Both the position numbers and the translations under genes were made by a program. From Methylomonas sp. ZR1 (GTDB lineage Bacteria; Pseudomonadota; Gammaproteobacteria; Methylococcales; Methylomonadaceae): DNA of 64,000 nucleotides. How positions within the stretch are numbered: the first letter of the stretch is position 1; each line of letters starts with the position of its first letter. The stretch covers positions 1,860,001-1,924,000 of the forward strand of contig NZ_RCST01000001.1 in NCBI RefSeq assembly GCF_013141865.1, read 5' to 3'. A model generated the notes under the pieces. That model did no database searches, had not been told where the DNA came from, and was given only the letters and a program-made list of their open reading frames with translations. This document shows positions 1-64,000 of this stretch, piece after piece.

Positions 1-1
1 C

Positions 2-232
2 GAGAGCAAACTGCTGGTGCTAGGCGCTGCGATGGTTTTGCTTGGTCTGGCCGGGCGTTTGGGAGCCTTGATCGTGATCGTCTCCTTGGGTTGGCATTAT
101 CCGCACGATAGCAACCCAGTTGTGTCTTATGGTTTGATCTTCGCTGCCAGCTGGATTTTGCTGCTGGGCACCGGCCGTTATAGTCTGTGGCGATGCGGCG
201 ACGAATGGCTTCAACGCTACGACGGGGCCTGA
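2..232 (+). CDS. C-terminal part of a small integral membrane protein (5' truncated)
   Basis: The reading frame is open from the first bases of the window, so the true start lies upstream. About 76 residues remain, with two or three hydrophobic stretches (around residues 5-25 and 40-55) separated by a short loop, ending in a charged tail (CGDEWLQRYDGA). The pattern fits a DoxX-like or other small four-helix membrane protein, but no diagnostic motif is visible and I do not assign a family. The stop overlaps the next start as TGATG, so the two genes are probably translationally coupled and co-transcribed. Confidence 0.55.
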   Translation, partial: ESKLLVLGAAMVLLGLAGRLGALIVIVSLGWHYPHDSNPVVSYGLIFAASWILLLGTGRYSLWRCGDEWLQRYDGA

Positions 233-1215
233 TGAACTGGTTTAAAGCGCATCCGGTTTTATTGTGGTTGCCGGCATTGCTGCTGGCCGGAGAGGTATTC
301 AGTCAATTGCCTCTTGCCGCTATCACCTTGACTATTCGCACACTTTCTTTCAACCAATGGCTAGGCTGGATAATGCTGAATCTGCTTATTATCTTAATGG
401 CGGCCCAGCGTTGGTGGGTGCTGAGTGATTTGCTGAAATTGCCGGTCGGCGTTGGTCAGTTATTGCTGATTCGCCAAGCCGGCCAAGCCGTCAGTTTCAT
501 CACGCCCGGCCCGCAGTTCGGCGGCGAGCCTTTGCAGATTTTCTGGTTGTACAAGCGCTGCCATTTGCCGCTGCACGGGGCGTTGCTGAGTTTGGGCCTG
601 GATAGGTTTTACGAGTTGTGGATCAACTTCAGCATCCTGGTCTTGGCGGTGCTGCTGCTGTTGATTTCGCAGGCCGGCGCTGCCGCCAACTGGCGAGAAA
701 TCCTGCTGAGTCTGACCGCTATCTTGCTGACCTTGTCCCTATTTGGCTGGTTTATTTTAAAGCAGCCGGAACGGATATTGGCTTGGCTAAAGCGCCTGGC
801 CCGGCGTTGGCAGCATCATCCGCGCCTACAAAACATCGAAACACATTGGCAGCGTTTGGGTAGCGACTTAAAGGCTGCTGTCGCGGCAGGTAAGCCTGCG
901 TTATGCAAAGCCTTTCTATTATCTCTGTGTGGCTGGGCTGGTTTGCTATTGGAGTTATGGCTGCTGCTCGGCGTATTCGATTTTACCCTGGATTTGTCGG
1001 CGTTTCTGGTGGTGTTGGTGGCGATGCGCATGTCATTTTTGTTACCGCTGCCGGGCGGCGTTGGATCGTTGGAAGCAGCGCTGTTTTGGGCGTTTCACTA
1101 TTTGAGTTGGCCCGTCGAGGCAGCCATTGGCTTGATTGCGTTAATGCGTCTGCGCGACGCGATTATGCTCATCGGCGGTCTGGGTTGTTTGCGCGCGTTA
1201 CAGGCAAGACGGTAG
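232..1215 (+). CDS. Lysylphosphatidylglycerol synthase TM-region / UPF0104 family membrane protein
   Basis: A polytopic inner-membrane protein of about 327 residues with some seven to eight predicted helices. The segment TPGPQFGGEPLQ near residue 85 and the PLPGGVGSLEAALFW segment near residue 275 match the two conserved glycine-rich loops of the LPG_synthase_TM (PF03706) family, which includes MprF flippase domains and hopanoid-associated HpnL-type proteins. The soluble aminoacyl-transferase domain of MprF is absent, so lipid flipping or transport is more likely than lysyl transfer. I chose the ATG that overlaps the preceding stop (TGATG). A GTG at 187 and ATGs at 193 and 205 are in frame but would overlap the upstream gene further. 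The substrate cannot be read from sequence. Confidence 0.75.
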   Translation: MNWFKAHPVLLWLPALLLAGEVFSQLPLAAITLTIRTLSFNQWLGWIMLNLLIILMAAQRWWVLSDLLKLPVGVGQLLLIRQAGQAVSFITPGPQFGGEPLQIFWLYKRCHLPLHGALLSLGLDRFYELWINFSILVLAVLLLLISQAGAAANWREILLSLTAILLTLSLFGWFILKQPERILAWLKRLARRWQHHPRLQNIETHWQRLGSDLKAAVAAGKPALCKAFLLSLCGWAGLLLELWLLLGVFDFTLDLSAFLVVLVAMRMSFLLPLPGGVGSLEAALFWAFHYLSWPVEAAIGLIALMRLRDAIMLIGGLGCLRALQARR

Positions 1216-1401
1216 CACAAGTGCTTGTCTGAAGGCAGGGTATCAGCAAACCCTGTCTGTATCGCAACAGCTGGCGGGCATTAACTCTGTTCAACAACGG
1301 AATTTCCTGGCAATTAAATACGGCACGATTACTGCTGTTTTGGGAGCGGGAACCTTCCTCAAGGCATCCGTTTTGATAACCCATAACCAGAGAGAAAATG
1401 C

Positions 1402-2091
1402 ATGAAAAAAACTAGCTTTGTTGCCGGCCTGCTCGTTCTGAGCGCCAACACTGCCTTCGCTCAACAAGCCCCCGGCGACGCCCCCAAACCGCCGCTAGGC
1501 TTTTTCGTTACCAGTGTTGGCTCCGGCAAAGGCGCGGATTTGGGCGGCTTGGCGGGCGCGGATGCACATTGCCAAAAACTGGCGAGTGACGTCGGTGCTG
1601 GCAACCGTACCTGGCGCGCCTATTTGAGCACCCAGGCCACGGCCGACCAACCCGCCGTCAACGCTCGCGACCGGATCGGCAACGGCCCCTGGGCCAATGC
1701 TAACGGCGCGATCGTTGCCAACGATGTTGCCCATCTGCATGGCGATACCGTGGAGTTAGGTCAATTGGGCAACAACGTGCATCGCACCACCAACCTCACC
1801 GAAAAAGGCGCGCAAATCAATGGCGTCGGCGCTACCCCTAACCAGCACGACCTGATTACCGGCTCCAAACCGGATGGCCGCGCCTACACCGATGCCGCCG
1901 ACCACACCTGTAAAAACTACACCAGTAGCGGCGAAGGCAGCGTTCGCGTCGGCCACTCAGACCGCACCAACCGCGGCGCCACCGGCGGCAATGTCTCCTG
2001 GAACTCCACTCACGACAGCAAGGGCTGCAGCCAGGAAAACCTGGTCAGCACCGGCGGCGCGGGTTATTTTTATTGCTTTGCGGCGGATTAA
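1402..2091 (+). CDS. Secreted lectin-like (endostatin-fold-like) protein
   Basis: 229 residues starting with a clear Sec signal peptide (MKKTSFVAGLLVLSANTAFA, cleavage after AFA at about residue 20), so the product is periplasmic or exported. The mature part begins with FFVTSVGSGKGADLGGLAGA and has spaced cysteines (about residues 58, 171, 213 and 225). That opening motif recurs in small secreted bacterial proteins commonly labelled lectin, which are thought to adopt a C-type-lectin/endostatin-like fold; this assignment is from memory of the family. A purine-rich ribosome site (AGAGAG) precedes the ATG. It stands alone, and a REP-like hairpin lies just downstream. Ligand unknown. Confidence 0.55.
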   Translation: MKKTSFVAGLLVLSANTAFAQQAPGDAPKPPLGFFVTSVGSGKGADLGGLAGADAHCQKLASDVGAGNRTWRAYLSTQATADQPAVNARDRIGNGPWANANGAIVANDVAHLHGDTVELGQLGNNVHRTTNLTEKGAQINGVGATPNQHDLITGSKPDGRAYTDAADHTCKNYTSSGEGSVRVGHSDRTNRGATGGNVSWNSTHDSKGCSQENLVSTGGAGYFYCFAAD

Positions 2092-2104
2092 GTTGGTTTG
2101 AGAG

Positions 2105-2131
2105 GGTGGGCTGACGAAAGGAAGCCCATCC
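2105..2131. repeat. REP-like imperfect palindrome after the lectin-like gene
   Basis: The arms GGTGGGCT and AGCCCATCC are nearly complementary around a GACGAAAGGA loop, 13 bases after the lectin-like stop codon. The arms resemble, but do not equal, the GATGGGT/ACCCATC palindromes flanking the nearby transposase gene. It may act as a terminator for the upstream gene or be a diverged REP copy. Confidence 0.35.
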
Positions 2132-2209
2132 GTGGCGAGTGATGCGATTCACTTCGTTCTGTCTTCATGTTGAGTTTCGCATTTCTCCACCCTGCCCTGA
2201 TAAGTCAAA

Positions 2210-2869
2210 TTAATGAGTTAGTACCCAAAAAATGTTTCTTATAATCACCCATGAAAACAACACAAAACCTATTGCATAAAAAGCAGTGCAGATATATCTG
2301 AAATAACGGTATTCTATATTCAAATAGTCGTATAACGACCAGAACTGATCTTCCTCTGCCTTAGGGTTTTGATTTTTGCTACTGTCATTAAATCCAATAC
2401 GCCGCTTTAAATCTTCGTAATCTTTAGAGCTTTCTAACTCCTTAGCACGAATATTATTTAGATGAAGCTTATATTTTTCTGTCATATACCTAGATAGATG
2501 ATGTATGTTTCTCCTTGATCCAGTGTACTCGCCATAATCTTTGAAATCTTTTATTAACTCGGGAGCTAAAACTAGAAAAATAACATTACCGATAACAAAG
2601 CATAATGACGAATAAAAGAACACCTCCCAGGAGAATGGTAGCTCTATCACAAATTCGTACACACTACCGTCGATAGTTATTTTTATGGATTCATTTATTT
2701 TCGACAATAACTTTGCCACAAGTGGAACAACAAATAACCATACGTACGTTGAACTTATTATCTTGCTGTTTTGTATAGCGCGAAGTTTATCCCAATTCGT
2801 GAACTTCTTAGCCCACAAGGACATTTCTTGAATTTGGCTACTATATTTTTGAATATTTATATTTGTCAT
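2210..2869 (-). CDS. Hypothetical membrane protein in an AT-rich patch
   Basis: 219 residues with no family I recognise. Hydrophobic segments at about residues 40-55, 80-105 and 190-215 suggest an inner-membrane protein with three or so helices. The middle (about residues 110-185) is charged and lysine-rich and is probably cytoplasmic. Codon use is strikingly AT-rich (many AAA, ATT, TTA codons) compared with neighbours, which points to horizontal acquisition. It sits beside a REP-associated transposase gene with equally deviant composition. The ATG has only a weak upstream purine stretch (GGAAAG). Possible roles such as membrane effector or defence accessory are unsupported. Confidence 0.6.
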   Translation of the reverse strand: MTNINIQKYSSQIQEMSLWAKKFTNWDKLRAIQNSKIISSTYVWLFVVPLVAKLLSKINESIKITIDGSVYEFVIELPFSWEVFFYSSLCFVIGNVIFLVLAPELIKDFKDYGEYTGSRRNIHHLSRYMTEKYKLHLNNIRAKELESSKDYEDLKRRIGFNDSSKNQNPKAEEDQFWSLYDYLNIEYRYFRYICTAFYAIGFVLFSWVIIRNIFWVLTH

Positions 2870-2893
2870 TGTCTTTCCAATTTTCTTTTAGCG

Positions 2894-2925
2894 GTAGGAT
2901 GGGTAGAGCGCCAGCGAAACCCATC
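2894..2925 (-). repeat. REP palindrome downstream of the transposase gene
   Basis: The unit reads GTAGGATGGGTAGAGCG on the plus strand and continues to AAACCCATC, with complementary GATGGGT/ACCCATC arms. It is the inverted counterpart of the copy at 3505-3535, so two REP units in opposite orientation bracket the transposase gene, as expected for a RAYT/REP locus. Confidence 0.7.
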
Positions 2926-2947
2926 AGGTAAAAATTCATAAATATTC

Positions 2948-3478
2948 TTATTCCAAATTTAAATCATTTTCCAATCCCATTACTCCGCCCCAATCAACCG
3001 GAATAATCCCTCGCTTAACATACTGATGAAACGATGAATAAGGCCAATCCGCGACAGTTGTGACGTGACCATGTTTTACTGGATTGAAATGAATGTAATC
3101 CACATGTCTGGCAAAGTCGTTATCATCCTTTATTCGGTGCTCCCAAAATCGTCTTTGCCAGATTCCTCTTTCATTTTTACGAATACGGCTATGGGAAATT
3201 TTCTCACCAATTTCAATATGCCTGGAAAATTCTGATTTGATTTGTCGCCAGCGCAAACTGAAATCATCTTCACCATCGGGTAATATCCAAATGGCGTGCA
3301 GATGTTCCGGCAACACTACAATCGCTTCCATTGTAAATGGATGTTTTTGTTTAACCATACGGAAGGATTCTCGCAAAATCTCAATATGATCCGTCAGTAG
3401 TGTTTGGCTTCTATCCGCCAGATTTACCGTAAAAAAGTAAGTGCCACCCTGGACACGATGGCGACGGTATTCAGTCAT
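2948..3478 (-). CDS. REP-associated tyrosine transposase (RAYT, Y1_Tnp family)
   Basis: 176 residues. The HUH motif is visible as EHLHAIW near residue 58-64, and the catalytic-tyrosine helix as VDYIHFNPVKHG near residue 127-138. Both are hallmarks of the Y1 (IS200-like) transposase superfamily, here the RAYT branch (TnpA_REP) that opens with the typical YRRHRVQGGTYFFTVNL segment. RAYTs nick and mobilise REP palindromes but usually exist as single domesticated copies. The gene appears intact and is flanked within about 30 bases on each side by inverted REP units. Composition is AT-richer than the surrounding chromosome. Confidence 0.9.
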   Translation of the reverse strand: MTEYRRHRVQGGTYFFTVNLADRSQTLLTDHIEILRESFRMVKQKHPFTMEAIVVLPEHLHAIWILPDGEDDFSLRWRQIKSEFSRHIEIGEKISHSRIRKNERGIWQRRFWEHRIKDDNDFARHVDYIHFNPVKHGHVTTVADWPYSSFHQYVKRGIIPVDWGGVMGLENDLNLE

Positions 3479-3504
3479 TTTTTTCAGCGTAAGTTGAAGT
3501 TAGC

Positions 3505-3535
3505 GATGGGTTTCGCTTCGCTCTACCCATCCTAC
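3505..3535 (+). repeat. REP palindrome upstream of the transposase gene
   Basis: Plus-strand unit GATGGGTTTCGCTTCGCTCT followed by ACCCATCCTAC. The arms GATGGGT (3505-3511) and ACCCATC (3525-3531) form a perfect 7-bp stem. It matches the reverse complement of the copy at 2894-2925 with few changes, and lies 26 bases before the RAYT start codon. Confidence 0.7.
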
Positions 3536-3749
3536 GAAGCCCATTGAGTTTAGCCCTAGCTTAGTCCTGTGAGCCATCCCGCCAAATTGTTTACCATACA
3601 CCCGAGCAACAGTATCAGTATCTCCAGCAACAATTTTTCTCTAATCCGGTGTAATAAGGCCAGGCTTGGCAAGACTTATAAACATGGCATAAATAGTGAT
3701 ACGACATTATCGGCATCACGCCTGTTTAATTCTTGAGAGTGAGTGATCT

Positions 3750-3947
3750 ATGTTTCGCACCGAACGATTTTTGTCCGTGGTTAATCCTAACACTGGGCTG
3801 CCCGCCTGGTATTTTTTGACTCGGGAAGGCCGTAAAGGGCCGTTTTCCTCTAAAATCAATGCTCAGGTGGCGCTGCACCACTACATCGATAGTTGTGCCC
3901 GACAGGGACTCGCCAGCCGGCGCACGCGGTTGTTGGCCAATGGCTGA
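3750..3947 (+). CDS. Small DUF6316-like conserved protein
   Basis: A 65-residue soluble protein with the string WYFLTREGRKGPF around residues 20-32, a pattern I associate with the short gammaproteobacterial DUF6316 family (function unknown). The rest is a basic, probably helical tail rich in Ala and Arg. The ATG follows a purine-rich GAGAGTGAG stretch. Its stop lies four bases from the stop of the convergent glycosyltransferase gene, leaving no room for a separate terminator. Small size lowers certainty, but codon use and the recognised motif support a real gene. Confidence 0.6.
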   Translation: MFRTERFLSVVNPNTGLPAWYFLTREGRKGPFSSKINAQVALHHYIDSCARQGLASRRTRLLANG

Positions 3948-3951
3948 GCGT

Positions 3952-5052
3952 TTATCCGCTTTGCCAAGTCGTGACTTGACCGGATAAAAAAGCGCGGATT
4001 TTGGCGCAACTTGCCTCCCATCCGGGATGGCCGGCGTAGGCTTGCAAGGCGTTGGCGCCCAATCGAGCCAGCAGCCGCCGATCATGATGCAAGGTCTTTA
4101 ACAAATTGCCTAAGGCGGCATGATCTTCGGGTTCGATCAAATAGCCGTTTTCACCTTCGCGAATAATCTCCCAAGCCGCCCCCGCCGTGGTGCCGATCAC
4201 CGGCAAGCCGAATTGCTGGGCTTCGACATAGACAATGCCGTAACTTTCGTAAGCGGACGGCATGACTAATAAATGATGTTGCCGGTATAAATCGGCCAAG
4301 GCTTCATCTTGCACGGAGCCGAGCAAGGACACGTTTCGCGTCAATCCGGCATCTTGAATCAGGGTTTTAATCTGCGCGACATAGCCCGGCTCCATATCCA
4401 TTCGCCCGGCCACGCTGAGCTGATAGTCCTGTGCAGGCAGTTGGCTAAGGGCTTTGAGCAACACATGCAAACCCTTGCGGCGGATGACGTTGCCCACCAG
4501 CAATATCCTCAGCGGTCCTGGCTCCAGCGCGCGGTTTAACACGGCTGTGTGATCGATGTTTACGCCCGCAAAATTATCGCCGGCCGGCACCGCAATACAG
4601 TGCGGAGGTAATTCGCCGGCCAGTAGCTGTCGGATTTGGCTTAGCGTGGTCCGGCTGTTGGCGATGATGCCGTCCACAGCTTGCAAATAACGGCGCTCGA
4701 TAAGCCGGTACAGCCAGCGGCTATACCAAGGTGCTTGGTCGATGCTGGCTAGCAGATGCACCAGGGCAATTAGCGGGATGTCGAGTTGTTTACTGATGCG
4801 CCGATTCAAATAAAACACGGCCGGATGCGCCATGGCGTCTTGAATCAGAATATCCGGCTTGGCTGCGGCGATTTTCTCCAGCAAATCGCCGGTAATATTT
4901 TCCGCCAACAGCCGCCAATAATTACGCGGTGGCAAGCTGATGATGTTGACCTGATCACCTTGGCTTTGCAGGTAAGATACCAACTTGCGGTTATACAAAT
5001 AACCGCCGCTGACGCTATTCATGTCGCCAACGACCAGCAAGCCAATGTGCAT
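3952..5052 (-). CDS. Family 4 (GT-B) glycosyltransferase
   Basis: About 366 residues. The N-terminal acceptor domain opens with MHIGLLVVGDMNSVSGGYLYN, including the glycine-rich loop near residue 15. The C-terminal nucleotide-sugar domain shows ILLVGNVIRRKGLHVLL near residue 185, then VMPSAYESYGIVYVEAQQFG and PVIGTTAGAAWE, carrying the E-x7-E signature of GT4 enzymes. I chose the inner ATG at 5052 over an upstream one 17 codons earlier because homology-like sequence starts there and the upstream choice would overlap the preceding gene. It is the last gene of the GTP-cyclohydrolase/reductase/PTPS set and starts 13 bases after its neighbour, so it may glycosylate a pterin- or pyrimidine-derived product. 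Confidence 0.8.
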   Translation of the reverse strand: MHIGLLVVGDMNSVSGGYLYNRKLVSYLQSQGDQVNIISLPPRNYWRLLAENITGDLLEKIAAAKPDILIQDAMAHPAVFYLNRRISKQLDIPLIALVHLLASIDQAPWYSRWLYRLIERRYLQAVDGIIANSRTTLSQIRQLLAGELPPHCIAVPAGDNFAGVNIDHTAVLNRALEPGPLRILLVGNVIRRKGLHVLLKALSQLPAQDYQLSVAGRMDMEPGYVAQIKTLIQDAGLTRNVSLLGSVQDEALADLYRQHHLLVMPSAYESYGIVYVEAQQFGLPVIGTTAGAAWEIIREGENGYLIEPEDHAALGNLLKTLHHDRRLLARLGANALQAYAGHPGWEASCAKIRAFLSGQVTTWQSG

Positions 5053-5065
5053 GATGTTTGCCGGT

Positions 5066-5443
5066 TTAGAACGCCAAACGGTAAGCCGCCCAGCAGGTGG
5101 CATTTTCCCAGAGTTTTACCCGTAGCCTACCGGTGCCGGGCGGATTGACAGCCGCCGCGATTTTTTCGCAGATGATCCGGCTGAAGTGCTCGATGCTGGG
5201 ATTTAAACCGGCAAACTCCGGCTTGTCGTTGAGCATTTGGTCGCGGAAGTCGGCGACGATTTCATCCAAGGCGGCTTCGATGGCAACGATGTCCACCAGG
5301 TAGCCGTGCTGGTCCAGTTCCTCGCCATCGATACGCACTTCCGCGATGTAATGGTGGGCGTGGGGTTGGTTTTCGCTGCCCCAGTCGCCGCCGATTAAAT
5401 AATGGTTGGCGATAAAGTCTCGGCTGACGGCTACGCTGTACAT
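5066..5443 (-). CDS. 6-pyruvoyl-tetrahydropterin synthase / QueD-like protein lacking the usual catalytic cysteine
   Basis: 125 residues of the T-fold PTPS/QueD family. Likely zinc ligands are the histidine in FIANHYLIGG (residue 14) and the two in PHAHHY (about residues 28 and 30). A conserved Glu sits in LNPSIEHFS (about residue 85), and WENATCWAAYR closes the fold. In QueD/PTPS a catalytic cysteine lies a few residues before the HGH motif; here that stretch reads GSENQPHAHHY with no cysteine, so a queuosine-pathway role is doubtful. Its neighbours are a GTP cyclohydrolase II, a RibD-type reductase and a glycosyltransferase, which suggests a specialised GTP-derived pathway. A repeat-bearing gap of 185 bases separates it from the dehydrogenase upstream. 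Confidence 0.75.
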   Translation of the reverse strand: MYSVAVSRDFIANHYLIGGDWGSENQPHAHHYIAEVRIDGEELDQHGYLVDIVAIEAALDEIVADFRDQMLNDKPEFAGLNPSIEHFSRIICEKIAAAVNPPGTGRLRVKLWENATCWAAYRLAF

Positions 5444-5555
5444 GTTGGTTTTCCTTGGGTTTTGGTGGTTATTTTGTTACGGGCGGCCAATGCGAATGTA
5501 TTGTTCCTTCTCTGGTACTAACATGTCATTTAGGCGAAGGTTAGACTAGGGTTTA

Positions 5556-5596
5556 CCCCCCTCACCCCAGCCCTCTCCCGCGCGGAGAGGGGGCTA
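5556..5596. repeat. Palindromic intergenic repeat (CCCTCTCC...GGAGAGGG)
   Basis: The segment CCCCTCACCCCAGCCCTCTCC is followed by CGCGCGGAGAGGG. The inner arms CCCTCTCC (5571-5578) and GGAGAGGG (5584-5591) pair perfectly. This motif is a widespread dispersed intergenic repeat in many proteobacteria. It lies between the dehydrogenase and PTPS-like genes and may cause partial termination or mRNA processing there. Confidence 0.55.
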
Positions 5597-5628
5597 AATT
5601 CACGGCGATTGGCTAAAGCTATGGTCTA

Positions 5629-6669
5629 TTAATAAATAAAAACGGCTTGTAAGACTTGTTCCGGCGCTTGATCCAGCAGCTGGTAAATGTCTGCGGCTTG
5701 CTCGATGGGAATGCGATGGCTGATCAGCGCTTGCGGCTTCACTCGTCGAATCATCTGCCAAGCCTGCTGGAAACGCCGGGCTTTGTCCCAGCGCCCGGTC
5801 AATTCCGGCGCAATGCTGCTGACTTGGCTGCTGATGAATTTGATTCGATTGCGATGGGCCACCCCGCCCAGTTGCACGGAGGCGGATTTGCTGCCGTACC
5901 AACTGCCGATCACGATACGTCCGGAATAGCTGCATAACTCGATAGCCAAATTCAATGCCGCCGGCGAACCACTGACTTCAAAGATCAAATCGCAGCCGGA
6001 ATGTGGGGTTGCCGACAAATCGACCGGCAAGCGCAAAGCGTCTTTCAATTTCGCTATGTGGCTTTCTGACTTTGGATCGAAAGCTTGCTGCACCCCCAGC
6101 CACTCAGCGTAATTGCGGCGTTTGCCGATTTCATCCAAAGCCAGCAATTGCGCCAAGGGAAAACGGGCCAGTACGCTGGATAGCAATAAGCCGACGATGC
6201 CTTGCCCTAATACAACCACCCGTTCGCCTAAAGCCGGATTGCCGTCCAATACCAGATTGACTGCAGTTTCCATGTTAGCTAAAAACACCGCCGCCTCCGG
6301 TTCGACATCATCCGGCAAGGCGATCAGTTGATCTGGTGTAGCGATAAAATGACTGGCATGCGGCTGAAACGAAAACACGCGCTTATTTAACCAAGCCGCA
6401 TCGACGCCATCGCCGATTTGTTCGACGCGGCCGACACAGGCGTAACCATATTGCAAGGGATAAGCGGCTTGCTGCTGCAAAGCCGTCAATGAAGCATCCA
6501 GTGTAATATCTGTCGGCAATTGTCCCCGATAAACCAGCATCTCGGTGCCGGCGCTGATCGCGGAGCAAAGACTCTTTACCAGCATTTGCCCAAACTCTAG
6601 CGGCGGCAAACGCTGTTCACGGATTTCGACGTGACCAGGATGGGTAAACCAGAGCTGACGAGCTTTCAC
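5629..6669 (-). CDS. Zinc-type medium-chain alcohol dehydrogenase-like protein
   Basis: About 346 residues of the MDR superfamily. The N-terminal GroES-like domain contains LCSAISAGTEMLVYRGQLP, and the Rossmann domain carries VVLGQGIVGLLLSSVLARF near residue 160. The catalytic-zinc Cys/His pattern of classical ADHs is not obvious, so it may be a reductase or a non-zinc MDR member. I placed the start at the GTG at 6669, which overlaps the upstream stop as GTGA; a longer in-frame start at 6705 would run into the reductase gene. The tight overlap shows translational coupling with the RibD-type reductase. Substrate unknown, probably an intermediate of the same GTP-derived pathway. Confidence 0.75.
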   Translation of the reverse strand: MKARQLWFTHPGHVEIREQRLPPLEFGQMLVKSLCSAISAGTEMLVYRGQLPTDITLDASLTALQQQAAYPLQYGYACVGRVEQIGDGVDAAWLNKRVFSFQPHASHFIATPDQLIALPDDVEPEAAVFLANMETAVNLVLDGNPALGERVVVLGQGIVGLLLSSVLARFPLAQLLALDEIGKRRNYAEWLGVQQAFDPKSESHIAKLKDALRLPVDLSATPHSGCDLIFEVSGSPAALNLAIELCSYSGRIVIGSWYGSKSASVQLGGVAHRNRIKFISSQVSSIAPELTGRWDKARRFQQAWQMIRRVKPQALISHRIPIEQAADIYQLLDQAPEQVLQAVFIY

Positions 6670-7382
6670 GCTAAAGCCGGCTCCCGATAATGCAGATTGC
6701 CCCACATGATCAAATCCTGTCCCAACATCTGCGAATGTAGCGGTCTAATTTGCGGCAGCTGGCTTTTGCAATCTAAATCAAGATTGCCAACGCCCTTGTA
6801 GCCACCGACCAAAGTCGGCGCAATGGTCAACACCAATGCATCGGCCAGTTGCGCTTTTAAAAACGCGGTTATTACCTGACTGCCGCCTTCCACCATCAGC
6901 GTTCGAATGCCTTTTTCCCAAAGCCGTTGCAGCGCTTCTGACAAATCGACACGGCCGTCGTCATCGCCTTCCAGCGTGATGATTTCGGCGTTGCCGTCGA
7001 ATTCGCTATCGTCTTTTAAGCGGGTCAACACCCAGCAGTTTTTATCGGCGCGTTGGCAGAGGCGGGCCGTGGGCGGCATCCGCAGCTGGCTATCCAGCAC
7101 GATGGGTTGCGGATTGTCGCCACGCCATTCGCGCACCGTTAATTGCGGGTCGTCGGTCAGCACCGTGCCGATACCGACCAGGATGCCGTCGTGCAGGCTG
7201 CGTAGTTGATGAGTCAGGCGCCGCGATTCGTTACCGCTCAAACCCAGGGTTTCGCCGGCGCGCGTAGTGATGCTGCCGTCCCAGCTTTGTGCATAACTCA
7301 GCGTGACAAACGGCCGTCTGGCTGAGTCGGAAAACGCTTGTTGGGCGGTCAGCCAGCGCTCAATCTGCTGGTTCACAATCAT
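6666..7382 (-). CDS. Stand-alone RibD C-terminal-type (DHFR-like) reductase
   Basis: 238 residues matching the reductase half of RibD: RRPFVTLSYAQSWDGSITTR near residue 22-41, ILVGIGTVLTDDPQLTVR near residue 90, and IRTLMVEGGSQVITAFL near residue 160. These are the nucleotide- and substrate-binding segments of 5-amino-6-(5-phosphoribosylamino)uracil reductases. The deaminase domain of bifunctional RibD is missing. It overlaps the GTP cyclohydrolase II gene by 23 bases and the dehydrogenase by four, so the three are one transcription unit. Its position away from ribE/ribH-type genes suggests a specialised role rather than housekeeping riboflavin synthesis. Confidence 0.85.
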   Translation of the reverse strand: MIVNQQIERWLTAQQAFSDSARRPFVTLSYAQSWDGSITTRAGETLGLSGNESRRLTHQLRSLHDGILVGIGTVLTDDPQLTVREWRGDNPQPIVLDSQLRMPPTARLCQRADKNCWVLTRLKDDSEFDGNAEIITLEGDDDGRVDLSEALQRLWEKGIRTLMVEGGSQVITAFLKAQLADALVLTIAPTLVGGYKGVGNLDLDCKSQLPQIRPLHSQMLGQDLIMWGNLHYREPALA

Positions 7383-8016
7383 GCGCGGTTCTCACGCTTA
7401 CCCAGGTCGCGGCAGGTTTGATTTTTAATAAGTGGTCCATGCGCCGGACTTTGGTCAGCAAATAGCCTTCGTTGTCCGCATTAACCGTGGCTTCCAGCGG
7501 AAAACGGGCGTTGATCCGGATGCCTTCATTTTCCAAAGCTTGAATCTTTAACGGGTTGTTGGTCATCAGGCGTATCGATTTGACGCCTAGTTCTTCCAGG
7601 ATACGGGCCGCCAACGAATAATCTCTCTCGTCGGCACCGTGGCCCAACAACAGATTGGCATCCACCGTGTCGTAGCCCTGGTCTTGCAGGTTGTAGGCGC
7701 GCATTTTTTGCAACAGGCCGATGCCGCGTCCTTCCTGACGCAGATAAACCAAAACGCCGGCACCCTGGCCGGCGATCAATTGCAAGGAGCGGTCCAGTTG
7801 TTCGCCGCAGTCGCAACGTCTGGAACCCAGTACATCGCCGGTAAAACATTCGGAGTGGATGCGCACCAAGACATTGTCGGCATCGCTGACGCTACCCATC
7901 ACAAACGCCAGATGTTCTTTGTTATCCAGGGTGTTGCTGTAATAGCAGAGTTGAAAGTCGCCATACGCCGTGGGAATTCGGGTGCTGGCGAGTCGGGAAA
8001 CGGTAGATTTGGACAT
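7360..8016 (-). CDS. ribA: GTP cyclohydrolase II
   Basis: About 218 residues covering a complete RibA catalytic domain. The zinc-binding motif CFTGDVLGSRRCDCGEQ has the three required cysteines (near residues 57-72), followed by YLRQEGRGIGLL and the catalytic DxxxAN-type segment GYDTVDANLLLGHGADERDY. LMTNNPLKI near residue 160 is also typical. The enzyme opens GTP to 2,5-diamino-6-ribosylamino-4-pyrimidinone phosphate. The DHBP synthase domain of fused RibBA is absent. I chose the ATG at 8016; a TTG 30 bases upstream is possible but less likely. It is the first gene of the five-gene set, so the pathway probably starts from GTP. Confidence 0.9.
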   Translation of the reverse strand: MSKSTVSRLASTRIPTAYGDFQLCYYSNTLDNKEHLAFVMGSVSDADNVLVRIHSECFTGDVLGSRRCDCGEQLDRSLQLIAGQGAGVLVYLRQEGRGIGLLQKMRAYNLQDQGYDTVDANLLLGHGADERDYSLAARILEELGVKSIRLMTNNPLKIQALENEGIRINARFPLEATVNADNEGYLLTKVRRMDHLLKIKPAATWVSVRTAHDCEPAD

Positions 8017-8214
8017 GGTGTTCGATAAATGCTTAATTCCTTTCAATAGTCAATTTATGTGCCATTTTTCAAGTCGTTGTTTGCGCAAACAAAAATCTGG
8101 ATCACTGCTAATTGTATGTTGATATACAAACAGTAATTGCTGGATGGTTGTTGATTTACAAGCTAATCGGCAGAAATTTGGCGATGGGTGCGGTGTCTTT
8201 AGTTAAAGCTGATT

Positions 8215-9423
8215 TTAAAAAGGGATAAATAAGTAACACATGGCTAAAAACCAAATCGACACCATCAGCTTGGGGATAATTCTCGGATGGTGCGTTTGGT
8301 CCAGTGCATAAAGCCAAGTCAAAGCGGCCAAGCCAATATTGCCCACGGGTAGAATCAATACCGCGCGAATGCCTAGGATAGGGTGCAGCATCGCAATAGG
8401 TACCAGCGTCAGCAGTGTAAACAGTGCTTCCAGAGTCAGCAAATCAGCCAACAGCAAATGCTGTTGGCTGATGCCCAGTGAGGTATACAAAGCTTGCAGG
8501 GGTTTGCGGCCGATACGAAGGGTAATTTCCAGGCTAGACGTTTGCAGCAGCAACGGAACCACGCCGATTAGCAGTAAACCGGTAGCTACCGGTGCTTGTA
8601 AGCCAATCCGCTGCCAGATATTGCCGAACCAGACGACGGTGCCCAGATAAATCAGCAGCGGCAAGTGGGCGCTGAGTTCGTGGTGCTGCAGCAGGCTACG
8701 TAGATTGATCAGTACTAGATTGATGAACGGACGATAGTGAGGGGATAGTTTGGCGAAATGACGGCTTGGATCGGGCTTATCGGTCACTATCCGCTTACGC
8801 CATCGGGTTTGTAATCTGGCTGCAGAGACTGGGCCGGCTAAAAGTAAAACCGCCACCGCAATGCCGGAACCGTCAATGCCGTGTATTTCTAGCGCGCAAA
8901 GCGAGATAGCGAAGGTCAAAAATGCAAACAACGTCGCGCCACGCAACAGCCCTTGTTGAATAAGCAATAACTGCGCGGCCAATGCCGCGGCCAGCAGGCA
9001 GTCAGCATCAAAATCCCGAATGGCGTGATAGCGACTGAATTCGTAGGCGATAAACGGCAGTAACAGCGGCAAATCGGCGATTAACAACAGACATGCGTCG
9101 AGCTTTGTTTCCAAGGCCCCGATATGGGGTAATGAACGCAGATAATGCCATGGCGCGCCGCCGCGTAGCGCGTCTGCTTGCACCGACGTCCAGGCCGCCG
9201 CCAGCACTGACATGCCCAGCCAAGCCGGAAATGTCTCGGACCCGGTCAACAGGTAGTCAACCGGTTTGGCCAAGACCTGTATCTGCGCCGCTAACGGCAT
9301 ATCCGCCGGCGACAGACTAAACAGCAACAAACACCAGATTTGCCAGCGCCGAATCAGCAAATTCAGGCTGGCATCGGCGTAAAAGCGTAAACGCCAGCCC
9401 AACAACCGGAAAAATAACGCCAT
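8215..9423 (-). CDS. Multi-spanning membrane protein, partner of the adjacent ABC ATPase (DUF6136-like)
   Basis: About 402 residues with around ten hydrophobic segments and few charged loops, typical of an ABC-2-like permease. I recall DUF6136-type proteins in this position but cannot confirm it by eye. The start is set at the ATG at 9423 (MALFFRLLGWRLRFY), 20 bases after the ATPase stop; a longer reading frame upstream would overlap the ATPase gene. A single membrane protein and a single short ATPase suggest a homodimeric-type exporter. No binding protein or fusion protein is present. Substrate unknown. Confidence 0.65.
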   Translation of the reverse strand: MALFFRLLGWRLRFYADASLNLLIRRWQIWCLLLFSLSPADMPLAAQIQVLAKPVDYLLTGSETFPAWLGMSVLAAAWTSVQADALRGGAPWHYLRSLPHIGALETKLDACLLLIADLPLLLPFIAYEFSRYHAIRDFDADCLLAAALAAQLLLIQQGLLRGATLFAFLTFAISLCALEIHGIDGSGIAVAVLLLAGPVSAARLQTRWRKRIVTDKPDPSRHFAKLSPHYRPFINLVLINLRSLLQHHELSAHLPLLIYLGTVVWFGNIWQRIGLQAPVATGLLLIGVVPLLLQTSSLEITLRIGRKPLQALYTSLGISQQHLLLADLLTLEALFTLLTLVPIAMLHPILGIRAVLILPVGNIGLAALTWLYALDQTHHPRIIPKLMVSIWFLAMCYLFIPF

Positions 9424-9443
9424 GCCGCCGGGCGCAAACGATT

Positions 9444-10061
9444 TCACGACAACGACAGGGTCCGCTCCGGAATGATGTCGAACCCCTGCCGTTGAGCTGG
9501 TTCGTGGCAAGACAGGATAATCAGGCGTTGCCGGGCCTGCTCCCTCAGAACCTGTTGTAGCGCCACCAGTGAGCCGGCATCCAGGCCATTGCTCGGTTCG
9601 TCCAATAGCAATATTTCCGTATCGGCGGCGATGCTGCCAAGCAATAAAATCTTGCGGGCCGTGCCAAGCGACAGTTGATCGAAGCGGGTCTGCAAGTGTG
9701 TGTGCAGTTGAAAACCATCCATCAGCTGATCTAAAACCTGGCGATTCAGTTGTCCGCGTACGGACGCTAACAGCCCCAGCCAGTCTTGGCCGGTGAGAAA
9801 CGGAAACACCGGGCAGTCGGCGGGACAGAAGCTTAAGCGTCGCCGTGCCGACAACGGGCTGTTTCTGAGGTCGGCGTCGCCGACAAATACTTCGCCGGCG
9901 TCGGCGGCCAGCGCGCCGGCCAGCATCGCCAGCAAGGTTGATTTGCCCACGCCATTGGGGCCGGCGATTAAATAAATACCGGGGCTACTCCAGGCAAACG
10001 AAAAGTTTGCAATGACTTGTTTCCCGGGAAAGTGTTTTGTTAAGGCAACGGCGCGTAACAT
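9444..10061 (-). CDS. ABC transporter ATP-binding protein
   Basis: 205 residues, a short but complete nucleotide-binding domain. The Walker A motif is GPNGVGKST (near residue 36), the signature is LSLGTARK (near residue 134), Walker B is ILLLDEPSNGLD (near residue 152) and the H-loop is SCHE (near residue 183). The ATG at 10061 is preferred over an in-frame TTG two codons upstream. CcmA-like ATPases of this length are common in ABC-2 exporters. It is followed by a polytopic membrane protein that should be its permease. Confidence 0.85.
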   Translation of the reverse strand: MLRAVALTKHFPGKQVIANFSFAWSSPGIYLIAGPNGVGKSTLLAMLAGALAADAGEVFVGDADLRNSPLSARRRLSFCPADCPVFPFLTGQDWLGLLASVRGQLNRQVLDQLMDGFQLHTHLQTRFDQLSLGTARKILLLGSIAADTEILLLDEPSNGLDAGSLVALQQVLREQARQRLIILSCHEPAQRQGFDIIPERTLSLS

Positions 10062-10154
10062 GGGCAATTGAAGATGCGAAGATGTTTAGATTATCGATGC
10101 TTCATTTCACGATCCGGTTTGTAAGCATTTCCATTGTTGCCTGGTGTGCATGCA

Positions 10155-11318
10155 CTAAACGCGAAATTTGCTTAGCCGTTTCACAGCTTCGTGTAAGGTA
10201 GCATCGTCTTTGGCAAAGCAAAACCGGACCAAGCCTTCACCGGCGCTGCTTTGGTAAAACGAGCTGCCCGGAATGCTGGCAACACCGGTCTGTGACAATA
10301 TAGCCAGCGCCGCGGCTTTGGCGGTCGGATAACCAAAGTGGCCGATGTCGGCTAATACGTAGTAAGCGCCTTGCGGTACTAAGGGCGTCAAACCAGCCGC
10401 ATGCAAGCCGGCGCAAATGATGTCGCGCTTGCGTTGATACTGCGTCCTGAGCTGCTGAAAATAGTCCGGCGGCGCCTGCAAACCGGCGGCCGCACCGTAT
10501 TGCAAAGGCGACGGCGCGCAAACATAAAGTAAATCGTTAACCAAATTTATCGCCTGCGCCAATGCCGGTTCGGCGACCGCATAACCCAGCCGCCAACCGG
10601 TAATGCTAAAGGTTTTGGAAAAGCCCATGATACTGACCGTACGCTTGGCCAGATTGCCGACACTGGCCGGGGAAATATGCGGCACGCCGTCGTAGGTGAT
10701 GTATTCGTAGATTTCGTCGGAAATGACCAGCAAATTGTGCTGCTCGGCCACGCGCTCGATGATTGCCAACTCGGCGGCACTGAAGAGTTTGCCGCTGGGA
10801 TTACTGGGTGTGCAAACCACGATTGCCCGGGTATTGGGTTTTAGGGCGGCACGCAACGCCGCTTCGTCAAGCGCAAAAGTCGGCGGCGCCAAGGTTAAAA
10901 ACTGTGGCTCCAGGCCGTTGAGCAGAATCGTATTCAGATGGTAACCGTAGTAAGGCTCCATCAGCAAAATACCGTCGCCTGGGTTTAACAGCGCCGTCAA
11001 GGTGGCTGCAAACGCGCCGGTAGTGCCGCCGCTAATCACGATCTGACTGTCAGGATCGACGTCCAAACCATTGTCGCGCTTAAGCTTGGCGGCAATCGCC
11101 TGCCGTAATGGCGGCACGCCTTCCGAGGCAGTGTAGGTATTGAGGCCGTCTTGAATAGCCTTGATCGCGCCGTCCCGCACCAGGGCCGGCGCCGGCAAAT
11201 CGCCTAAGCCCTGCCCCAGATTGATCCCGCCGATGCGTTCGCATTCGCGGGTCATCAAACGGATATCGGACGGTTTAAGATTGGCAATCCGGTTAGCAGC
11301 GGGAAAAGTCATCGGCAT
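10155..11318 (-). CDS. PLP-dependent class I/II aminotransferase
   Basis: About 387 residues of the fold-type I aspartate aminotransferase superfamily. Visible elements are INLGQGLGDLPAP near residue 30, the YTASEGVPPLRQAIA segment, CTPSNPSGKLFS near residue 170, ISDEIYEYITYDG near residue 200, and the Schiff-base lysine in FSKTFSITGWRLGY near residue 235. The C-terminal arginine that binds the substrate carboxylate is in GEGLVRFCFAKDD. Starts at 11318 or 11312 (MPM) are both plausible; longer versions lack family-like sequence. Substrate specificity cannot be read; the family includes AspC, kynurenine and methionine aminotransferases. It appears monocistronic. Confidence 0.85.
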   Translation of the reverse strand: MPMTFPAANRIANLKPSDIRLMTRECERIGGINLGQGLGDLPAPALVRDGAIKAIQDGLNTYTASEGVPPLRQAIAAKLKRDNGLDVDPDSQIVISGGTTGAFAATLTALLNPGDGILLMEPYYGYHLNTILLNGLEPQFLTLAPPTFALDEAALRAALKPNTRAIVVCTPSNPSGKLFSAAELAIIERVAEQHNLLVISDEIYEYITYDGVPHISPASVGNLAKRTVSIMGFSKTFSITGWRLGYAVAEPALAQAINLVNDLLYVCAPSPLQYGAAAGLQAPPDYFQQLRTQYQRKRDIICAGLHAAGLTPLVPQGAYYVLADIGHFGYPTAKAAALAILSQTGVASIPGSSFYQSSAGEGLVRFCFAKDDATLHEAVKRLSKFRV

Positions 11319-11386
11319 ATGTTGTAACAGTCGTTTAAAAAGAAGCGCCTTGACGGCGCTTGAGAGGGAGGAGAGCCCTGAATGGA

Positions 11387-12658
11387 TTAAAACCGCCGCG
11401 TCCAACCAAATTGCAGCGAAAACTGGCTCATCGACAAATCGATGGACTGGCCCGGACTCAATGGATTCGGGCCGGTAATGGTTTTCTGTGGCGAATACAT
11501 GAATGCAAAACTGAGTTCGTCCTGTTTGCTAAGCGCGTGACTTAAGCCGCCAGTCAAGTGCCATTCCTGGACGCCGGGCGCCAGAATATTGAACAGCACC
11601 TCGGAGCCTTCAATGGGTTGCTGCCCATAACTCAGGCCACCGCGCCAAATCCAATCCGGGCTTTGCTGCCACTGCACCCCGGCTTTATAAATCGTCATGT
11701 CGTTCCAGCCAAAACCTCGGCCGTCGGCGTGCCCCAGCAAATTGCCCTGAAAGGTGTTGCCGACCGATTTAATTTCACTGTAGCGGATATGCTCGACGTC
11801 AAAATTGGCGGTCAGCGCTTTGCTAACGTCCCAGGACAAACCGACATTGAAGCTGTCCGGAATATCAAAACCACCGCCCTGGGCAAATAAGCCGGAGTAG
11901 CGTTCAAACTTGGACATATAGATGCGGCTTTTGTAAGACGCACCCAATCGCAAACCCGGCGTTAACTCGGCTAATCCGCCTACCCGGAAGCCGGCGCCGA
12001 AAGAATAATCGCGCCCTTGATCCGATAAGTGATCCGGTTCACTGGAAAAACCGAATTGACCGAATGTATTCAGGCCTCTGGCCTTGAAAGTCTGCGCCGC
12101 GAAAATCGGCGAAATCCCCAATGCATACCGGCCTTTGGCAAACGAATGCGCATAGGTGCCCACAATAAACGCTTGCGCCATATCGATACCGGTGCGGCCG
12201 GCGCCGAAGGTACCGTTCGCGCCGGTAAACAAGCCATTACCGTTAACTAATGGTTTGTAATCGGTGTTCATACCACCATTGCCGTACATCGCTACACCGA
12301 GGGTTTGCTCGGCATCCAATTTGTAACTCCAACCTAGGGTCGGCACCGGAAAATACTCGCTGTCGCTTTCGACCGACCCGGTCGCCAACATGCCGCGGCC
12401 GTTTACGCGGTATTCACGATGCGGGCTGAATAGTTCAAATTCCAAATCCAGGCGATCACCCACATAGGCCAGACCCGCCGGGTTTATCGCCGAGACAATC
12501 GCATCCTGCGCAAAACCGGTACTCGCTCCCGCCAAGGCTTTGCTCCGGGCGCCGTAGCTGTGGGCAAAATAGCCGTTGGTGGCATTCGCGGCGGGCACGC
12601 ACACAGCCAGCGCGGTAAAAGAACCCAACAAGGCCCATGATATTTTTGCAAACGACAT
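11387..12658 (-). CDS. OmpP1/FadL/TodX family outer-membrane transporter
   Basis: 423 residues. A signal peptide ends at about residue 26 (VPAANA), followed directly by TNGYFAHSYGARSKALAGA, the N-terminal plug segment that defines FadL/TodX proteins. AFAQDAIVSAINPAGLAYVGDRL-type sequence follows, and alternating beta-strands run to a terminal FGWTRRF, whose final aromatic residue is the Bam recognition signal. FadL proteins carry hydrophobic compounds across the outer membrane by lateral diffusion. Unusually, the likely Shine-Dalgarno AGGGAAA can pair with an upstream TTTCCCT, so translation may be structure-controlled. Confidence 0.9.
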   Translation of the reverse strand: MSFAKISWALLGSFTALAVCVPAANATNGYFAHSYGARSKALAGASTGFAQDAIVSAINPAGLAYVGDRLDLEFELFSPHREYRVNGRGMLATGSVESDSEYFPVPTLGWSYKLDAEQTLGVAMYGNGGMNTDYKPLVNGNGLFTGANGTFGAGRTGIDMAQAFIVGTYAHSFAKGRYALGISPIFAAQTFKARGLNTFGQFGFSSEPDHLSDQGRDYSFGAGFRVGGLAELTPGLRLGASYKSRIYMSKFERYSGLFAQGGGFDIPDSFNVGLSWDVSKALTANFDVEHIRYSEIKSVGNTFQGNLLGHADGRGFGWNDMTIYKAGVQWQQSPDWIWRGGLSYGQQPIEGSEVLFNILAPGVQEWHLTGGLSHALSKQDELSFAFMYSPQKTITGPNPLSPGQSIDLSMSQFSLQFGWTRRF

Positions 12659-12664
12659 AAAAGG

Positions 12665-12691
12665 TTTCCCTGTGTGACAAGCTTAGGGAAA
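12665..12691 (-). promoter_or_regulatory. Hairpin enclosing the probable ribosome site of the FadL-type gene
   Basis: Plus-strand arms TTTCCCT (12665-12671) and AGGGAAA (12685-12691) are perfect complements around a 13-base loop. In the mRNA the 3' arm is the AGGGAAA that lies about seven bases before the ATG and is the only good Shine-Dalgarno. Folding would hide it, so a translational control element is possible. Confidence 0.35.
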
Positions 12692-13088
12692 TTCTATCGA
12701 GCGCCAGACTCTCTTTAAAAACGATATATTTCGATGTCTATTTCAGATATTGGCATAAAGACAAGATGCGTAAGACGCACTGCACGTTGTTTTTATCTTC
12801 AGGCCAGACACAGCACATTGAGCTGATTCTGCATAAACACCTGAGCAGCAATTGTTGCTAGTTGAGCAGCATATTGCCCTTCGTATCCATATAAACCATC
12901 CCCAGGTTGCGCCGGGTTTGCGGCCTACCGTTAAACGGCACAGCTCTTGCTGAGCTCAGCTCCTATTGAAATCAATCAGCGCCGAAAATCCCAGTAGCGA
13001 CATTGGCCAACCGGCCAGCATTGGCGGCAGACAGCCTATTTTGACCCGTACCGAACCCTACACCTATTTCAAACCAACAGGAGTTGAC
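12692..13088. other. Divergent intergenic region between the FadL-type and MBL-lipoprotein genes
   Basis: About 400 bases without a convincing gene. The left part is AT-rich (TTTAAAAACGATATATTTCG at about 12713-12732) and should hold the promoter of the minus-strand FadL-type gene. The right part carries a sigma-54-like site at 12936-12951 facing the lipoprotein gene. An in-frame upstream start at 12966 for the lipoprotein gene is disfavoured because it would bury the signal peptide. Confidence 0.5.
12936..12951 (+). promoter_or_regulatory. Candidate sigma-54 promoter of the MBL lipoprotein gene
   Basis: CGGCACAGCTCTTGCT matches the -24/-12 consensus TGGCAC-N5-TTGC except for the first base, with the required GG-N10-GC spacing. 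It points toward the gene starting at 13089; transcription would begin near 12963, leaving a leader of about 125 bases. No activator site was identified. Confidence 0.45.
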
Positions 13089-14561
13089 ATGCACAAATTG
13101 CTATACCGAACGGCCGGTTTAACCGCGCTTATTTTCACTGGCTGTAGTTCGCTGCAGCAAAACAGCATCCAATTAGCCAGCGATGCCGCGGGCGTCACGA
13201 ACCTCAAATCCATCGAATTTAGCGGCACCGGCCGTTGGTACCAATTCGGCCAGGCGCCGAATCCCGACCTGCCCTGGCCGCCGTTTGCCGTCAAAAACTA
13301 CACCGCCGACATCAATTACGAAACCGCCAGCGCCCGCGTGCAAATCAGCCGTTTGCAAGAGATTGAGCCGGGGCGGAATCGGCCGCAACCCACCGAGCAA
13401 AAGGTTGATCAATACGTCAGCGGCGCTTATGCATGGAATATTGCCCCGCCTGCGGCCGGCGCCACCAGTGCTAACCCCGTCGTCACCACGCAACCTACCG
13501 CTAGCGAAGAACGCGCCGCCGAAATCTGGGCCACGCCACAAGGATTTTTAAGGGCAGCGCAGAGCCATCAGGCCAAATCTGAAGACAAAGGCACCGACAC
13601 CGAAGTCAGCTTTACTTTGGACGGCAAATACCGCTACCAGGGGACATTGAATGCTCGCCACCAGTTAACAAACGTCAAAACCTGGATTGACAACCCGGTA
13701 CTTGGCTACACCTTACTGGAAACGCAATACAGCGACTACAAGGAATTTGGCGGCGGCTTGTTTCCCAGCCATATCGTGCGTCTGCAAGGCGGCTATCCGG
13801 TATTGGATTTGAACGTCACCACAGTAAAAGCCAACCCGCCGGTAGACATCGCGGTACCTGCCGAAGCCGCCAAGAAACTGAACATTATCGTCGCAGCCAA
13901 TAAACTTGCGGACGGCGTGTATTATTTGACCGGCGGTACTCACCATAGCGTGGCTATCGAGCAGCTAAACCATATCGTGCTGGTAGAAGCACCGCAAAAC
14001 GAAGAACGCTCCTTGGCGCTAATCGAAAAACTCAAGGAAACCATCCCCAATAAACCGATCAAATACGTGATCAATACTCACGCGCACTTTGACCACAGCG
14101 GCGGCTTGCGCACCTTCGTCGATGCCGGCGCCACTATCGTCACCCATCAGCCCAATCAGGCTTATTACGAAAAAGTCTGGGCTGCACCGCATAGTATTTA
14201 CCCCGACAATCTGGAGAAGTCCAAAAAAGCGCCAAACTTCCTCAGCTTTGCCGGCAAACAGGTGATTTCTGACGGCAAACGCAATATTGAAATTCATGCC
14301 TTGGCTGAGAATAGCCACAACGACGCCTTTGTTGCGGTGTATTTGCCCAAGGAAAAGATATTGATCGAGGCCGACGCCTATACGCCGCAAGCGGCTAACG
14401 CGCCGGCGCCCACATCTGTGAACCCTTATTCGTTGAATCTGTATGAAAATGTTCAACGGCTTAAATTGGATGTTGGACAGATTGCTGCCTTGCACGGTCC
14501 GCGTGTGGTGACCTTAGGCGATCTGCGTAAAGCCATCGGCATCACCAAAGCTTCGCGATAA
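13089..14561 (+). CDS. Metallo-beta-lactamase-fold hydrolase, lipoprotein
   Basis: 490 residues from the ATG at 13089, which has an AGGAG site ten bases upstream. The signal peptide ends in a lipobox (LIFTGC, lipidated Cys near residue 19). An N-terminal domain of about 270 residues without a recognised family precedes the MBL domain. The metal-binding motif is THAHFDHSGG near residue 329-338, with a third histidine in NSHND, the bridging Asp in EADAY, and the last His in ALHGPR. This is an intact dinuclear zinc site. The two-part architecture resembles periplasmic MBL proteins with an outer-membrane-lipoprotein-like front domain. Substrate unknown; a true antibiotic-degrading role is not indicated. 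Confidence 0.8.
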   Translation: MHKLLYRTAGLTALIFTGCSSLQQNSIQLASDAAGVTNLKSIEFSGTGRWYQFGQAPNPDLPWPPFAVKNYTADINYETASARVQISRLQEIEPGRNRPQPTEQKVDQYVSGAYAWNIAPPAAGATSANPVVTTQPTASEERAAEIWATPQGFLRAAQSHQAKSEDKGTDTEVSFTLDGKYRYQGTLNARHQLTNVKTWIDNPVLGYTLLETQYSDYKEFGGGLFPSHIVRLQGGYPVLDLNVTTVKANPPVDIAVPAEAAKKLNIIVAANKLADGVYYLTGGTHHSVAIEQLNHIVLVEAPQNEERSLALIEKLKETIPNKPIKYVINTHAHFDHSGGLRTFVDAGATIVTHQPNQAYYEKVWAAPHSIYPDNLEKSKKAPNFLSFAGKQVISDGKRNIEIHALAENSHNDAFVAVYLPKEKILIEADAYTPQAANAPAPTSVNPYSLNLYENVQRLKLDVGQIAALHGPRVVTLGDLRKAIGITKASR

Positions 14562-14573
14562 GCAGATCAACAA

Positions 14574-14604
14574 TTGAGGCACCGGCTGAATGCCGGCGCC
14601 TCAA
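14574..14604 (+). terminator. Strong hairpin after the MBL lipoprotein gene
   Basis: TTGAGGC-A-CCGGC and GCCGG-C-GCCTCAA pair around a TGAAT loop with one A-C mismatch, 13 bases after the stop. There is no following T-run, so termination may be weak or factor-assisted. Confidence 0.6.
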
Positions 14605-14872
14605 TCTCAGCGCAAACAGGCCTGACTTAGAAATCCCAATAAACTTTCGATGCTGGCGAGCGCTGAGCGGGCGCCTCAGCAAAAAGTGGGTTCTGCCCCG
14701 CCATCAACACCCCACAGCCAATCGCTGCTGAATTTCAAGCAATCCCCCGCCGCAATCGCGGCTAGACCCTTTAAAACGCCACCTTCCCAAAGTTGGCATG
14801 TAGCGTGCTTTGTTAAATGCGTATTTGAATTAGCAATTTCACATTTATCCTCTCATCGTTCCAGCACTACGC
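14605..14872. other. Promoter region of the TetR/RND operon
   Basis: About 270 bases without a supportable gene. TGGCATGTAGCGTGCT at 14794-14809 has GG-N10-GC spacing like a sigma-54 site but a mismatched -12 element. The overlapping TTGGCA could equally be a sigma-70 -35 box. The AT-rich stretch TTAGCAATTTCACATTTATC just before the regulator gene is a plausible operator zone, though I see no clear palindrome. Confidence 0.3.
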
Positions 14873-15532
14873 ATGACTGACCTAAAAACCAAGTCGGAGA
14901 AAACTCGCGAGCGATTGTTGAATGCCGCCGGCCGCATCTTTGCCGAGAAAGGCTATCAGGACGCGACCATTGCCGAGATTTGCGAGCAGGCCCAAGCCAA
15001 TATTGCCTCGGTGAATTATCACTTTGGCGACAAGCAAACCCTTTATCTGGAAGCTTGGCGGCATGCCTTCAACCACGAATTGGGCCAGCATCCGCCCGAC
15101 GGCGGCGTGTCCCGGCAGGCTCCGGTTGAGCAACGGCTGGCTGGACGTATCAAATCGCTAATCCGCCGTCTGGCCGACGACGAATCCTATTCCTTTGCCA
15201 TCATTCACAAGGAAATGGCGCAACCGACCCGCTTGCTGGCCGACATTCTGGAAAAGGAAATCAATCCGCAGCGTCAGCAAATGTTTGGCTTGCTGCGCGA
15301 ATGCCTGGGCCAGGACGCCAGCGAACAACAATTGCAATATTGCCACGCCAGCATCATGGGCCAATGCTTTCAATTGCTACGCCTGAAACAGATACAACAA
15401 GCCCGGCCGCAACGCGCCCTGCCCAGCGACATGAGCGACATCGGCGCCTTCGCCGAACATGTGGTGGATTTTTCGCTGGCAGGCATCCGCGCCATCCGCT
15501 CGCAAACCTTACCTAAGCGTATCCAAGCATGA
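14873..15532 (+). CDS. TetR/AcrR family regulator, CecR (DUF1956)-like
   Basis: 219 residues. The N-terminal helix-turn-helix (residues about 10-57) shows TRERLLNAAGRIFAEKGYQD, ATIAEICEQAQANIASVNYHF and GDKQTLY, the hallmark TetR DNA-binding domain. The C-terminal ligand domain has IHKEMAQPTRLLADILEKEI near residue 106-125, as in CecR/YbiH and other DUF1956 regulators. It overlaps the membrane-fusion gene as ATGA and heads the RND operon, so it is most likely the local repressor that is released by an efflux substrate or inducer. CecR itself regulates drug-efflux genes in E. coli, which fits the context. Confidence 0.88.
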   Translation: MTDLKTKSEKTRERLLNAAGRIFAEKGYQDATIAEICEQAQANIASVNYHFGDKQTLYLEAWRHAFNHELGQHPPDGGVSRQAPVEQRLAGRIKSLIRRLADDESYSFAIIHKEMAQPTRLLADILEKEINPQRQQMFGLLRECLGQDASEQQLQYCHASIMGQCFQLLRLKQIQQARPQRALPSDMSDIGAFAEHVVDFSLAGIRAIRSQTLPKRIQA

Positions 15533-16800
15533 AGCAACAAATTTCCGATTTCCCCTCGTCGAGCAAGCGCCGGCCCTGGCTATGGACCGGCGCGCTATTA
15601 GTGGTGAGCCTGGCCGGTGCCGGCGTCTATTTTCAGCACAGCGAAGCCGCCCCGGATACTAAAGCCGAGCGCGGTGGCGGCAAAGGCCGACGCTTTTTTG
15701 AACAACCAGATGCTCCTGCGGTCGTCGCTACCCAGTCCGCCAGAAGTGGCGATTTTCCGGTTTATCTGAATGCGCTCGGCACCGTCACCGCCTTGCGCAC
15801 CGTCACCGTCAAACCGCGCGTGGACGGCGAATTGGTAAAAGTGGCGTTCAGCGAGGGGCAAATGGTCAAGGCCGGCGATCTGCTGGCGGAAATCGACCCG
15901 CGGCCGTTTCAGGTGCAATTGCAGCAAGCCCAAGGCCAGCTGACCCGCGACCAGGCCTTGTTACAAAACGCCGAGTTGGACCGGAGCCGCTATCAGACCC
16001 TGCTGGAACAGGATTCGATTGCCGCCCAACAAACCGTCACCCAAGAATCGCAGGTCAAACAATATCGCGGCAATGTCGAGATGGATCAGGCCCTGGTCGA
16101 TAGCGCCAAATTGCAACTCGGTTATGCCAAGCTAACCGCGCCGATTTCCGGACGGGTGGGCTTACGGCAAGTGGACCAAGGCAATATCGTCAGGGCTAAC
16201 GACGCCAACGGCCTCGTCGTCATCACTCAGTTACAACCGATCAGCGTGGTGTTCACGCTGCCCGAGGACAAATTGCCGGAGGTGGTGAAACGCTATCGCA
16301 GCGGCCAGATCATTAAAATAGAAGCCTACGACAGAAGCGGCAAATTGAAATTGGCCGAAGGCAAACTCACCGCGCTGGACAATCAAATCGACCCGACTAC
16401 CGGCACCATTAAGCTGAAGGCACAATTCGACAATCTCGAGCAAACCCTATTCGCCAATCAATTTGTTAACGTGCGCATGCATCTGGATACCTTGCACGAC
16501 GTTACGCAGATACCCAGCAGCGCCTTGCAACACGATACCCAGGGTGCGTTTGTGTATGTGGTCGATGCCGAGAACATCGCCCATCTGCGCCGCGTCGAAC
16601 CCGGCCCCAGCGAAGGAGAAAAGGTGGCTATCGAACATAATCTGACGGCGGGCGAACAACTCATCCTCACCGGCATCGACCGGGTCAAGGACGGAGGCGT
16701 GGTGGATGTGGCCGAGAAAGACGGCCAAGCAGTCGCCGCCAAACCGGAATTGCAACCCAAGCCGGAAGACGAATCCGGCAAACGCCGGCGGCGCGGATAA
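15529..16800 (+). CDS. mdtA: RND efflux periplasmic adaptor (MdtA-like)
   Basis: 423 residues. A short cytoplasmic tail and one N-terminal anchor helix (about residues 19-36) precede a periplasmic membrane-fusion protein. VTVKPRVDGELVKVAFSEGQ near residue 95 and LLAEIDPRPFQVQLQQAQ near residue 120 form the first lipoyl half and enter the coiled-coil hairpin (about residues 130-190). LTAPISGRVGLRQVDQGN near residue 205 returns to the lipoyl half. The tail is basic (KRRRRG). The sequence strongly resembles E. coli MdtA. It should bridge the MdtBC pump to the outer-membrane channel encoded downstream. It starts within the regulator stop codon (ATGA). Confidence 0.9.
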   Translation: MKQQISDFPSSSKRRPWLWTGALLVVSLAGAGVYFQHSEAAPDTKAERGGGKGRRFFEQPDAPAVVATQSARSGDFPVYLNALGTVTALRTVTVKPRVDGELVKVAFSEGQMVKAGDLLAEIDPRPFQVQLQQAQGQLTRDQALLQNAELDRSRYQTLLEQDSIAAQQTVTQESQVKQYRGNVEMDQALVDSAKLQLGYAKLTAPISGRVGLRQVDQGNIVRANDANGLVVITQLQPISVVFTLPEDKLPEVVKRYRSGQIIKIEAYDRSGKLKLAEGKLTALDNQIDPTTGTIKLKAQFDNLEQTLFANQFVNVRMHLDTLHDVTQIPSSALQHDTQGAFVYVVDAENIAHLRRVEPGPSEGEKVAIEHNLTAGEQLILTGIDRVKDGGVVDVAEKDGQAVAAKPELQPKPEDESGKRRRRG

Positions 16801-16803
16801 ACC

Positions 16804-19800
16804 ATGAGTCTTAGCGATCCGGGCAAGGCCGGTTTCAATCCTTCGCGCCTATTCATCCTGCGGCCAGTAGCCACCTCCTTGTTGATGGTGGCTTTGTTAT
16901 TGGTAGGCATACTGGCTTATCGACTATTGCCGGTCTCGGCACTGCCGCAGGTGGATTACCCCACCATCCAGGTCACTACCCTGTATCCCGGCGCCAGCCC
17001 GGAAGTGATGACCTCCATCGTTACCGCACCACTGGAACGCCAATTCGGACAAATGCCGGGCTTGACGCAAATGAGCTCCACCAGCTCGGGCGGCGCGTCG
17101 GTGATCACCTTGCAGTTTAACTTGCACTTGGATCTGGACGTTGCCGAGCAAACCGTACAAGCCGCGATCAACGCCGCCGCCAACTTTTTGCCCGACGATT
17201 TGCCTCAAGCACCCATCTACAGCAAGGTCAATCCGGCCGATACCCCCATCATGACGCTGGCGGTCAGCGCCAAATCGCTGCCTTTATTTAAGGTAGAAGA
17301 TTTGGTCGATACCCGGCTGGCGCAAAAAATCGCCCAATTACCCGGCGTCGGCATGGTCAGCATCAGCGGTGGCCAACGACCGGCGGTACGGATTCAGGCC
17401 AACCACAAAGCGCTGGCTGCTTACGGCATCAGCCTGGAAGACCTGCGCAGCGCGATTGCCGCCGCCAACGTCAACCAACCAAAAGGTTCAATCAACGGCC
17501 CAACCCGCGCCGCGACGATAGACAGCAACGATCAATTGCGCTCACCGGCCGAATACCGCGAGTTGGTGGTGGCTTACAAAAACGCCGCGCCGGTCAAACT
17601 GGCGGACGTGGCGGAGGTCGTGGACGGTGCCGAAAACGTGCGTCTGGCCGCTTGGGCCAACGACAACGCGGCCGTTATCGTCAACATCCAGCGCCAGCCC
17701 GGCGCCAATGTCATCGAGGTGGTGGATAGCATCCAAGAATTGCTGCCCAAACTGCAAGCCTCGCTGCCGCCCGGCATAGAAGTTACGCCGCTGACCGACC
17801 GTACCGTCACCATTCGCGCCTCGGTACACGATGTACAATTCGAACTATTGCTGGCGGTGGCGCTGGTGGTGATGGTGATCTTCCTGTTCCTGCGCAATAT
17901 CCCGGCCACCATCATTCCCGGCATTGCGGTACCGCTGTCGCTGGTGGGCACCTTTGCGGCCATGTATCTAGCCGATTTCAGCATCAACAATTTAACCCTG
18001 ATGGCGTTGACCATCGCCACCGGCTTCGTGGTGGACGATGCCATTGTCGTCATCGAAAACATCTCCCGCTACATCGAACGCGGCGAAACGCCGTTGCAGG
18101 CGGCACTAAAAGGCTCCGCGCAGATTGGCTTTACCATTATTTCGCTGACTTTTTCGCTGGTAGCGGTATTGATTCCACTGCTGTTCATGTCCGACGTGGT
18201 GGGTCGGCTGTTTCGGGAGTTTGCGATTACCTTGGCCGTGGCTATCTTGATTTCGGCAGTAGTATCGTTGACCCTGACGCCGATGATGTGCGCCAAACTA
18301 TTGCGCCCCGGCGCGGGCAACCATAAGGAAGATGAAATCGGCGACGACTGGTTCGGGCGTTTGATCAAGGCCTACGGCCGCAGCCTGAGTTGGGTAATGC
18401 AACGGCAGGCGGCGACCTTGCTGATGTTTTTCGTCACCGTGGCATTGACCGCGGCGATGTACATCTGGATACCGAAAGGCTTCTTCCCCAGCCAAGACAC
18501 CGGCATCATTCAGGGTTTTTCCGAAGCGCCGCAAAATGTGTCGTTTCCGGCCATGGCCGAGCAACAGCAAAAACTGGCTAAGTTGATACTGGAAGACCCG
18601 GCGGTGGAAAACCTGTCCTCGTTCATCGGTGTCGACGGCGTTAATGCCACACCCAATAGCGGCCGGTTTTTAATCAACTTAAAGCCGCACGAACAACGGC
18701 CGCCGGCTAACGAGATTATCGCCCGCTTGAAAAACCGCCTGGCCGAATCGCCCGGCAGCGTGTTGTATCTGCAACCGGTGCAGGATTTGACGATGGAAAA
18801 CCGGGTCAGCCGCACCCAATACCAATTTACCCTGGAAGGCGCCGACATTGACGATTTGAACCGCTGGACCGGCAAGCTGGTGGAGGCTTTGCAAGGCCGG
18901 CCGGAATTTGCCGACGTGGTCAGCGACGTGCAGGACCAGGGCCGCCAAGTATTTGTGAAGATCGACCGCGCCACCGCCAGCCGCCTCGGCGTCAGTACCG
19001 CTGCTGTGGACAACGCCCTATACAGTGCTTACGGCCAACGTCTGGTCTCGACCATCTTCACGCAGGCCAATCAGTACCGGGTGGTATTGGAAGTCGATCC
19101 GGCCGAGCAGACCGGCCCGCAAGCCTTAAACGAATTACGCATTCCCTCCAGCAACGGCACGCAAGTGCCGTTGTCGGCCATCGCCGAACTGTCGGAGCGG
19201 CCGACCACATTGGCAATCAGCCATCTGGACCAGTTCCCGGTGACGACTGTGTCTTTCAATCTGGCGCCCGGCTACGCGCTGGGCGATGCGGTCGCCGCCG
19301 TCGATGCCGCCAAAACCGAGATCGAATTGCCGCTGGCTATCCGCAGCGAATACCAGGGCGCCGCGCAAGCCTTCAAAGCCTCGCTGGGCAATACGCTGTG
19401 GCTGATCCTGGCGGCGATTGTTACCGTGTATATCGTGCTGGGCGTGCTCTATGAAAGCTACATCCACCCTATCACCATCTTGTCCACCCTGCCCTCGGCT
19501 GGCGTCGGCGCGTTGTTGGCTTTGCAAGTCTCCGGCGGTGACTTGGGCATCATCGGCATCATTCTGTTGATCGGCATCGTCAAAAAGAACGCGATCATGA
19601 TGATCGACTTTGCCTTGGAAGCCGAACGCAAGCAACATCTGCCACCCGAGCAAGCCATTTTTCAGGCTTGCCTGTTGCGCTTCCGGCCGATTTTGATGAC
19701 CACCTTAGCCGCGCTATTGGGTGCGCTGCCGTTGATGCTGGGTAGCGGCGTCGGCTCGGAGTTGCGCCATCCGCTGGGTATCACCATGGTCGGCGGCTTG

Positions 19801-19935
19801 CTGCTCAGCCAATTGTTGACGCTGTACACCACACCGGTGATTTATCTGGCCATGGACCGGCTGGCGCGCCGGGTTAACTCGGGGCTGGGACTGAATCCAG
19901 TGGAACCCGTAGCAGAGGACCCAGGCCAGCCATGA
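16804..19935 (+). CDS. mdtB: RND multidrug efflux permease subunit, MdtB-like
   Basis: 1043 residues, the usual length for an HAE1-family RND pump. It opens with [21 protein letters not shown], the first transmembrane helix. Two large periplasmic loops follow TM1 and TM7. The TM4 proton-relay segment [22 protein letters not shown] (near residue 398-419) retains both aspartates, and [26 protein letters not shown] sequence near residue 920-940 has the TM10 lysine. The gene follows the adaptor by three bases. In E. coli MdtB and MdtC form a heterotrimer exporting bile salts and novobiocin-type compounds; the substrate here is inferred only. Confidence 0.92.
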
Positions 19936-22900
19936 ACATGTCCGAATTATTCATCCGCCGCCCGGTAGCCACCACTTTATTGACGATTGCCGTTGCCTTA
20001 TGCGGCGTGTTGGCGTTTTTAAATCTGCCTATATCGTCGCTGCCGCAAGTGGACTTTCCCAGCGTATCGGTGCAGGCGCAGATACCCGGTGCCAGCGCCG
20101 AAACCATGGCCGCGACGGTCGCCACGCCATTGGAACGCGCGCTGGGCCGCATCGCCGGCGTCACGGAAATGACCTCCAGCAGTTCCCAAGGCTCGACGCA
20201 GATCACGCTGCAATTTGATTTAAATCGCGACATCGACGGCGCCTGCCGCGACGTACAGGCCGCCATCAACGCCGCCGCCAGCATGTTGCCCAGCAATATG
20301 CCCAATCGGCCCAGCTACCGGCGCGATAATCCGTCGGACTCGCCGATTCTGATTTTGGCGCTGACCTCGGACAGTTTCACGCGCGGTCAAATGTACGACT
20401 CGGCTTCGACGATTTTGCTGCAAAAAATTTCCCAGATTCCCGGCATCGGCCAAGTGCAAATCGGCGGCGCGGCGCTGCCGGCGGTGCGTGTGGAACTGAA
20501 CCCCAACGCCTTGAGTAAATACGGCATTGGCTTGGAAGACGTGCGCAACACCATCGCCCAAACCAACGTCACCCGGCCCAAGGGGGTACTGGAAAGCGCC
20601 ACCACCCGCTGGCAGATTCAAGCCAACGACCAGGCCCGTAAAGCCGAGGAATATCTGCCGTTGATTGTGGCTTATCGCAACGGTGCGCCGGTGACGATTG
20701 CCGATCTGGGCGAAGCGGTCGATTCTGTGGAAGATTTGCGCAATACCGGTGCCAAAAACGGCAAGCCTTCGGTGCTGTTGATTATCCGCAAACAACCCTT
20801 GGCCAATGTGATTCAGACTGTCGATCAAGTGCTGGCGGTAATGCCAGCTTTACGGGCGGCGCTGCCCAGCAATATCGAACTCTCGGTGGTGGTGGATAGA
20901 TCATTATCCATCCGTGCCTCGATTACAGAAGTCGAACACGGCTTGTTCGTCGCCGTGTTGCTGGTGATTCTGGTGGTGCTGGTGTTCCTGCGCAATCCGC
21001 GCTCGGCGGCGGTGCCCATCGTCGCGGTGCCGGCCTCTTTGCTGGGGTCTTGCGCGGTGATTTATTTGTGCGGCTTTAGCATCAACAACCTGACTTTAAT
21101 GGCTTTGACCATCGCCACCGGCTTTGTGGTGGACGATGCGATTGTGGTGGTGGAAAACACCAACCGGCATATCGAGGAAGGCGTGGCACCGTTCCGTGCG
21201 GCGCTGTTGGCCGCCAAGGAAGTAGGGTTCACCGTATTGGCGATGAGCGTGTCGCTGGTGGCGGTGTTCCTGCCGATTTTATTAATGGGCGGCGTGCCGG
21301 GCCGGCTATTTCGGGAATTTGCAGTGACTTTGTCGGCGGCGGTACTGGTTTCTTTGCTGATTTCCTTGACCACCACCCCCATGCTGTGCGCGCGCTGGTT
21401 GGGTAAGGAATCCAAGGAGCATGGCGCCGTCTATCACGGCATAGGCGCGGCTTTCGATTGGATACAGAACATCTACCGGATCAGCCTGAGCTGGGCCTTG
21501 CGCCACGGCCGCATCATGCTGACTTTGTTACTGGCGACCATCGCTTTAAACATTTATTTGTACGGCGCTATCGACAAAGGCTTCTTCCCGACCCAGGACG
21601 GCGGCCGCTTGCTGGGCGAGATTCAAACCGATCAAAACACTTCGTTCCAAACCCTGCAAAAGCAATTCGCGCAAATTTCCGAGATTTTGCAAAAAGACCC
21701 GGCGGTCGCCAATGTCGCCGGCTTTGCCGGCAGTTCGCAAAGCAGTAACAGCGCGCGGATTTTCATCACGCTAATTCCGCACGAACAACGCGACGGCGTC
21801 GAAGTGGTGATGGAGCGCCTGCGCAAGGCTGCGGGCCGGGTGCCCGGCGCCAGTTTGCATATGTTTCCAGCCCAGGAACTGCGCATCGGCGGACGTATGT
21901 CGTTTGGCATGCTGGATTACACTTTGCAGGCCGACGATCTGGATCTATTGCGGGAATGGACGCCCAAGGTGCAAGCCGCCCTGGCCCGGCTGCCGGAATT
22001 GAGCGACGTCAGCACCAGCCAACAGGATAAGGGCGAACAAATCGGCCTGACCGTCAATCGCGATCTAGCCGCGCGTTACGGCGTCAGTCAGGCCTTGATC
22101 GACAATAGCCTGAACAGCGCCTTCGGGCAGCGCCAGGTGTCGGTGATTTACAACCCTCTGAATCAGTATCGAGTAGTGATGGAACTGGCGCCGCAGTACT
22201 GGCAATCGCCGGATAGCCTGAAACAACTGTATATCAGCGCGCCCGGCCGAACCGGAACCGGAACCGACGGTACGCCGGCGCAGCCCAAGCAAGTACCGCT
22301 GTCGACGCTGGCCGGCTTCGCGCCGAGCAATGCGCCGCTATCGGTGCATCATCAAGGCCAGTTTGCCGTGACCGAATTGTCGTTTAATTTAAAACCGGGC
22401 ATTTCGATGTCCACGGCCGATGCTGCAATAAATCAAGCGTTGCGCGACATCGGCCTGCCGGCTGCCATTACCGGCAGTTTTCAAGGCTCGGGCAAGGCGT
22501 TTCAGGAAGCCTTGCGCAGCCAGCCCTGGCTGGTTTTGGCCGCGTTGATCAGCATTTACATTGTGCTGGGCGTGTTATACGAAAGCCTGATACATCCCTT
22601 GACGATACTATCCACCCTGCCCTCGGCGGGCGTCGGCGCCTTGCTGGCCTTGATGGCTTGCGACAAGGAGTTCAGCATCATTGCCTTGATCGGGGTGATT
22701 TTGCTGATCGGCATCGTCAAGAAAAATGCGATCATGATGATAGACTTTGCGCTGCTGGCTGAGCGCGAGCGTGGCCTGGATTCGCGCGAAGCGATCTTTC
22801 AGGCCTGCATGTTGCGCTTCAGACCGATCCTGATGACCACGCTGGCCGCACTGTTCGGCGCTTTGCCGCTGGCCTTGGGCAGCGGTTACGGTGCAGAACT

Positions 22901-23063
22901 ACGCCAACCACTTGGTATTTCCATTGTGGGCGGCCTGATTTTCAGCCAGCTTTTGACTTTGTATACAACGCCGGTCGTTTATTTGTACCTCGACCGGTTC
23001 CGGCTGTGGATGCACGGCCGTTTTTCCAACCGCGCCGCCAGCCCAGCGCCAAATTCCATCTAA
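19932..23063 (+). CDS. mdtC: RND multidrug efflux permease subunit, MdtC-like
   Basis: 1043 residues, paralogous to the preceding subunit. The N-terminus is [23 protein letters not shown]4 has [20 protein letters not shown] with both catalytic aspartates near residues 405-406, and the TM10 element [19 protein letters not shown] is intact near residue 930. The start overlaps the MdtB stop as ATGA, so equal subunit production by coupling is expected. Two permease genes in tandem indicate an MdtBC-type hetero-oligomer rather than an AcrB homotrimer. Confidence 0.92.
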
Positions 23064-23073
23064 ACCGATTGTC

Positions 23074-24555
23074 ATGCGTTTAAGAATAAACCCACCTTTG
23101 CTTGCTTCCTTACTGACTTTGCCGTTGGCTGCCTGCACGGTAGGCCCGGATTATGTCCGTCCGCAAGCCAATGTATCCGAAGAGTTTAAAGAAGTGAAAG
23201 CCTGGAAACAGGCCCAACCGCGTGATACCGGTTTGCCCGGCAAATGGTGGGAGATTTTTAACGACCCCAAACTAAACGAACTGGAAGAACAGGTCGCCGC
23301 CGCCAACCAGTCCATCATCCAGGCCGAAGCCCAATACCGGCAAGCCCAGCATCTGGTGCAATCGGTGCAATCGTCCTTGCTGCCGGTGGCGACATTGACC
23401 GGCACCTTCAACCGCTTCCGCGCCGCCACCGGCCAGAACGTTGCCGTGGGCGGGGTGCGCAACCTGTTTGGTCAGGCCGTCGGCGTGGCCTGGGAACTGG
23501 ATTTATGGGGCAGCGTGCGCCGCCAGGTGGAAACCAACACCAGCAATGCCCAGGCCAGCGCCGCGACTTTGCATGCGTTGATTCTGTCCAGCCAATCGGC
23601 GTTAGCGGACAGTTACTTTCAATTGAAAACCCTGGACGCCCAGAAAGCCTTATTAGACGAAACGGTAACGGCATTTGCGAAAACCCTGGAAATCACCAAA
23701 AACCGCTATGCCGTGGGCGTGGTGGCCAAGGCCGATGTCGTGCAAGCGGAAACGCAATTGGAAACCGTGCGCGCTCAGTCCATCGACTTGGGTGTGCAGC
23801 GCGCCAAGCTGGAACATGCCATCGCGGTGCTGATCGGCAAAACCCCTGCCGAGTTGTCGCTGGCGCCGGCACCTTTAACAGCGCAACCGCCGGGCATTCC
23901 AGTCAGCCTGCCGTCGGAATTGCTGGAGCGCCGCCCGGACATCGCCGCCGCAGAACGTAAAATCGCCGCCGCTAATGCGCAGATCGGCGTCGCCAAAGCG
24001 GCGTATTTTCCGACGCTGAATCTGGCTTCGACCAACGGTTTTCAGTCGCCTACCGCCGACACCTTGTTCACGATGGCCCGCCGCTATTGGTCTTTGGGAC
24101 CGGCCGGTTTGGCCTTAACCTTGTTCGATGGCGGTGCCAAGAATGCCCAGTATAAGCAGGCGATAGACGCCTACGACGCCAGCGTCGCCGCGTATCGGCA
24201 AACGGTGCTGACCGGTTTTCAAGAGGTGGAAGATAATCTGGCCGCGCTGCGTATCCTGGATGAAGAAACCCAAGTGCAAGACAAAGCCGTCGCCGCTGCG
24301 AAACAGGCCTTGGCCCTGACCAATAATCAATATCAAGCCGGCACGGTCAGCTACATCAACGTGATAACGGCGCAAACCGCGGCGCTATCCAATCAACAAA
24401 CCGCTGTGCAATTGCTCGGGCAGCGTTTGTCGGCCTCCGTGTTATTGGTCAAAGCGCTGGGCGGCGGCTGGAATGAAACCTTGGTTCCCACTGAAGATGA
24501 AGCTGATGGCGACCGCAAATGGACCGACTATTTGATTTTGCCGCTGGTGGATTAA
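23074..24555 (+). CDS. Outer-membrane efflux channel lipoprotein (OprM/NodT family)
   Basis: 493 residues. The signal peptide ends in a lipobox (LAAC, Cys near residue 20) followed by TVGPDYVRPQ, the standard start of NodT/OprM-type channels. Two repeats of long helices follow, with WWEIFNDPKLNELEEQV near residue 56 and the second-half motif ELLERRPDIAAAERKIAAAN near residue 288, including the RRPDI hallmark. It completes a tripartite pump with MdtA and MdtBC, extending through the periplasm to the cell exterior. It begins ten bases after the MdtC stop, and the encoded lipid anchor fixes it to the outer membrane. Confidence 0.9.
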   Translation: MRLRINPPLLASLLTLPLAACTVGPDYVRPQANVSEEFKEVKAWKQAQPRDTGLPGKWWEIFNDPKLNELEEQVAAANQSIIQAEAQYRQAQHLVQSVQSSLLPVATLTGTFNRFRAATGQNVAVGGVRNLFGQAVGVAWELDLWGSVRRQVETNTSNAQASAATLHALILSSQSALADSYFQLKTLDAQKALLDETVTAFAKTLEITKNRYAVGVVAKADVVQAETQLETVRAQSIDLGVQRAKLEHAIAVLIGKTPAELSLAPAPLTAQPPGIPVSLPSELLERRPDIAAAERKIAAANAQIGVAKAAYFPTLNLASTNGFQSPTADTLFTMARRYWSLGPAGLALTLFDGGAKNAQYKQAIDAYDASVAAYRQTVLTGFQEVEDNLAALRILDEETQVQDKAVAAAKQALALTNNQYQAGTVSYINVITAQTAALSNQQTAVQLLGQRLSASVLLVKALGGGWNETLVPTEDEADGDRKWTDYLILPLVD

Positions 24556-24576
24556 TTATCAACCCGGCCCTATTTA
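24555..24576 (+). repeat. Dispersed intergenic repeat, copy 1
   Basis: ATTATCAACCCGGCCCTATT is 20/22 identical (over the full 22 bases) to 25886-25907. It overlaps the last base of the efflux channel stop. Following sequence (GGGCTGAACTGGCGAAGC) also loosely parallels the second copy, so a longer decayed element may be present. Confidence 0.45.
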
Positions 24577-24775
24577 ACACGGGTACTCGCTTCGGGCTGA
24601 ACTGGCGAAGCGGGGCGCGTCCTGCGCCAAACACCCGCCCATCCGTTGACACCCTTCTTGCTTGAACTACATTTATCGGCAGTTCGGTTTAGCCGTTAAG
24701 CTTTTAAGAACCGGCCAAGGCGGGCATCAGTCGAATGCACGCAAATATTTAAGTCATTGACCACAAGGAATCTTA

Positions 24776-25183
24776 ATGAACAAAGAAGCGGCGAAGGCGC
24801 ATATTCTGAAAAATTTAATGCCGGGCGATTCTCTAGTCGGATTTTTCATCGCCCAGCAACCTTTCAAGCTGTGGCTGTTTTTTATAATCGGCCCGCTGGC
24901 TGTATTCAGCATGAAGCAGTACTTCATTGCGGTTACCCAAAAAGGTATCCATTTTCATCGTTTAAACTTATTGGGGAAATTTGCCAGCGACGACTTTTTT
25001 GCCTTCAATGAAATTGCCACCGTGAAAATCGGCAAGGGCATGCTGCAAAGACCGATGAAATTTACATTTAAAAACGGCCGAAATATCTACATTAAAGCGC
25101 AACTAAAAGGCGTGGAAAAAGTAGCCAAGCTTGATGAGGCCACGCAAAAACATATCGAACGCAATATTGCCGCCATCAAATGA
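24776..25183 (+). CDS. Bacterial PH-like domain membrane protein
   Basis: 135 residues. A hydrophobic stretch at about residues 22-45 (WLFFIIGPLAVFSM) could dip into or cross the membrane. After it, YFIAVTQKGIHFHRLNLLGKF begins an all-beta region resembling the bacterial PH domain (bPH), ending with a C-terminal helix rich in Lys and Glu. The ATG at 24776 follows AAGGAATCTTA, a usable ribosome site. Its stop overlaps the rhomboid-like start as ATGA, so the two proteins are made together and may interact. Function unknown. Confidence 0.6.
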   Translation: MNKEAAKAHILKNLMPGDSLVGFFIAQQPFKLWLFFIIGPLAVFSMKQYFIAVTQKGIHFHRLNLLGKFASDDFFAFNEIATVKIGKGMLQRPMKFTFKNGRNIYIKAQLKGVEKVAKLDEATQKHIERNIAAIK

Positions 25184-25893
25184 TATTGTTTCTTTTCGTA
25201 ACGGCAAGCTATACCGCGCTACTGTTGTTTTACAGACCGTCACCGAGCAGCCTGAAAGATGCCCCGCTGACTTTCTTGGAAAACTTTAAGCAAATTAAAG
25301 CGTCGTTGTTTTCCGGTTTGTTGCTTTTTAGTATTTTTCTAGTGACCAGCGACTTTGGTTTTAATGAGGTTGATGAACAGCTTTATCGTTTATTGGCATT
25401 AAACAATATTTCGGCAGCGGCGATTTTATGGCCGCTGCAAGCCATTACGCATTTATTTATCCACATTAACTTTCCACATGTCCTGACCAATGTAGCCGGC
25501 TTGGGCATCGCTGCGGCTTACGAACGACAAGTCGGCTCTGGCCGATTTTTAATGGTGTTGCTGGTAGCCAGCCTGTCCTCTATCCCCTCAATCCTGTTCT
25601 ACTCGGAGCCGATAGCGATCTGCGGTATTTCCGGCGGCGTATTCGGTCTGGCTGCCGCTTACTTCACCGACCAGGAGGGTCTGAGCAGCAAAGAATGGCT
25701 GTATGCGGTACTGATCTGTAGCGTATTTTTGGTGTGGCTGTCCGTTGGACACAGCATGGAATCAAAGGCAAACGGGCAATTGCAATTTAAGATCGATTAC
25801 TACAGTCATGCCCTGGGCGCGCTGGGAGCTATCGTTTATTGCCGTTTGAGACCTAGAAAAACAGCCGACAAGCCCAGGCTGGCAAATTATTAA
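25180..25893 (+). CDS. Rhomboid-family intramembrane serine protease
   Basis: 237 residues with six to seven predicted helices. The catalytic serine is in GISGGVFGLAAAY (GxSG motif, near residue 150), and the catalytic histidine in YYSHALGALGA (near residue 209). The HVLTN segment near residue 94-98 fits the HxxxN motif that supports the oxyanion. An active protease that cuts substrates within the membrane is therefore likely. It is coupled by a four-base overlap to the PH-like protein, which could be partner or substrate. No substrate can be inferred. Confidence 0.78.
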   Translation: MILFLFVTASYTALLLFYRPSPSSLKDAPLTFLENFKQIKASLFSGLLLFSIFLVTSDFGFNEVDEQLYRLLALNNISAAAILWPLQAITHLFIHINFPHVLTNVAGLGIAAAYERQVGSGRFLMVLLVASLSSIPSILFYSEPIAICGISGGVFGLAAAYFTDQEGLSSKEWLYAVLICSVFLVWLSVGHSMESKANGQLQFKIDYYSHALGALGAIVYCRLRPRKTADKPRLANY

Positions 25894-25991
25894 CCCGACC
25901 CTATTTACCAAGCTTACACCGTTGGGGCTGAGTTCGCAGAAACCCAGAGTGGTGCGCCCTTCGATAATGCCCTCAAGGGCCGGGTTAATCA
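25886..25991. repeat. Dispersed intergenic repeat, copy 2, with inverted ends
   Basis: Begins ATTATTAACCCGACCCTATT (nearly identical to 24555-24576) and ends with AGGGCCGGGTTAATCAC, whose reverse complement again gives ATTAACCCGGCCCT. The element is thus about 105 bases with imperfect inverted ends, and contains GTTGGGGCTGAG and AAACCCAGAG segments. It looks like a small MITE- or REP-like element with no coding content. Confidence 0.45.
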
Positions 25992-26083
25992 CTAGTTGGC
26001 TTTGAATTGCTTCCAACATTCGTCCGTAAACAACCGTCGTGGCATCGTTTGCTTAGCTGTTGTTTGAAAAACGGCAACAGCCC

Positions 26084-27385
26084 CTAAAAAGTAACCACCA
26101 CATCGGCGCCGAAAATAAACTGGCTGTCCTTATTCCGTTCGTCGTAAGCATCGACGCCTTCCGACCAGTCGTAACGCGCTTCCGGCCGCAGCATCAACCA
26201 TTTCGCCGGCTTCCAGTTTACCCCTAGCGTCGCCGCATAATAATTGGCCGGCCCGGTCGCCAGCACCGCGCAACTGGGGCACATTTGGCCCACCCGAACG
26301 CCGTCGTCATCCCTAAACCATTCGCCGCGCAGGCCCACGCCCACCGTATCGGATACGTCGTATTTCAATTGCGAATGAATACCGTACCATTCGGCGTCGG
26401 CGAAATTATTCAGCGGGTGTTGTTGTTCGATGCCGTGGTCGTGCTGCAGCACGTAATGCCAGCGTTCGGTAAAGTTATGTTGGAGAACCAGACTGTAAAA
26501 CGTGCGGTTGTCGCGCTTATTGATACCGGTCTGGCGCTGGAATTCGCGCAAATTGTTGTCGCTGTTGACGTCGCCGGTAATCAGCGTCGCGGTAAACGAG
26601 GTTGCCGCATCGTCGCTGGTCCAGGTGGCGCCGCCCAGGAAATTCCAGTTTTCCATATTTTTATCGAACCCGTCCCAAGCGCCGTTGCCGTCCAGCACGC
26701 CGTTTAGTTTGGTGTGGCCGCCGGTCACCGCACCCAGCGTCACGCTGAGATTTTGATGGACCGGATAGGTGGTGGTCATGCCGAAATGGGTAAACGGCTC
26801 GCCGTATTGAAAGGTATAAGGATGGGTGTAGAAGAAATTATCCGGCGACAATCCGGTCTCGTAACCCATGATCGTGTAAAACCGGCCGATGCGCGTGGTC
26901 AGGCCCTTGCCTATCGGCGTAAAAATATCCAGATAGGCATTCGGAATCGCCAGTTTGTAAAAACGTTCGTCGGAACCGATCAAGCGGTTATCCCAATGGC
27001 CGCCGCCGTAAGGATTGATGGTGTTGAAGCGGGCATCGCTGCCGTACATCAAGGTCAGCTTGCCGCCGACATCCCAATGGTCGCCGCCGGTGTTGACGTC
27101 GCGGATTAATTCGCCGCCCAGTTGGTGCAGATTGAACTCGTTGGCCCGGTCGGCAAACACCACGGTGCCGTTGTAGCCGTCGCCGGGGTCGTTGGCGTTG
27201 TAAACGATGCCGGCATCGGCCCAACTGTGGACGCGCAAACCGGCGGCTTTCATCCAGGGCAAATCGTTGATTAACGACAAGCCGTTCAATAAACCGGCGC
27301 GTTCCTCGGCCGGCAACGGCGACATCGCCAACAGTAACGGTGCGGCATACAGCCATTCGCGGGTTCGGAAAGATGAGTGTGGCAT
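26084..27385 (-). CDS. Outer-membrane beta-barrel porin (BBP2-like) at the end of the guanidine operon
   Basis: 433 residues with a signal peptide cleaved near residue 27, many amphipathic strands (for example WDVGGKLTLMYGSDARF, LTTRIGRFYTIMGYETG) and a C-terminal FGADVVVTF with a terminal phenylalanine. The long glycine/aromatic-rich strands and the GRFYTIMGYE segment resemble the putative beta-barrel porin-2 family. A good AGGAG site precedes the ATG. It lies 120 bases downstream of allophanate hydrolase on the same strand, so it may serve as an outer-membrane channel for guanidine or a related small nitrogen compound; this substrate is inferred from position only. Confidence 0.75.
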   Translation of the reverse strand: MPHSSFRTREWLYAAPLLLAMSPLPAEERAGLLNGLSLINDLPWMKAAGLRVHSWADAGIVYNANDPGDGYNGTVVFADRANEFNLHQLGGELIRDVNTGGDHWDVGGKLTLMYGSDARFNTINPYGGGHWDNRLIGSDERFYKLAIPNAYLDIFTPIGKGLTTRIGRFYTIMGYETGLSPDNFFYTHPYTFQYGEPFTHFGMTTTYPVHQNLSVTLGAVTGGHTKLNGVLDGNGAWDGFDKNMENWNFLGGATWTSDDAATSFTATLITGDVNSDNNLREFQRQTGINKRDNRTFYSLVLQHNFTERWHYVLQHDHGIEQQHPLNNFADAEWYGIHSQLKYDVSDTVGVGLRGEWFRDDDGVRVGQMCPSCAVLATGPANYYAATLGVNWKPAKWLMLRPEARYDWSEGVDAYDERNKDSQFIFGADVVVTF

Positions 27386-27505
27386 GGTGTTCTCCTGTCG
27401 GAAAATGAATCGTCGAAGTTTTTCGGGCGCAAGTGTTCCCGCCAGCCGGAAAATCCGGCTTAAATGGTTGGGGTTATGAAAATTTAAACGGCTAAAACCG
27501 GCGGT

Positions 27506-29314
27506 TTAGTCGGGGCGCGCAAGATAGGCGCGCCAGCCGCCGTAATCGGTAATGTCCAGCGCCTCGCCCACGGCGGCCGCTTCGCAGACAAACCCCTGTA
27601 CGCTGCTGCCGTCCTCCAATTGCACGCTGCCGATACCCAAGGGTGGTGGGATTTCGGCGACGAATTCCCCGTAACGGCCAATCGGCAAAGCCCACACCTC
27701 AACGGCAATCGCTGCGCCGGTTTCGTCGCGCACCATGCCCGGCCGCTTGCCGTCCGGTAATGCATACAGCCGGTAAGTCGGCGCGGTGTGAGTGCGTTGC
27801 AGCAACACCCCGCCGCGGCCGGTCAACAGGGGGTTCAGCGGCAAGCCGGATAGATGCGCGCCGCACACTGCAACCCGAACAAAGCCAGCCGCGTCGTCGC
27901 TGTCCACTGCGGAAAATTCTGTGCTTAAGATTTGGGAGACGCCCAATGTATGCGGCGCCGATTTCGCGCGCCGTTTCGCCAAGGCCAGCAAAGCCCGGTC
28001 GGCAAAGGCCGGCGCGCACAAGGTGATGCCGAACGGCAGGCCATTGCCGCGAAAACCCGCCGGCAACGCAATGGCGCTGAGGTCGAGCAGATTCATGAAA
28101 TTGGTGTAATAGCCCAGCCGGCTGTTCAATTCGAGCGGTTCGGCTTCGACAGCGGCAATCGGGTAGATGGTGCCGGTGGTCGGTGTGACCAATACGTCGA
28201 TCTGCCGCCAGATCACGTCGCTTTGCGTTTTCAATTCTTGCAAACGGTAAAACGCGCGCCAGGCGTCGGCGGCCGACAAGTCCGACGCTTTGGCCAAAAT
28301 GTCCCTGGTAACCGGAAATAAAGCCTCGGGGTTGGTTTGCACCAGTTCGCCGGCCACCAGATAACGCTCGGCCAGCCATGGTCCGGCATAGAGCAAGCCG
28401 GCGGCGTCCAACAAAGCTTGAATGTCCACTTCGACGGCGCTGCCGCCTTGTTCCACCAATTGCTCAATGGCCGCGGCAAACAAGGCTGCCGCCGCATGAT
28501 CGCCGAAAAATTGCAGTTGCTCCGGTTTCGGTACGCCAAAACGGAAACGGCCGGCAAAGCCCGGCGGCACCGGCAAGGCTTGATCCGGGCGGTTATAGGC
28601 GTCTTGCGCGTCGTAAACGTTGGCGACCCGCAGCACCCGCTCGGCGTCGGCAGCGGTCAACGCAAAGATCGATACGCAATCCAGGCTGCGGCAGGCCGGC
28701 ACCACCCCGGACGTGCTTAATAAGCCCCGCGTTGGCTTCACGCCGACCAAGTTATTAAAAGCTGCCGGCACCCGGCCGGAGCCGGCGGTGTCGGTGCCCA
28801 ACGCAAAGCTGGCCAACCCCGTCGCTACCGCGACCGCCGAACCCGAGCTGGAACCGCCGGCGATGTAATCCGAATCAAAGCTGTTTTGGCACACACCATA
28901 CGGCGAGCGGGTACCGACCAATCCGGTCGCGAACTGGTCCAGATTGGTCTTGCCAACAGGAATCGCGCCGGCGGCGATCAATTGCTTCACCACGTAAGCC
29001 GATTGCCGCGGCTGGTAGGCATAGGCCGGACAAGCTGCTGTAGTCGGCAAATCGGCCAAATCGATGTTGTCCTTGATCGCAAACGGGATGCCGTACAAGG
29101 GCAAGTCGTCCGGCGCCCGCTCCGCTAGCGCCGCGGCGTAAGCCAACAGGCGTTCGAACGGCACACGGCTGATCCAGACGCCGCGCGCCGGCGCGGATTC
29201 CAGGCGCTGCCAGAGCATTTCGACCAGCGCCGTCGGCGTCAGCGCGCCGTCCCGGTAAGCTTGGCTTAGGCTGGCGATGCTCAGGACTTCCGGCAATTCG
29301 CTCCAGGTCTTCAT
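27506..29314 (-). CDS. atzF: Allophanate hydrolase
   Basis: 602 residues. The amidase-signature domain (about residues 1-440) has the Ser-cisSer-Lys triad: lysine in FAIKDNIDL (near residue 84) and the serines in [15 protein letters not shown] (near residue 154-160). The C-terminal domain (about 460-600) matches the extra domain of AtzF/DUR1-type allophanate hydrolases. It converts allophanate to two ammonia and CO2. Its start overlaps the carboxylase stop (ATGA). In the guanidine route carboxyguanidine is deiminated to allophanate, which this enzyme then degrades, so it is the last catabolic step of the operon. Confidence 0.93.
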
Positions 29315-32300
29315 AAGTCCTCCCCGGCCTGTAGCACCAGTAAATCCTGGCCGGCGCTGATTTGGGCACCTTCATTGCAAAACACTTTCCAGACCGTGCC
29401 GTCTGCCGGTGCCGTTACCGGAAATTCCATTTTCATCGACTCGACCACCACCAAGATATCGCCTTGCTTGACGCTAGCGCCGGCCTGGACCAAAACCTGC
29501 CAGACATTGCCGGCGATGTGGCTTGCTACGGCCCTGGCACCGGCCGGCAAATCCAGTTCGGTATCGATGGCCGCCGCCGCGACGGCCTGGTCGTCCGCAT
29601 ACACTTGCCCGGCTTGCTCCCAGCGTTCGCGTTCGGCGTCGAAGGCCGCTTGCTGGCGCTGTTTGCACGCGGCGATCTCGCCGGCGTGCCGGCGCAGAAA
29701 GTCGTTGTACTGGCGCAAACTGAAGGTTTCCTCGCGGATGTCCAGCTTGAGCTTGCCGCTGATCAAGTCCTGCCGGTAACGCAGCAATTCCTCGGCGGAT
29801 ACCGGATAAAACCGAATTTGGTCGAAAAAGCGCAGCAGCCACGGCTTGCCGTCGCGAAAATCGGCGGTTTGCCGGTAACGGTTCCACATCGGCACGGTGC
29901 GGCCGACGAACTGGTAGCCGCCCGGACCTTCCATGCCGTACACGCACAGGTAAGCGCCGCCGATACCGACCGCGTTCTCCGGGGTCCAGGTGCGGGCCGG
30001 GTTGTATTTGGTCGTCACCAAGCGGTGGCGCGGATCGATAGGGGTCGCCACCGGCGCGCCGAGGTACACGTCGCCCAAGCCCATCACCAGATAGCTGGCG
30101 TTGAACAGGATGTCCTTGACCTGCTCTATGCTGTCCAGGCCGTTGATGCGGCGAATGAATTCGATATTGCTCGGACACCACGGCGCATCCTTGCGTACCG
30201 ACTGCATGTATTTTTCGATGGCCAGTTTCGTGGATGGGTCGTCCCAGGACAACGGCAGGTAAACAATGCGGGTCGGCACTGCCATGTCCTCTATGGCCGC
30301 CAATTCGGCTTCGGCCTGGGCCAAAATCCGCATCAGTTCGTCCAGCTTCAAGTGCCGGTCGTAATGTACCTGCAAGGAACGGATGCCCGGCGTCAGGTCG
30401 ACGATGCCGGGTATGCCGCGCTGTTGCAGCCAAGTCATCAAGGCATGCACCCGAAAGCGCAGATTGATGTCCAGTACCAGCGGACCGTATTCGATCAACA
30501 GATTGCGGTCGCCGGCTTGGCGGTAGGTCACTGCAACCTGCTCGATATTGGCCGGCACCTGAGCAAGAATGCAGCTTTCCTCGACGCTTGCTGTTACCGG
30601 CAGATCCGGTAACACGGCATGGGCCGGATCGGCTAAAGCCCGCTCGACTTGGGCATCCAGACTCGCCGCCTGTTCGCGGTTCAGGCGGATAAAGCGCACG
30701 GTATTACCCGGCTTTAATTGGCCCAGTTTCCACAATTCCGCCGCGACCACGGTGGCCGGACAGACGAAACCGCCCAGACTGGGACCGTCCGGACCGAGTA
30801 TCACCGGCATGTCACCGGTAAAATCCACGGCGCCGATGGCGTAAGCGTTGTCGTGGATATTGGACGGGTGCAGGCCGGCCTCGCCGCCGTCGCTACGGGC
30901 CCAACGCGGCTTCGGGCCGATCAAGCGGATGCCGGTGCGGTTGGAGTTGTAATGCACCTCCCAGTCGGTCGCGAAAAATTCGTCTATGTCCTCGTCGGTA
31001 AAAAAGTCCGGCGCGCCGTGCGGGCCGTACAACACACCGATCTGCCAGTGCTCGGAATAAACCGGTAGCGCGGCCGAATTCGGTACGACTTCCTCGGCCA
31101 TGGCGGCTTCCGCTACGACCGGCAACACGTCGCCGACCCGCAGCACCCGGCCGCCGTGGCCGCCGAACTGGCCCAGCGTGAATGTGGCGCGGCTGCCCAG
31201 ATATTCCGGCACGTCGAAGCCGCCTTGGATCGCCAGATACGCACGGCAACCCAGGCCGGCGATAGTGCCCAGTTTCAATACGTCGCCGGCCGCAACCGCA
31301 ATTGCCTGCCAATAGGGTACGGCTTGACCGTTCAACTCGGCTTGCATCGCCGCGCCGGCCAAGACGATGCGGGTAGCGAAATTGAAGCGTAGGCAGGGGC
31401 CGTTGATCGCCATTTCCAGGCCGGCCGCATCCTCAGGGTTCCCCAAAATCCGGTTCGCCAAGCGAAAAGCCAACATATCCATCGGCCCGGACGGCGGTAC
31501 ACCGACGTCCCAATAACCCAGGCGGCCCGGATAATCCTGAATCATGCTTTGCGTGCCGGCTTCCAGCACGTCCAGCGTGCGCGGAAGGTAAGTCAGGCCG
31601 GCCAGATAAGCGGTAATCTGGCGGCCGCCGCGGAATACCTCGTCGGCGACGATCTGCCGCAAATAGGCCAGATTGGTTTCGATGCCGGCCAAGCGGGTAT
31701 CGGCCAAAGCAGCATCCATTTGCGCCAGCGCCTGTTCGCGGTCGCCGGCGTGGACGATGACTTTGGCCAGCAGCGGATCGTAATAAGGCGTGACTTCCAG
31801 GCCGTTCTCCAGCCAATGATCGACCCGGACGCCGGCCGGAAAACGGCAATCGGTCAACAAACCGGCCGAGGGCTGGAAGTTCTTATTCGGGTCTTCGGCG
31901 TAAACCCTGACCTGCATAGCCCAGCCCTGCGGCGCGTGCCGGTACTGATCCAGAAACGTGCTGTCGCCGGCCGCCAGCCGCAGCATCCAGGCTACCAAGT
32001 CGGTGCCGGTGACTTGCTCGGTCACGCCGTGTTCGACTTGCAGCCGGGTGTTGACTTCCAGGAAATAAAATTCGCCGCTGTCCTGGTCGTAAACGAATTC
32101 GACGGTGCCGGCCGAACGGTAAGCCACCGCCTCACCCAGTGCCAAGGCATGCCGGTAAAGTGCCGCTCGGGTCGCCTCGCTGAGGCCCGGCGCCGGGGTT
32201 TCCTCGATCACTTTCTGGTTGCGGCGCTGTACCGAACAATCGCGCTCGCCTAAATGGATCACCCGCCCGGCGCCGTCGCCGAATATCTGTACCTCGATAT

Positions 32301-32919
32301 GGCGGGCGCGTTCGATGAATTTCTCCAGATACAGGCCGCTGTCCTTGAAATTGACCGCGCTCAAGCGTTTCACCACGGCAAACGCTTCTTTTAGTTCGGC
32401 GTCGTTGCGGCACAGGCGCATGCCGATACCGCCGCCGCCGGCGGTGCTTTTCAGCATCAATGGGTAGCCGATAGCGGCGGCGGCCTGCAAAGCCTGCTCT
32501 ATGTCCACCAACAGGCCGGTGCCGGGCAGCAGCGGCACGCCGCAAGCTTGGGCGATCTCGCGGGCGGTGTGCTTCAAACCGAAGCGGCGCAACTGTTCCG
32601 GTGTCGGGCCGATGAAGACGATGCCGGCCGCGGCGCATTGCTCGGCGAATTCCGCATTCTCGCTTAAGAAGCCGTAACCGGGATGGATGGCTTGGGCGCC
32701 GGTGCTCAATGCCGCTGCCAAAATCCGCTCGCCGCGCAAATAGCTGTCGGCCGCTGCCGCGCCGCCGACGCAGACCGCTTCGTCCGCTTGTTGCACGTGC
32801 ATAGCATGGGCGTCGGCTTCGGAATATACCGCGACGCTGGCGACGCCCAATTGCTTTAAGGTCCGAATGATGCGGCAGGCGATTTCGCCGCGATTGGCGA
32901 TCAATACCTTGTTAAACAT
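29311..32919 (-). CDS. Biotin-dependent guanidine carboxylase (urea carboxylase family)
   Basis: 1202 residues. The biotin carboxylase domain (about 1-450) starts [21 protein letters not shown] and shows the ATP-grasp loop [11 protein letters not shown] and the [14 protein letters not shown] motif. Next come the paired KipI/KipA-like (AHS1/AHS2) carboxyltransferase domains (about 470-1080), and finally a biotinyl domain with [10 protein letters not shown] near residue 1165-1174, whose lysine carries biotin. Annotation pipelines call this urea carboxylase. The guanidine-I riboswitch and the two adjacent deiminase-subunit genes argue for guanidine as substrate, as shown for homologous operons. 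The substrate-selecting residue was not checked. Confidence 0.9.
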
Positions 32920-32988
32920 GAATCCTCGTTTGGCGGGCCGTCCCGCCTTGCTTTGCCAACGCCGGGCCGTCCCGGCGCGGATTACGGT

Positions 32989-33627
32989 TCAATCCCAGAT
33001 CAGCAGGCGCACCGGCGTCGGGTTGTAGGCGTTACACGGGTTGTTCAACTGCGGACAATTGGAAATCAGCGCGATGACGTCCATCTCCGCCCGCATTTCC
33101 ACGTACTTGCCCGGCGCGGAAATGCCGTCGGCAAAGGTCAGCTGGCCGTCAGCCGTGACCGGCACGTTCATGAAAAAATTGATGTTGCTGGCAATGTCGC
33201 GCTTGGCCAGGCCGCAGTCGGCGTGACCGATGGCCAATAGAAAACTGTCGCGGCAGCTGTGCATGTGTTTCTTGTCCAAGGCGTAGCGCACGCTGTTGCT
33301 TTCGGCGGCGCAGGCACCGCCTAGCGTATCGTGGCGGCCGCAGGTGTCGGCGACGATGGTCAGCAATACCTTGCCCTCGCCGGACATCAATTTGGAGCCG
33401 GCGCTCAAGTACAGATTGCCTTGGTGGCGTATCGTGTCGCTGGCGCTGTAGCGCTCTTCATGGTCGGCGGCGCTGTAAAACAGAGTATCGACCGCCTGGT
33501 TGCCTTCCATGTCTAGAATACGGAAGGTCTGACCTTGTTTGATGGTATGCAGCCAGGGTTCGCCGGCCGGCAAGGTGTAATCGTAAATGGCGTTGCTCGG
33601 ATCGAGCGTGCTCTCGACGATGGGCAT
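32989..33627 (-). CDS. Carboxyguanidine deiminase subunit (UAAP2, DUF1989)
   Basis: 212 residues of the family once called urea amidolyase-associated protein 2. Recognisable parts are [20 protein letters not shown] near residue 25-44, [20 protein letters not shown] near residue 92-111 with candidate metal-binding Cys/His residues, and [10 protein letters not shown] near residue 146. The family was shown biochemically to form a heteromeric enzyme that deiminates carboxyguanidine to allophanate. It is a diverged paralogue of the next gene upstream, sharing the [16 protein letters not shown] and [18 protein letters not shown] segments. It sits between its partner and the carboxylase. The A/B subunit letter is not assigned here. 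Confidence 0.88.
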
Positions 33628-33652
33628 GGTTACGTCCTCGTTAGATCGGTGA

Positions 33653-34384
33653 TTACAGAAAATAGCGTTCGGTATTGCTAAAGCCGCGGCCGTTTTCCGG
33701 GCGGAAATTGCGGCATTTATCGTCTTGATCCGGCAAGGCGCCGCGATAGGCTTCTAACAGCACCGGTTTGGGCTGGTAATGCGGATTGGGGTCCAAGGGA
33801 TGCGGGCAACTGCTCAGCACCACCAGCGTGTTCATTTCGAAGCGCAATTCGACTTGGCTGCCGGGGACGGAATGGCCGGCTTGATATTGCAGATTGCCTT
33901 CCGCGTCGGCGGCTATCTTGCTGAAGAAATTGACGTTGGCGACCAAGTCGCGCTTGCCCAGCCCCCATTTCTCCAGTTCGATCAACAAACTGTCGCGGCC
34001 GTTGCGATACATCGCATTGCGATGGCTTTGGTAACTGGCCGTGCCGTATTTGGTCAGTACTTGCGCAGCGTCGGACACGCCGCACACCGTGTCGTGCCAA
34101 CCCAGCGTGTCGGCGGTAAGTGAGCACAACACCCGGCCCATGTCGGAATAGCAGACAAAGCCTTCAGTCAGATGAAACGTGTGTTGCGCTTTTAAAGTGT
34201 CGGCCATGTTGTAGCGTTCGGTGCGTTCGTCGTCGTTGACGAACAAAGCCGACAGGTTGGCGCCGCCTTCGCTGTCGGTCAGGCGCAGCCGGTTGCCGCG
34301 CCGCATCCGGAACGAGGTATGGGCGCCGCCCGGCAAAGTCTCGCTCCAAAGCAGGTCTGCAGGATCGATTGCAGCTAAAGTCAT
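33653..34384 (-). CDS. Carboxyguanidine deiminase subunit (UAAP1, DUF1989)
   Basis: 243 residues of the urea amidolyase-associated protein 1 family. The segments [21 protein letters not shown] (near residue 26), [16 protein letters not shown] (near residue 94), [20 protein letters not shown] and NVNFFSKI mirror those of the second subunit, and the C-terminal [16 protein letters not shown] is typical of DUF1989. With that subunit it should convert carboxyguanidine to allophanate and ammonia in the cytoplasm. It follows the transporter ATPase by 18 bases and precedes its partner by 25, so the two are co-expressed. Its length (about 240) is normal. Confidence 0.88.
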
Positions 34385-34402
34385 GTTGGTCTCCTAATAA
34401 AT

Positions 34403-35242
34403 TTACGGCGCCGGATTCTGGCCCAGGCGCTCGAGCAGTTCGTAGTCGGTCTGCATGCCGGACGTGTCGCGGATGCCGGCCAAAATTTGTTTTTTTAAGG
34501 CAATGAAGTCCGGGGTCTGCTTCATGTCCTGGTCGCGGTGATCCGGTAACGGCACGGTGTGGACCGCAGCGATCCGTCCCGGCCGCGGCGCCATCAGCAC
34601 CACCCGGTGCGCCAGATAAATCGCTTCTTCCACGTCGTGGGTGACGAACAGCACCGTGGTCTTTTCCAGGATGGAAACGTGCAGGATCAGATCGTGCATG
34701 ACCTCGCGGGTCTGGGCGTCCAGCGCGCCGAACGGCTCGTCCATCAGCAGGATGCGCGGCCGCGCCATCAAGGCCCGGGCGATGGCCACCCGCTGCTGCA
34801 TGCCACCGGACAACTGATTCGGATAGGCACCGGCAACGTGGCTCAGGCCCATCAAGCGGATCAGGGCATCGGCCCGGCCTTCGGCAGATTCGACGTCGCT
34901 CAGCGTCGATACGTCTCGATGTACCTTCAATTGCCGGCAGAACTTGATGTTGTCGGTCACGCTCAACCACGGATACAGGCTGTAATGCTGGAACACCATG
35001 GCCCGGTCGATGCCGGGACCGGCGATAGGCCGGCCGTCGACGTCGACGCCGCCGCCGCTGGCCGGCTCCAGGCCCGCGACGATACGCAGCAAGGTCGATT
35101 TGCCGCAGCCGGAGGCGCCGACCAGCGTGACGAACTCGCCGGGGGCGATGTCGAGATCGGCATCCTGCAAGGCGACGATGTCCGCGCCGTTGGCGACAAA
35201 GCGTTTTTGCAATTGGCGGATCTGAATGATGGGATTCGTCAT
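34403..35242 (-). CDS. ABC transporter ATPase of the guanidine operon (NrtD/SsuB/TauB type)
   Basis: About 279 residues starting at the ATG at 35242 (MTNPIIQIRQL). The frame stays open far upstream, but only because it overlaps the permease gene in another frame. Walker A is GASGCGKST (near residue 42), the signature is LSGGMQQRVAIARAL (near residue 145), Walker B is [12 protein letters not shown] and the H-loop VTHDVEEA. Sequence style is that of nitrate/sulfonate/taurine importers. It lies five bases after the permease stop and energises uptake with the neighbouring permease and binding protein. Confidence 0.9.
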   Translation of the reverse strand: MTNPIIQIRQLQKRFVANGADIVALQDADLDIAPGEFVTLVGASGCGKSTLLRIVAGLEPASGGGVDVDGRPIAGPGIDRAMVFQHYSLYPWLSVTDNIKFCRQLKVHRDVSTLSDVESAEGRADALIRLMGLSHVAGAYPNQLSGGMQQRVAIARALMARPRILLMDEPFGALDAQTREVMHDLILHVSILEKTTVLFVTHDVEEAIYLAHRVVLMAPRPGRIAAVHTVPLPDHRDQDMKQTPDFIALKKQILAGIRDTSGMQTDYELLERLGQNPAP

Positions 35243-35247
35243 CGGCG

Positions 35248-36057
35248 CTATCTCCGGTACAGCCAAGGGAAGCTGCGGCGATGCGCCCAGCGGAAGCATT
35301 GGTCGGTGGCCAGCCCGAACAGGCCGATCAGAATGATGCCGGCGAAGATTTTGTCGGTTTGCAGAAAGCGTTGCGCCTTCAGTACGGCAAAACCCAGGCC
35401 GGAGTTGGCCGCCACCAGCTCGGCGACTACCAGATACGTCCAGGCCCAGCCCATCGTCACCCGCAAGGTATCCAGAATCGCCGGTTTGGCCGACGGGATG
35501 ATCACCCGCATCACGATTTCGTCGCGGTCGGCGCCCATGGTCTGCGCCGCTTCGATTTGCTCCATCGGCACCCGCCGCACGTCCTCGGCGATCATCAGCA
35601 GCATCTGGAAGAAGGTACCGATGAAGATAATCGCGATCTTGGCGCCCTCGTCGATCCCGACCCACAGCATCACCAACGGGATGAAGGCGGCCGCCGGCAT
35701 GTAGCGGATGAAGTCGGTCAAGGGTTCGAACAAGGCTTTGACCGGCGCATAGGTGCCGACCAACACGCCCAGGGGCAAGGCCAGTACGGCCGACAATAAA
35801 AACCCGGCCACCACCCGGTAAACGCTGATCGCCACGTCGCCCAATAAATCGCCGTCGCGCAACCATGCCCAGGCGCTATCCAACACCAAAGGCGGTGTCG
35901 GCAAAAACACCGGATCTATCGCGCCGCCGGCAGAGGCCCACCACCAAGCCAGCAGCGCCGACAGCAAACCGCCGATAGCAATCAGCCAATGCGTGCGCCG
36001 TTCCAAACTGCCGCGTATCGCCCAAAATGGTCGGCGCGGATTTAAATTGCCAGTCAT
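35248..36057 (-). CDS. ABC transporter permease of the guanidine operon
   Basis: About 269 residues with a soluble N-terminus and six helices. The cytoplasmic EAA-type loop reads EQIEAAQTMGADRDEIVMRV near residue 180. The family is the SsuC/TauC/NrtB-type BPD_transp_1 permease. I prefer the ATG at 36057, which has AAGG seven bases upstream, over an in-frame GTG at 36066. It begins 15 bases after the binding-protein stop. Its likely cargo is guanidine or a guanidinium-like cation, inferred from the riboswitch and the downstream catabolic genes. Confidence 0.88.
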   Translation of the reverse strand: MTGNLNPRRPFWAIRGSLERRTHWLIAIGGLLSALLAWWWASAGGAIDPVFLPTPPLVLDSAWAWLRDGDLLGDVAISVYRVVAGFLLSAVLALPLGVLVGTYAPVKALFEPLTDFIRYMPAAAFIPLVMLWVGIDEGAKIAIIFIGTFFQMLLMIAEDVRRVPMEQIEAAQTMGADRDEIVMRVIIPSAKPAILDTLRVTMGWAWTYLVVAELVAANSGLGFAVLKAQRFLQTDKIFAGIILIGLFGLATDQCFRWAHRRSFPWLYRR

Positions 36058-36072
36058 CGTTGTCACCTTACG

Positions 36073-37068
36073 CTAGTGGGCGGCGAGCGCTTCGGCTACC
36101 AATGAAGCATCGACGCCGACCGCCAAATCCGGCACGCTGTCGATCAAGCGGTTGTCCTTCAAAAACGCGGCGATGGTTGGGCCGACCGCCGCCAACGACG
36201 CCGGTTCGCTGGCCGCTCCCAAGGCTTTCAGGTTGTCTTCCAACGTGAAGAAGCGGGTGCCGGGCAGAAACACTTTGTAGGCATCCGGTTTCATGCCGAC
36301 CACTTTGGCCATGACGGTAACGGCTTGGTCGGGCTGCTCGCGGATAAAGCGCTGGGTATCCTGCCAAGCCTTGATCATGCCGACCAACTCGGCGCGGTGG
36401 GTTTCGATGGTTTTGACTCTAGCCACCAGTAAATCCGGGATCAAGCCGGGCATGTCTTTGGAGGTGAATAAGGCCATGCCTTTGCCGCTGGCCTGGATGT
36501 TGTTAACCCAGGGATTCCATACCACGGTGGCGTCGACCCGGCCGCTTAGAAACGCCGCCGCCGCGTCGCCGGCCGACAGGTTTACGGTTTTGATGTCGTC
36601 GAAACTCAGGCCGTTTTTACTCAAGGCGGTGGCGAGTACGAAGTGGGAAATCGAATATTGTTCAAGGGCGATGGTTTTGCCTTTCAGGTCGGCGAAGCTT
36701 TTGATGGCAGGATTGACCATCAAAGCGTCGTTGCCGTCGGAGTTGTCGTTAACCAGGATGGCTTTGACCGGTATGTTTTTGCTGAGCGGCGCCATGGTGT
36801 CGGACCAGGTCTGGCAATTGGCATCCAGTTGGCCGGCCGACAGGGCCGAGATGGAATCGGTGTAATTGGCAAACCAGACCAGTTTGACCTTGGCGCCGTA
36901 TTTTTTGAAGTAGCCGTTGTGTTCGGCGACATACCAGGCCACCCAGCCGGGCCAATCGCTGACTCCAACCTTTACCTCAGCGGCAGCCGGTTTAGACAAG
37001 CAAAACAATGCCGCAGCAAGGACAAGCGCAATTAATCGGGACAGGCAGTGGGAGAAAGTAGATGTCAT
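36073..37068 (-). CDS. Periplasmic substrate-binding protein of the guanidine ABC transporter
   Basis: 331 residues. The signal peptide (MTSTFSHCLSRLIALVLAAA) is cleaved at about residue 30, giving a mature start of EVKVGVSDWPGWVAWYVAEH, the recognisable opening of SsuA/NrtA-like binding proteins (NMT1 family). KGKTIALEQYSISHFVLATAL near residue 130 and VVWNPWVNNIQ near residue 180 are typical. It is the first gene after the guanidine-I riboswitch, with a GGAG ribosome site at 37076-37079 that lies within or beside a hairpin able to respond to the riboswitch. Cargo specificity is inferred from operon context. Confidence 0.88.
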   Translation of the reverse strand: MTSTFSHCLSRLIALVLAAALFCLSKPAAAEVKVGVSDWPGWVAWYVAEHNGYFKKYGAKVKLVWFANYTDSISALSAGQLDANCQTWSDTMAPLSKNIPVKAILVNDNSDGNDALMVNPAIKSFADLKGKTIALEQYSISHFVLATALSKNGLSFDDIKTVNLSAGDAAAAFLSGRVDATVVWNPWVNNIQASGKGMALFTSKDMPGLIPDLLVARVKTIETHRAELVGMIKAWQDTQRFIREQPDQAVTVMAKVVGMKPDAYKVFLPGTRFFTLEDNLKALGAASEPASLAAVGPTIAAFLKDNRLIDSVPDLAVGVDASLVAEALAAH

Positions 37069-37070
37069 GA

Positions 37071-37127
37071 GTAGCTCCAGTCGGGTTGAAAAGCTACACG
37101 TAGAGGCGGACCGGTTTATAAAACCGT
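37071..37127 (-). promoter_or_regulatory. Riboswitch expression platform with competing stems
   Basis: On the plus strand GTAGCT (37071-37076), AGCTACAC (37092-37099) and GTGTAGCT (37154-37161, inside the aptamer) are mutually complementary in a way that makes pairings exclusive: the middle copy can pair with the ribosome-site side or with the aptamer side. The GGAG ribosome site directly abuts the first copy. A separate hairpin (CGGTTT/AAACCG, 37112-37126) lies between. No T-run follows any stem, so translational control seems more likely than transcription termination. Confidence 0.55.
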
Positions 37128-37225
37128 CTGACCTCCCGGGCTTTTATCCCGCCGTGTAGCTCCCCGAAAGAAGCCGGCAACTCTCGGTCGCTGACGCTCA
37201 AAATTGAGCCGGAACCCTAGTCACC
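37128..37225 (-). ncRNA. Guanidine-I (ykkC) riboswitch
   Basis: Read on the minus strand, this holds the strongly conserved ykkC segments in order: CTAGGGTTCCGG (about 37219-37208), then CGACCGAGAG (about 37191-37182), then ACACGGCGGG followed by ATAAAAGCCCGGGAGG (37158-37132). These match the guanidine-I class consensus as I remember it. The aptamer lies in the leader of a guanidine importer/deiminase/carboxylase operon, the classical regulon. Binding of guanidinium normally turns expression on. Confidence 0.93.
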
Positions 37226-37276
37226 ATTTTGTTAAGGCGCTTTTATGATCGCGCCTCACGTGTTGTAATTCTATAC

Positions 37277-37292
37277 AGCAAGCTGTATGCCA
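37277..37292 (-). promoter_or_regulatory. Sigma-54 (-24/-12) promoter of the guanidine operon
   Basis: The minus strand reads TGGCATACAGCTTGCT, matching TGGCAC-N5-TTGCT with one change and exact GG-N10-GC spacing. Transcription would start near 37266, about 40 bases before the riboswitch, which fits well. This implies control by RpoN plus an enhancer-binding activator, most simply NtrC. Confidence 0.65.
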
Positions 37293-37365
37293 TACATAAA
37301 TTTATATATAAATCAATAATATATAAAATCACACCGCCTGCAAAATCCAGCGTTTTGCGTTTTAG

Positions 37366-37404
37366 TGGTGCAAGCAAAAATAAAATCAGATCCAACTTGG
37401 TGCA
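37366..37404 (-). promoter_or_regulatory. Two NtrC-like half-sites upstream of the sigma-54 promoter
   Basis: TGCACCA occurs twice on the minus strand, at 37404-37398 and 37372-37366. The first continues as TGCACCAAGTTGGATCT, close to the dyad TGCAC-N6-GGTGCA over its left half and the GG. The sites lie about 100 and 135 bases upstream of the inferred start, the expected enhancer distance for NtrC. The rest of 37226-37537 is AT-rich and holds no convincing gene. Confidence 0.45.
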
Positions 37405-37537
37405 CAAAATTCTAATTAAGCTTGCTTATTGGCGTTTTGGCCGGTTTGCGAAAGGCCTTGTTTTAAACAACATCTTGACCAGCAAAGATGTCATATTTCC
37501 CTTTGCCGGATGACACAAAATCGCCGATTGCAAGCCG

Positions 37538-40500
37538 CTACAATGACCTGATGTTTTCAGAGGCGTAATAACGCGCGATGCCTTCCCGAACGTCGTTGCG
37601 TAATTCATCGTCGTCCCAAGGCTTTTTGTGGAATTTGTATATTTCGCCTTTGTTAACGGCCTCAGTAATAGTGTTTAAATCGGCATAGCCGGAAATAATC
37701 ATTCGCACCGTCCGCGGATGCATGATTTTAACGCGCGACAAAAACTCCGTACCGGTCATTTCCGGCATACGTTGATCGCAAATAATCACCATAACCGGAT
37801 GATTGGCCAACAACTCCAGTGCTTCTTGGCCACTGCCGGCCGTCAAAATTTCATAATCGTCCCGCCACAAGCAGCGCTTCAGCGCCGACATGATATACGG
37901 TTCGTCGTCCACAATAAGAACCTGCGGTTTTTGTTCATCCGAAGGTAAACGCAGCAGGGTTCCGGCCTGCAACAACTGCCGAATCTCAGCACTGGGCAAC
38001 GGCCGACTGAAATAATAACCCTGTATCTGATCGCAACGCAGCCTTCTCAGGTAACTGGTTTGCCCCTGGCTTTCCACCCCTTCTGCGATGACGGCTAGGC
38101 CCAAGCTGTGCGCCATGGCGATAGTGGCTTGCACAATCACCGCATCGTTCGAATCGGTGACCACATTGTCGATAAAGCTTTTGTCTATCTTGAGCTTGTC
38201 CACCGAGAATTGTTTGAGGTAGGAAAGCGACGAATAGCCGGTGCCGAAATCGTCAATCGACAGCTGAATGCTGAGGTCCTTCAGCTGTTTCAGCAGCGTC
38301 AGGGTCTCGCTTACATTGGTCATCAACAAACTTTCGGTGAGTTCCAATTCAATATAACGGGCCGGCAAATCGGTGTCAGCAAATAACTGCTTTAGCAAAT
38401 CGACCAAGCTACCCGCCTGCATTTGTATGGCAGAGACGTTCACAGCAACGGTAAAGCCTTCAGGGATTAGCCCGGCATCTCGCCATTCCTTGGCTTGCGA
38501 TACGGCGCGTTTGAGAATCCAATCCCCCAAAGGCACGATCAAGCCGGATTCTTCCGCCAAAGGGATAAATTTATTCGGCGGCATAAAACCTTGCACTGGG
38601 TGGTTCCAGCGTACCAAGGCTTCCAGGCCAATGATTTTTCCGCTGGCAAGATCGACCTGAGGCTGGTAATGAAGCTCAAATTGTTCACGCTCGATAGCGT
38701 GGCGCATGTCGTTGGTTAGTGCGATTCTGGCCAGTAACCGCTCATTCATGTCTTGCTTGAAGAAACGAAAACTGGACACCTTGTCGGCTTTGGCGTGATT
38801 TAAAGCAATCCCGGCGCGTTGCACCAACTCGCTGGCCGTTTTCGCATCTGAAGGATAAAAACTGATACCGATCTTGGCTTCCAGATGAATTTCATGCTGG
38901 GCCAGCACCACCGATTCCGTCACAGCCGCCCGCAGGGCTTCAGCAAATTGTTCGGCTGCCGATGGGCTATCGATATCCGAACAGGCAATATTAAAATTGT
39001 CCTTGGCCATCCGGGTGACGAGGCCCTCGCTGCCGGCAGCCTTGACCAAGCGGTTGGCAATGATTTTCAGCGTTTGATCGCCGATTTCGTAACCGTAGGT
39101 GTCATCAATCGTATGGAAATTTTCAATATCCAAACGCAATACGGCAATATCGTGCTGCTGATGCTCGGCTTGCGCGATGGCGGCGGCCAGCAAATCTTCG
39201 AAGAAAAATTGATTTGGCAAACCGGTAACCGGATCGTACCGCGATAATTGCACGATGCGCTCCTGCATTTGCCGAGTTTCCGTCATATCGTTAATGATGG
39301 CCACAAATAACGGGGGTTGGTCATCGATTAATTCCAGATGAACTTCAACCGGGTACTCGCTACCGTCTTTACGCCGGTGTATCGTTGAGAAATCGCAACG
39401 GCTCTTGCTACCCGCCCGCAAAGGCGCGCACAGCTGTTCAAAGGCCTCCTCATTTAGCTCAGGGTTAATATCCAACGGCGTCATCCGTTCAAGCTCTTGC
39501 GTTGAATAACCCAGATTGTCCCGCCCGCCCTGGTTTACATCAATAAACCGCAGGGTCTGGCTATCGAAAATATGGATTTCATTCGTGGAACGCGCCAACA
39601 CCTGGCTGAAACGGGCGGCTTTTTTTTCGACGCGCTGGCGTTGGACAATGCGCCACAGGGCGTTCGAGATGAGCTGAACGGTTTCCACATCCAGCTCGGT
39701 ATAGTCGGTCGCTTTGTTCGCCACACCGGTTAGCATGACCACTTTGCCGTTCTCGATCACCGGCACGGAAATCAGCCGACGCAATTCAGGCTGCGCATCG
39801 GAAAAACCAGCAGCAGGAAGCCGGGGAAAGGCTTCTGTATTGGCGGTTACCACCAACTCTTTAGGGAGATGGGCCGGGATATTATTGAAAACCGCCGGTT
39901 GGCGGTTTTTGACGGACTCACCCAAGATACCGGCTTGGCTGAGAAGAATACGGCTGTCCGCGACGGTTTTCCCGCTTGGTTCCTGCCGCGCTCGAGACTC
40001 TGCCACCGGTTCCATGCAGTCTTCGTCAGGATTGATAAAGTATACAAAGGCCACTTGACTGGCGGTCAGCTCTTCCGCCAGAAGCATGCCGCGCCGGATG
40101 AATTCCGCCTCGTTCAAGTCTTCCGACGCCTTTGGCAGTTCCAACAAAGCTTGCGCACGCCGGGCCTGTAAAATCAGCTTTTGTTCGTTCTCTATGCGCT
40201 GAGTGACATCAACGCCCACACCATCCCAAACCACGCTGCCATCGGCTTGCCGTTTTGGGCTGGACCGAAATGCAATCCAGCACTGGCGGCCGCCGGGCGG
40301 ATTGAATAACACGCTGCCTTTATAGACTTTTAATTCCCTGAGGCATTCGGCTTCCTCTTCCCGGTATTTCTGAAGCGACTCGGGCGCCATTTGCGCAAAG
40401 AACGGATTGACGTCTTCGATCAGTTGCGCGGGCTTCAGCCCGTGCAGTTTCTCCACTCCGGCGCTGATGTATTGCAGAGCCGTCCGCCCGTCCTGCCAGA

Positions 40501-41809
40501 TTCGGTAACGATACACATAGCCGTCCGGCAGATTGTCGCCCATCACCCGCAATTGATGTTCCCGCTCCCGCAAAGCCAGCTCGGCTTCGACGCGGGCGGT
40601 GATGTTATTCAGCAAACCGTCGAAGGACTCCACTTCGCCCTGCTCGTTGCGGCTTAGCCGGGTAAATTCATCAATCCATATCCAATGGCCGTCGCCGTGC
40701 AATAAGCGGTATTCCTGATGATATTCGTCCGGACCATGGGCAATGTGTTGAGCGACTTCGGCTTCGACCCGAAACCGGTCTTCGGGCGGAAGCAAATCCA
40801 GATACTTCACTTTGCCCAAGCGCAAATCCTCCGGACGATAACCCCAATCCGCGATATTGGCACTGACGTAACTCACCGGCCAATCCTCGGCGTTGCGCCA
40901 GGTTATCGCGACCACCGGAGACCGGCAGACGATGGAATCCAAGTGTTGTAACTCAGCGGTGTGCAGCTCAATCAACTGCTCGAAATGATGGTTCAAGCGG
41001 CTAAGTTCCAAATGCGTGCGTATCCGCGCCCGCACTTCGTCGATGTCAAAGGGCTTGGTGATGTAGTCGGCGGCACCAATCGAGAAGCCGCGCACTTTGT
41101 CCACCGTTTTGTCCACCACGCTGACGAATAACACCGGAATCCGGGTGCCTACGGCTGTGGCCTTGATACGTCGGCACACTTCATACCCGTCCATTTCCGG
41201 CATCAGAATGTCCAGCAGCACCACGTCGGGCGGATGGGAGCCCAGCACTATTTCCACCGCCTTGCGGCCGTTGTTGGCTACCAGGATGCGGTATTCCTCC
41301 TTTAGCGCCTCGGCCAATTCGTGGATATTCTCCGGCATATCGTCAACCAGCAGCAGTGCCGGCCGCTCCGCTCTGATCAACATCTGTTCGTTCAAGGAAA
41401 TTAGCGGCTTGCGGCGATATTGGCGCAATTCCAGTTGCGTCAGTATCCGCTGTTTCAGTAGATCGGGATTGATCGGTTTGGTGATGTAATCGGCGGCGCC
41501 CAATTTAAGGCCGGCGGCCTCGTCGGCCGATTCCGACAGGGCCGTGACGAAGATTACCGGAATATCGGCCGTCATAGGATCGGTCTTCAGCCGCCGCAAC
41601 ACTTCGTATCCGTCCATGCCCGGCATTTTGATGTCGAGCAATACTAGGTCCGGACCTGGGGTGCGTATCGCCAGTTCCAGGGCTTTTTCGCCGTTGGTCG
41701 CGGCGAGAATGGCGTAGTCTTCGCGCAGAATGCTCAATAAAGCATGCAGATTTTCGTTGACGTCATCGACGATCAAAATACTCGGTTTGCTGTTATTCGT
41801 CTGGGACAT
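37538..41809 (-). CDS. Giant response regulator: REC-REC-PAS-PAS-GAF-PAS-GGDEF-EAL-REC
   Basis: 1423 residues. Receiver 1 (about 8-125) has [21 protein letters not shown] and DYITKP; receiver 2 (about 150-270) has [10 protein letters not shown] and [22 protein letters not shown] regions follow (about 300-420 and 430-545), a GAF-like domain (about 565-715), then another PAS (about 730-850). The GGDEF domain (about 870-1030) is degenerate: where RxGGDEF is expected it reads [10 protein letters not shown]. The EAL domain (about 1040-1285) keeps [33 protein letters not shown] and IAEGVE, so cyclic-di-GMP hydrolysis is likely. A final RpfG-like receiver closes the protein. It lies eight bases after the hybrid kinase stop and is its probable partner. 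Confidence 0.88.
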
Positions 41810-41816
41810 GTTAATC

Positions 41817-46898
<5,082 letters not shown>

Positions 46899-47013
46899 AA
46901 ACCCTCCTCGTGCTGAGAGTATAGCGACTGCCTGGGGGATTTCTAATTTAAATAGCCCGGCTACTTATTGGCGGGGTTCTTAAATGTCGTCGCACCCGCG
47001 CCGGCGGGAGTGT

Positions 47014-48522
47014 TTATTTATAAGTAGGCTTACCATCGCCAAAGGCGTTTAAAGACACTTCAAAGTAGAAGAAATTGCTCGGCTCGCTGGTATAAGAGCC
47101 CTGCCCGCCTTGCGATACGCCTACGGCTCTGGCTTCGGTGAAGTCGCCAGGGGTAAATCGTGCATAGCTCATGCTCCAATCCACATAGGCATTGAGTTTA
47201 TGGCGCAGGCGAATATCAAATTCGTGTCCCAGGAAAGTCCCGCTGCGGCCCGTGGTGTCGCGCAAGCCGGCCCGGTTCCAGCCACCGGCCGCACTTTCCT
47301 CCCAGTAAGCGTTGTAGCCGGTATCGATACGCACGTCTTTGTAGGGCGAAAACTCCAGTCTGGCCTTCGGCGCGATGATATTGTCCCAGGAGAAATAATC
47401 ATTCCGCGACCAGGGTTGGTTAAAGCCGTAGAAGGCATCAAAGCGTTGGTTGATATTGTCGCCGGCGTTTTTATCGCCCGTGCCGTAGCCGTAATAGAGA
47501 CTGGCGCGGGGTTTCCAATCGTGATCGAAGCTGTAACCTAATTCCAAAGAGTAGGCCAAGGCGTCGTGCTGGCGTAAGGTCTCCCGCGTCCCGGACAAGG
47601 AACCGAAGCGTCCGAATTGCTTGTTGATGTCGGCATCGAAATCAAAGCCGCCGCCGAAAAAGCCATAAGCCCTAAGACCCGGCGCATAAATATCCATACT
47701 GGCCTTGCGATTGGCTGCCACCCGGTTGGCGGGATCACCGTCGGTTTTGCGACCCAGGAAATAAGGCTGGATGGTGACAAACTCGGACCATTGTTTCAGG
47801 CTGAGTACGGCACCGTAGATCCAGGTGTCTTCATCCGGTTGGTCGAATTCGTATTTGTAGCGCTCCACCGGTTGCAAGGCAAAAGTATCCAAATCCCAGT
47901 CATTCTGTTTCTTGCCGAAGTGTACTCGATAACCTTCGAAGTTGTTGGTGGTATTACGGAACTCGTTGTTACCAATCAAACGCCTATCCAGCAATTCCAA
48001 GTGCATACGGCCGGCACGAATGCTGAGGGGCCGGTTATGGCCTAAGGCATTGGCGAAATACAACTCACCATAGCCCTGGATCATCTCAAACTCGTTCACA
48101 TCGGCATCGGTTTTGGGGTACAAACCGTTATAACTGCGCGCATCCTCCATTTCGACTGCAAAGCGTAACGGATCGAGGATTTCTTTGATGCCGACGTAGG
48201 CGCGGGTCCTGAGCAGCCACAGGTTATCGGCATCGGGCCGCCACTCTGAGGTGCCCGAGCGTTGCGGCCTAAAGTCGTTTTCGCGGTATTCGTAGCGGGT
48301 CCGAAAATCCAGCCCGACATCCAGCCATTTCACATCGCGAAATTGCTCGAACTGGGTTTTACTCAAATTGCGCACGTACAAAGGCGGATCGGTTGGCGCA
48401 GGTTCGACGCGATAGCCTTTGGTCGGGACATAATAATCTTCGGCGTTGACCAGGGCCGGCCAAGCCAGCAACAAGCCAAGTGCACCTGCTGCCCGTACTG
48501 TATAAATTAAAGGTCGTTTCAT
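47014..48522 (-). CDS. Alginate-export (AlgE)-family outer-membrane porin
   Basis: 502 residues. A signal peptide (cleavage after VNA, about residue 27) precedes a long beta-barrel. WLDVGLDFRTRYEYRENDFR near residue 66, LRTRAYVGIKEILDPLRFAVE near residue 103 and RAGRMHLELLDRRLIGNNEFR near residue 168 match the Alginate_exp (PF13372) signature, in which RxGR and the RLIGxxxF segment are conserved. Members export alginate or, more often, act as channels of unknown substrate. No alginate polymerase genes are nearby. The terminal residues YK depart from the usual aromatic end. Confidence 0.82.
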   Translation of the reverse strand: MKRPLIYTVRAAGALGLLLAWPALVNAEDYYVPTKGYRVEPAPTDPPLYVRNLSKTQFEQFRDVKWLDVGLDFRTRYEYRENDFRPQRSGTSEWRPDADNLWLLRTRAYVGIKEILDPLRFAVEMEDARSYNGLYPKTDADVNEFEMIQGYGELYFANALGHNRPLSIRAGRMHLELLDRRLIGNNEFRNTTNNFEGYRVHFGKKQNDWDLDTFALQPVERYKYEFDQPDEDTWIYGAVLSLKQWSEFVTIQPYFLGRKTDGDPANRVAANRKASMDIYAPGLRAYGFFGGGFDFDADINKQFGRFGSLSGTRETLRQHDALAYSLELGYSFDHDWKPRASLYYGYGTGDKNAGDNINQRFDAFYGFNQPWSRNDYFSWDNIIAPKARLEFSPYKDVRIDTGYNAYWEESAAGGWNRAGLRDTTGRSGTFLGHEFDIRLRHKLNAYVDWSMSYARFTPGDFTEARAVGVSQGGQGSYTSEPSNFFYFEVSLNAFGDGKPTYK

Positions 48523-48641
48523 GTGGGTAACTGTGGGTTTAGAGTAGTTAATGGCCGGTACACAAAAAGATTCTGCTCATCTCGCCGTCCTTGGGCTGAG
48601 TGGCAACAAGCGAACAACTATTTAGCGGCGTTAGCCTTAGT

Positions 48642-48842
48642 CTAGTTGGAACCCGCTAATGCAGAATCTTTTTGCTGGCCCAGCCGAAAACGTTCGCGCT
48701 TGTCGATCTGGACGATGCGGCCGTCGTGAATCACGACTTCAACCGAGCCAAACCGAATATCCTGCACAATCGTCGCGATTTGCAATGCAATCTCCTTGTT
48801 ATCGCCTTGCTTCAATGCATGGCCGTTAAGTTCAATCGCCAT
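48642..48842 (-). CDS. YezD family small protein (DUF2292)
   Basis: 66 residues from the ATG at 48842, which has a near-perfect AGGAGG site seven bases upstream; longer versions add an unrelated N-terminus with no ribosome site. IATIVQDIRFGSVEVVIHDG followed by RIVQIDKRERFR is the signature of the YezD/DUF2292 family, short proteins often encoded beside sulfate and cysteine assimilation genes. It is transcribed divergently from cysT across a shared 310-base region, which suggests common control by CysB. Biochemical role unknown; a regulator or adaptor in sulfur metabolism is guessed from neighbourhood. Confidence 0.8.
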   Translation of the reverse strand: MAIELNGHALKQGDNKEIALQIATIVQDIRFGSVEVVIHDGRIVQIDKRERFRLGQQKDSALAGSN

Positions 48843-49152
48843 ATAGCCTCCTGAGGTATGGTGGGTTATCGTGGTTTGATGAATCCTTGTCTTGGCAGCA
48901 TTAGCGCCAATGACCGTGGGACAAATGGTAAGAAAACCACAAAGCGATTGAAAACGATATAAACAGAAATATATATCTGTTAATTGGATATATAACATGG
49001 CGAATATTTACCCTCCCATCCTGGCCGCAATAGCCAAAATTCGCCCGATTGTTATCTAAATAAAAGATTATCAATTCAATTTATATCATTTCCGTTGGCA
49101 TTTAAGTTTCTCTATCCTGTCAGCACCTACTGACTGTTTCCAGAGAAACACC
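48843..49152. other. Divergent regulatory region yezD/cysT
   Basis: 310 bases without a gene. The central and right parts are very AT-rich (for example GTTATATATCCAATTAACAG read on the minus strand near 48980, and AAAAGATTATCAATTCAATT near 49062-49081), as expected for CysB-binding DNA, which has a poorly defined AT-rich consensus. A cytosine-poor TTGGCATTTAAG lies near 49098. I cannot fix exact promoter elements. Confidence 0.4.
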
Positions 49153-49980
49153 ATGACTCAAAGCAACATCATGCCGGGCTTTCGACCGGCACTGGCCTAC
49201 ACCTTGTTCTACCTTGGACTGGTGGTACTGATCCCCTTGAGCACCCTGGTATTTAAGAGCTTGCAACTGGGTTGGGGCGAGTATGTGGACATCATTAGCA
49301 ATAATCGAGTGGTATCGTCGTTCCGGGTCAGTTTCGGTACCTCTCTGATAGCCGCCTTGGTGGCCGGCCTGTTTGGTTTTGTGATTGCCTGGGTGTTGGT
49401 GCGTTATCCCTTTCCCGGCAAACGCTTCTTGGACGCTTTAATCGATCTACCCTTTGCCTTACCGACGGCGGTGGCCGGCGTCATATTAGCGACCATTTTT
49501 CAGCCCAGCGGCCTGCTGGGTAAATGGTTGATGAGCTCATTGGGCGTGCAAGTAGCTTATAAGCCGCTGGGCATAGTGGTGGCATTGATTTTTATCGGCA
49601 TTCCTTTTGTGGTGCGGACCATCGAGCCGGTATTGCAGGAATTTGATACCACGATGGAAGAAGCGGCCTCCAGTCTGGGCGCTACTCGCTTACAAGTGTT
49701 TGCCCAGGTGATCTTTCCCAACATTTTTCCGGCACTGTTAACCGGCGTATCGCTGGCGTTTGCCCGCGGGGTGGGAGAGTACGGTTCGGTGATTTTTATC
49801 GCCGGCAATCTGCCTTATATCTCGGAAATCGTCCCGTTATTGATCATCACCAAACTGGAGCAGTACCAATATGCCGGGGCGACGGCGATTGCACTGACGA
49901 TGCTGCTAGTGTCGTTTTTGTTGCTACTGATCGTTAATTTATTGCAGCTCTGGGCGCGCCGCCGCTCCGGGCAAATTTAG
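49153..49980 (+). CDS. cysT: Sulfate/thiosulfate ABC transporter permease CysT
   Basis: 275 residues with six helices, the standard length for CysT (CysU). The EAA loop is [31 protein letters not shown] near residue 172-202 (EAA---G motif). [22 protein letters not shown] near residue 209 is a highly conserved CysT signature. It imports sulfate or thiosulfate with CysW and CysA. The start follows CCAGAGAAACACC. No periplasmic sulfate-binding protein (Sbp/CysP) gene is present in the window, so that subunit must be encoded elsewhere. Confidence 0.95.
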
Positions 49981-49988
49981 GAGACATC

Positions 49989-50852
49989 ATGCACGCCAAT
50001 GTTCATGTGATTAGCGACGCCACCGGCCAAGCACACTTCAAAGCGCTACACGACCCGTTTTGGGTGCGCTGGGGCCTGGTCGGCATCGCGGTAGGTTTTA
50101 TTGTGTTGTTTCTCTGCGTCCCGCTGGGTTTGGTGTTGTATCAGGCCTTCTCCAAAGGTTGGCAAGCCTATTGGACAGCGCTGGCGCAACCGGATGCCAT
50201 CGCCGCGATGCAACTGACCTTGCTGGTGGCATTGATAACGGTTCCGCTGAATACCGTATTCGGCGTCGCCGCCGCCTGGGCCATCACCCGTTTTGAGTTT
50301 TGGGGCAAAAGCTTATTGACCACCTTGATCGATTTGCCATTCTCGGTATCGCCGGTTATTTCGGGCCTGATTTTTGTTCTGATGTTCGGCGCTCAAGGCT
50401 GGTTCGGACATTGGTTTTCCGAGCATGACATTAAAGTGATATTCGCGGTACCCGGCATCGTGCTCGCAACCATCTTTATCACCTTTCCTTTTGTGGCGCG
50501 CGAACTGATTCCGCTGATGCAGGAAATGGGCAACGAGGAGGAAGAAGCGGCGCTATCGCTAGGTGCCAGCGGCTGGCAGACATTTTTTAAAGTGACTTTA
50601 CCCAATATCAAATGGGCTTTGCTGTACGGCGTGTTGCTGTGCAACGCCCGGGCGATGGGCGAATTCGGCGCGGTGTCCGTGGTATCCGGACATATTCGCG
50701 GCGTGACCAATACCCTGCCCTTGCATGTGGAAGTCAGTTACAACGATTACGACGTGATCGGCGCTTTTTCCAGCGCCTCGATATTAGCCTGTCTGGCCAT
50801 CGTTACGCTGGTTTTGAAAAGCGTTTTGGAATGGAAGCAGGCCAGAGCCTAA
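49989..50852 (+). CDS. cysW: Sulfate/thiosulfate ABC transporter permease CysW
   Basis: 287 residues, six helices. [20 protein letters not shown] near residue 178 is the EAA loop, and [20 protein letters not shown] near residue 218 is the conserved CysW segment. It forms the membrane heterodimer with CysT. It begins eight bases after the CysT stop with an AGGAG site overlapping the gap (TTTAGGAGACATCATG). Nothing unusual. Confidence 0.95.
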
Positions 50853-50908
50853 AGACGAAAATACGCCGACATTCTGAGGCGTTTAACATCCGGTATTGAG
50901 ATAAAAAC

Positions 50909-51952
50909 ATGAGTATTCTGCTAAACAACATCAGCAAAAACTTCGGCAAATTTGCCGCCTTGTACGACGTCAACCTGGAAATTCCGGAAGGCGAGCTGGT
51001 AGCTCTGCTGGGCCCCTCCGGTTGCGGCAAGACCACCCTGCTCAGAATCATCGCCGGCCTGGAAACCCCGGATTTCGGCCGGGTACTGCTCAGCGGCGAA
51101 GACAAGACCGAGCAACATGTCAGCCGGCGCGGGATTGGTTTTGTGTTTCAACATTACGCCTTGTTCCGGCATATGACGGTGTTCGACAACATCGCCTTCG
51201 GTTTGCGGGTCAAGCCGCGCAAGGAACGGCCTACCGAAGCCTTTATCAGCAAAAAAGTGCACTCTTTGTTGGAGTTGGTACAACTGGATTGGCTGGCCGA
51301 CCGCTTCCCGGATCAATTATCAGGCGGCCAAAGGCAGCGGATAGCTTTAGCTAGAGCCCTGGCCGTAGAACCCAGCGTATTGTTGCTGGACGAACCGTTC
51401 GGCGCGTTGGACGCCAGCGTGCGCAAAGATCTGCGGCAATGGCTGCGCAATCTGCATCAGGAATTGCATGTCACCAGTATTTTTGTGACCCACGATCAGG
51501 AAGAAGCCATGGAAGTCGCCAGCCAAGTCGTCGTATTGAATCAAGGCCGCATCGAGCAACAAGGCGCCCCGGCCGATATTTACGATCATCCGGCCAATGC
51601 CTTTGTTTCCAAATTCATCGGGCAAACCAACGTCTTCGATCTATCGGAAACCGAAAGCAACTGGCTGCAACGCGCAGGGATTCTGGCGGAAAAACCGCAA
51701 GGCATCTTCGCACACGTCCGCCCGCATCATATCGACATCGTCAAAGCCGAAGAAGCCTCCGGTTCGCCGGTAACTTTGAAAGACTGGCAACATCTGGGCG
51801 CGACGATACGCATCGAACTGTTCAATCCGCAACATAACGGTTCCGGTGCGACGCTGTTTGCGGAGATGCCCAACGAACGCTTCAAACAACTGAATTTAAA
51901 CAAGGGCGACCGCGTGGCGGTGCATATCAAACAAGCGCATTGGTTTAATTGA
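50909..51952 (+). CDS. cysA: Sulfate/thiosulfate import ATPase CysA
   Basis: 347 residues. The ATPase domain has [18 protein letters not shown] (Walker A, near residue 35), [21 protein letters not shown] (Q-loop), [16 protein letters not shown] (signature, near residue 135), [12 protein letters not shown] (Walker B) and [11 protein letters not shown] (H-loop). A C-terminal TOBE-like regulatory part (about 240-347) contains [10 protein letters not shown]. This is a complete CysA. It lies 56 bases after cysW. Confidence 0.95.
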
Positions 51953-52059
51953 CAGCACCCCTCATAGTTCGGGCTATGCCAAACATAGCCCGGTACCGGC
52001 ATTTGTACCCGGTTCGCGATTGTTGCCCATCGCTCAAATCACCCCATGGAAAGACCGAT

Positions 52060-52962
52060 ATGAATCTAAATCAGCTTGAATTATTGCGCGTCCTGAAGGA
52101 CACCCAGTTCAACCAATCCAAAGCCGCGGAAATCATGCATGTCGTGCAGTCGGCCGCCAGCCGACAGTTACAATTATTGGAGGAGGAATTGGGCTCGCCG
52201 CTCTACGAACGCCACGGCAAAAAACTGCTGGGCCTGACACCGCTGGGCGAGCAGGTGATGGAACAGGTAGACAGGATCAATCAAGCCAAAAAGAACATCC
52301 TGTCGATAGCCGACGACTTTCGCGAAAATCGCAACGGCGCCTTGCATATCGCCACCACCCATACTCAAGCCAAGTACTTGCTACCGGAACCGGTGCAAAA
52401 ATTCCGGGAGAAATATCCGGGCATCACCATTTACATGGTGCAATCGTCACCACAAGAATTAATAGAGCAGCTCCATCAGCATCGGGCCGATATTGCCATC
52501 TGCACCGAAAAGCTGGACGAGGACGAGAAGCTGGTCGTCAAATCCTGCTATGAATGGCAACACATCGCCGTGGTGCCGCGCCATCACCCCTTGGCGCAAG
52601 GCGATGTGACGCTGGGCCGGCTGGCCGCATTTCCGATTTTGACTTACTCGCAAGGCTATACCGGCCGTTCGACCATCGAAAAAGCCTTTAAGAACGCGGG
52701 TAAGGAACTGGACATCACCCTGTCCGCCGCCGATTCCGACATCATCAAAACCTATGTCAGATTGGGTTTGGGCGTGGGGATTATCGCCGGTACGTCTTAC
52801 GAAGCGCGCAACGACAATGATTTGGTCGCCAGGGATTTATCGCACCTGATCCCACGCTCGATGACGAAAATCGCCTATTTGAAGCAATTATATCTACCCA
52901 CTTATTTGCAATATTTCATTAACGAGCTGCTTGCCAAAGCCGCCAAGGAGCATGAATATTAA
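52060..52962 (+). CDS. cysB: LysR-type regulator CysB
   Basis: About 300 residues from the ATG at 52060. MNLNQLELLRVLKDTQFNQSK is followed by the helix-turn-helix HVVQSAASRQLQLLEEELGSPL and YERHGKKLLGLTPLGEQV, characteristic of CysB/Cbl. The effector domain holds TTHTQAKYLLPEPVQKF near residue 100 and YSQGYTGRSTIEKAF near residue 200, segments that bind O-acetylserine or sulfate in CysB. It should activate sulfate uptake and cysteine synthesis genes when sulfur is scarce. A longer frame upstream (from 51949) adds unrelated sequence and is rejected. It is placed inside the regulon it likely controls. Confidence 0.93.
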   Translation: MNLNQLELLRVLKDTQFNQSKAAEIMHVVQSAASRQLQLLEEELGSPLYERHGKKLLGLTPLGEQVMEQVDRINQAKKNILSIADDFRENRNGALHIATTHTQAKYLLPEPVQKFREKYPGITIYMVQSSPQELIEQLHQHRADIAICTEKLDEDEKLVVKSCYEWQHIAVVPRHHPLAQGDVTLGRLAAFPILTYSQGYTGRSTIEKAFKNAGKELDITLSAADSDIIKTYVRLGLGVGIIAGTSYEARNDNDLVARDLSHLIPRSMTKIAYLKQLYLPTYLQYFINELLAKAAKEHEY

Positions 52963-53167
52963 AATCCGGCACGAATTTCGGTTTTGATTTCGCTATTTAT
53001 CATAAGAACCGCCGTAAAAAATTCGACTTTGCGATCCTTCACGCAAAAACAAAGACTTACAAACCGCCCAACCACCGCCGCAAGCTCCTTGCACCGAGGT
53101 AAATCATATTTTTAGATTTATATATCTCAAATAGGCATTACAGATAACCGAACCAATCGAACCTGTA

Positions 53168-53197
53168 TTGACAGCCTTCGTTTAAACCAAGTACTTT
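53168..53197 (+). promoter_or_regulatory. Sigma-70 promoter upstream of cysK
   Basis: TTGACA (perfect -35, 53168-53173), an 18-base spacer and TACTTT (53192-53197) as -10. Transcription would begin near 53203-53205, only about 20 bases before the terminator hairpin. An AT-rich tract lies 40-60 bases upstream, as expected for CysB activation. Confidence 0.6.
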
Positions 53198-53225
53198 AAA
53201 AAAAATCGCTGACCGGACCACCGGA

Positions 53226-53269
53226 AGCCAGTACGCCTGAATTGATAAGCAGGCTGCTGGCTTTTTTTT
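53226..53269 (+). terminator. Intrinsic terminator in the cysK leader
   Basis: AGCCAG (53226-53231) pairs with CTGGCT (53257-53262), and GCCTG (53235-53239) with CAGGC (53250-53254), around an AATTGATAAG loop. The stem is followed by a run of seven more T (53263-53269). It sits after the promoter and before cysK, so it must be read through for the encapsulin operon to be expressed from that promoter; otherwise a transcript of about 65 bases results. Confidence 0.8.
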
Positions 53270-53303
53270 GGCCCGCAGAAAACCGACAGGGAGTAATACC
53301 GTC

Positions 53304-54281
53304 ATGACGCATTGGTATCCAGATAACTCGCAATCAATAGGCAAAACCCCATTAGTCCGGCTAAACCGCATTACCGACGGCGCGCCGGTGACTTTGCTGG
53401 CTAAAATCGAAGGCCGCAATCCGGCTTATTCCGTGAAATGCCGCATCGGCGCGGCGATGATTAACGACGCCCAGCAACGCGGCTTGCTGACCGCCGGCAA
53501 AGAACTGATAGAACCCACCAGCGGCAATACCGGCATCGCCCTAGCCTTCGTAGCCGCCGCGCGCGGCATTCCACTGACCCTGACCATGCCGGAAACCATG
53601 AGTCTGGAACGGCGCAAATTATTGGTGGCTTATGGCGCCAAACTGGTCCTCACCGAAGGCGCCAAGGGCATGAAAGGCGCGATAGCCAAAGCCGAAGAAA
53701 TTGCGGCCTCCGATCCGGACCGCTATGTACTGCTGCAACAGTTTAAAAACCCCGCCAACCCCAGCATCCACGAACTAACGACTGGCCCGGAAATCTGGAC
53801 CGACAGCGACGGTGCCATCGACATTTTAGTCTCCGGCGTCGGTACCGGCGGCACGATTACCGGGGTTTCGCGCTATATCAAATTCAAACAACGCAAACCT
53901 ATCATTTCTATTGCGGTAGAACCGGAAACTAGCCCAGTGTTAACACAGTTCCGGGCTGGCGAACCGCTACAGCCGGCGCCCCATAAGATCCAGGGCATCG
54001 GTGCCGGTTTCGTGCCGGATGTACTGGATTTATCCTTGGTTGACGAAATTGCCTTGGTCAGTAACGACGATGCCATAGCCTATGCCCGCCGCCTGGCGCG
54101 CGAGGAAGGCATCTTGGCCGGCATTTCCTGCGGTGCGGCAGTGGCCGCCGCGGTGCGGGTGGCCAAGCGTCCGGAACACGAAGGCAAAACCATTGTGGTC
54201 ATCTTGCCGGATTCCGGCGAGCGCTACTTGAGCTCGGCCTTGTTCGAAGGCCTGTTCGATCCGCAAGGTGTAGCGCTATGA
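53304..54281 (+). CDS. cysK: Cysteine synthase (O-acetylserine sulfhydrylase)
   Basis: 325 residues from the ATG at 53304 (GGGAG site upstream). [12 protein letters not shown] near residue 12, the PLP lysine in [11 protein letters not shown] (near residue 43), the [10 protein letters not shown] loop (near residue 70) and [14 protein letters not shown] (near residue 176) are classic CysK elements. It joins sulfide to O-acetylserine to give cysteine. It overlaps the serine acetyltransferase gene as ATGA, giving a coupled two-enzyme unit. It corresponds to SrpG of the cyanobacterial srp locus. The product, cysteine, is the substrate of the encapsulated desulfurase encoded downstream. Confidence 0.95.
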
Positions 54282-55207
54282 CCTTAAGCGAACACGGCCA
54301 ACGCTGGGAAATCGATGCTCTGGTTGCAGAACTGCGCGAACTGCGCCTGCAATCTCTGGAAAACCGGCATCGCCGTGAACATCCGCCCAAATTGCCTTCC
54401 CGTAAGATTTTGAGCCAAATCGTCGACAACTTGGGCGCGGCGCTGTTCCCAAACCGGCTGGGAATGCCCGACCTGACTGACGAAGGCATCGATTATTTCG
54501 TCGGCCACACGCTGGATAGTCTGCTACGGCAATTGCAACGGCAAATCGGCCTGGAATTGCAATTTGTCGCCGAACAGCAAGGCCTATCCGTGGATACTCG
54601 CAGCCAAGCGACAGACATCACCCGGCAGTTTGCGGCCCAGTTGCCTGCTGTGCGGCAATTGATCGACACAGATATTCAAGCTGCCTACGAGGGCGACCCC
54701 GCCGCGCGTTGCGCCGATGAAGTGTTGGTTTGCTATCCAGGCATCACCGCGGTGATTCATCACCGACTAGCGCATGTGCTGTACCAATTGGGTCTGCCGT
54801 TGGTGGCGCGCGTGATCAGCGAAGTTGCGCATTCCGCCACTGGGATCGACATCCATCCGGGCGCGCAAATCGGCGAAAGCTTTTTTATCGATCACGGCAC
54901 CGGTGTGGTAATCGGCGAAACGGCAGTCATCGGCCGCCGAGTGCGCTTATATCAAGCGGTGACGCTGGGCGCCAAACGCTTTGACAAGGACGACAACGGC
55001 ATTCTGGTCAAGGGTAACGCCCGCCACCCCATCGTTGAAGACGATGTGGTGATTTATGCCGGTGCCACGATCCTGGGACGTATCACCATTGGCCGCGGCT
55101 CGACGATAGGCGGCAACGTCTGGCTCACCCACAGCGTGCCGCCGGACAGCCTGGTCAGCCAGGGCCAGAATCGCACGGAAGTATTTGCCGGCGGCGGCGG
55201 GATTTAA
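54278..55207 (+). CDS. cysE: Serine O-acetyltransferase (EpsC/SrpH type)
   Basis: 309 residues, longer at the N-terminus than E. coli CysE. The helical N-terminal domain includes [20 protein letters not shown] near residue 49. The left-handed beta-helix (about residues 170-300) contains [20 protein letters not shown] with the catalytic His/Asp pair, [12 protein letters not shown] and [14 protein letters not shown]. It ends in GGGGI, the type of tail that docks into cysteine synthase. It supplies O-acetylserine to CysK. The gene is coupled to cysK by a four-base overlap and precedes the encapsulin shell gene by about 100 bases, the gene order known from family 2A encapsulin loci. Confidence 0.93.
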
Positions 55208-55305
55208 TCTCAACGGCCAATCGGCGCTTTTTCAAACCAACATTGATTAATCAGTCACTAAAAACACTTTAACCAACCACCACCCACTAAGAAAGGAAAA
55301 TCACC

Positions 55306-56223
55306 ATGTCAGACATTCATCAAGCCCATACCGCGTTAGGCGACGTCGCTGCGCGCACCTTATCCAACGCCACCAAAACCGTGCCCATGATGGGTACGAT
55401 CACGCCTCGCTGGCTGGTGCATTTAATGCACTGGGTACCAGTCGAAGCGGGTATTTACCGGGTCAACAAAGTGAAAAGCGAAACCAGCATCGCCGTCGAC
55501 TGCTCCAGCCTGGACGAAAAAGTGTTGCCGCAAACCTATGTGGATTACGAAGAATGGGGTCGCGAATATCGCTTGAACGCCGTCAACACCGTGCTAGACG
55601 TTCACACCCGCGTGGCCGATTTGTACAGCAGCCCTTACAACCAAATCCACGAACAGCTGCGCTTGACCATCGAAACCGTCAAAGAGCGTCAAGAAAGCGA
55701 GCTGATCAACAATGCCGAATACGGCTTGTTGAACAACGTCGCGCCCGCGCAAAAAGTGCAAACCCGCAAAGGCTCGCCAACTCCTGACGACCTGGACGAA
55801 TTGATTGCCCGAGTCTGGAAAGAACCCGCCTTCTTCCTGGCCCACCCACGCGCCATCGCCGCCTTCGGCCGCGAAGCGACTCGCCGCGGCACACCGCCAC
55901 CAACCATTTCCATGTTCGGTTCGCAATTTTTAACTTGGCGCGGCCTGCCTTTGATTCCGACCGACAAGCTAAAAATCACCAACGGCAAAACCAATATCCT
56001 GCTGTTGCGCACCGGCGAAAGCCGTCAAGGCGTAGTCGGTTTGTATCAACCCAATCTGACCGACGAACTGAGCATGGGCCTGTCCGTGCGTTTCATGGGC
56101 ATCAACCACAAAGCTATCGCCTCCTATCTGGTCTCCCTGTATTGCTCGCTGGCGGTGTTGACCGAGGACGCCATCGGCGTATTGGAGAATGTCGAAATAG
56201 GCAACTACTATGACTACCAATAA
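55306..56223 (+). CDS. srpI: Family 2A encapsulin shell protein
   Basis: 305 residues with an AGGAAAA ribosome site. The sequence begins MSDIHQAHTALGDVAARTLSN; later WLVHLMHWVPVEAGIYRVNK, LYSSPYNQIHEQLRLTIETV and NNAEYGLLNNVAP match SrpI-type shell proteins of the HK97 fold. No cyclic-nucleotide-binding insertion is present, which places it in family 2A rather than 2B. The shell is expected to form a 60-subunit, T=1 capsid. It overlaps the desulfurase gene by 14 bases, so cargo and shell are co-translated. Characterised homologues store elemental sulfur produced by the encapsulated cysteine desulfurase. Confidence 0.93.
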   Translation: MSDIHQAHTALGDVAARTLSNATKTVPMMGTITPRWLVHLMHWVPVEAGIYRVNKVKSETSIAVDCSSLDEKVLPQTYVDYEEWGREYRLNAVNTVLDVHTRVADLYSSPYNQIHEQLRLTIETVKERQESELINNAEYGLLNNVAPAQKVQTRKGSPTPDDLDELIARVWKEPAFFLAHPRAIAAFGREATRRGTPPPTISMFGSQFLTWRGLPLIPTDKLKITNGKTNILLLRTGESRQGVVGLYQPNLTDELSMGLSVRFMGINHKAIASYLVSLYCSLAVLTEDAIGVLENVEIGNYYDYQ

Positions 56224-57853
56224 CGTTGACCTGGCTGGCCTGGCGCAACAAGCGCTGAGCGGCGGCACCGTGCCCGCGGGCTTGCCGGATGCCGCCGAAT
56301 TGACGCGCTTGGCCAATCAGATTTTCCTGGAAGTGCCTAATGCTGGCGAAGCCATCGATACCGTACCGGTCTCGGCGGCAACTGCCGTACCGTTTAATAA
56401 CGTCAGTTCCGGTTTCGACTCCCGGCCTGGCATCGACGACACGGCTATCTCAGCCTTGGTGCAACGCAGTTTTGCTTTGCCCGGCACAGCGGATTTGCAA
56501 ACCGCCCTTGCCACACCGTTTGGTAAAACTCAGCCCACCACGCCTAGTACGTCATCGTTTTATTTTATAACCGAGGTATCCGCGTTGGCACGTGCGGCGC
56601 AAGTACCGGGTTTGGGTTCCGCGCATCCGCCGTTTGATGTCCATGCGGTGCGGCGAGACTTTCCAATTTTGCAAGAGCGTGTAAACGGTTATCCACTAGC
56701 TTGGCTGGATAACGCCGCTACCACGCAAAAGCCGCAGGTGGTGATTGATCGGATTTCCGAGTTTTATCAGCACGAAAACTCCAACATCCACCGGGCCGCG
56801 CATGAATTGGCTGCACGTGCTACCGATGCCTATGAAGGCGCACGACAAATCGTCGCGCGTTTTATCAATGCCTCGTCCGCCGATGAAGTAGTGTTCGTGC
56901 GTGGTGCTACCGAAGCCATCAATCTTGTAGCCAAAAGTTGGGGTAAGCAAAACATTGGCGCGGGCGACGAAATCGTCATCAGCTGGCTGGAACACCACGC
57001 CAACATCGTGCCCTGGCAGCAACTGTGCGCGGAAACCGGTGCGGTACTTAGAGTGATCCCGGTCGATGATAACGGCCAAGTGATTTTGGCCGAGTATCAA
57101 AAACTGCTGAATGCCAAAACCAAGCTAGTGTCGTTTACGCAGGTCTCGAATGCTTTAGGCACCGTCACGCCGGCGCAGGAAATGATCGAACTAGCCCACC
57201 GGGCCGGCGCTAAAGTGTTGCTGGACGGCGCGCAATCGGTGTCGCATTTAAAGGTTGATGTACAGGCTTTGGATTGCGATTGGTTGGCGTTTTCCGGCCA
57301 CAAAATCTTCGGTCCGACTGGTATCGGCGTGCTGTACGGCAAAGCGGAAGTTCTGGAGGCTACCCAGCCTTGGCAAGGCGGCGGGAATATGATCGAAGAC
57401 GTCACCTTCGAGAAAACCGTCTACCAACCCGCACCCGCCAAATTCGAAGCCGGCACCGGCAATATTGCCGACGCGGTGGGTTTGGGTGCGGCGCTGGAAT
57501 ATCTGAACAAAATCGGTATCGAAAATGTAGCCCGTTACGAGCATGAATTGCTGGTTTATGCGATGCATGCCTTGCAAGCCATACCGGGTCTGCGTTTGAT
57601 CGGCACCGCGCCGGAAAAAACCAGCGTGGCGTCGTTCGTGATAGACGGTCATAGCACTCAAGATATTGGTAAAGCCTTGAATGAGGCCGGCATCGCCGTG
57701 CGCTCCGGCCATCATTGCGCACAGCCCATTTTGCGACGCTTTGGTTTGGAAAGTACCGTAAGACCCTCGTTGGCGTTTTATAACACTTACGAGGAAATCG
57801 ATAGGTTAACGGCAACCCTAAAACGGTTGCAGTGCACTTCTCGGCGGTTTTAG
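56210..57853 (+). CDS. SufS-type cysteine desulfurase with N-terminal encapsulin-targeting extension
   Basis: 547 residues. Residues 1-142 are an Ala/Pro/Gly/Thr-rich, low-complexity extension with short conserved-looking segments (DAAELTRLANQIFLEVP near 28-44, VQRSFALPG near 84-92, SSFYFITEVSALARAAQVPG near 115-134). The SufS domain starts at VHAVRRDFPILQ and has DNAATTQKP, HRAAHELAARATDAYEGAR, the PLP lysine in FSGHKIFGPTGIGVLYG, and the catalytic cysteine in SGHHCAQPILRRFG. The extension is the kind that loads desulfurase into family 2A encapsulin shells. It takes sulfur from cysteine as persulfide. It is the last gene of the operon. Confidence 0.93.
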   Translation: MTTNNVDLAGLAQQALSGGTVPAGLPDAAELTRLANQIFLEVPNAGEAIDTVPVSAATAVPFNNVSSGFDSRPGIDDTAISALVQRSFALPGTADLQTALATPFGKTQPTTPSTSSFYFITEVSALARAAQVPGLGSAHPPFDVHAVRRDFPILQERVNGYPLAWLDNAATTQKPQVVIDRISEFYQHENSNIHRAAHELAARATDAYEGARQIVARFINASSADEVVFVRGATEAINLVAKSWGKQNIGAGDEIVISWLEHHANIVPWQQLCAETGAVLRVIPVDDNGQVILAEYQKLLNAKTKLVSFTQVSNALGTVTPAQEMIELAHRAGAKVLLDGAQSVSHLKVDVQALDCDWLAFSGHKIFGPTGIGVLYGKAEVLEATQPWQGGGNMIEDVTFEKTVYQPAPAKFEAGTGNIADAVGLGAALEYLNKIGIENVARYEHELLVYAMHALQAIPGLRLIGTAPEKTSVASFVIDGHSTQDIGKALNEAGIAVRSGHHCAQPILRRFGLESTVRPSLAFYNTYEEIDRLTATLKRLQCTSRRF

Positions 57854-57863
57854 CCTAACATTC

Positions 57864-57895
57864 TGAGGTCAAGGCGGCATACAGTCTTGACCTCA
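57864..57895 (+). terminator. Hairpin after the desulfurase gene
   Basis: TGAGGTCAAG (57864-57873) and CTTGACCTCA (57886-57895) form a perfect 10-bp stem, ten bases after the stop codon. Only a short A/T tail follows, so termination strength is uncertain, but the position suits the end of the sulfur operon. Confidence 0.65.
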
Positions 57896-57994
57896 AATAC
57901 TCGCGCTGGAAAAACATTTTCAACGTGAGGATGTGCGAAAAAGCCGCTATAAAAAATCTTGGTTCTAGGGTTCTAGGCCTTATATCTAAACGTA

Positions 57995-58025
57995 TCGGTA
58001 ACGCCAATTATCCTGGCGTTACCGA
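57995..58025 (-). terminator. Perfect 12-bp hairpin after the PepSY gene
   Basis: TCGGTAACGCCA (57995-58006) and TGGCGTTACCGA (58014-58025) pair fully around ATTATCC. It lies 12 bases beyond the minus-strand PepSY stop and about 140 bases past the plus-strand desulfurase stop, so it may terminate both convergent transcripts. Confidence 0.6.
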
Positions 58026-58037
58026 ACATTTATTATC

Positions 58038-59678
58038 TTAACTACGGGTTTCCGTAGCCAGCTCCAGCGCCGACTGTGGTACGGCTGCCTTGCGTTTTTT
58101 CGGCTTAAAGGTTTTGACCAGCCTTTTCCATCCCACCACCAGCGAACTGGCGCCCAGTACCAAACCGAAACCCACCCAGGTCAACATCCAGGCATCCCAG
58201 ATCGGCCGGTGATACAGCCAACCGAAATCCCAATGATGCAAACCCGAATATAACCAGCGAAACACCCGGCGACTGCGATCCAGCTTGGCTAGCAAGCTAC
58301 CGTCTTGCGGGTCCAGATAAAACCGGGTGCCGGCTGCGTCTGCCAGCTCTACCACGACCACCGGCAACGGTTTTTCCACCAAGCTTTGATGATGCCGCGG
58401 GTAATAATAGCTGTCGTAGTCTTCCAAGAGTTCCTGGCTGGCGATGGGCGTATCTTGCGACACACGCAAGATCGCGTCGGTTACCGAGATTTTATTGAAT
58501 TGCTGAACCGCCCCATCCACCGCTTGCGGTAATCGCTGACCATCGCGGCCATAAGCCAATAACACTGCTTCGCCACCCAAACGCCGCCAACTCAACTCGA
58601 CAACATCCTTGCCATCCGCGTTGCTAAGCGGGCCGGGTTGCCAATTGCGCATTGCATCGGGTAACACCTTGCCCAAATATCTGTTCAGTTCTTGCCGTGT
58701 GAGATTGGCTTCGGAAAATAATTTGCCGGGATTGGTGTCGATAAATCCGCTCAGCGCCCAAGACAGCGCCACGGTCCCGCCGATCAAACCGCTCCAGAAA
58801 TGCCATTTAAACCAAAACTCCCGGTACGGTTGCGTACGGCCTTGCGAATAGGTGGGCTTGCCGTTAAATCCCGGCCGCCAGCGCAACCAGCCGATAATCA
58901 AACCGGTGATGCACGCGATAGTCGCGCCCAAGCCGGACCACAATTGCACGTCGTGGCGATATTGCCCCAAACCAATGGCCTCCAGAGGTTTGAATAAATG
59001 CAGCCAATTGCCGGCATAGTAAAACGCCCTATCGACGCGGGTCGAGGCATGCAGGACTTCGCCGGTACGCGCCGAAATCAACAACTCGTCACCGTCGTCG
59101 CTAGCTACCCGATGAAACGGCCGCAAAGCCTCCTGATTACGCAGAATAATCGGGGCTTCCACCGTTTCCACTACTTGCAAATTATGGTTAATACCCTCGC
59201 GTTTGAACCAGTCGTCAGCGATGCGTAGCGCCTGCTCCACCGAAGTTTCGCGCAAGCTGCCGTCCAGTGCGGACAGCGCAAAGCGCGCGCCTTTGGTATC
59301 TTCCACCAGCCAAAACGGCTCGTCGTTACGTCTTACCAAGCGGGCATCGGCTATACCGACAGACGCTTCGGCCCAATTGCCCGATTCGGTTTTAGCTTGC
59401 GCGCCATGTTCACCCATGTTTGCCGGCTTGGATTGATGTTGCGCGGCAAAAAGCTTACGTTGCTCGGCACTGCGGTCCCAGGCTTCGCCCAAGCTCAACC
59501 AGCCTACTTCGGGCGCCAGGCTTTCCGCGTGCGCCAATTGCTGGCTGCGGCTTTGCGTGGTCGGCGTCGAATAGATAATCGCAATGCCGGTAAAAAACCA
59601 GAAAAACATGAACAAAGCCAACACCACCCCCAGCCAGCGGTGGGTTTCATATAACAACCAATTCAAAGACTTTTTCAT
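58038..59678 (-). CDS. PepSY-associated TM-helix membrane protein
   Basis: 546 residues. The N-terminal helix (WLLYETHRWLGVVLALFMFF, near residue 8-27) with its HRWLG is the standard opening of PepSY_TM proteins. PepSY-like periplasmic segments lie around residues 110-210 and 415-470 (FYLDPQDGSLLAKLDRSRRV). Further helices occur near 245-265, 295-315 and 490-515. The family includes PiuB-like iron-uptake-associated proteins and flavin/heme-linked reductases; histidines in the helices (HLFKPL, WHFWSG, LHHWDF) could bind heme. It is the last gene of a periplasmic redox operon. A strong AGGAGG site precedes the ATG. Function unproven. Confidence 0.8.
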   Translation of the reverse strand: MKKSLNWLLYETHRWLGVVLALFMFFWFFTGIAIIYSTPTTQSRSQQLAHAESLAPEVGWLSLGEAWDRSAEQRKLFAAQHQSKPANMGEHGAQAKTESGNWAEASVGIADARLVRRNDEPFWLVEDTKGARFALSALDGSLRETSVEQALRIADDWFKREGINHNLQVVETVEAPIILRNQEALRPFHRVASDDGDELLISARTGEVLHASTRVDRAFYYAGNWLHLFKPLEAIGLGQYRHDVQLWSGLGATIACITGLIIGWLRWRPGFNGKPTYSQGRTQPYREFWFKWHFWSGLIGGTVALSWALSGFIDTNPGKLFSEANLTRQELNRYLGKVLPDAMRNWQPGPLSNADGKDVVELSWRRLGGEAVLLAYGRDGQRLPQAVDGAVQQFNKISVTDAILRVSQDTPIASQELLEDYDSYYYPRHHQSLVEKPLPVVVVELADAAGTRFYLDPQDGSLLAKLDRSRRVFRWLYSGLHHWDFGWLYHRPIWDAWMLTWVGFGLVLGASSLVVGWKRLVKTFKPKKRKAAVPQSALELATETRS

Positions 59679-59768
59679 TGCCGCCCTCCTAAACGCCCTT
59701 TGTTGATGACACTATCCGTTGAAAATTACTTTGCACTTCTCCGCCCCTATACACACTTCCTTAAACTC

Positions 59769-60359
59769 TTATTGACCAGCCTGCGCGGACTTGCCTAAAC
59801 CTTGCACAATCTCCAGGGCCTTTTCGACATTTTCGGCGGGTTGCAAGTCGCCGACGCTAGCGACGATTTTGCCGTCCGCCGCTACCACAAACGTGGTCCG
59901 GGCTATGGCACCGTGATTGACCTGTACACCGCGACTATCCAAGCGCCCGGTTTTTGATTCGTCCACGCTCAAGCCATAAGCATTGGCAATCTTGCCGTCC
60001 GTATCCGAGGCCACCGGAAATTTGCTGGCGCAATAATCAGGATCGGCCGAGAACTCGTTCAACCGCTCGATACTATCCAAGGACACGCCCACGATCGTCG
60101 CACCGGCGGCGGCGAATTTGTCGTGATTGATCGCAAAGGTTCTCGCTTGAATATTGCAGCCGCGCCCATAAGCGGTCGGATAGAAATACACCACCACCGG
60201 ACCTTTGCCGCGCGCTTCCTTCAAGGAATAGGCAAACGGTTTGCCGGCAAACGAGGCTTGGGTCTCGAAATCCGGCGCGACATCGCCTTCTTGCAAGCCG
60301 GCCAGCACCGAAAATGCCACTAACAGCGATAATGCGCTTCCCAGAAAAAATCGTTTCAT
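59769..60359 (-). CDS. Periplasmic peroxiredoxin (AhpC/TSA-BCP type), paralogue 1
   Basis: 196 residues with a Sec signal peptide (cleavage near residue 20). The thioredoxin-fold domain opens with GDVAPDFETQASFAGKPF. The peroxidatic cysteine is in YPTAYGRGCNIQARTF (near residue 68), where most members have C-x-x-E rather than C-N-I-Q-A. A second cysteine in DYCASKFPVASD (near residue 113) may be resolving. RGVQVNHGAIARTTFVV near residue 143 is shared with the second paralogue. It probably reduces peroxides in the periplasm, perhaps with electrons from the cytochromes encoded beside it. Start chosen at ATG with GGAG upstream. Confidence 0.85.
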   Translation of the reverse strand: MKRFFLGSALSLLVAFSVLAGLQEGDVAPDFETQASFAGKPFAYSLKEARGKGPVVVYFYPTAYGRGCNIQARTFAINHDKFAAAGATIVGVSLDSIERLNEFSADPDYCASKFPVASDTDGKIANAYGLSVDESKTGRLDSRGVQVNHGAIARTTFVVAADGKIVASVGDLQPAENVEKALEIVQGLGKSAQAGQ

Positions 60360-60412
60360 CTCAACTCCGTAAAAAAGATAGGGAATACGTTTCAGTCGAA
60401 CTCCTAAGCTCG

Positions 60413-61135
60413 CTACAAGCCCGACAGGTATTCCACTAAGGCATTCAGCTCATCGTCGTTCAGGGACTTGGCAATTTTGTTCATCACCGCTTCCGGACTG
60501 TTCTTGCGCTCGCCCAGTTTCCAATTGGTCAATTGACTGCGCAGATAAACCCGGCGTTGTCCGACAATCACCGGATAAATGACGTTATCCGCAATCTTGC
60601 CTTTGCCGTTCTCACCGTGACAACTGGCACAAGCAGGCAAATCCCGCGCCGCATCGCCGTTTACAAACAAATTTTTAGCGAGCGGATTGTCGGCGATCCG
60701 CTCGCCTCGCATGACTTTTTGGCTGGCAAAATATGCGGCGATGTCGGCCATGTCTTCTTGTGTCAGATCGGCGGCCATCACATTCATGATTTCGTGATTG
60801 CGAGCGCCGGATTTAAAATCGCTGAGCTGTTTAACCAGATAGCCGGCGTATTGACCGGCGTGGCTGGGAATTCTGACATCGCCGCTGTTGCCGTCCTCGC
60901 CATGACACTCCTGGCAACGTTCGTCAGCCGACTTTTGTTTACCCACGACCGGGTTGCCGTTGCCGATGCGTTGCAAAGAAAGTTCATCGCCCTGCTCCGC
61001 TAATACGGTTTTCGCCGAGGCCAATAAGGCAAAGGTACTAACGGCCAGCCACGGGCTGCGGCGGCGCCAATGATGCCTTCCTCCACGGGGTTTGGTGTCG
61101 GGCGCCACAGCGCATAGCCAACGGCAAAACCCCAT
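60413..61135 (-). CDS. Diheme cytochrome c4-like protein
   Basis: 240 residues. Two covalent heme motifs, CQECH (near residue 74) and CASCH (near residue 168), each with a following methionine-containing helix (MNVMAADLTQEDMADIAAYF; and ALVEYLSGL at the end). This tandem class I arrangement is cytochrome c4. The N-terminus is unusually long and basic (WRRR) before the hydrophobic stretch LAVSTFALLASA, so the true start may differ, but no alternative ATG is available. The gene lies between two peroxiredoxin paralogues, starting two bases after the upstream one ends. It probably passes electrons in the periplasm. Confidence 0.88.
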   Translation of the reverse strand: MGFCRWLCAVAPDTKPRGGRHHWRRRSPWLAVSTFALLASAKTVLAEQGDELSLQRIGNGNPVVGKQKSADERCQECHGEDGNSGDVRIPSHAGQYAGYLVKQLSDFKSGARNHEIMNVMAADLTQEDMADIAAYFASQKVMRGERIADNPLAKNLFVNGDAARDLPACASCHGENGKGKIADNVIYPVIVGQRRVYLRSQLTNWKLGERKNSPEAVMNKIAKSLNDDELNALVEYLSGL

Positions 61136-61137
61136 GC

Positions 61138-61731
61138 CTAGTTCGCCTTCGGTCGATCAGCGGCGAGCTTTTCCACGACTTCCAGTGCTTTGGCGACATT
61201 TTCTTCCGGCTTCAAGCCGCCCAAGGTCGCAGCGATTTTGCCGTTCGGCGTGATCACGAAGGTGGTGCGCTCCGCAAAGCCGTGGTTGATTTCCACGCCC
61301 CTACTATCGGTTTTACCCGGCGCGGCGGCTTTCACGGCAATATCGTAATTGCCGGAGATTTTGCCGTCGGCATCGGATGCCACCGGAAACTTGCTGGCGC
61401 AGTAATTAGGATCGGCGGAAAAGTCGTTCAGGCGCTCGATGCTGTCCAGCGATACCCCGACGATACTGGCACCGGCGGCGGCAAATTTTTCGTGATTGAC
61501 CGCAAAGCTATGCGCCTGCAAATTGCAGCCGCCGGTATAAGCGGACGGATAGAAATACACGACAACCGGACCGTTTTTCAAAGCATCCTCAAGCGTGTAA
61601 TTAAAAGCCTTGCCGGCCAGGGAAGCTTGCGCTTGAAAATCCGGGGCTGGATGGCCTTCCGGCAGCGCGGCCATCACCGGCAAAGCAAAGACGGCAGGCA
61701 GCAGGCTTTTCAAAAATAAGTTTTTCATCAT
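61138..61731 (-). CDS. Periplasmic peroxiredoxin (AhpC/TSA-BCP type), paralogue 2
   Basis: 197 residues, clearly homologous to the protein encoded at 59769-60359 along its whole length. A signal peptide ends near residue 21 (PVMAA). The peroxidatic cysteine is in YPSAYTGGCNLQAHSF (near residue 69), the second in NYCASKFPVASDADG (near residue 114). RGVEINHGFAERTTFVI near residue 144 parallels the other copy. The duplication flanks the cytochrome c4 gene, an arrangement suggesting a tandem duplication within the operon or functional pairing. Starts at either of two adjacent ATG codons (61731 or 61728). Confidence 0.85.
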   Translation of the reverse strand: MMKNLFLKSLLPAVFALPVMAALPEGHPAPDFQAQASLAGKAFNYTLEDALKNGPVVVYFYPSAYTGGCNLQAHSFAVNHEKFAAAGASIVGVSLDSIERLNDFSADPNYCASKFPVASDADGKISGNYDIAVKAAAPGKTDSRGVEINHGFAERTTFVITPNGKIAATLGGLKPEENVAKALEVVEKLAADRPKAN

Positions 61732-61738
61732 TTTTCAA

Positions 61739-62125
61739 TTAGAGGGGTTTGTATTTGTCGTGGCAGGCGCCGCGGCATTGTTTGGAAAAGTCGTTGGCGG
61801 CCACAGCAGCCGTATCGAAATCGCCAGCCGTCAGTGCATTCTGAATATTCGCCGCCTTGTCCTGATATTCCTTGGCGTTATGCGTGGCGTCGTCAGCGTT
61901 GCCACGCTTGGCAAAAAATCCTTCGACCAGTTTGAATTCGTCCTGTAATTGCTTGGCTTGGGTTACCGCGGTGTTGGCGTCCTTGGCGGCAATATTGTTT
62001 TGCACTTCCTGAATTTTGGTTTCCACATCATTCATTAACTCTTCGAAATCAAATTCGCTTTCGGCAATCACCGCGCTGCTGCTGAGAACCAACCCAATTC
62101 CGAAAAGATAAATCGTCTTTCGCAT
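61739..62125 (-). CDS. Small c-type cytochrome with C-X3-CH heme motif (class II-like)
   Basis: 128 residues with a signal peptide (cleavage after IAE, near residue 22) and an all-helical body rich in Ala, Asp and Gln. At the extreme C-terminus it reads KQCRGACHDKYKPL, so the heme motif has three residues between the cysteines rather than two. The C-terminal heme and four-helix character resemble cytochrome c'/c-556 (class II), where the motif is CXXCH. The codons (TGC CGC GGC GCC TGC CAC) are unambiguous. It is the first gene of the operon with two peroxiredoxins, cytochrome c4 and a PepSY protein. Whether heme is attached is not known. Confidence 0.75.
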   Translation of the reverse strand: MRKTIYLFGIGLVLSSSAVIAESEFDFEELMNDVETKIQEVQNNIAAKDANTAVTQAKQLQDEFKLVEGFFAKRGNADDATHNAKEYQDKAANIQNALTAGDFDTAAVAANDFSKQCRGACHDKYKPL

Positions 62126-62431
62126 ATCGTTAACCCTGTCGCGGCATTACCCGCCTTATTAAATAATGTTCTCGGAACATCTCTAAAATTCCCTCTTCGC
62201 CAAACAGGACTCAAACGACCCACTGTCACCCAAGGCCCCCACAAAGGCCCGGCTGCGCGTATTACCGGGAGATAACCGGCCTGCCGTCCATTGGCCCCAG
62301 CCTCCTTGCCGGGATAAACGCTCACCTGACAGCGTCGTCCTAACCCCCTGTTTGATAAAGAAGGAATTTCAGAGATGTCCACATTGGTTCAAATTCGCCT
62401 TACCTCGGCCAATAGCCGGCTCGGCGAATCG
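62126..62431. other. Upstream region of the cytochrome/peroxiredoxin operon
   Basis: About 300 bases without a supportable gene. It must contain the minus-strand promoter of the cytochrome operon, but I see no clear -35/-10 pair. A GC-rich stretch (GGCCCCAGCCTCC near 62290) interrupts it. A longer frame in this area has no family-like sequence. Confidence 0.3.
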
Positions 62432-62463
62432 CTTACCCGAAAGCGCCAAGCCTTCGGGTAGGC
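62432..62463 (-). terminator. Hairpin after the DUF1501 gene
   Basis: ACCCGAA (62435-62441) and TTCGGGT (62453-62459) pair, extended to about 11 bp by CTT/AGG with one wobble. It lies about 15 bases past the minus-strand stop codon. No T-run follows. Confidence 0.45.
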
Positions 62464-62478
62464 TGTTAAAGCTCAACC

Positions 62479-63942
62479 TTAAGCAATCAGTTCCTTGATC
62501 ACTTTGCCGTACACCACGGTTGGACGTTCCGAACGGCCTTGATACTTGTAAATCAGCTTCAAGTGATCCAGACCCAACTGGTTCAACACCGTGGCGTGCA
62601 AGTCGTAGGTATCGACTTCGGTACCTTTGATAGCTTGTACGCCCAGCTCGTCGGTGCCGCCATGGGTATAACCGGCTTTGACGCCGCCGCCTGCCATCCA
62701 TTGGGTATAGCCCCAAGGATTGTGGTCGCGGCCGTCGCCGGATTCGCTCCAAGGGGTACGACCAAACTCGGAAGTCCAGACCACCAGGGTTTCATCCAGC
62801 AAACCTTTGGCTTTCAAATCTTTCAACAAGCCGGCGATCGGTTTGTCGATAATTTTTGAATGCTTGCTGTGGTTGTCTTCGATGTTTTGGTGCGCGTCCC
62901 AATCGCGGCTGTCGCCTTTGATGTCGGTCGGGCCGGATACGACTTGCACGAAACGCACACCGCGTTCGGTCAAGCGTCTGGCACGCAACAACAACTCGCC
63001 GTATGGGCGGGTGATTTCATCGTTCAAGCCATACAGCGCTTTAGTCGCGTCGGATTCCTTACTAAAGTCAACCGCTTCCGGTGCGGTTTCCTGCATGCGG
63101 TAAGCCAGCTCGTAAGATTCGGTGCGGGCTTGCAGTTCGCTATCGGTTGGATAGTTGGCCGCATGTTGTTGATTAATCTGTTTCAACAAGTCCAGCGCAT
63201 GGCGTTTTTCCGCGTTAGCCAGATATTCCGGGTTGTTCAAATGCAGAATCGGCGAATTACCGGGACGGAACGGCGTACCTTGATAAACCGCGGGTAAAAA
63301 GCCGGATTCCCAGTTGGTCACACCGCCGCGCGGTTCGCGTTTGTCGTTATACAACACCACGTAGGCCGGCAGATTCGGGTTCGCCGAACCCAAAGCATAT
63401 TGCACCCAAGCGCCCAGTGTTGGCCGGCCGGGGTTCAAGCCGCCGGTGTTCAACTTCATGATGGAAATATCGTGGGTCGCACCAACAGTCACACTGGATT
63501 TAATAAATGCCAGGTCGTCGGCATGTTCCGCCAGATTGGGCAGCCAGTCAGAAAACCAGGCGCCGCTTTGACCGTGCTGTTTCCAGTCGCGTTTGGTGGC
63601 GATCAATTTAGTGATACCGCCTTGAGTACTGGTTTTGATGCCTTGCAAAAACGAAGCGGGAATACCGGTACCGGCTTGTTTGACCAACTGCGGTTTGTAG
63701 TCGTACAAATCCAGCGTGCTGGGGGCACCGGACATGTGCAGCCAGATGACGGTTTTGGCTTTAGGCGCAAAATGCGGCGCTTTCGGCGCTAAAGGATTGG
63801 CGCCGGCCAAGGCTTGCAGGGCTGGGTCGTCCGCCAGAGCAGTGGCAATGACGCCACCACCGGGCAGAAAGCCGCTGACGGCCAAGCCACCTAAGCCATA
63901 GCCGGTTTTTATTAAAAAATCGCGACGTGATTTGTTGTTCAT
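62479..63942 (-). CDS. Tat-exported DUF1501 family protein
   Basis: 487 residues. The twin-arginine signal SRRDFLIKTGYGLGGLAVSG (residues 5-24) directs folded export. The mature domain has KTVIWLHMSGAPSTLDLYDYKP near residue 63-84, WFSDWLPNLAEHADDLAFIKS near residue 148 and VVWTSEFGRTPWSESGDGRDH near residue 387-407. These are the conserved DUF1501 segments, a sulfatase/alkaline-phosphatase-like fold with candidate metal ligands in the FGRTP and DH stretches. In planctomycetes and other bacteria the gene is usually paired with a DUF1800 or DUF1549/1553 gene; the upstream partner would lie beyond the window end. A purine site (AAGAGG) precedes the ATG. Substrate unknown. Confidence 0.88.
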   Translation of the reverse strand: MNNKSRRDFLIKTGYGLGGLAVSGFLPGGGVIATALADDPALQALAGANPLAPKAPHFAPKAKTVIWLHMSGAPSTLDLYDYKPQLVKQAGTGIPASFLQGIKTSTQGGITKLIATKRDWKQHGQSGAWFSDWLPNLAEHADDLAFIKSSVTVGATHDISIMKLNTGGLNPGRPTLGAWVQYALGSANPNLPAYVVLYNDKREPRGGVTNWESGFLPAVYQGTPFRPGNSPILHLNNPEYLANAEKRHALDLLKQINQQHAANYPTDSELQARTESYELAYRMQETAPEAVDFSKESDATKALYGLNDEITRPYGELLLRARRLTERGVRFVQVVSGPTDIKGDSRDWDAHQNIEDNHSKHSKIIDKPIAGLLKDLKAKGLLDETLVVWTSEFGRTPWSESGDGRDHNPWGYTQWMAGGGVKAGYTHGGTDELGVQAIKGTEVDTYDLHATVLNQLGLDHLKLIYKYQGRSERPTVVYGKVIKELIA

Positions 63943-64000
63943 TATCTAAACCTCTTGAATAGTATTTTGTGTCGGCAACTGCTTCGGGTCCGGTAAGGCG

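Follow-up and report, generated by a model that had tools for sequence, protein, structure and literature searches.

What kind of operon occupies positions 53304–57853 of the window (the whole 64,000-nt stretch of Methylomonas DNA analysed here), and what switches it on? Open reading frames and profile searches identify CysK, CysE, a family 2A encapsulin shell and a cargo desulfurase:

53304–54281, + strand: cysK, cysteine synthase A, ATG start (TIGR01139, 452.8 bits; cut-off 350.95)
54278–55207, + strand: cysE/EpsC-type serine O-acetyltransferase, C-terminal end GGGGI (NF041874, 170 bits, cut-off 150; TIGR01172, 172.1 bits, under its cut-off of 210.65)
55306–56223, + strand: family 2A encapsulin shell, SrpI-like (NF041162, 528.9 bits; cut-off 380)
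56210–57853, + strand: family 2A cargo cysteine desulfurase, CyD (NF041166, 894.5 bits; cut-off 800)
56210–56650, + strand: N-terminal cargo-loading extension of CyD, ~147 residues (motifs LTRLANQIF at 56300–56326 and SSFYFI at 56552–56569)
57995–58025, + strand: terminator-like hairpin 3′ of CyD (12-pair stem, pattern scan only)

The 305-aa shell scores 355.5 bits against PF19307, and its nearest solved chain by sequence is SrpI (6x8m, 493.7 bits). It also exceeds the cut-off of the family 2B model (426.5 bits against 400), the best stretch covering 208–449 of 450 model positions; a Pfam search returns SrpI-like only, and hence no cyclic-nucleotide-binding domain. The shell and desulfurase genes overlap by 14 nt and cysK and cysE by 4 nt, while the open-frame list holds an alternative TTG start for cysK upstream at 53268. 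The C-terminal isoleucine tail of CysE, which docks in CysK, is present in the window, and a terminal isoleucine is found in 29 of 32 CysE proteins with an adjacent cysK versus 5 of 48 without one (Fisher p 2e-13; 3 edge cases set aside). LTRLANQIF and SSFYFI are recognisable forms of both loading motifs published in the available parts of PMC8049743. Both motifs occur in 64 of the 90 extensions that could be delimited among 94 CyD proteins (shuffles, 0.000 and 0.004 per motif). The initial annotation had described coupled cysK–cysE genes and a family 2A shell gene overlapping a desulfurase with a cargo-type extension, naming beforehand the profile search of the shell and the likeness of the extension as refuting tests; all of this is borne out. 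Judged by sequence, cysK–cysE–shell–CyD is an SrpI-type sulfur encapsulin operon, ordinary of its kind. Sulfur storage inside the shell would be expected by analogy with published homologues, and PMC8049743 reports upregulation of SrpI under sulfate starvation and, for its particles, a size of 25 nm.

Sulfur genes continue upstream:

48642–48848, − strand: OscA-like DUF2292 small protein, divergent from cysT (PF10055, 57.7 bits; NF033785 OscA, 47.4 bits, under its cut-off of 85)
49153–49980, + strand: cysT, sulfate permease (TIGR02139, 373.5 bits; cut-off 246.1)
49989–50852, + strand: cysW, sulfate permease (TIGR02140, 420.7 bits; cut-off 329.1)
50909–51952, + strand: cysA, sulfate transport ATPase (TIGR00968, 387 bits; cut-off 342.75)
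52060–52962, + strand: CysB-family LysR regulator (NF009327, 305.7 bits, under its cut-off of 402)

CysT, CysW and CysA pass their sulfate-transporter cut-offs, as first annotated, but the neighbour named CysB is a CysB-family LysR protein that falls under curated cut-offs (305.7 versus 402 and 290.1 versus 436 bits); its start was placed at residue 38, the point from which the profiles align, the open frame reaching upstream to 51949. No sulfate-binding protein lies beside the importer, the sole match in the genome being ~690 kb away, a point on which the initial annotation was silent, as it was on the terminator-bearing leader between cysB and cysK. It had considered the arrangement unusual. 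The layout is ruled out as a novelty, because Synechococcus elongatus pANL has the same cysK–epsC–srpI–cyd order, likewise with overlapping cysK/epsC, and because cysW is found no more than ~10 kb from the shell, in several orientations, in 26 of 40 comparable loci (out of 80 named loci, those flanked by 8 kb or more on each side). In 33 of these 40, cysE lies at most 2 kb upstream of the shell. The pANL and window proteins are 73% (shell) and 80% (CysK) identical. pANL differs from the window in the rhodanese that follows cyd and in a CyD N-terminal domain of 225 residues, according to the available parts of PMC8049743, against ~147 here; it has no match to our leader model R1 at E up to 1. 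Among the titles and abstract openings listed, the literature yielded nothing on encapsulins with sulfate importers or in methanotrophs.

The 341-nt gap between cysB and cysK contains a promoter-like site, a conserved leader and a terminator:

53168–53197, + strand: promoter-like −35 TTGACA (53168–53173) and weak −10 TACTTT (53192–53197), from sequence match and comparison
53205–53269, + strand: leader RNA between cysB and cysK, with hairpin 1 overlapping an intrinsic terminator
53208–53210/53226–53228 (P1) and 53213–53216/53221–53224 (P2), + strand: stems of hairpin 1
53225 into the U-tract at 53262–53269, + strand: intrinsic terminator, overlapping hairpin 1

TTGACA is kept in five aligned Methylomonas loci, and 35 of 56 leaders have a TTGACA-like site 30–50 nt before P1, versus 5.96 in shuffles; in Methylophilaceae leaders it is mostly missing, judged by eye. 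A general promoter scan did not list the TTGACA site, and is uninformative because it found 7 sites where shuffles gave 7.7. Hairpin 1 comprises ~21 nt and seven pairs and has a palindromic core, CCGG-N4-CCGG. Its internal loop is asymmetric, with GA opposite A (72/76 and 75/76 copies; these bases were part of the search seed), and its terminal loop is variable (ACAA in 29 and ACCA in 17 of 76).

The 3′ strand of hairpin 1 is also the base of the terminator, and the two predicted folds are mutually exclusive. Both covary. Alignment A1 holds 53 of the 57 terminator-type leaders (the near-duplicates L051, L054 and L148 and the degenerate L149 were left out). Terminator and P2 positions are 96.7% paired with 63 double-change cells versus 12.4 in shuffles, and P1 and P2 show 18 versus 3.2, complete P2 pairing having been a filter condition; because the leader sequences are related, these counts are not probabilities. 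Alignment column 22 is paired in both folds, and leader L067 is altered at all three partners. Structure predictions show P1 formed in 55 of the 57 hairpins folded in isolation; its AGC is paired in 56 of the 57 terminators folded likewise. Forcing P1 is predicted to cost ~5 kcal/mol and to shift the stem end relative to the U-tract from +2 (47/57) to −2 (48/57).

The window holds one copy of the leader against 0 expected, and 49 of 80 encapsulin loci carry one. In the other 31 the model scores nothing at 30 bits or above; Methylovulum psychrotolerans (L079) and Methylobacter (L107) are among them, and in 23 the sequence reaches 3 kb or more 5′ of the shell. Operons of this kind can therefore do without the leader. 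From 113 sources (the window, L051–L150, L183–L185 and L218–L226, a subset of the fetched loci) we obtained 138 unique near-matches with at most 4 mismatches and dropped 62 with more than 3 mismatches or incomplete P2; among the dropped, L218 is a real cysK leader with a broken P2. Every one of the 76 distinct copies retained is found at a cysK, cysE, shell, porin or sigma-54 activator gene, and a repeat scattered through genomes is for this reason not supported. A search of 61 genomes gave 85 matches, in 46 of them, versus 4 for the reversed pattern, and 20 second-copy regions were hand-chosen from the 85. The window's own genome has a second copy, upstream of a sigma-54 activator, and the model finds eight leaders upstream of such activators at 62.7–67.8 bits, none of which was used in building it. 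Within the order, two of four genomes drawn had no match. Across the class, 32 of 369 genomes match at E up to 0.01, with G000 and G039 alone above 60 bits; the next best reaches 32.7 bits, which we treated as background, rejecting a spread through the class. Most porin-type copies lack a terminator and must therefore act in another way. A second similar hairpin occurs in 17 of 26 porin leaders versus 0 of 58 terminator-type leaders and 349 of 5000 random sequences, by an expression written after the sequences were seen (an earlier, narrower one gave 4/26).

We then compared the leader with known RNA elements. Rfam covariance models gave no match over it at E up to 1, with one weak match elsewhere, and none in five loci carrying other copies, which rules out a known Rfam family. 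The BglG/SacY RAT is a single short hairpin that partly overlaps an intrinsic terminator in mutually exclusive folds (available parts of PMC3369931 and PMC4347634), as is predicted for the leader. In those sources RATs serve carbohydrate genes and span 29–30 nt, whereas the leader serves sulfur genes with a 21-nt hairpin. Antitermination leaders of ANTAR proteins (eut, nasF, amiE) also have a hairpin overlapping a terminator, but, in the partial sources available, these are dual hairpins whose six-base loops carry A in position 1 and G in position 4; the cysK-type leader has a single hairpin whose loop numbers four bases, and an invariant G takes the place of A1. An ANTAR identity is rejected since the loops do not fit. 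The guanidine-II (mini-ykkC) riboswitch has two short tandem hairpins, as porin-type leaders often do, with the loop consensus ACGR; leader loops differ (ACGA in 2 of 76), Rfam gives no match here either, and this identity is rejected as well. The titles and abstract openings listed gave no indication of an RNA leader for encapsulin or cysK–cysE operons in these bacteria, and the motif was not found in the available passages of PMC6429828, PMC2965389 and PMC3766115.

We weighed other accounts of the locus. The palindromic core could be a DNA operator, an inverted repeat read by a transcription factor beside an ordinary terminator with no RNA switch, and paired changes could then mirror two half-sites; the absence of a terminator from most porin copies would also fit. 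The asymmetric internal loop, the use of the 3′ strand as terminator base (56/57) and the covariation of column 22 with partners in both folds speak against this, and the promoter-like site lies upstream, so that the element would be transcribed; we regard an operator as improbable. A miniature riboswitch, in which a small metabolite such as O-acetylserine binds hairpin 1 directly, is a more serious but still doubtful candidate. The conserved internal loop, the association with sulfur genes and the frequent second hairpin of porin leaders, comparable to the paired hairpins of tandem-hairpin riboswitches, favour it, but an aptamer of ~21 nt and seven pairs would be very small, and the sequence of the terminal loop is not constant.

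The initial annotation had suggested one regulatory unit from sulfur capture to storage. Eight genes, cysT through CyD, do share a strand, and the importer lies upstream on the same strand in 8 of 40 loci. Co-transcription of all from a cysT promoter is nevertheless the least credible account, given the contents of the cysB–cysK gap and the other loci, where the importer is divergently oriented, lies downstream or was not found; encapsulin and importer genes also lie apart in relatives, and a single unit is not supported. Some read-through into cysK from upstream could still occur. For the product, the available parts of PMC8049743 put forward transfer of sulfur to an acceptor for Fe–S clusters or thio-cofactors in place of storage. 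The rhodanese of pANL suits that proposal, but here CyD is followed by a PepSY-TM gene on the opposite strand. Elemental sulfur storage was, moreover, reportedly observed by Benisch et al. 2024, and we consider the acceptor route unlikely.

We favour, at a probability of roughly 75%, control of the operon by an apparently new antitermination leader common to a sulfur regulon. The cysK–cysE–shell–CyD genes would form their own transcription unit, apart from cysTWA–cysB, transcribed from their own promoter into the ~65-nt leader. Unbound, the leader would adopt the terminator fold and transcription would halt. Under sulfur starvation, a ligand, more probably a protein than a small molecule, may stabilise hairpin 1 and withhold the P1 strand AGC from the terminator base; the stem would be shortened and parted from the U-tract, and the operon read. 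CysE and CysK would then make cysteine, and CyD, recruited to the shell interior through the N-terminal extension, would strip the sulfur from it, to be kept inside. The presence of this hairpin at porin genes and at sigma-54 activator genes as well suggests that all of them belong to one sulfur regulon.

The encapsulin operon is assigned no sensor in the available parts of PMC8049743. On balance, we think it somewhat probable that the leader represents an undescribed RNA antiterminator family of gammaproteobacterial methanotrophs (Methylococcales) and of Methylophilaceae methylotrophs, which detects sulfur starvation, either by itself or by way of an RNA-binding protein, and turns on encapsulin sulfur storage jointly with cysteine synthesis, outer-membrane porins and a sigma-54 activator. 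A leader with two exclusive, covarying folds at encapsulin, porin and activator genes offers a concrete and easily tested switch. If correct, methanotrophs would possess an RNA regulon linked to sulfur, and the leader would provide a handle with which to fish out the sulfur-starvation sensor.

The initial annotation placed a run of sulfur genes on the plus strand, and its gene positions hold, with open frames at the places it gave. With the leader discussed below, the features are:

49153 to 51952, plus strand: cysTWA, sulfate importer
52060 to 52962, plus strand: CysB-family regulator
53205 to 53269: leader, between cysB and cysK
53304 to 54281, plus strand: cysK
54278 to 55207, plus strand: cysE
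55306 to 56223, plus strand: encapsulin shell
56210 to 57853, plus strand: desulfurase CyD

The shell is a family 2A encapsulin, as proposed, matching NCBIfam NF041162 at 528.9 bits (cut-off 380) and SrpI (6x8m) at 493.7 bits. The genome is that of a Methylomonas (order Methylococcales), and Methylomonas sp. LW13 and others have shells 100% identical to this one. CyD scores 894.5 bits against NF041166 (cut-off 800), confirming a family 2A cargo desulfurase, and the anticipated cargo-type N-terminal extension (residues 1 to ~147) carries LTRLANQIF and SSFYFI; these are variants of LARLANEFFS and AASPYYFLDG, the motif pair reported for SrpI-associated desulfurases in the excerpted text of PMC8049743. 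With loosened expressions, both motifs occur in 64 of 90 related CyD extensions; shuffled extensions carry one in 0.000 and the other in 0.004 of cases. As a find, the encapsulin operon is sound, though of a known kind.

The genome has one shell and two CysB-family regulators with similar scores. It also encodes four CysK/CysM-type matches over the cut-off (window copy counted), two CysE besides the window copy and several desulfurase-type proteins; the operon is therefore a dedicated extra set, not the sole cysteine route. The window CysE ends in GGGGI, and among related CysE, 29 of the 32 whose gene directly follows cysK have a C-terminal isoleucine, versus 5 of the 48 whose gene does not (Fisher p 2e-13; three edge cases set aside). 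Because the C-terminal isoleucine tail of CysE docks in CysK, the two proteins probably form the cysteine synthase complex where both genes stay together.

The layout had been called unusual, a view the comparison with relatives does not support. S. elongatus pANL carries its genes in the sequence cysK, epsC, srpI, cyd, rhodanese, and the excerpted text of PMC8346489 names serine O-acetyltransferase and rhodanese as the accessory genes most enriched in such operons. The gene-order survey took those 40 of the 80 named loci, picked by shell similarity and mutually related, that have 8 kb or more of sequence to either side. In 33 of them cysE is found no more than 2 kb upstream of the shell, and in 10 cysK no more than 2.5 kb upstream; 26 have cysW within ~10 kb (upstream on the same strand in 8, upstream opposite in 9, downstream same in 8, downstream opposite in 1). 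Of 398 genomes drawn from the phylum, 17 have a shell match over the cut-off, this genome included; in four of these it begins only at about position 50, in frames of 471–520 residues. cysW is nearby in 4 of the 12 others, whose fetched flanks are of uneven length. From the survey and the draw, importer genes beside a sulfur encapsulin are therefore recurrent, in several arrangements. A sulfate-binding protein gene (representative TIGR00971 481.8 bits) lies in the fetched shell region of 49 of 100 relatives' loci; the single match in this genome is at 2601930–2602841, ~690 kb from cysTWA.

Other genes were seen around these loci. EAL-domain genes recur: out of 100 loci, one ORF cluster is present in 16, a second in 15 and a third in 8 (L068 11597–12478, whose representative scores below the Pfam cut-off; L089 6784–7683; L106 9024–9902), and a DUF2325 cluster occurs in 20 of 100 (L118 5231–5575). 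Genome G020 (L219 9301–9561) has cysE and only the first ~87 shell residues, and no cargo gene was found in that stretch; either the encapsulin locus is decaying or the assembly is at fault. In the window, PepSY-TM, AhpC/TSA and cytochrome c genes (58038–61731, minus) adjoin the operon, with PepSY homologues also in shell regions L051, L055, L056, L077 and L083. The window further holds guanidine-I (37131–37231, minus, 80.1 bits) and guanidine-II (32934–32978, minus, 37.9 bits) riboswitches, both above gathering score, and G+C falls to 0.417 at 2001–4000 (0.498–0.624 in the remaining 2-kb steps).

Alignment of the cysB–cysK gap reveals a conserved block from 53205 to a U-tract at 53269; it also precedes the shell gene in L057, a locus titled Methylomonas koyamae SM2, and in L148. 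The window has a single copy of its 19-base core, against an expectation of zero. The block is predicted to adopt two exclusive folds. Fold A is a hairpin of P1 (GCU/AGC), an internal loop (GA/A), P2 (CCGG/CCGG) and a terminal loop that usually reads ACAA or ACCA. Fold B is an intrinsic terminator, the 5′ base of whose stem is the AGC also used by P1. A search of 113 sources yielded 76 unique copies with full P2, and since most sources were fetched for their encapsulin, the gene list is biased.

Genes at the 76 leader copies
Before cysE: 27/76
Before cysK: 25/76
Before the shell: 6/76
Before an alginate-export-type porin: 10/76
At a Porin_O_P-type porin: 7/76 (one inside an over-long ORF call)
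Before a sigma-54 activator: 1/76

A T-run is present in 57 of the 58 cysK/cysE/shell copies, and P1 5′ GCT, which lay outside the search seed, in 54 of these 58. Both folds are supported by covariation. For terminator plus P2, 96.7% of cells are paired (shuffles 90.8) with 63 double-change cells (12.4 shuffled), and slid alignments give far lower covariation. For P1 plus P2 the values are 97.1% (93.2) and 18 (3.2) over all 76 copies, and 99.5% (97.5) and 8 (0.8) in the terminator class. At the outermost P1 pair, 56 of the 58 cysK/cysE/shell copies have G-C and 8 of the 18 remaining copies have A-U; in L067, columns 6 (T to C), 22 (A to G) and 68 (T to C) have all changed with both folds kept. 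In predicted folds of isolated elements, P1 forms in 55 of 57 hairpins (median −8.1 kcal/mol) and the AGC pairs in 56 of 57 terminators (median −20.1 kcal/mol). With P1 forced, the median energy rises from −26.1 to −21.2, and the end of the stem, otherwise 2 bases into the U-tract (47/57), comes to lie 2 bases short of it (48/57); in the folding model this is the geometry of an antiterminator. Because of these energies, with and without forced P1, the default state of the leader would be OFF.

A TTGACA-like site (at least 5/6) lies 30–50 nt upstream of P1 in 35 of 56 cysK/cysE/shell leaders versus 5.96 shuffled (TTGACA at 53168 in the window); Methylophilaceae copies, judged by eye, mostly lack one. 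Transcription would thus begin at about the start of the hairpin, so that a leader peptide would have no space.

A whole-genome pattern search of 61 relatives, free of the encapsulin-fetch bias, gave 85 hits versus 4 for the reversed pattern. Among 20 second-copy regions of our own selection, 8 leaders precede a sigma-54 activator (358–379 residues), one cysK and one an OsmC gene, with most others before porins. Under a model built from leader copies, the eight before sigma-54 activators, outside model building, score 62.7–67.8 bits. The second copy in this genome (1938880, minus; 4846–4902, minus, of L257, C1:1934001–1942000) scores 64.3 bits and precedes a 358-residue sigma-54 activator (PF00158) ~23 kb beyond the shell, outside the window. 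The copy before OsmC (L276, G057 C1:1014001–1021500) has a second, partial shell match close by, at 1016796, and a desulfurase-like ORF sits at 4842–5324 of that region. Porin leaders mostly lack the terminator, and 17 of 26 have a second similar hairpin upstream; the figure is 0 of 58 for the cysK/cysE/shell copies and 349 of 5000 for random stretches.

The model matches 49 of the 80 named loci at 30 bits or more, most of them sequences used in building it; L095, not so used, scores 43.6 bits. Of the 31 loci without a match, 23 extend 3 kb or more beyond the shell on its upstream side. At 30 bits there was no match in five Nitrosomonas-titled loci, in S. elongatus, Variovorax or Methylosinus, or in seven loci titled Zoogloeaceae, Azoarcus, Rhodoferax, Hyphomicrobiales and Betaproteobacteria MS502-43, some with short flanks. 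Under strict filters, only G000 and G039 of 369 class genomes, both of the same order as this strain, exceeded 60 bits; G693 and G042, the other two of that order in the draw, gave no match. G023 and G033, two Methylomonas genomes that lack a shell match, keep cysK–cysE; G023 has a leader with a broken P2, and a search at cysK of G033 found none.

The leader belongs to none of the families tested. As far as the excerpted descriptions of Bgl/Sac RAT go, it would work alike, and the very small size of the hairpin favours a protein over a metabolite as its binding partner. What is new at this locus is the leader.
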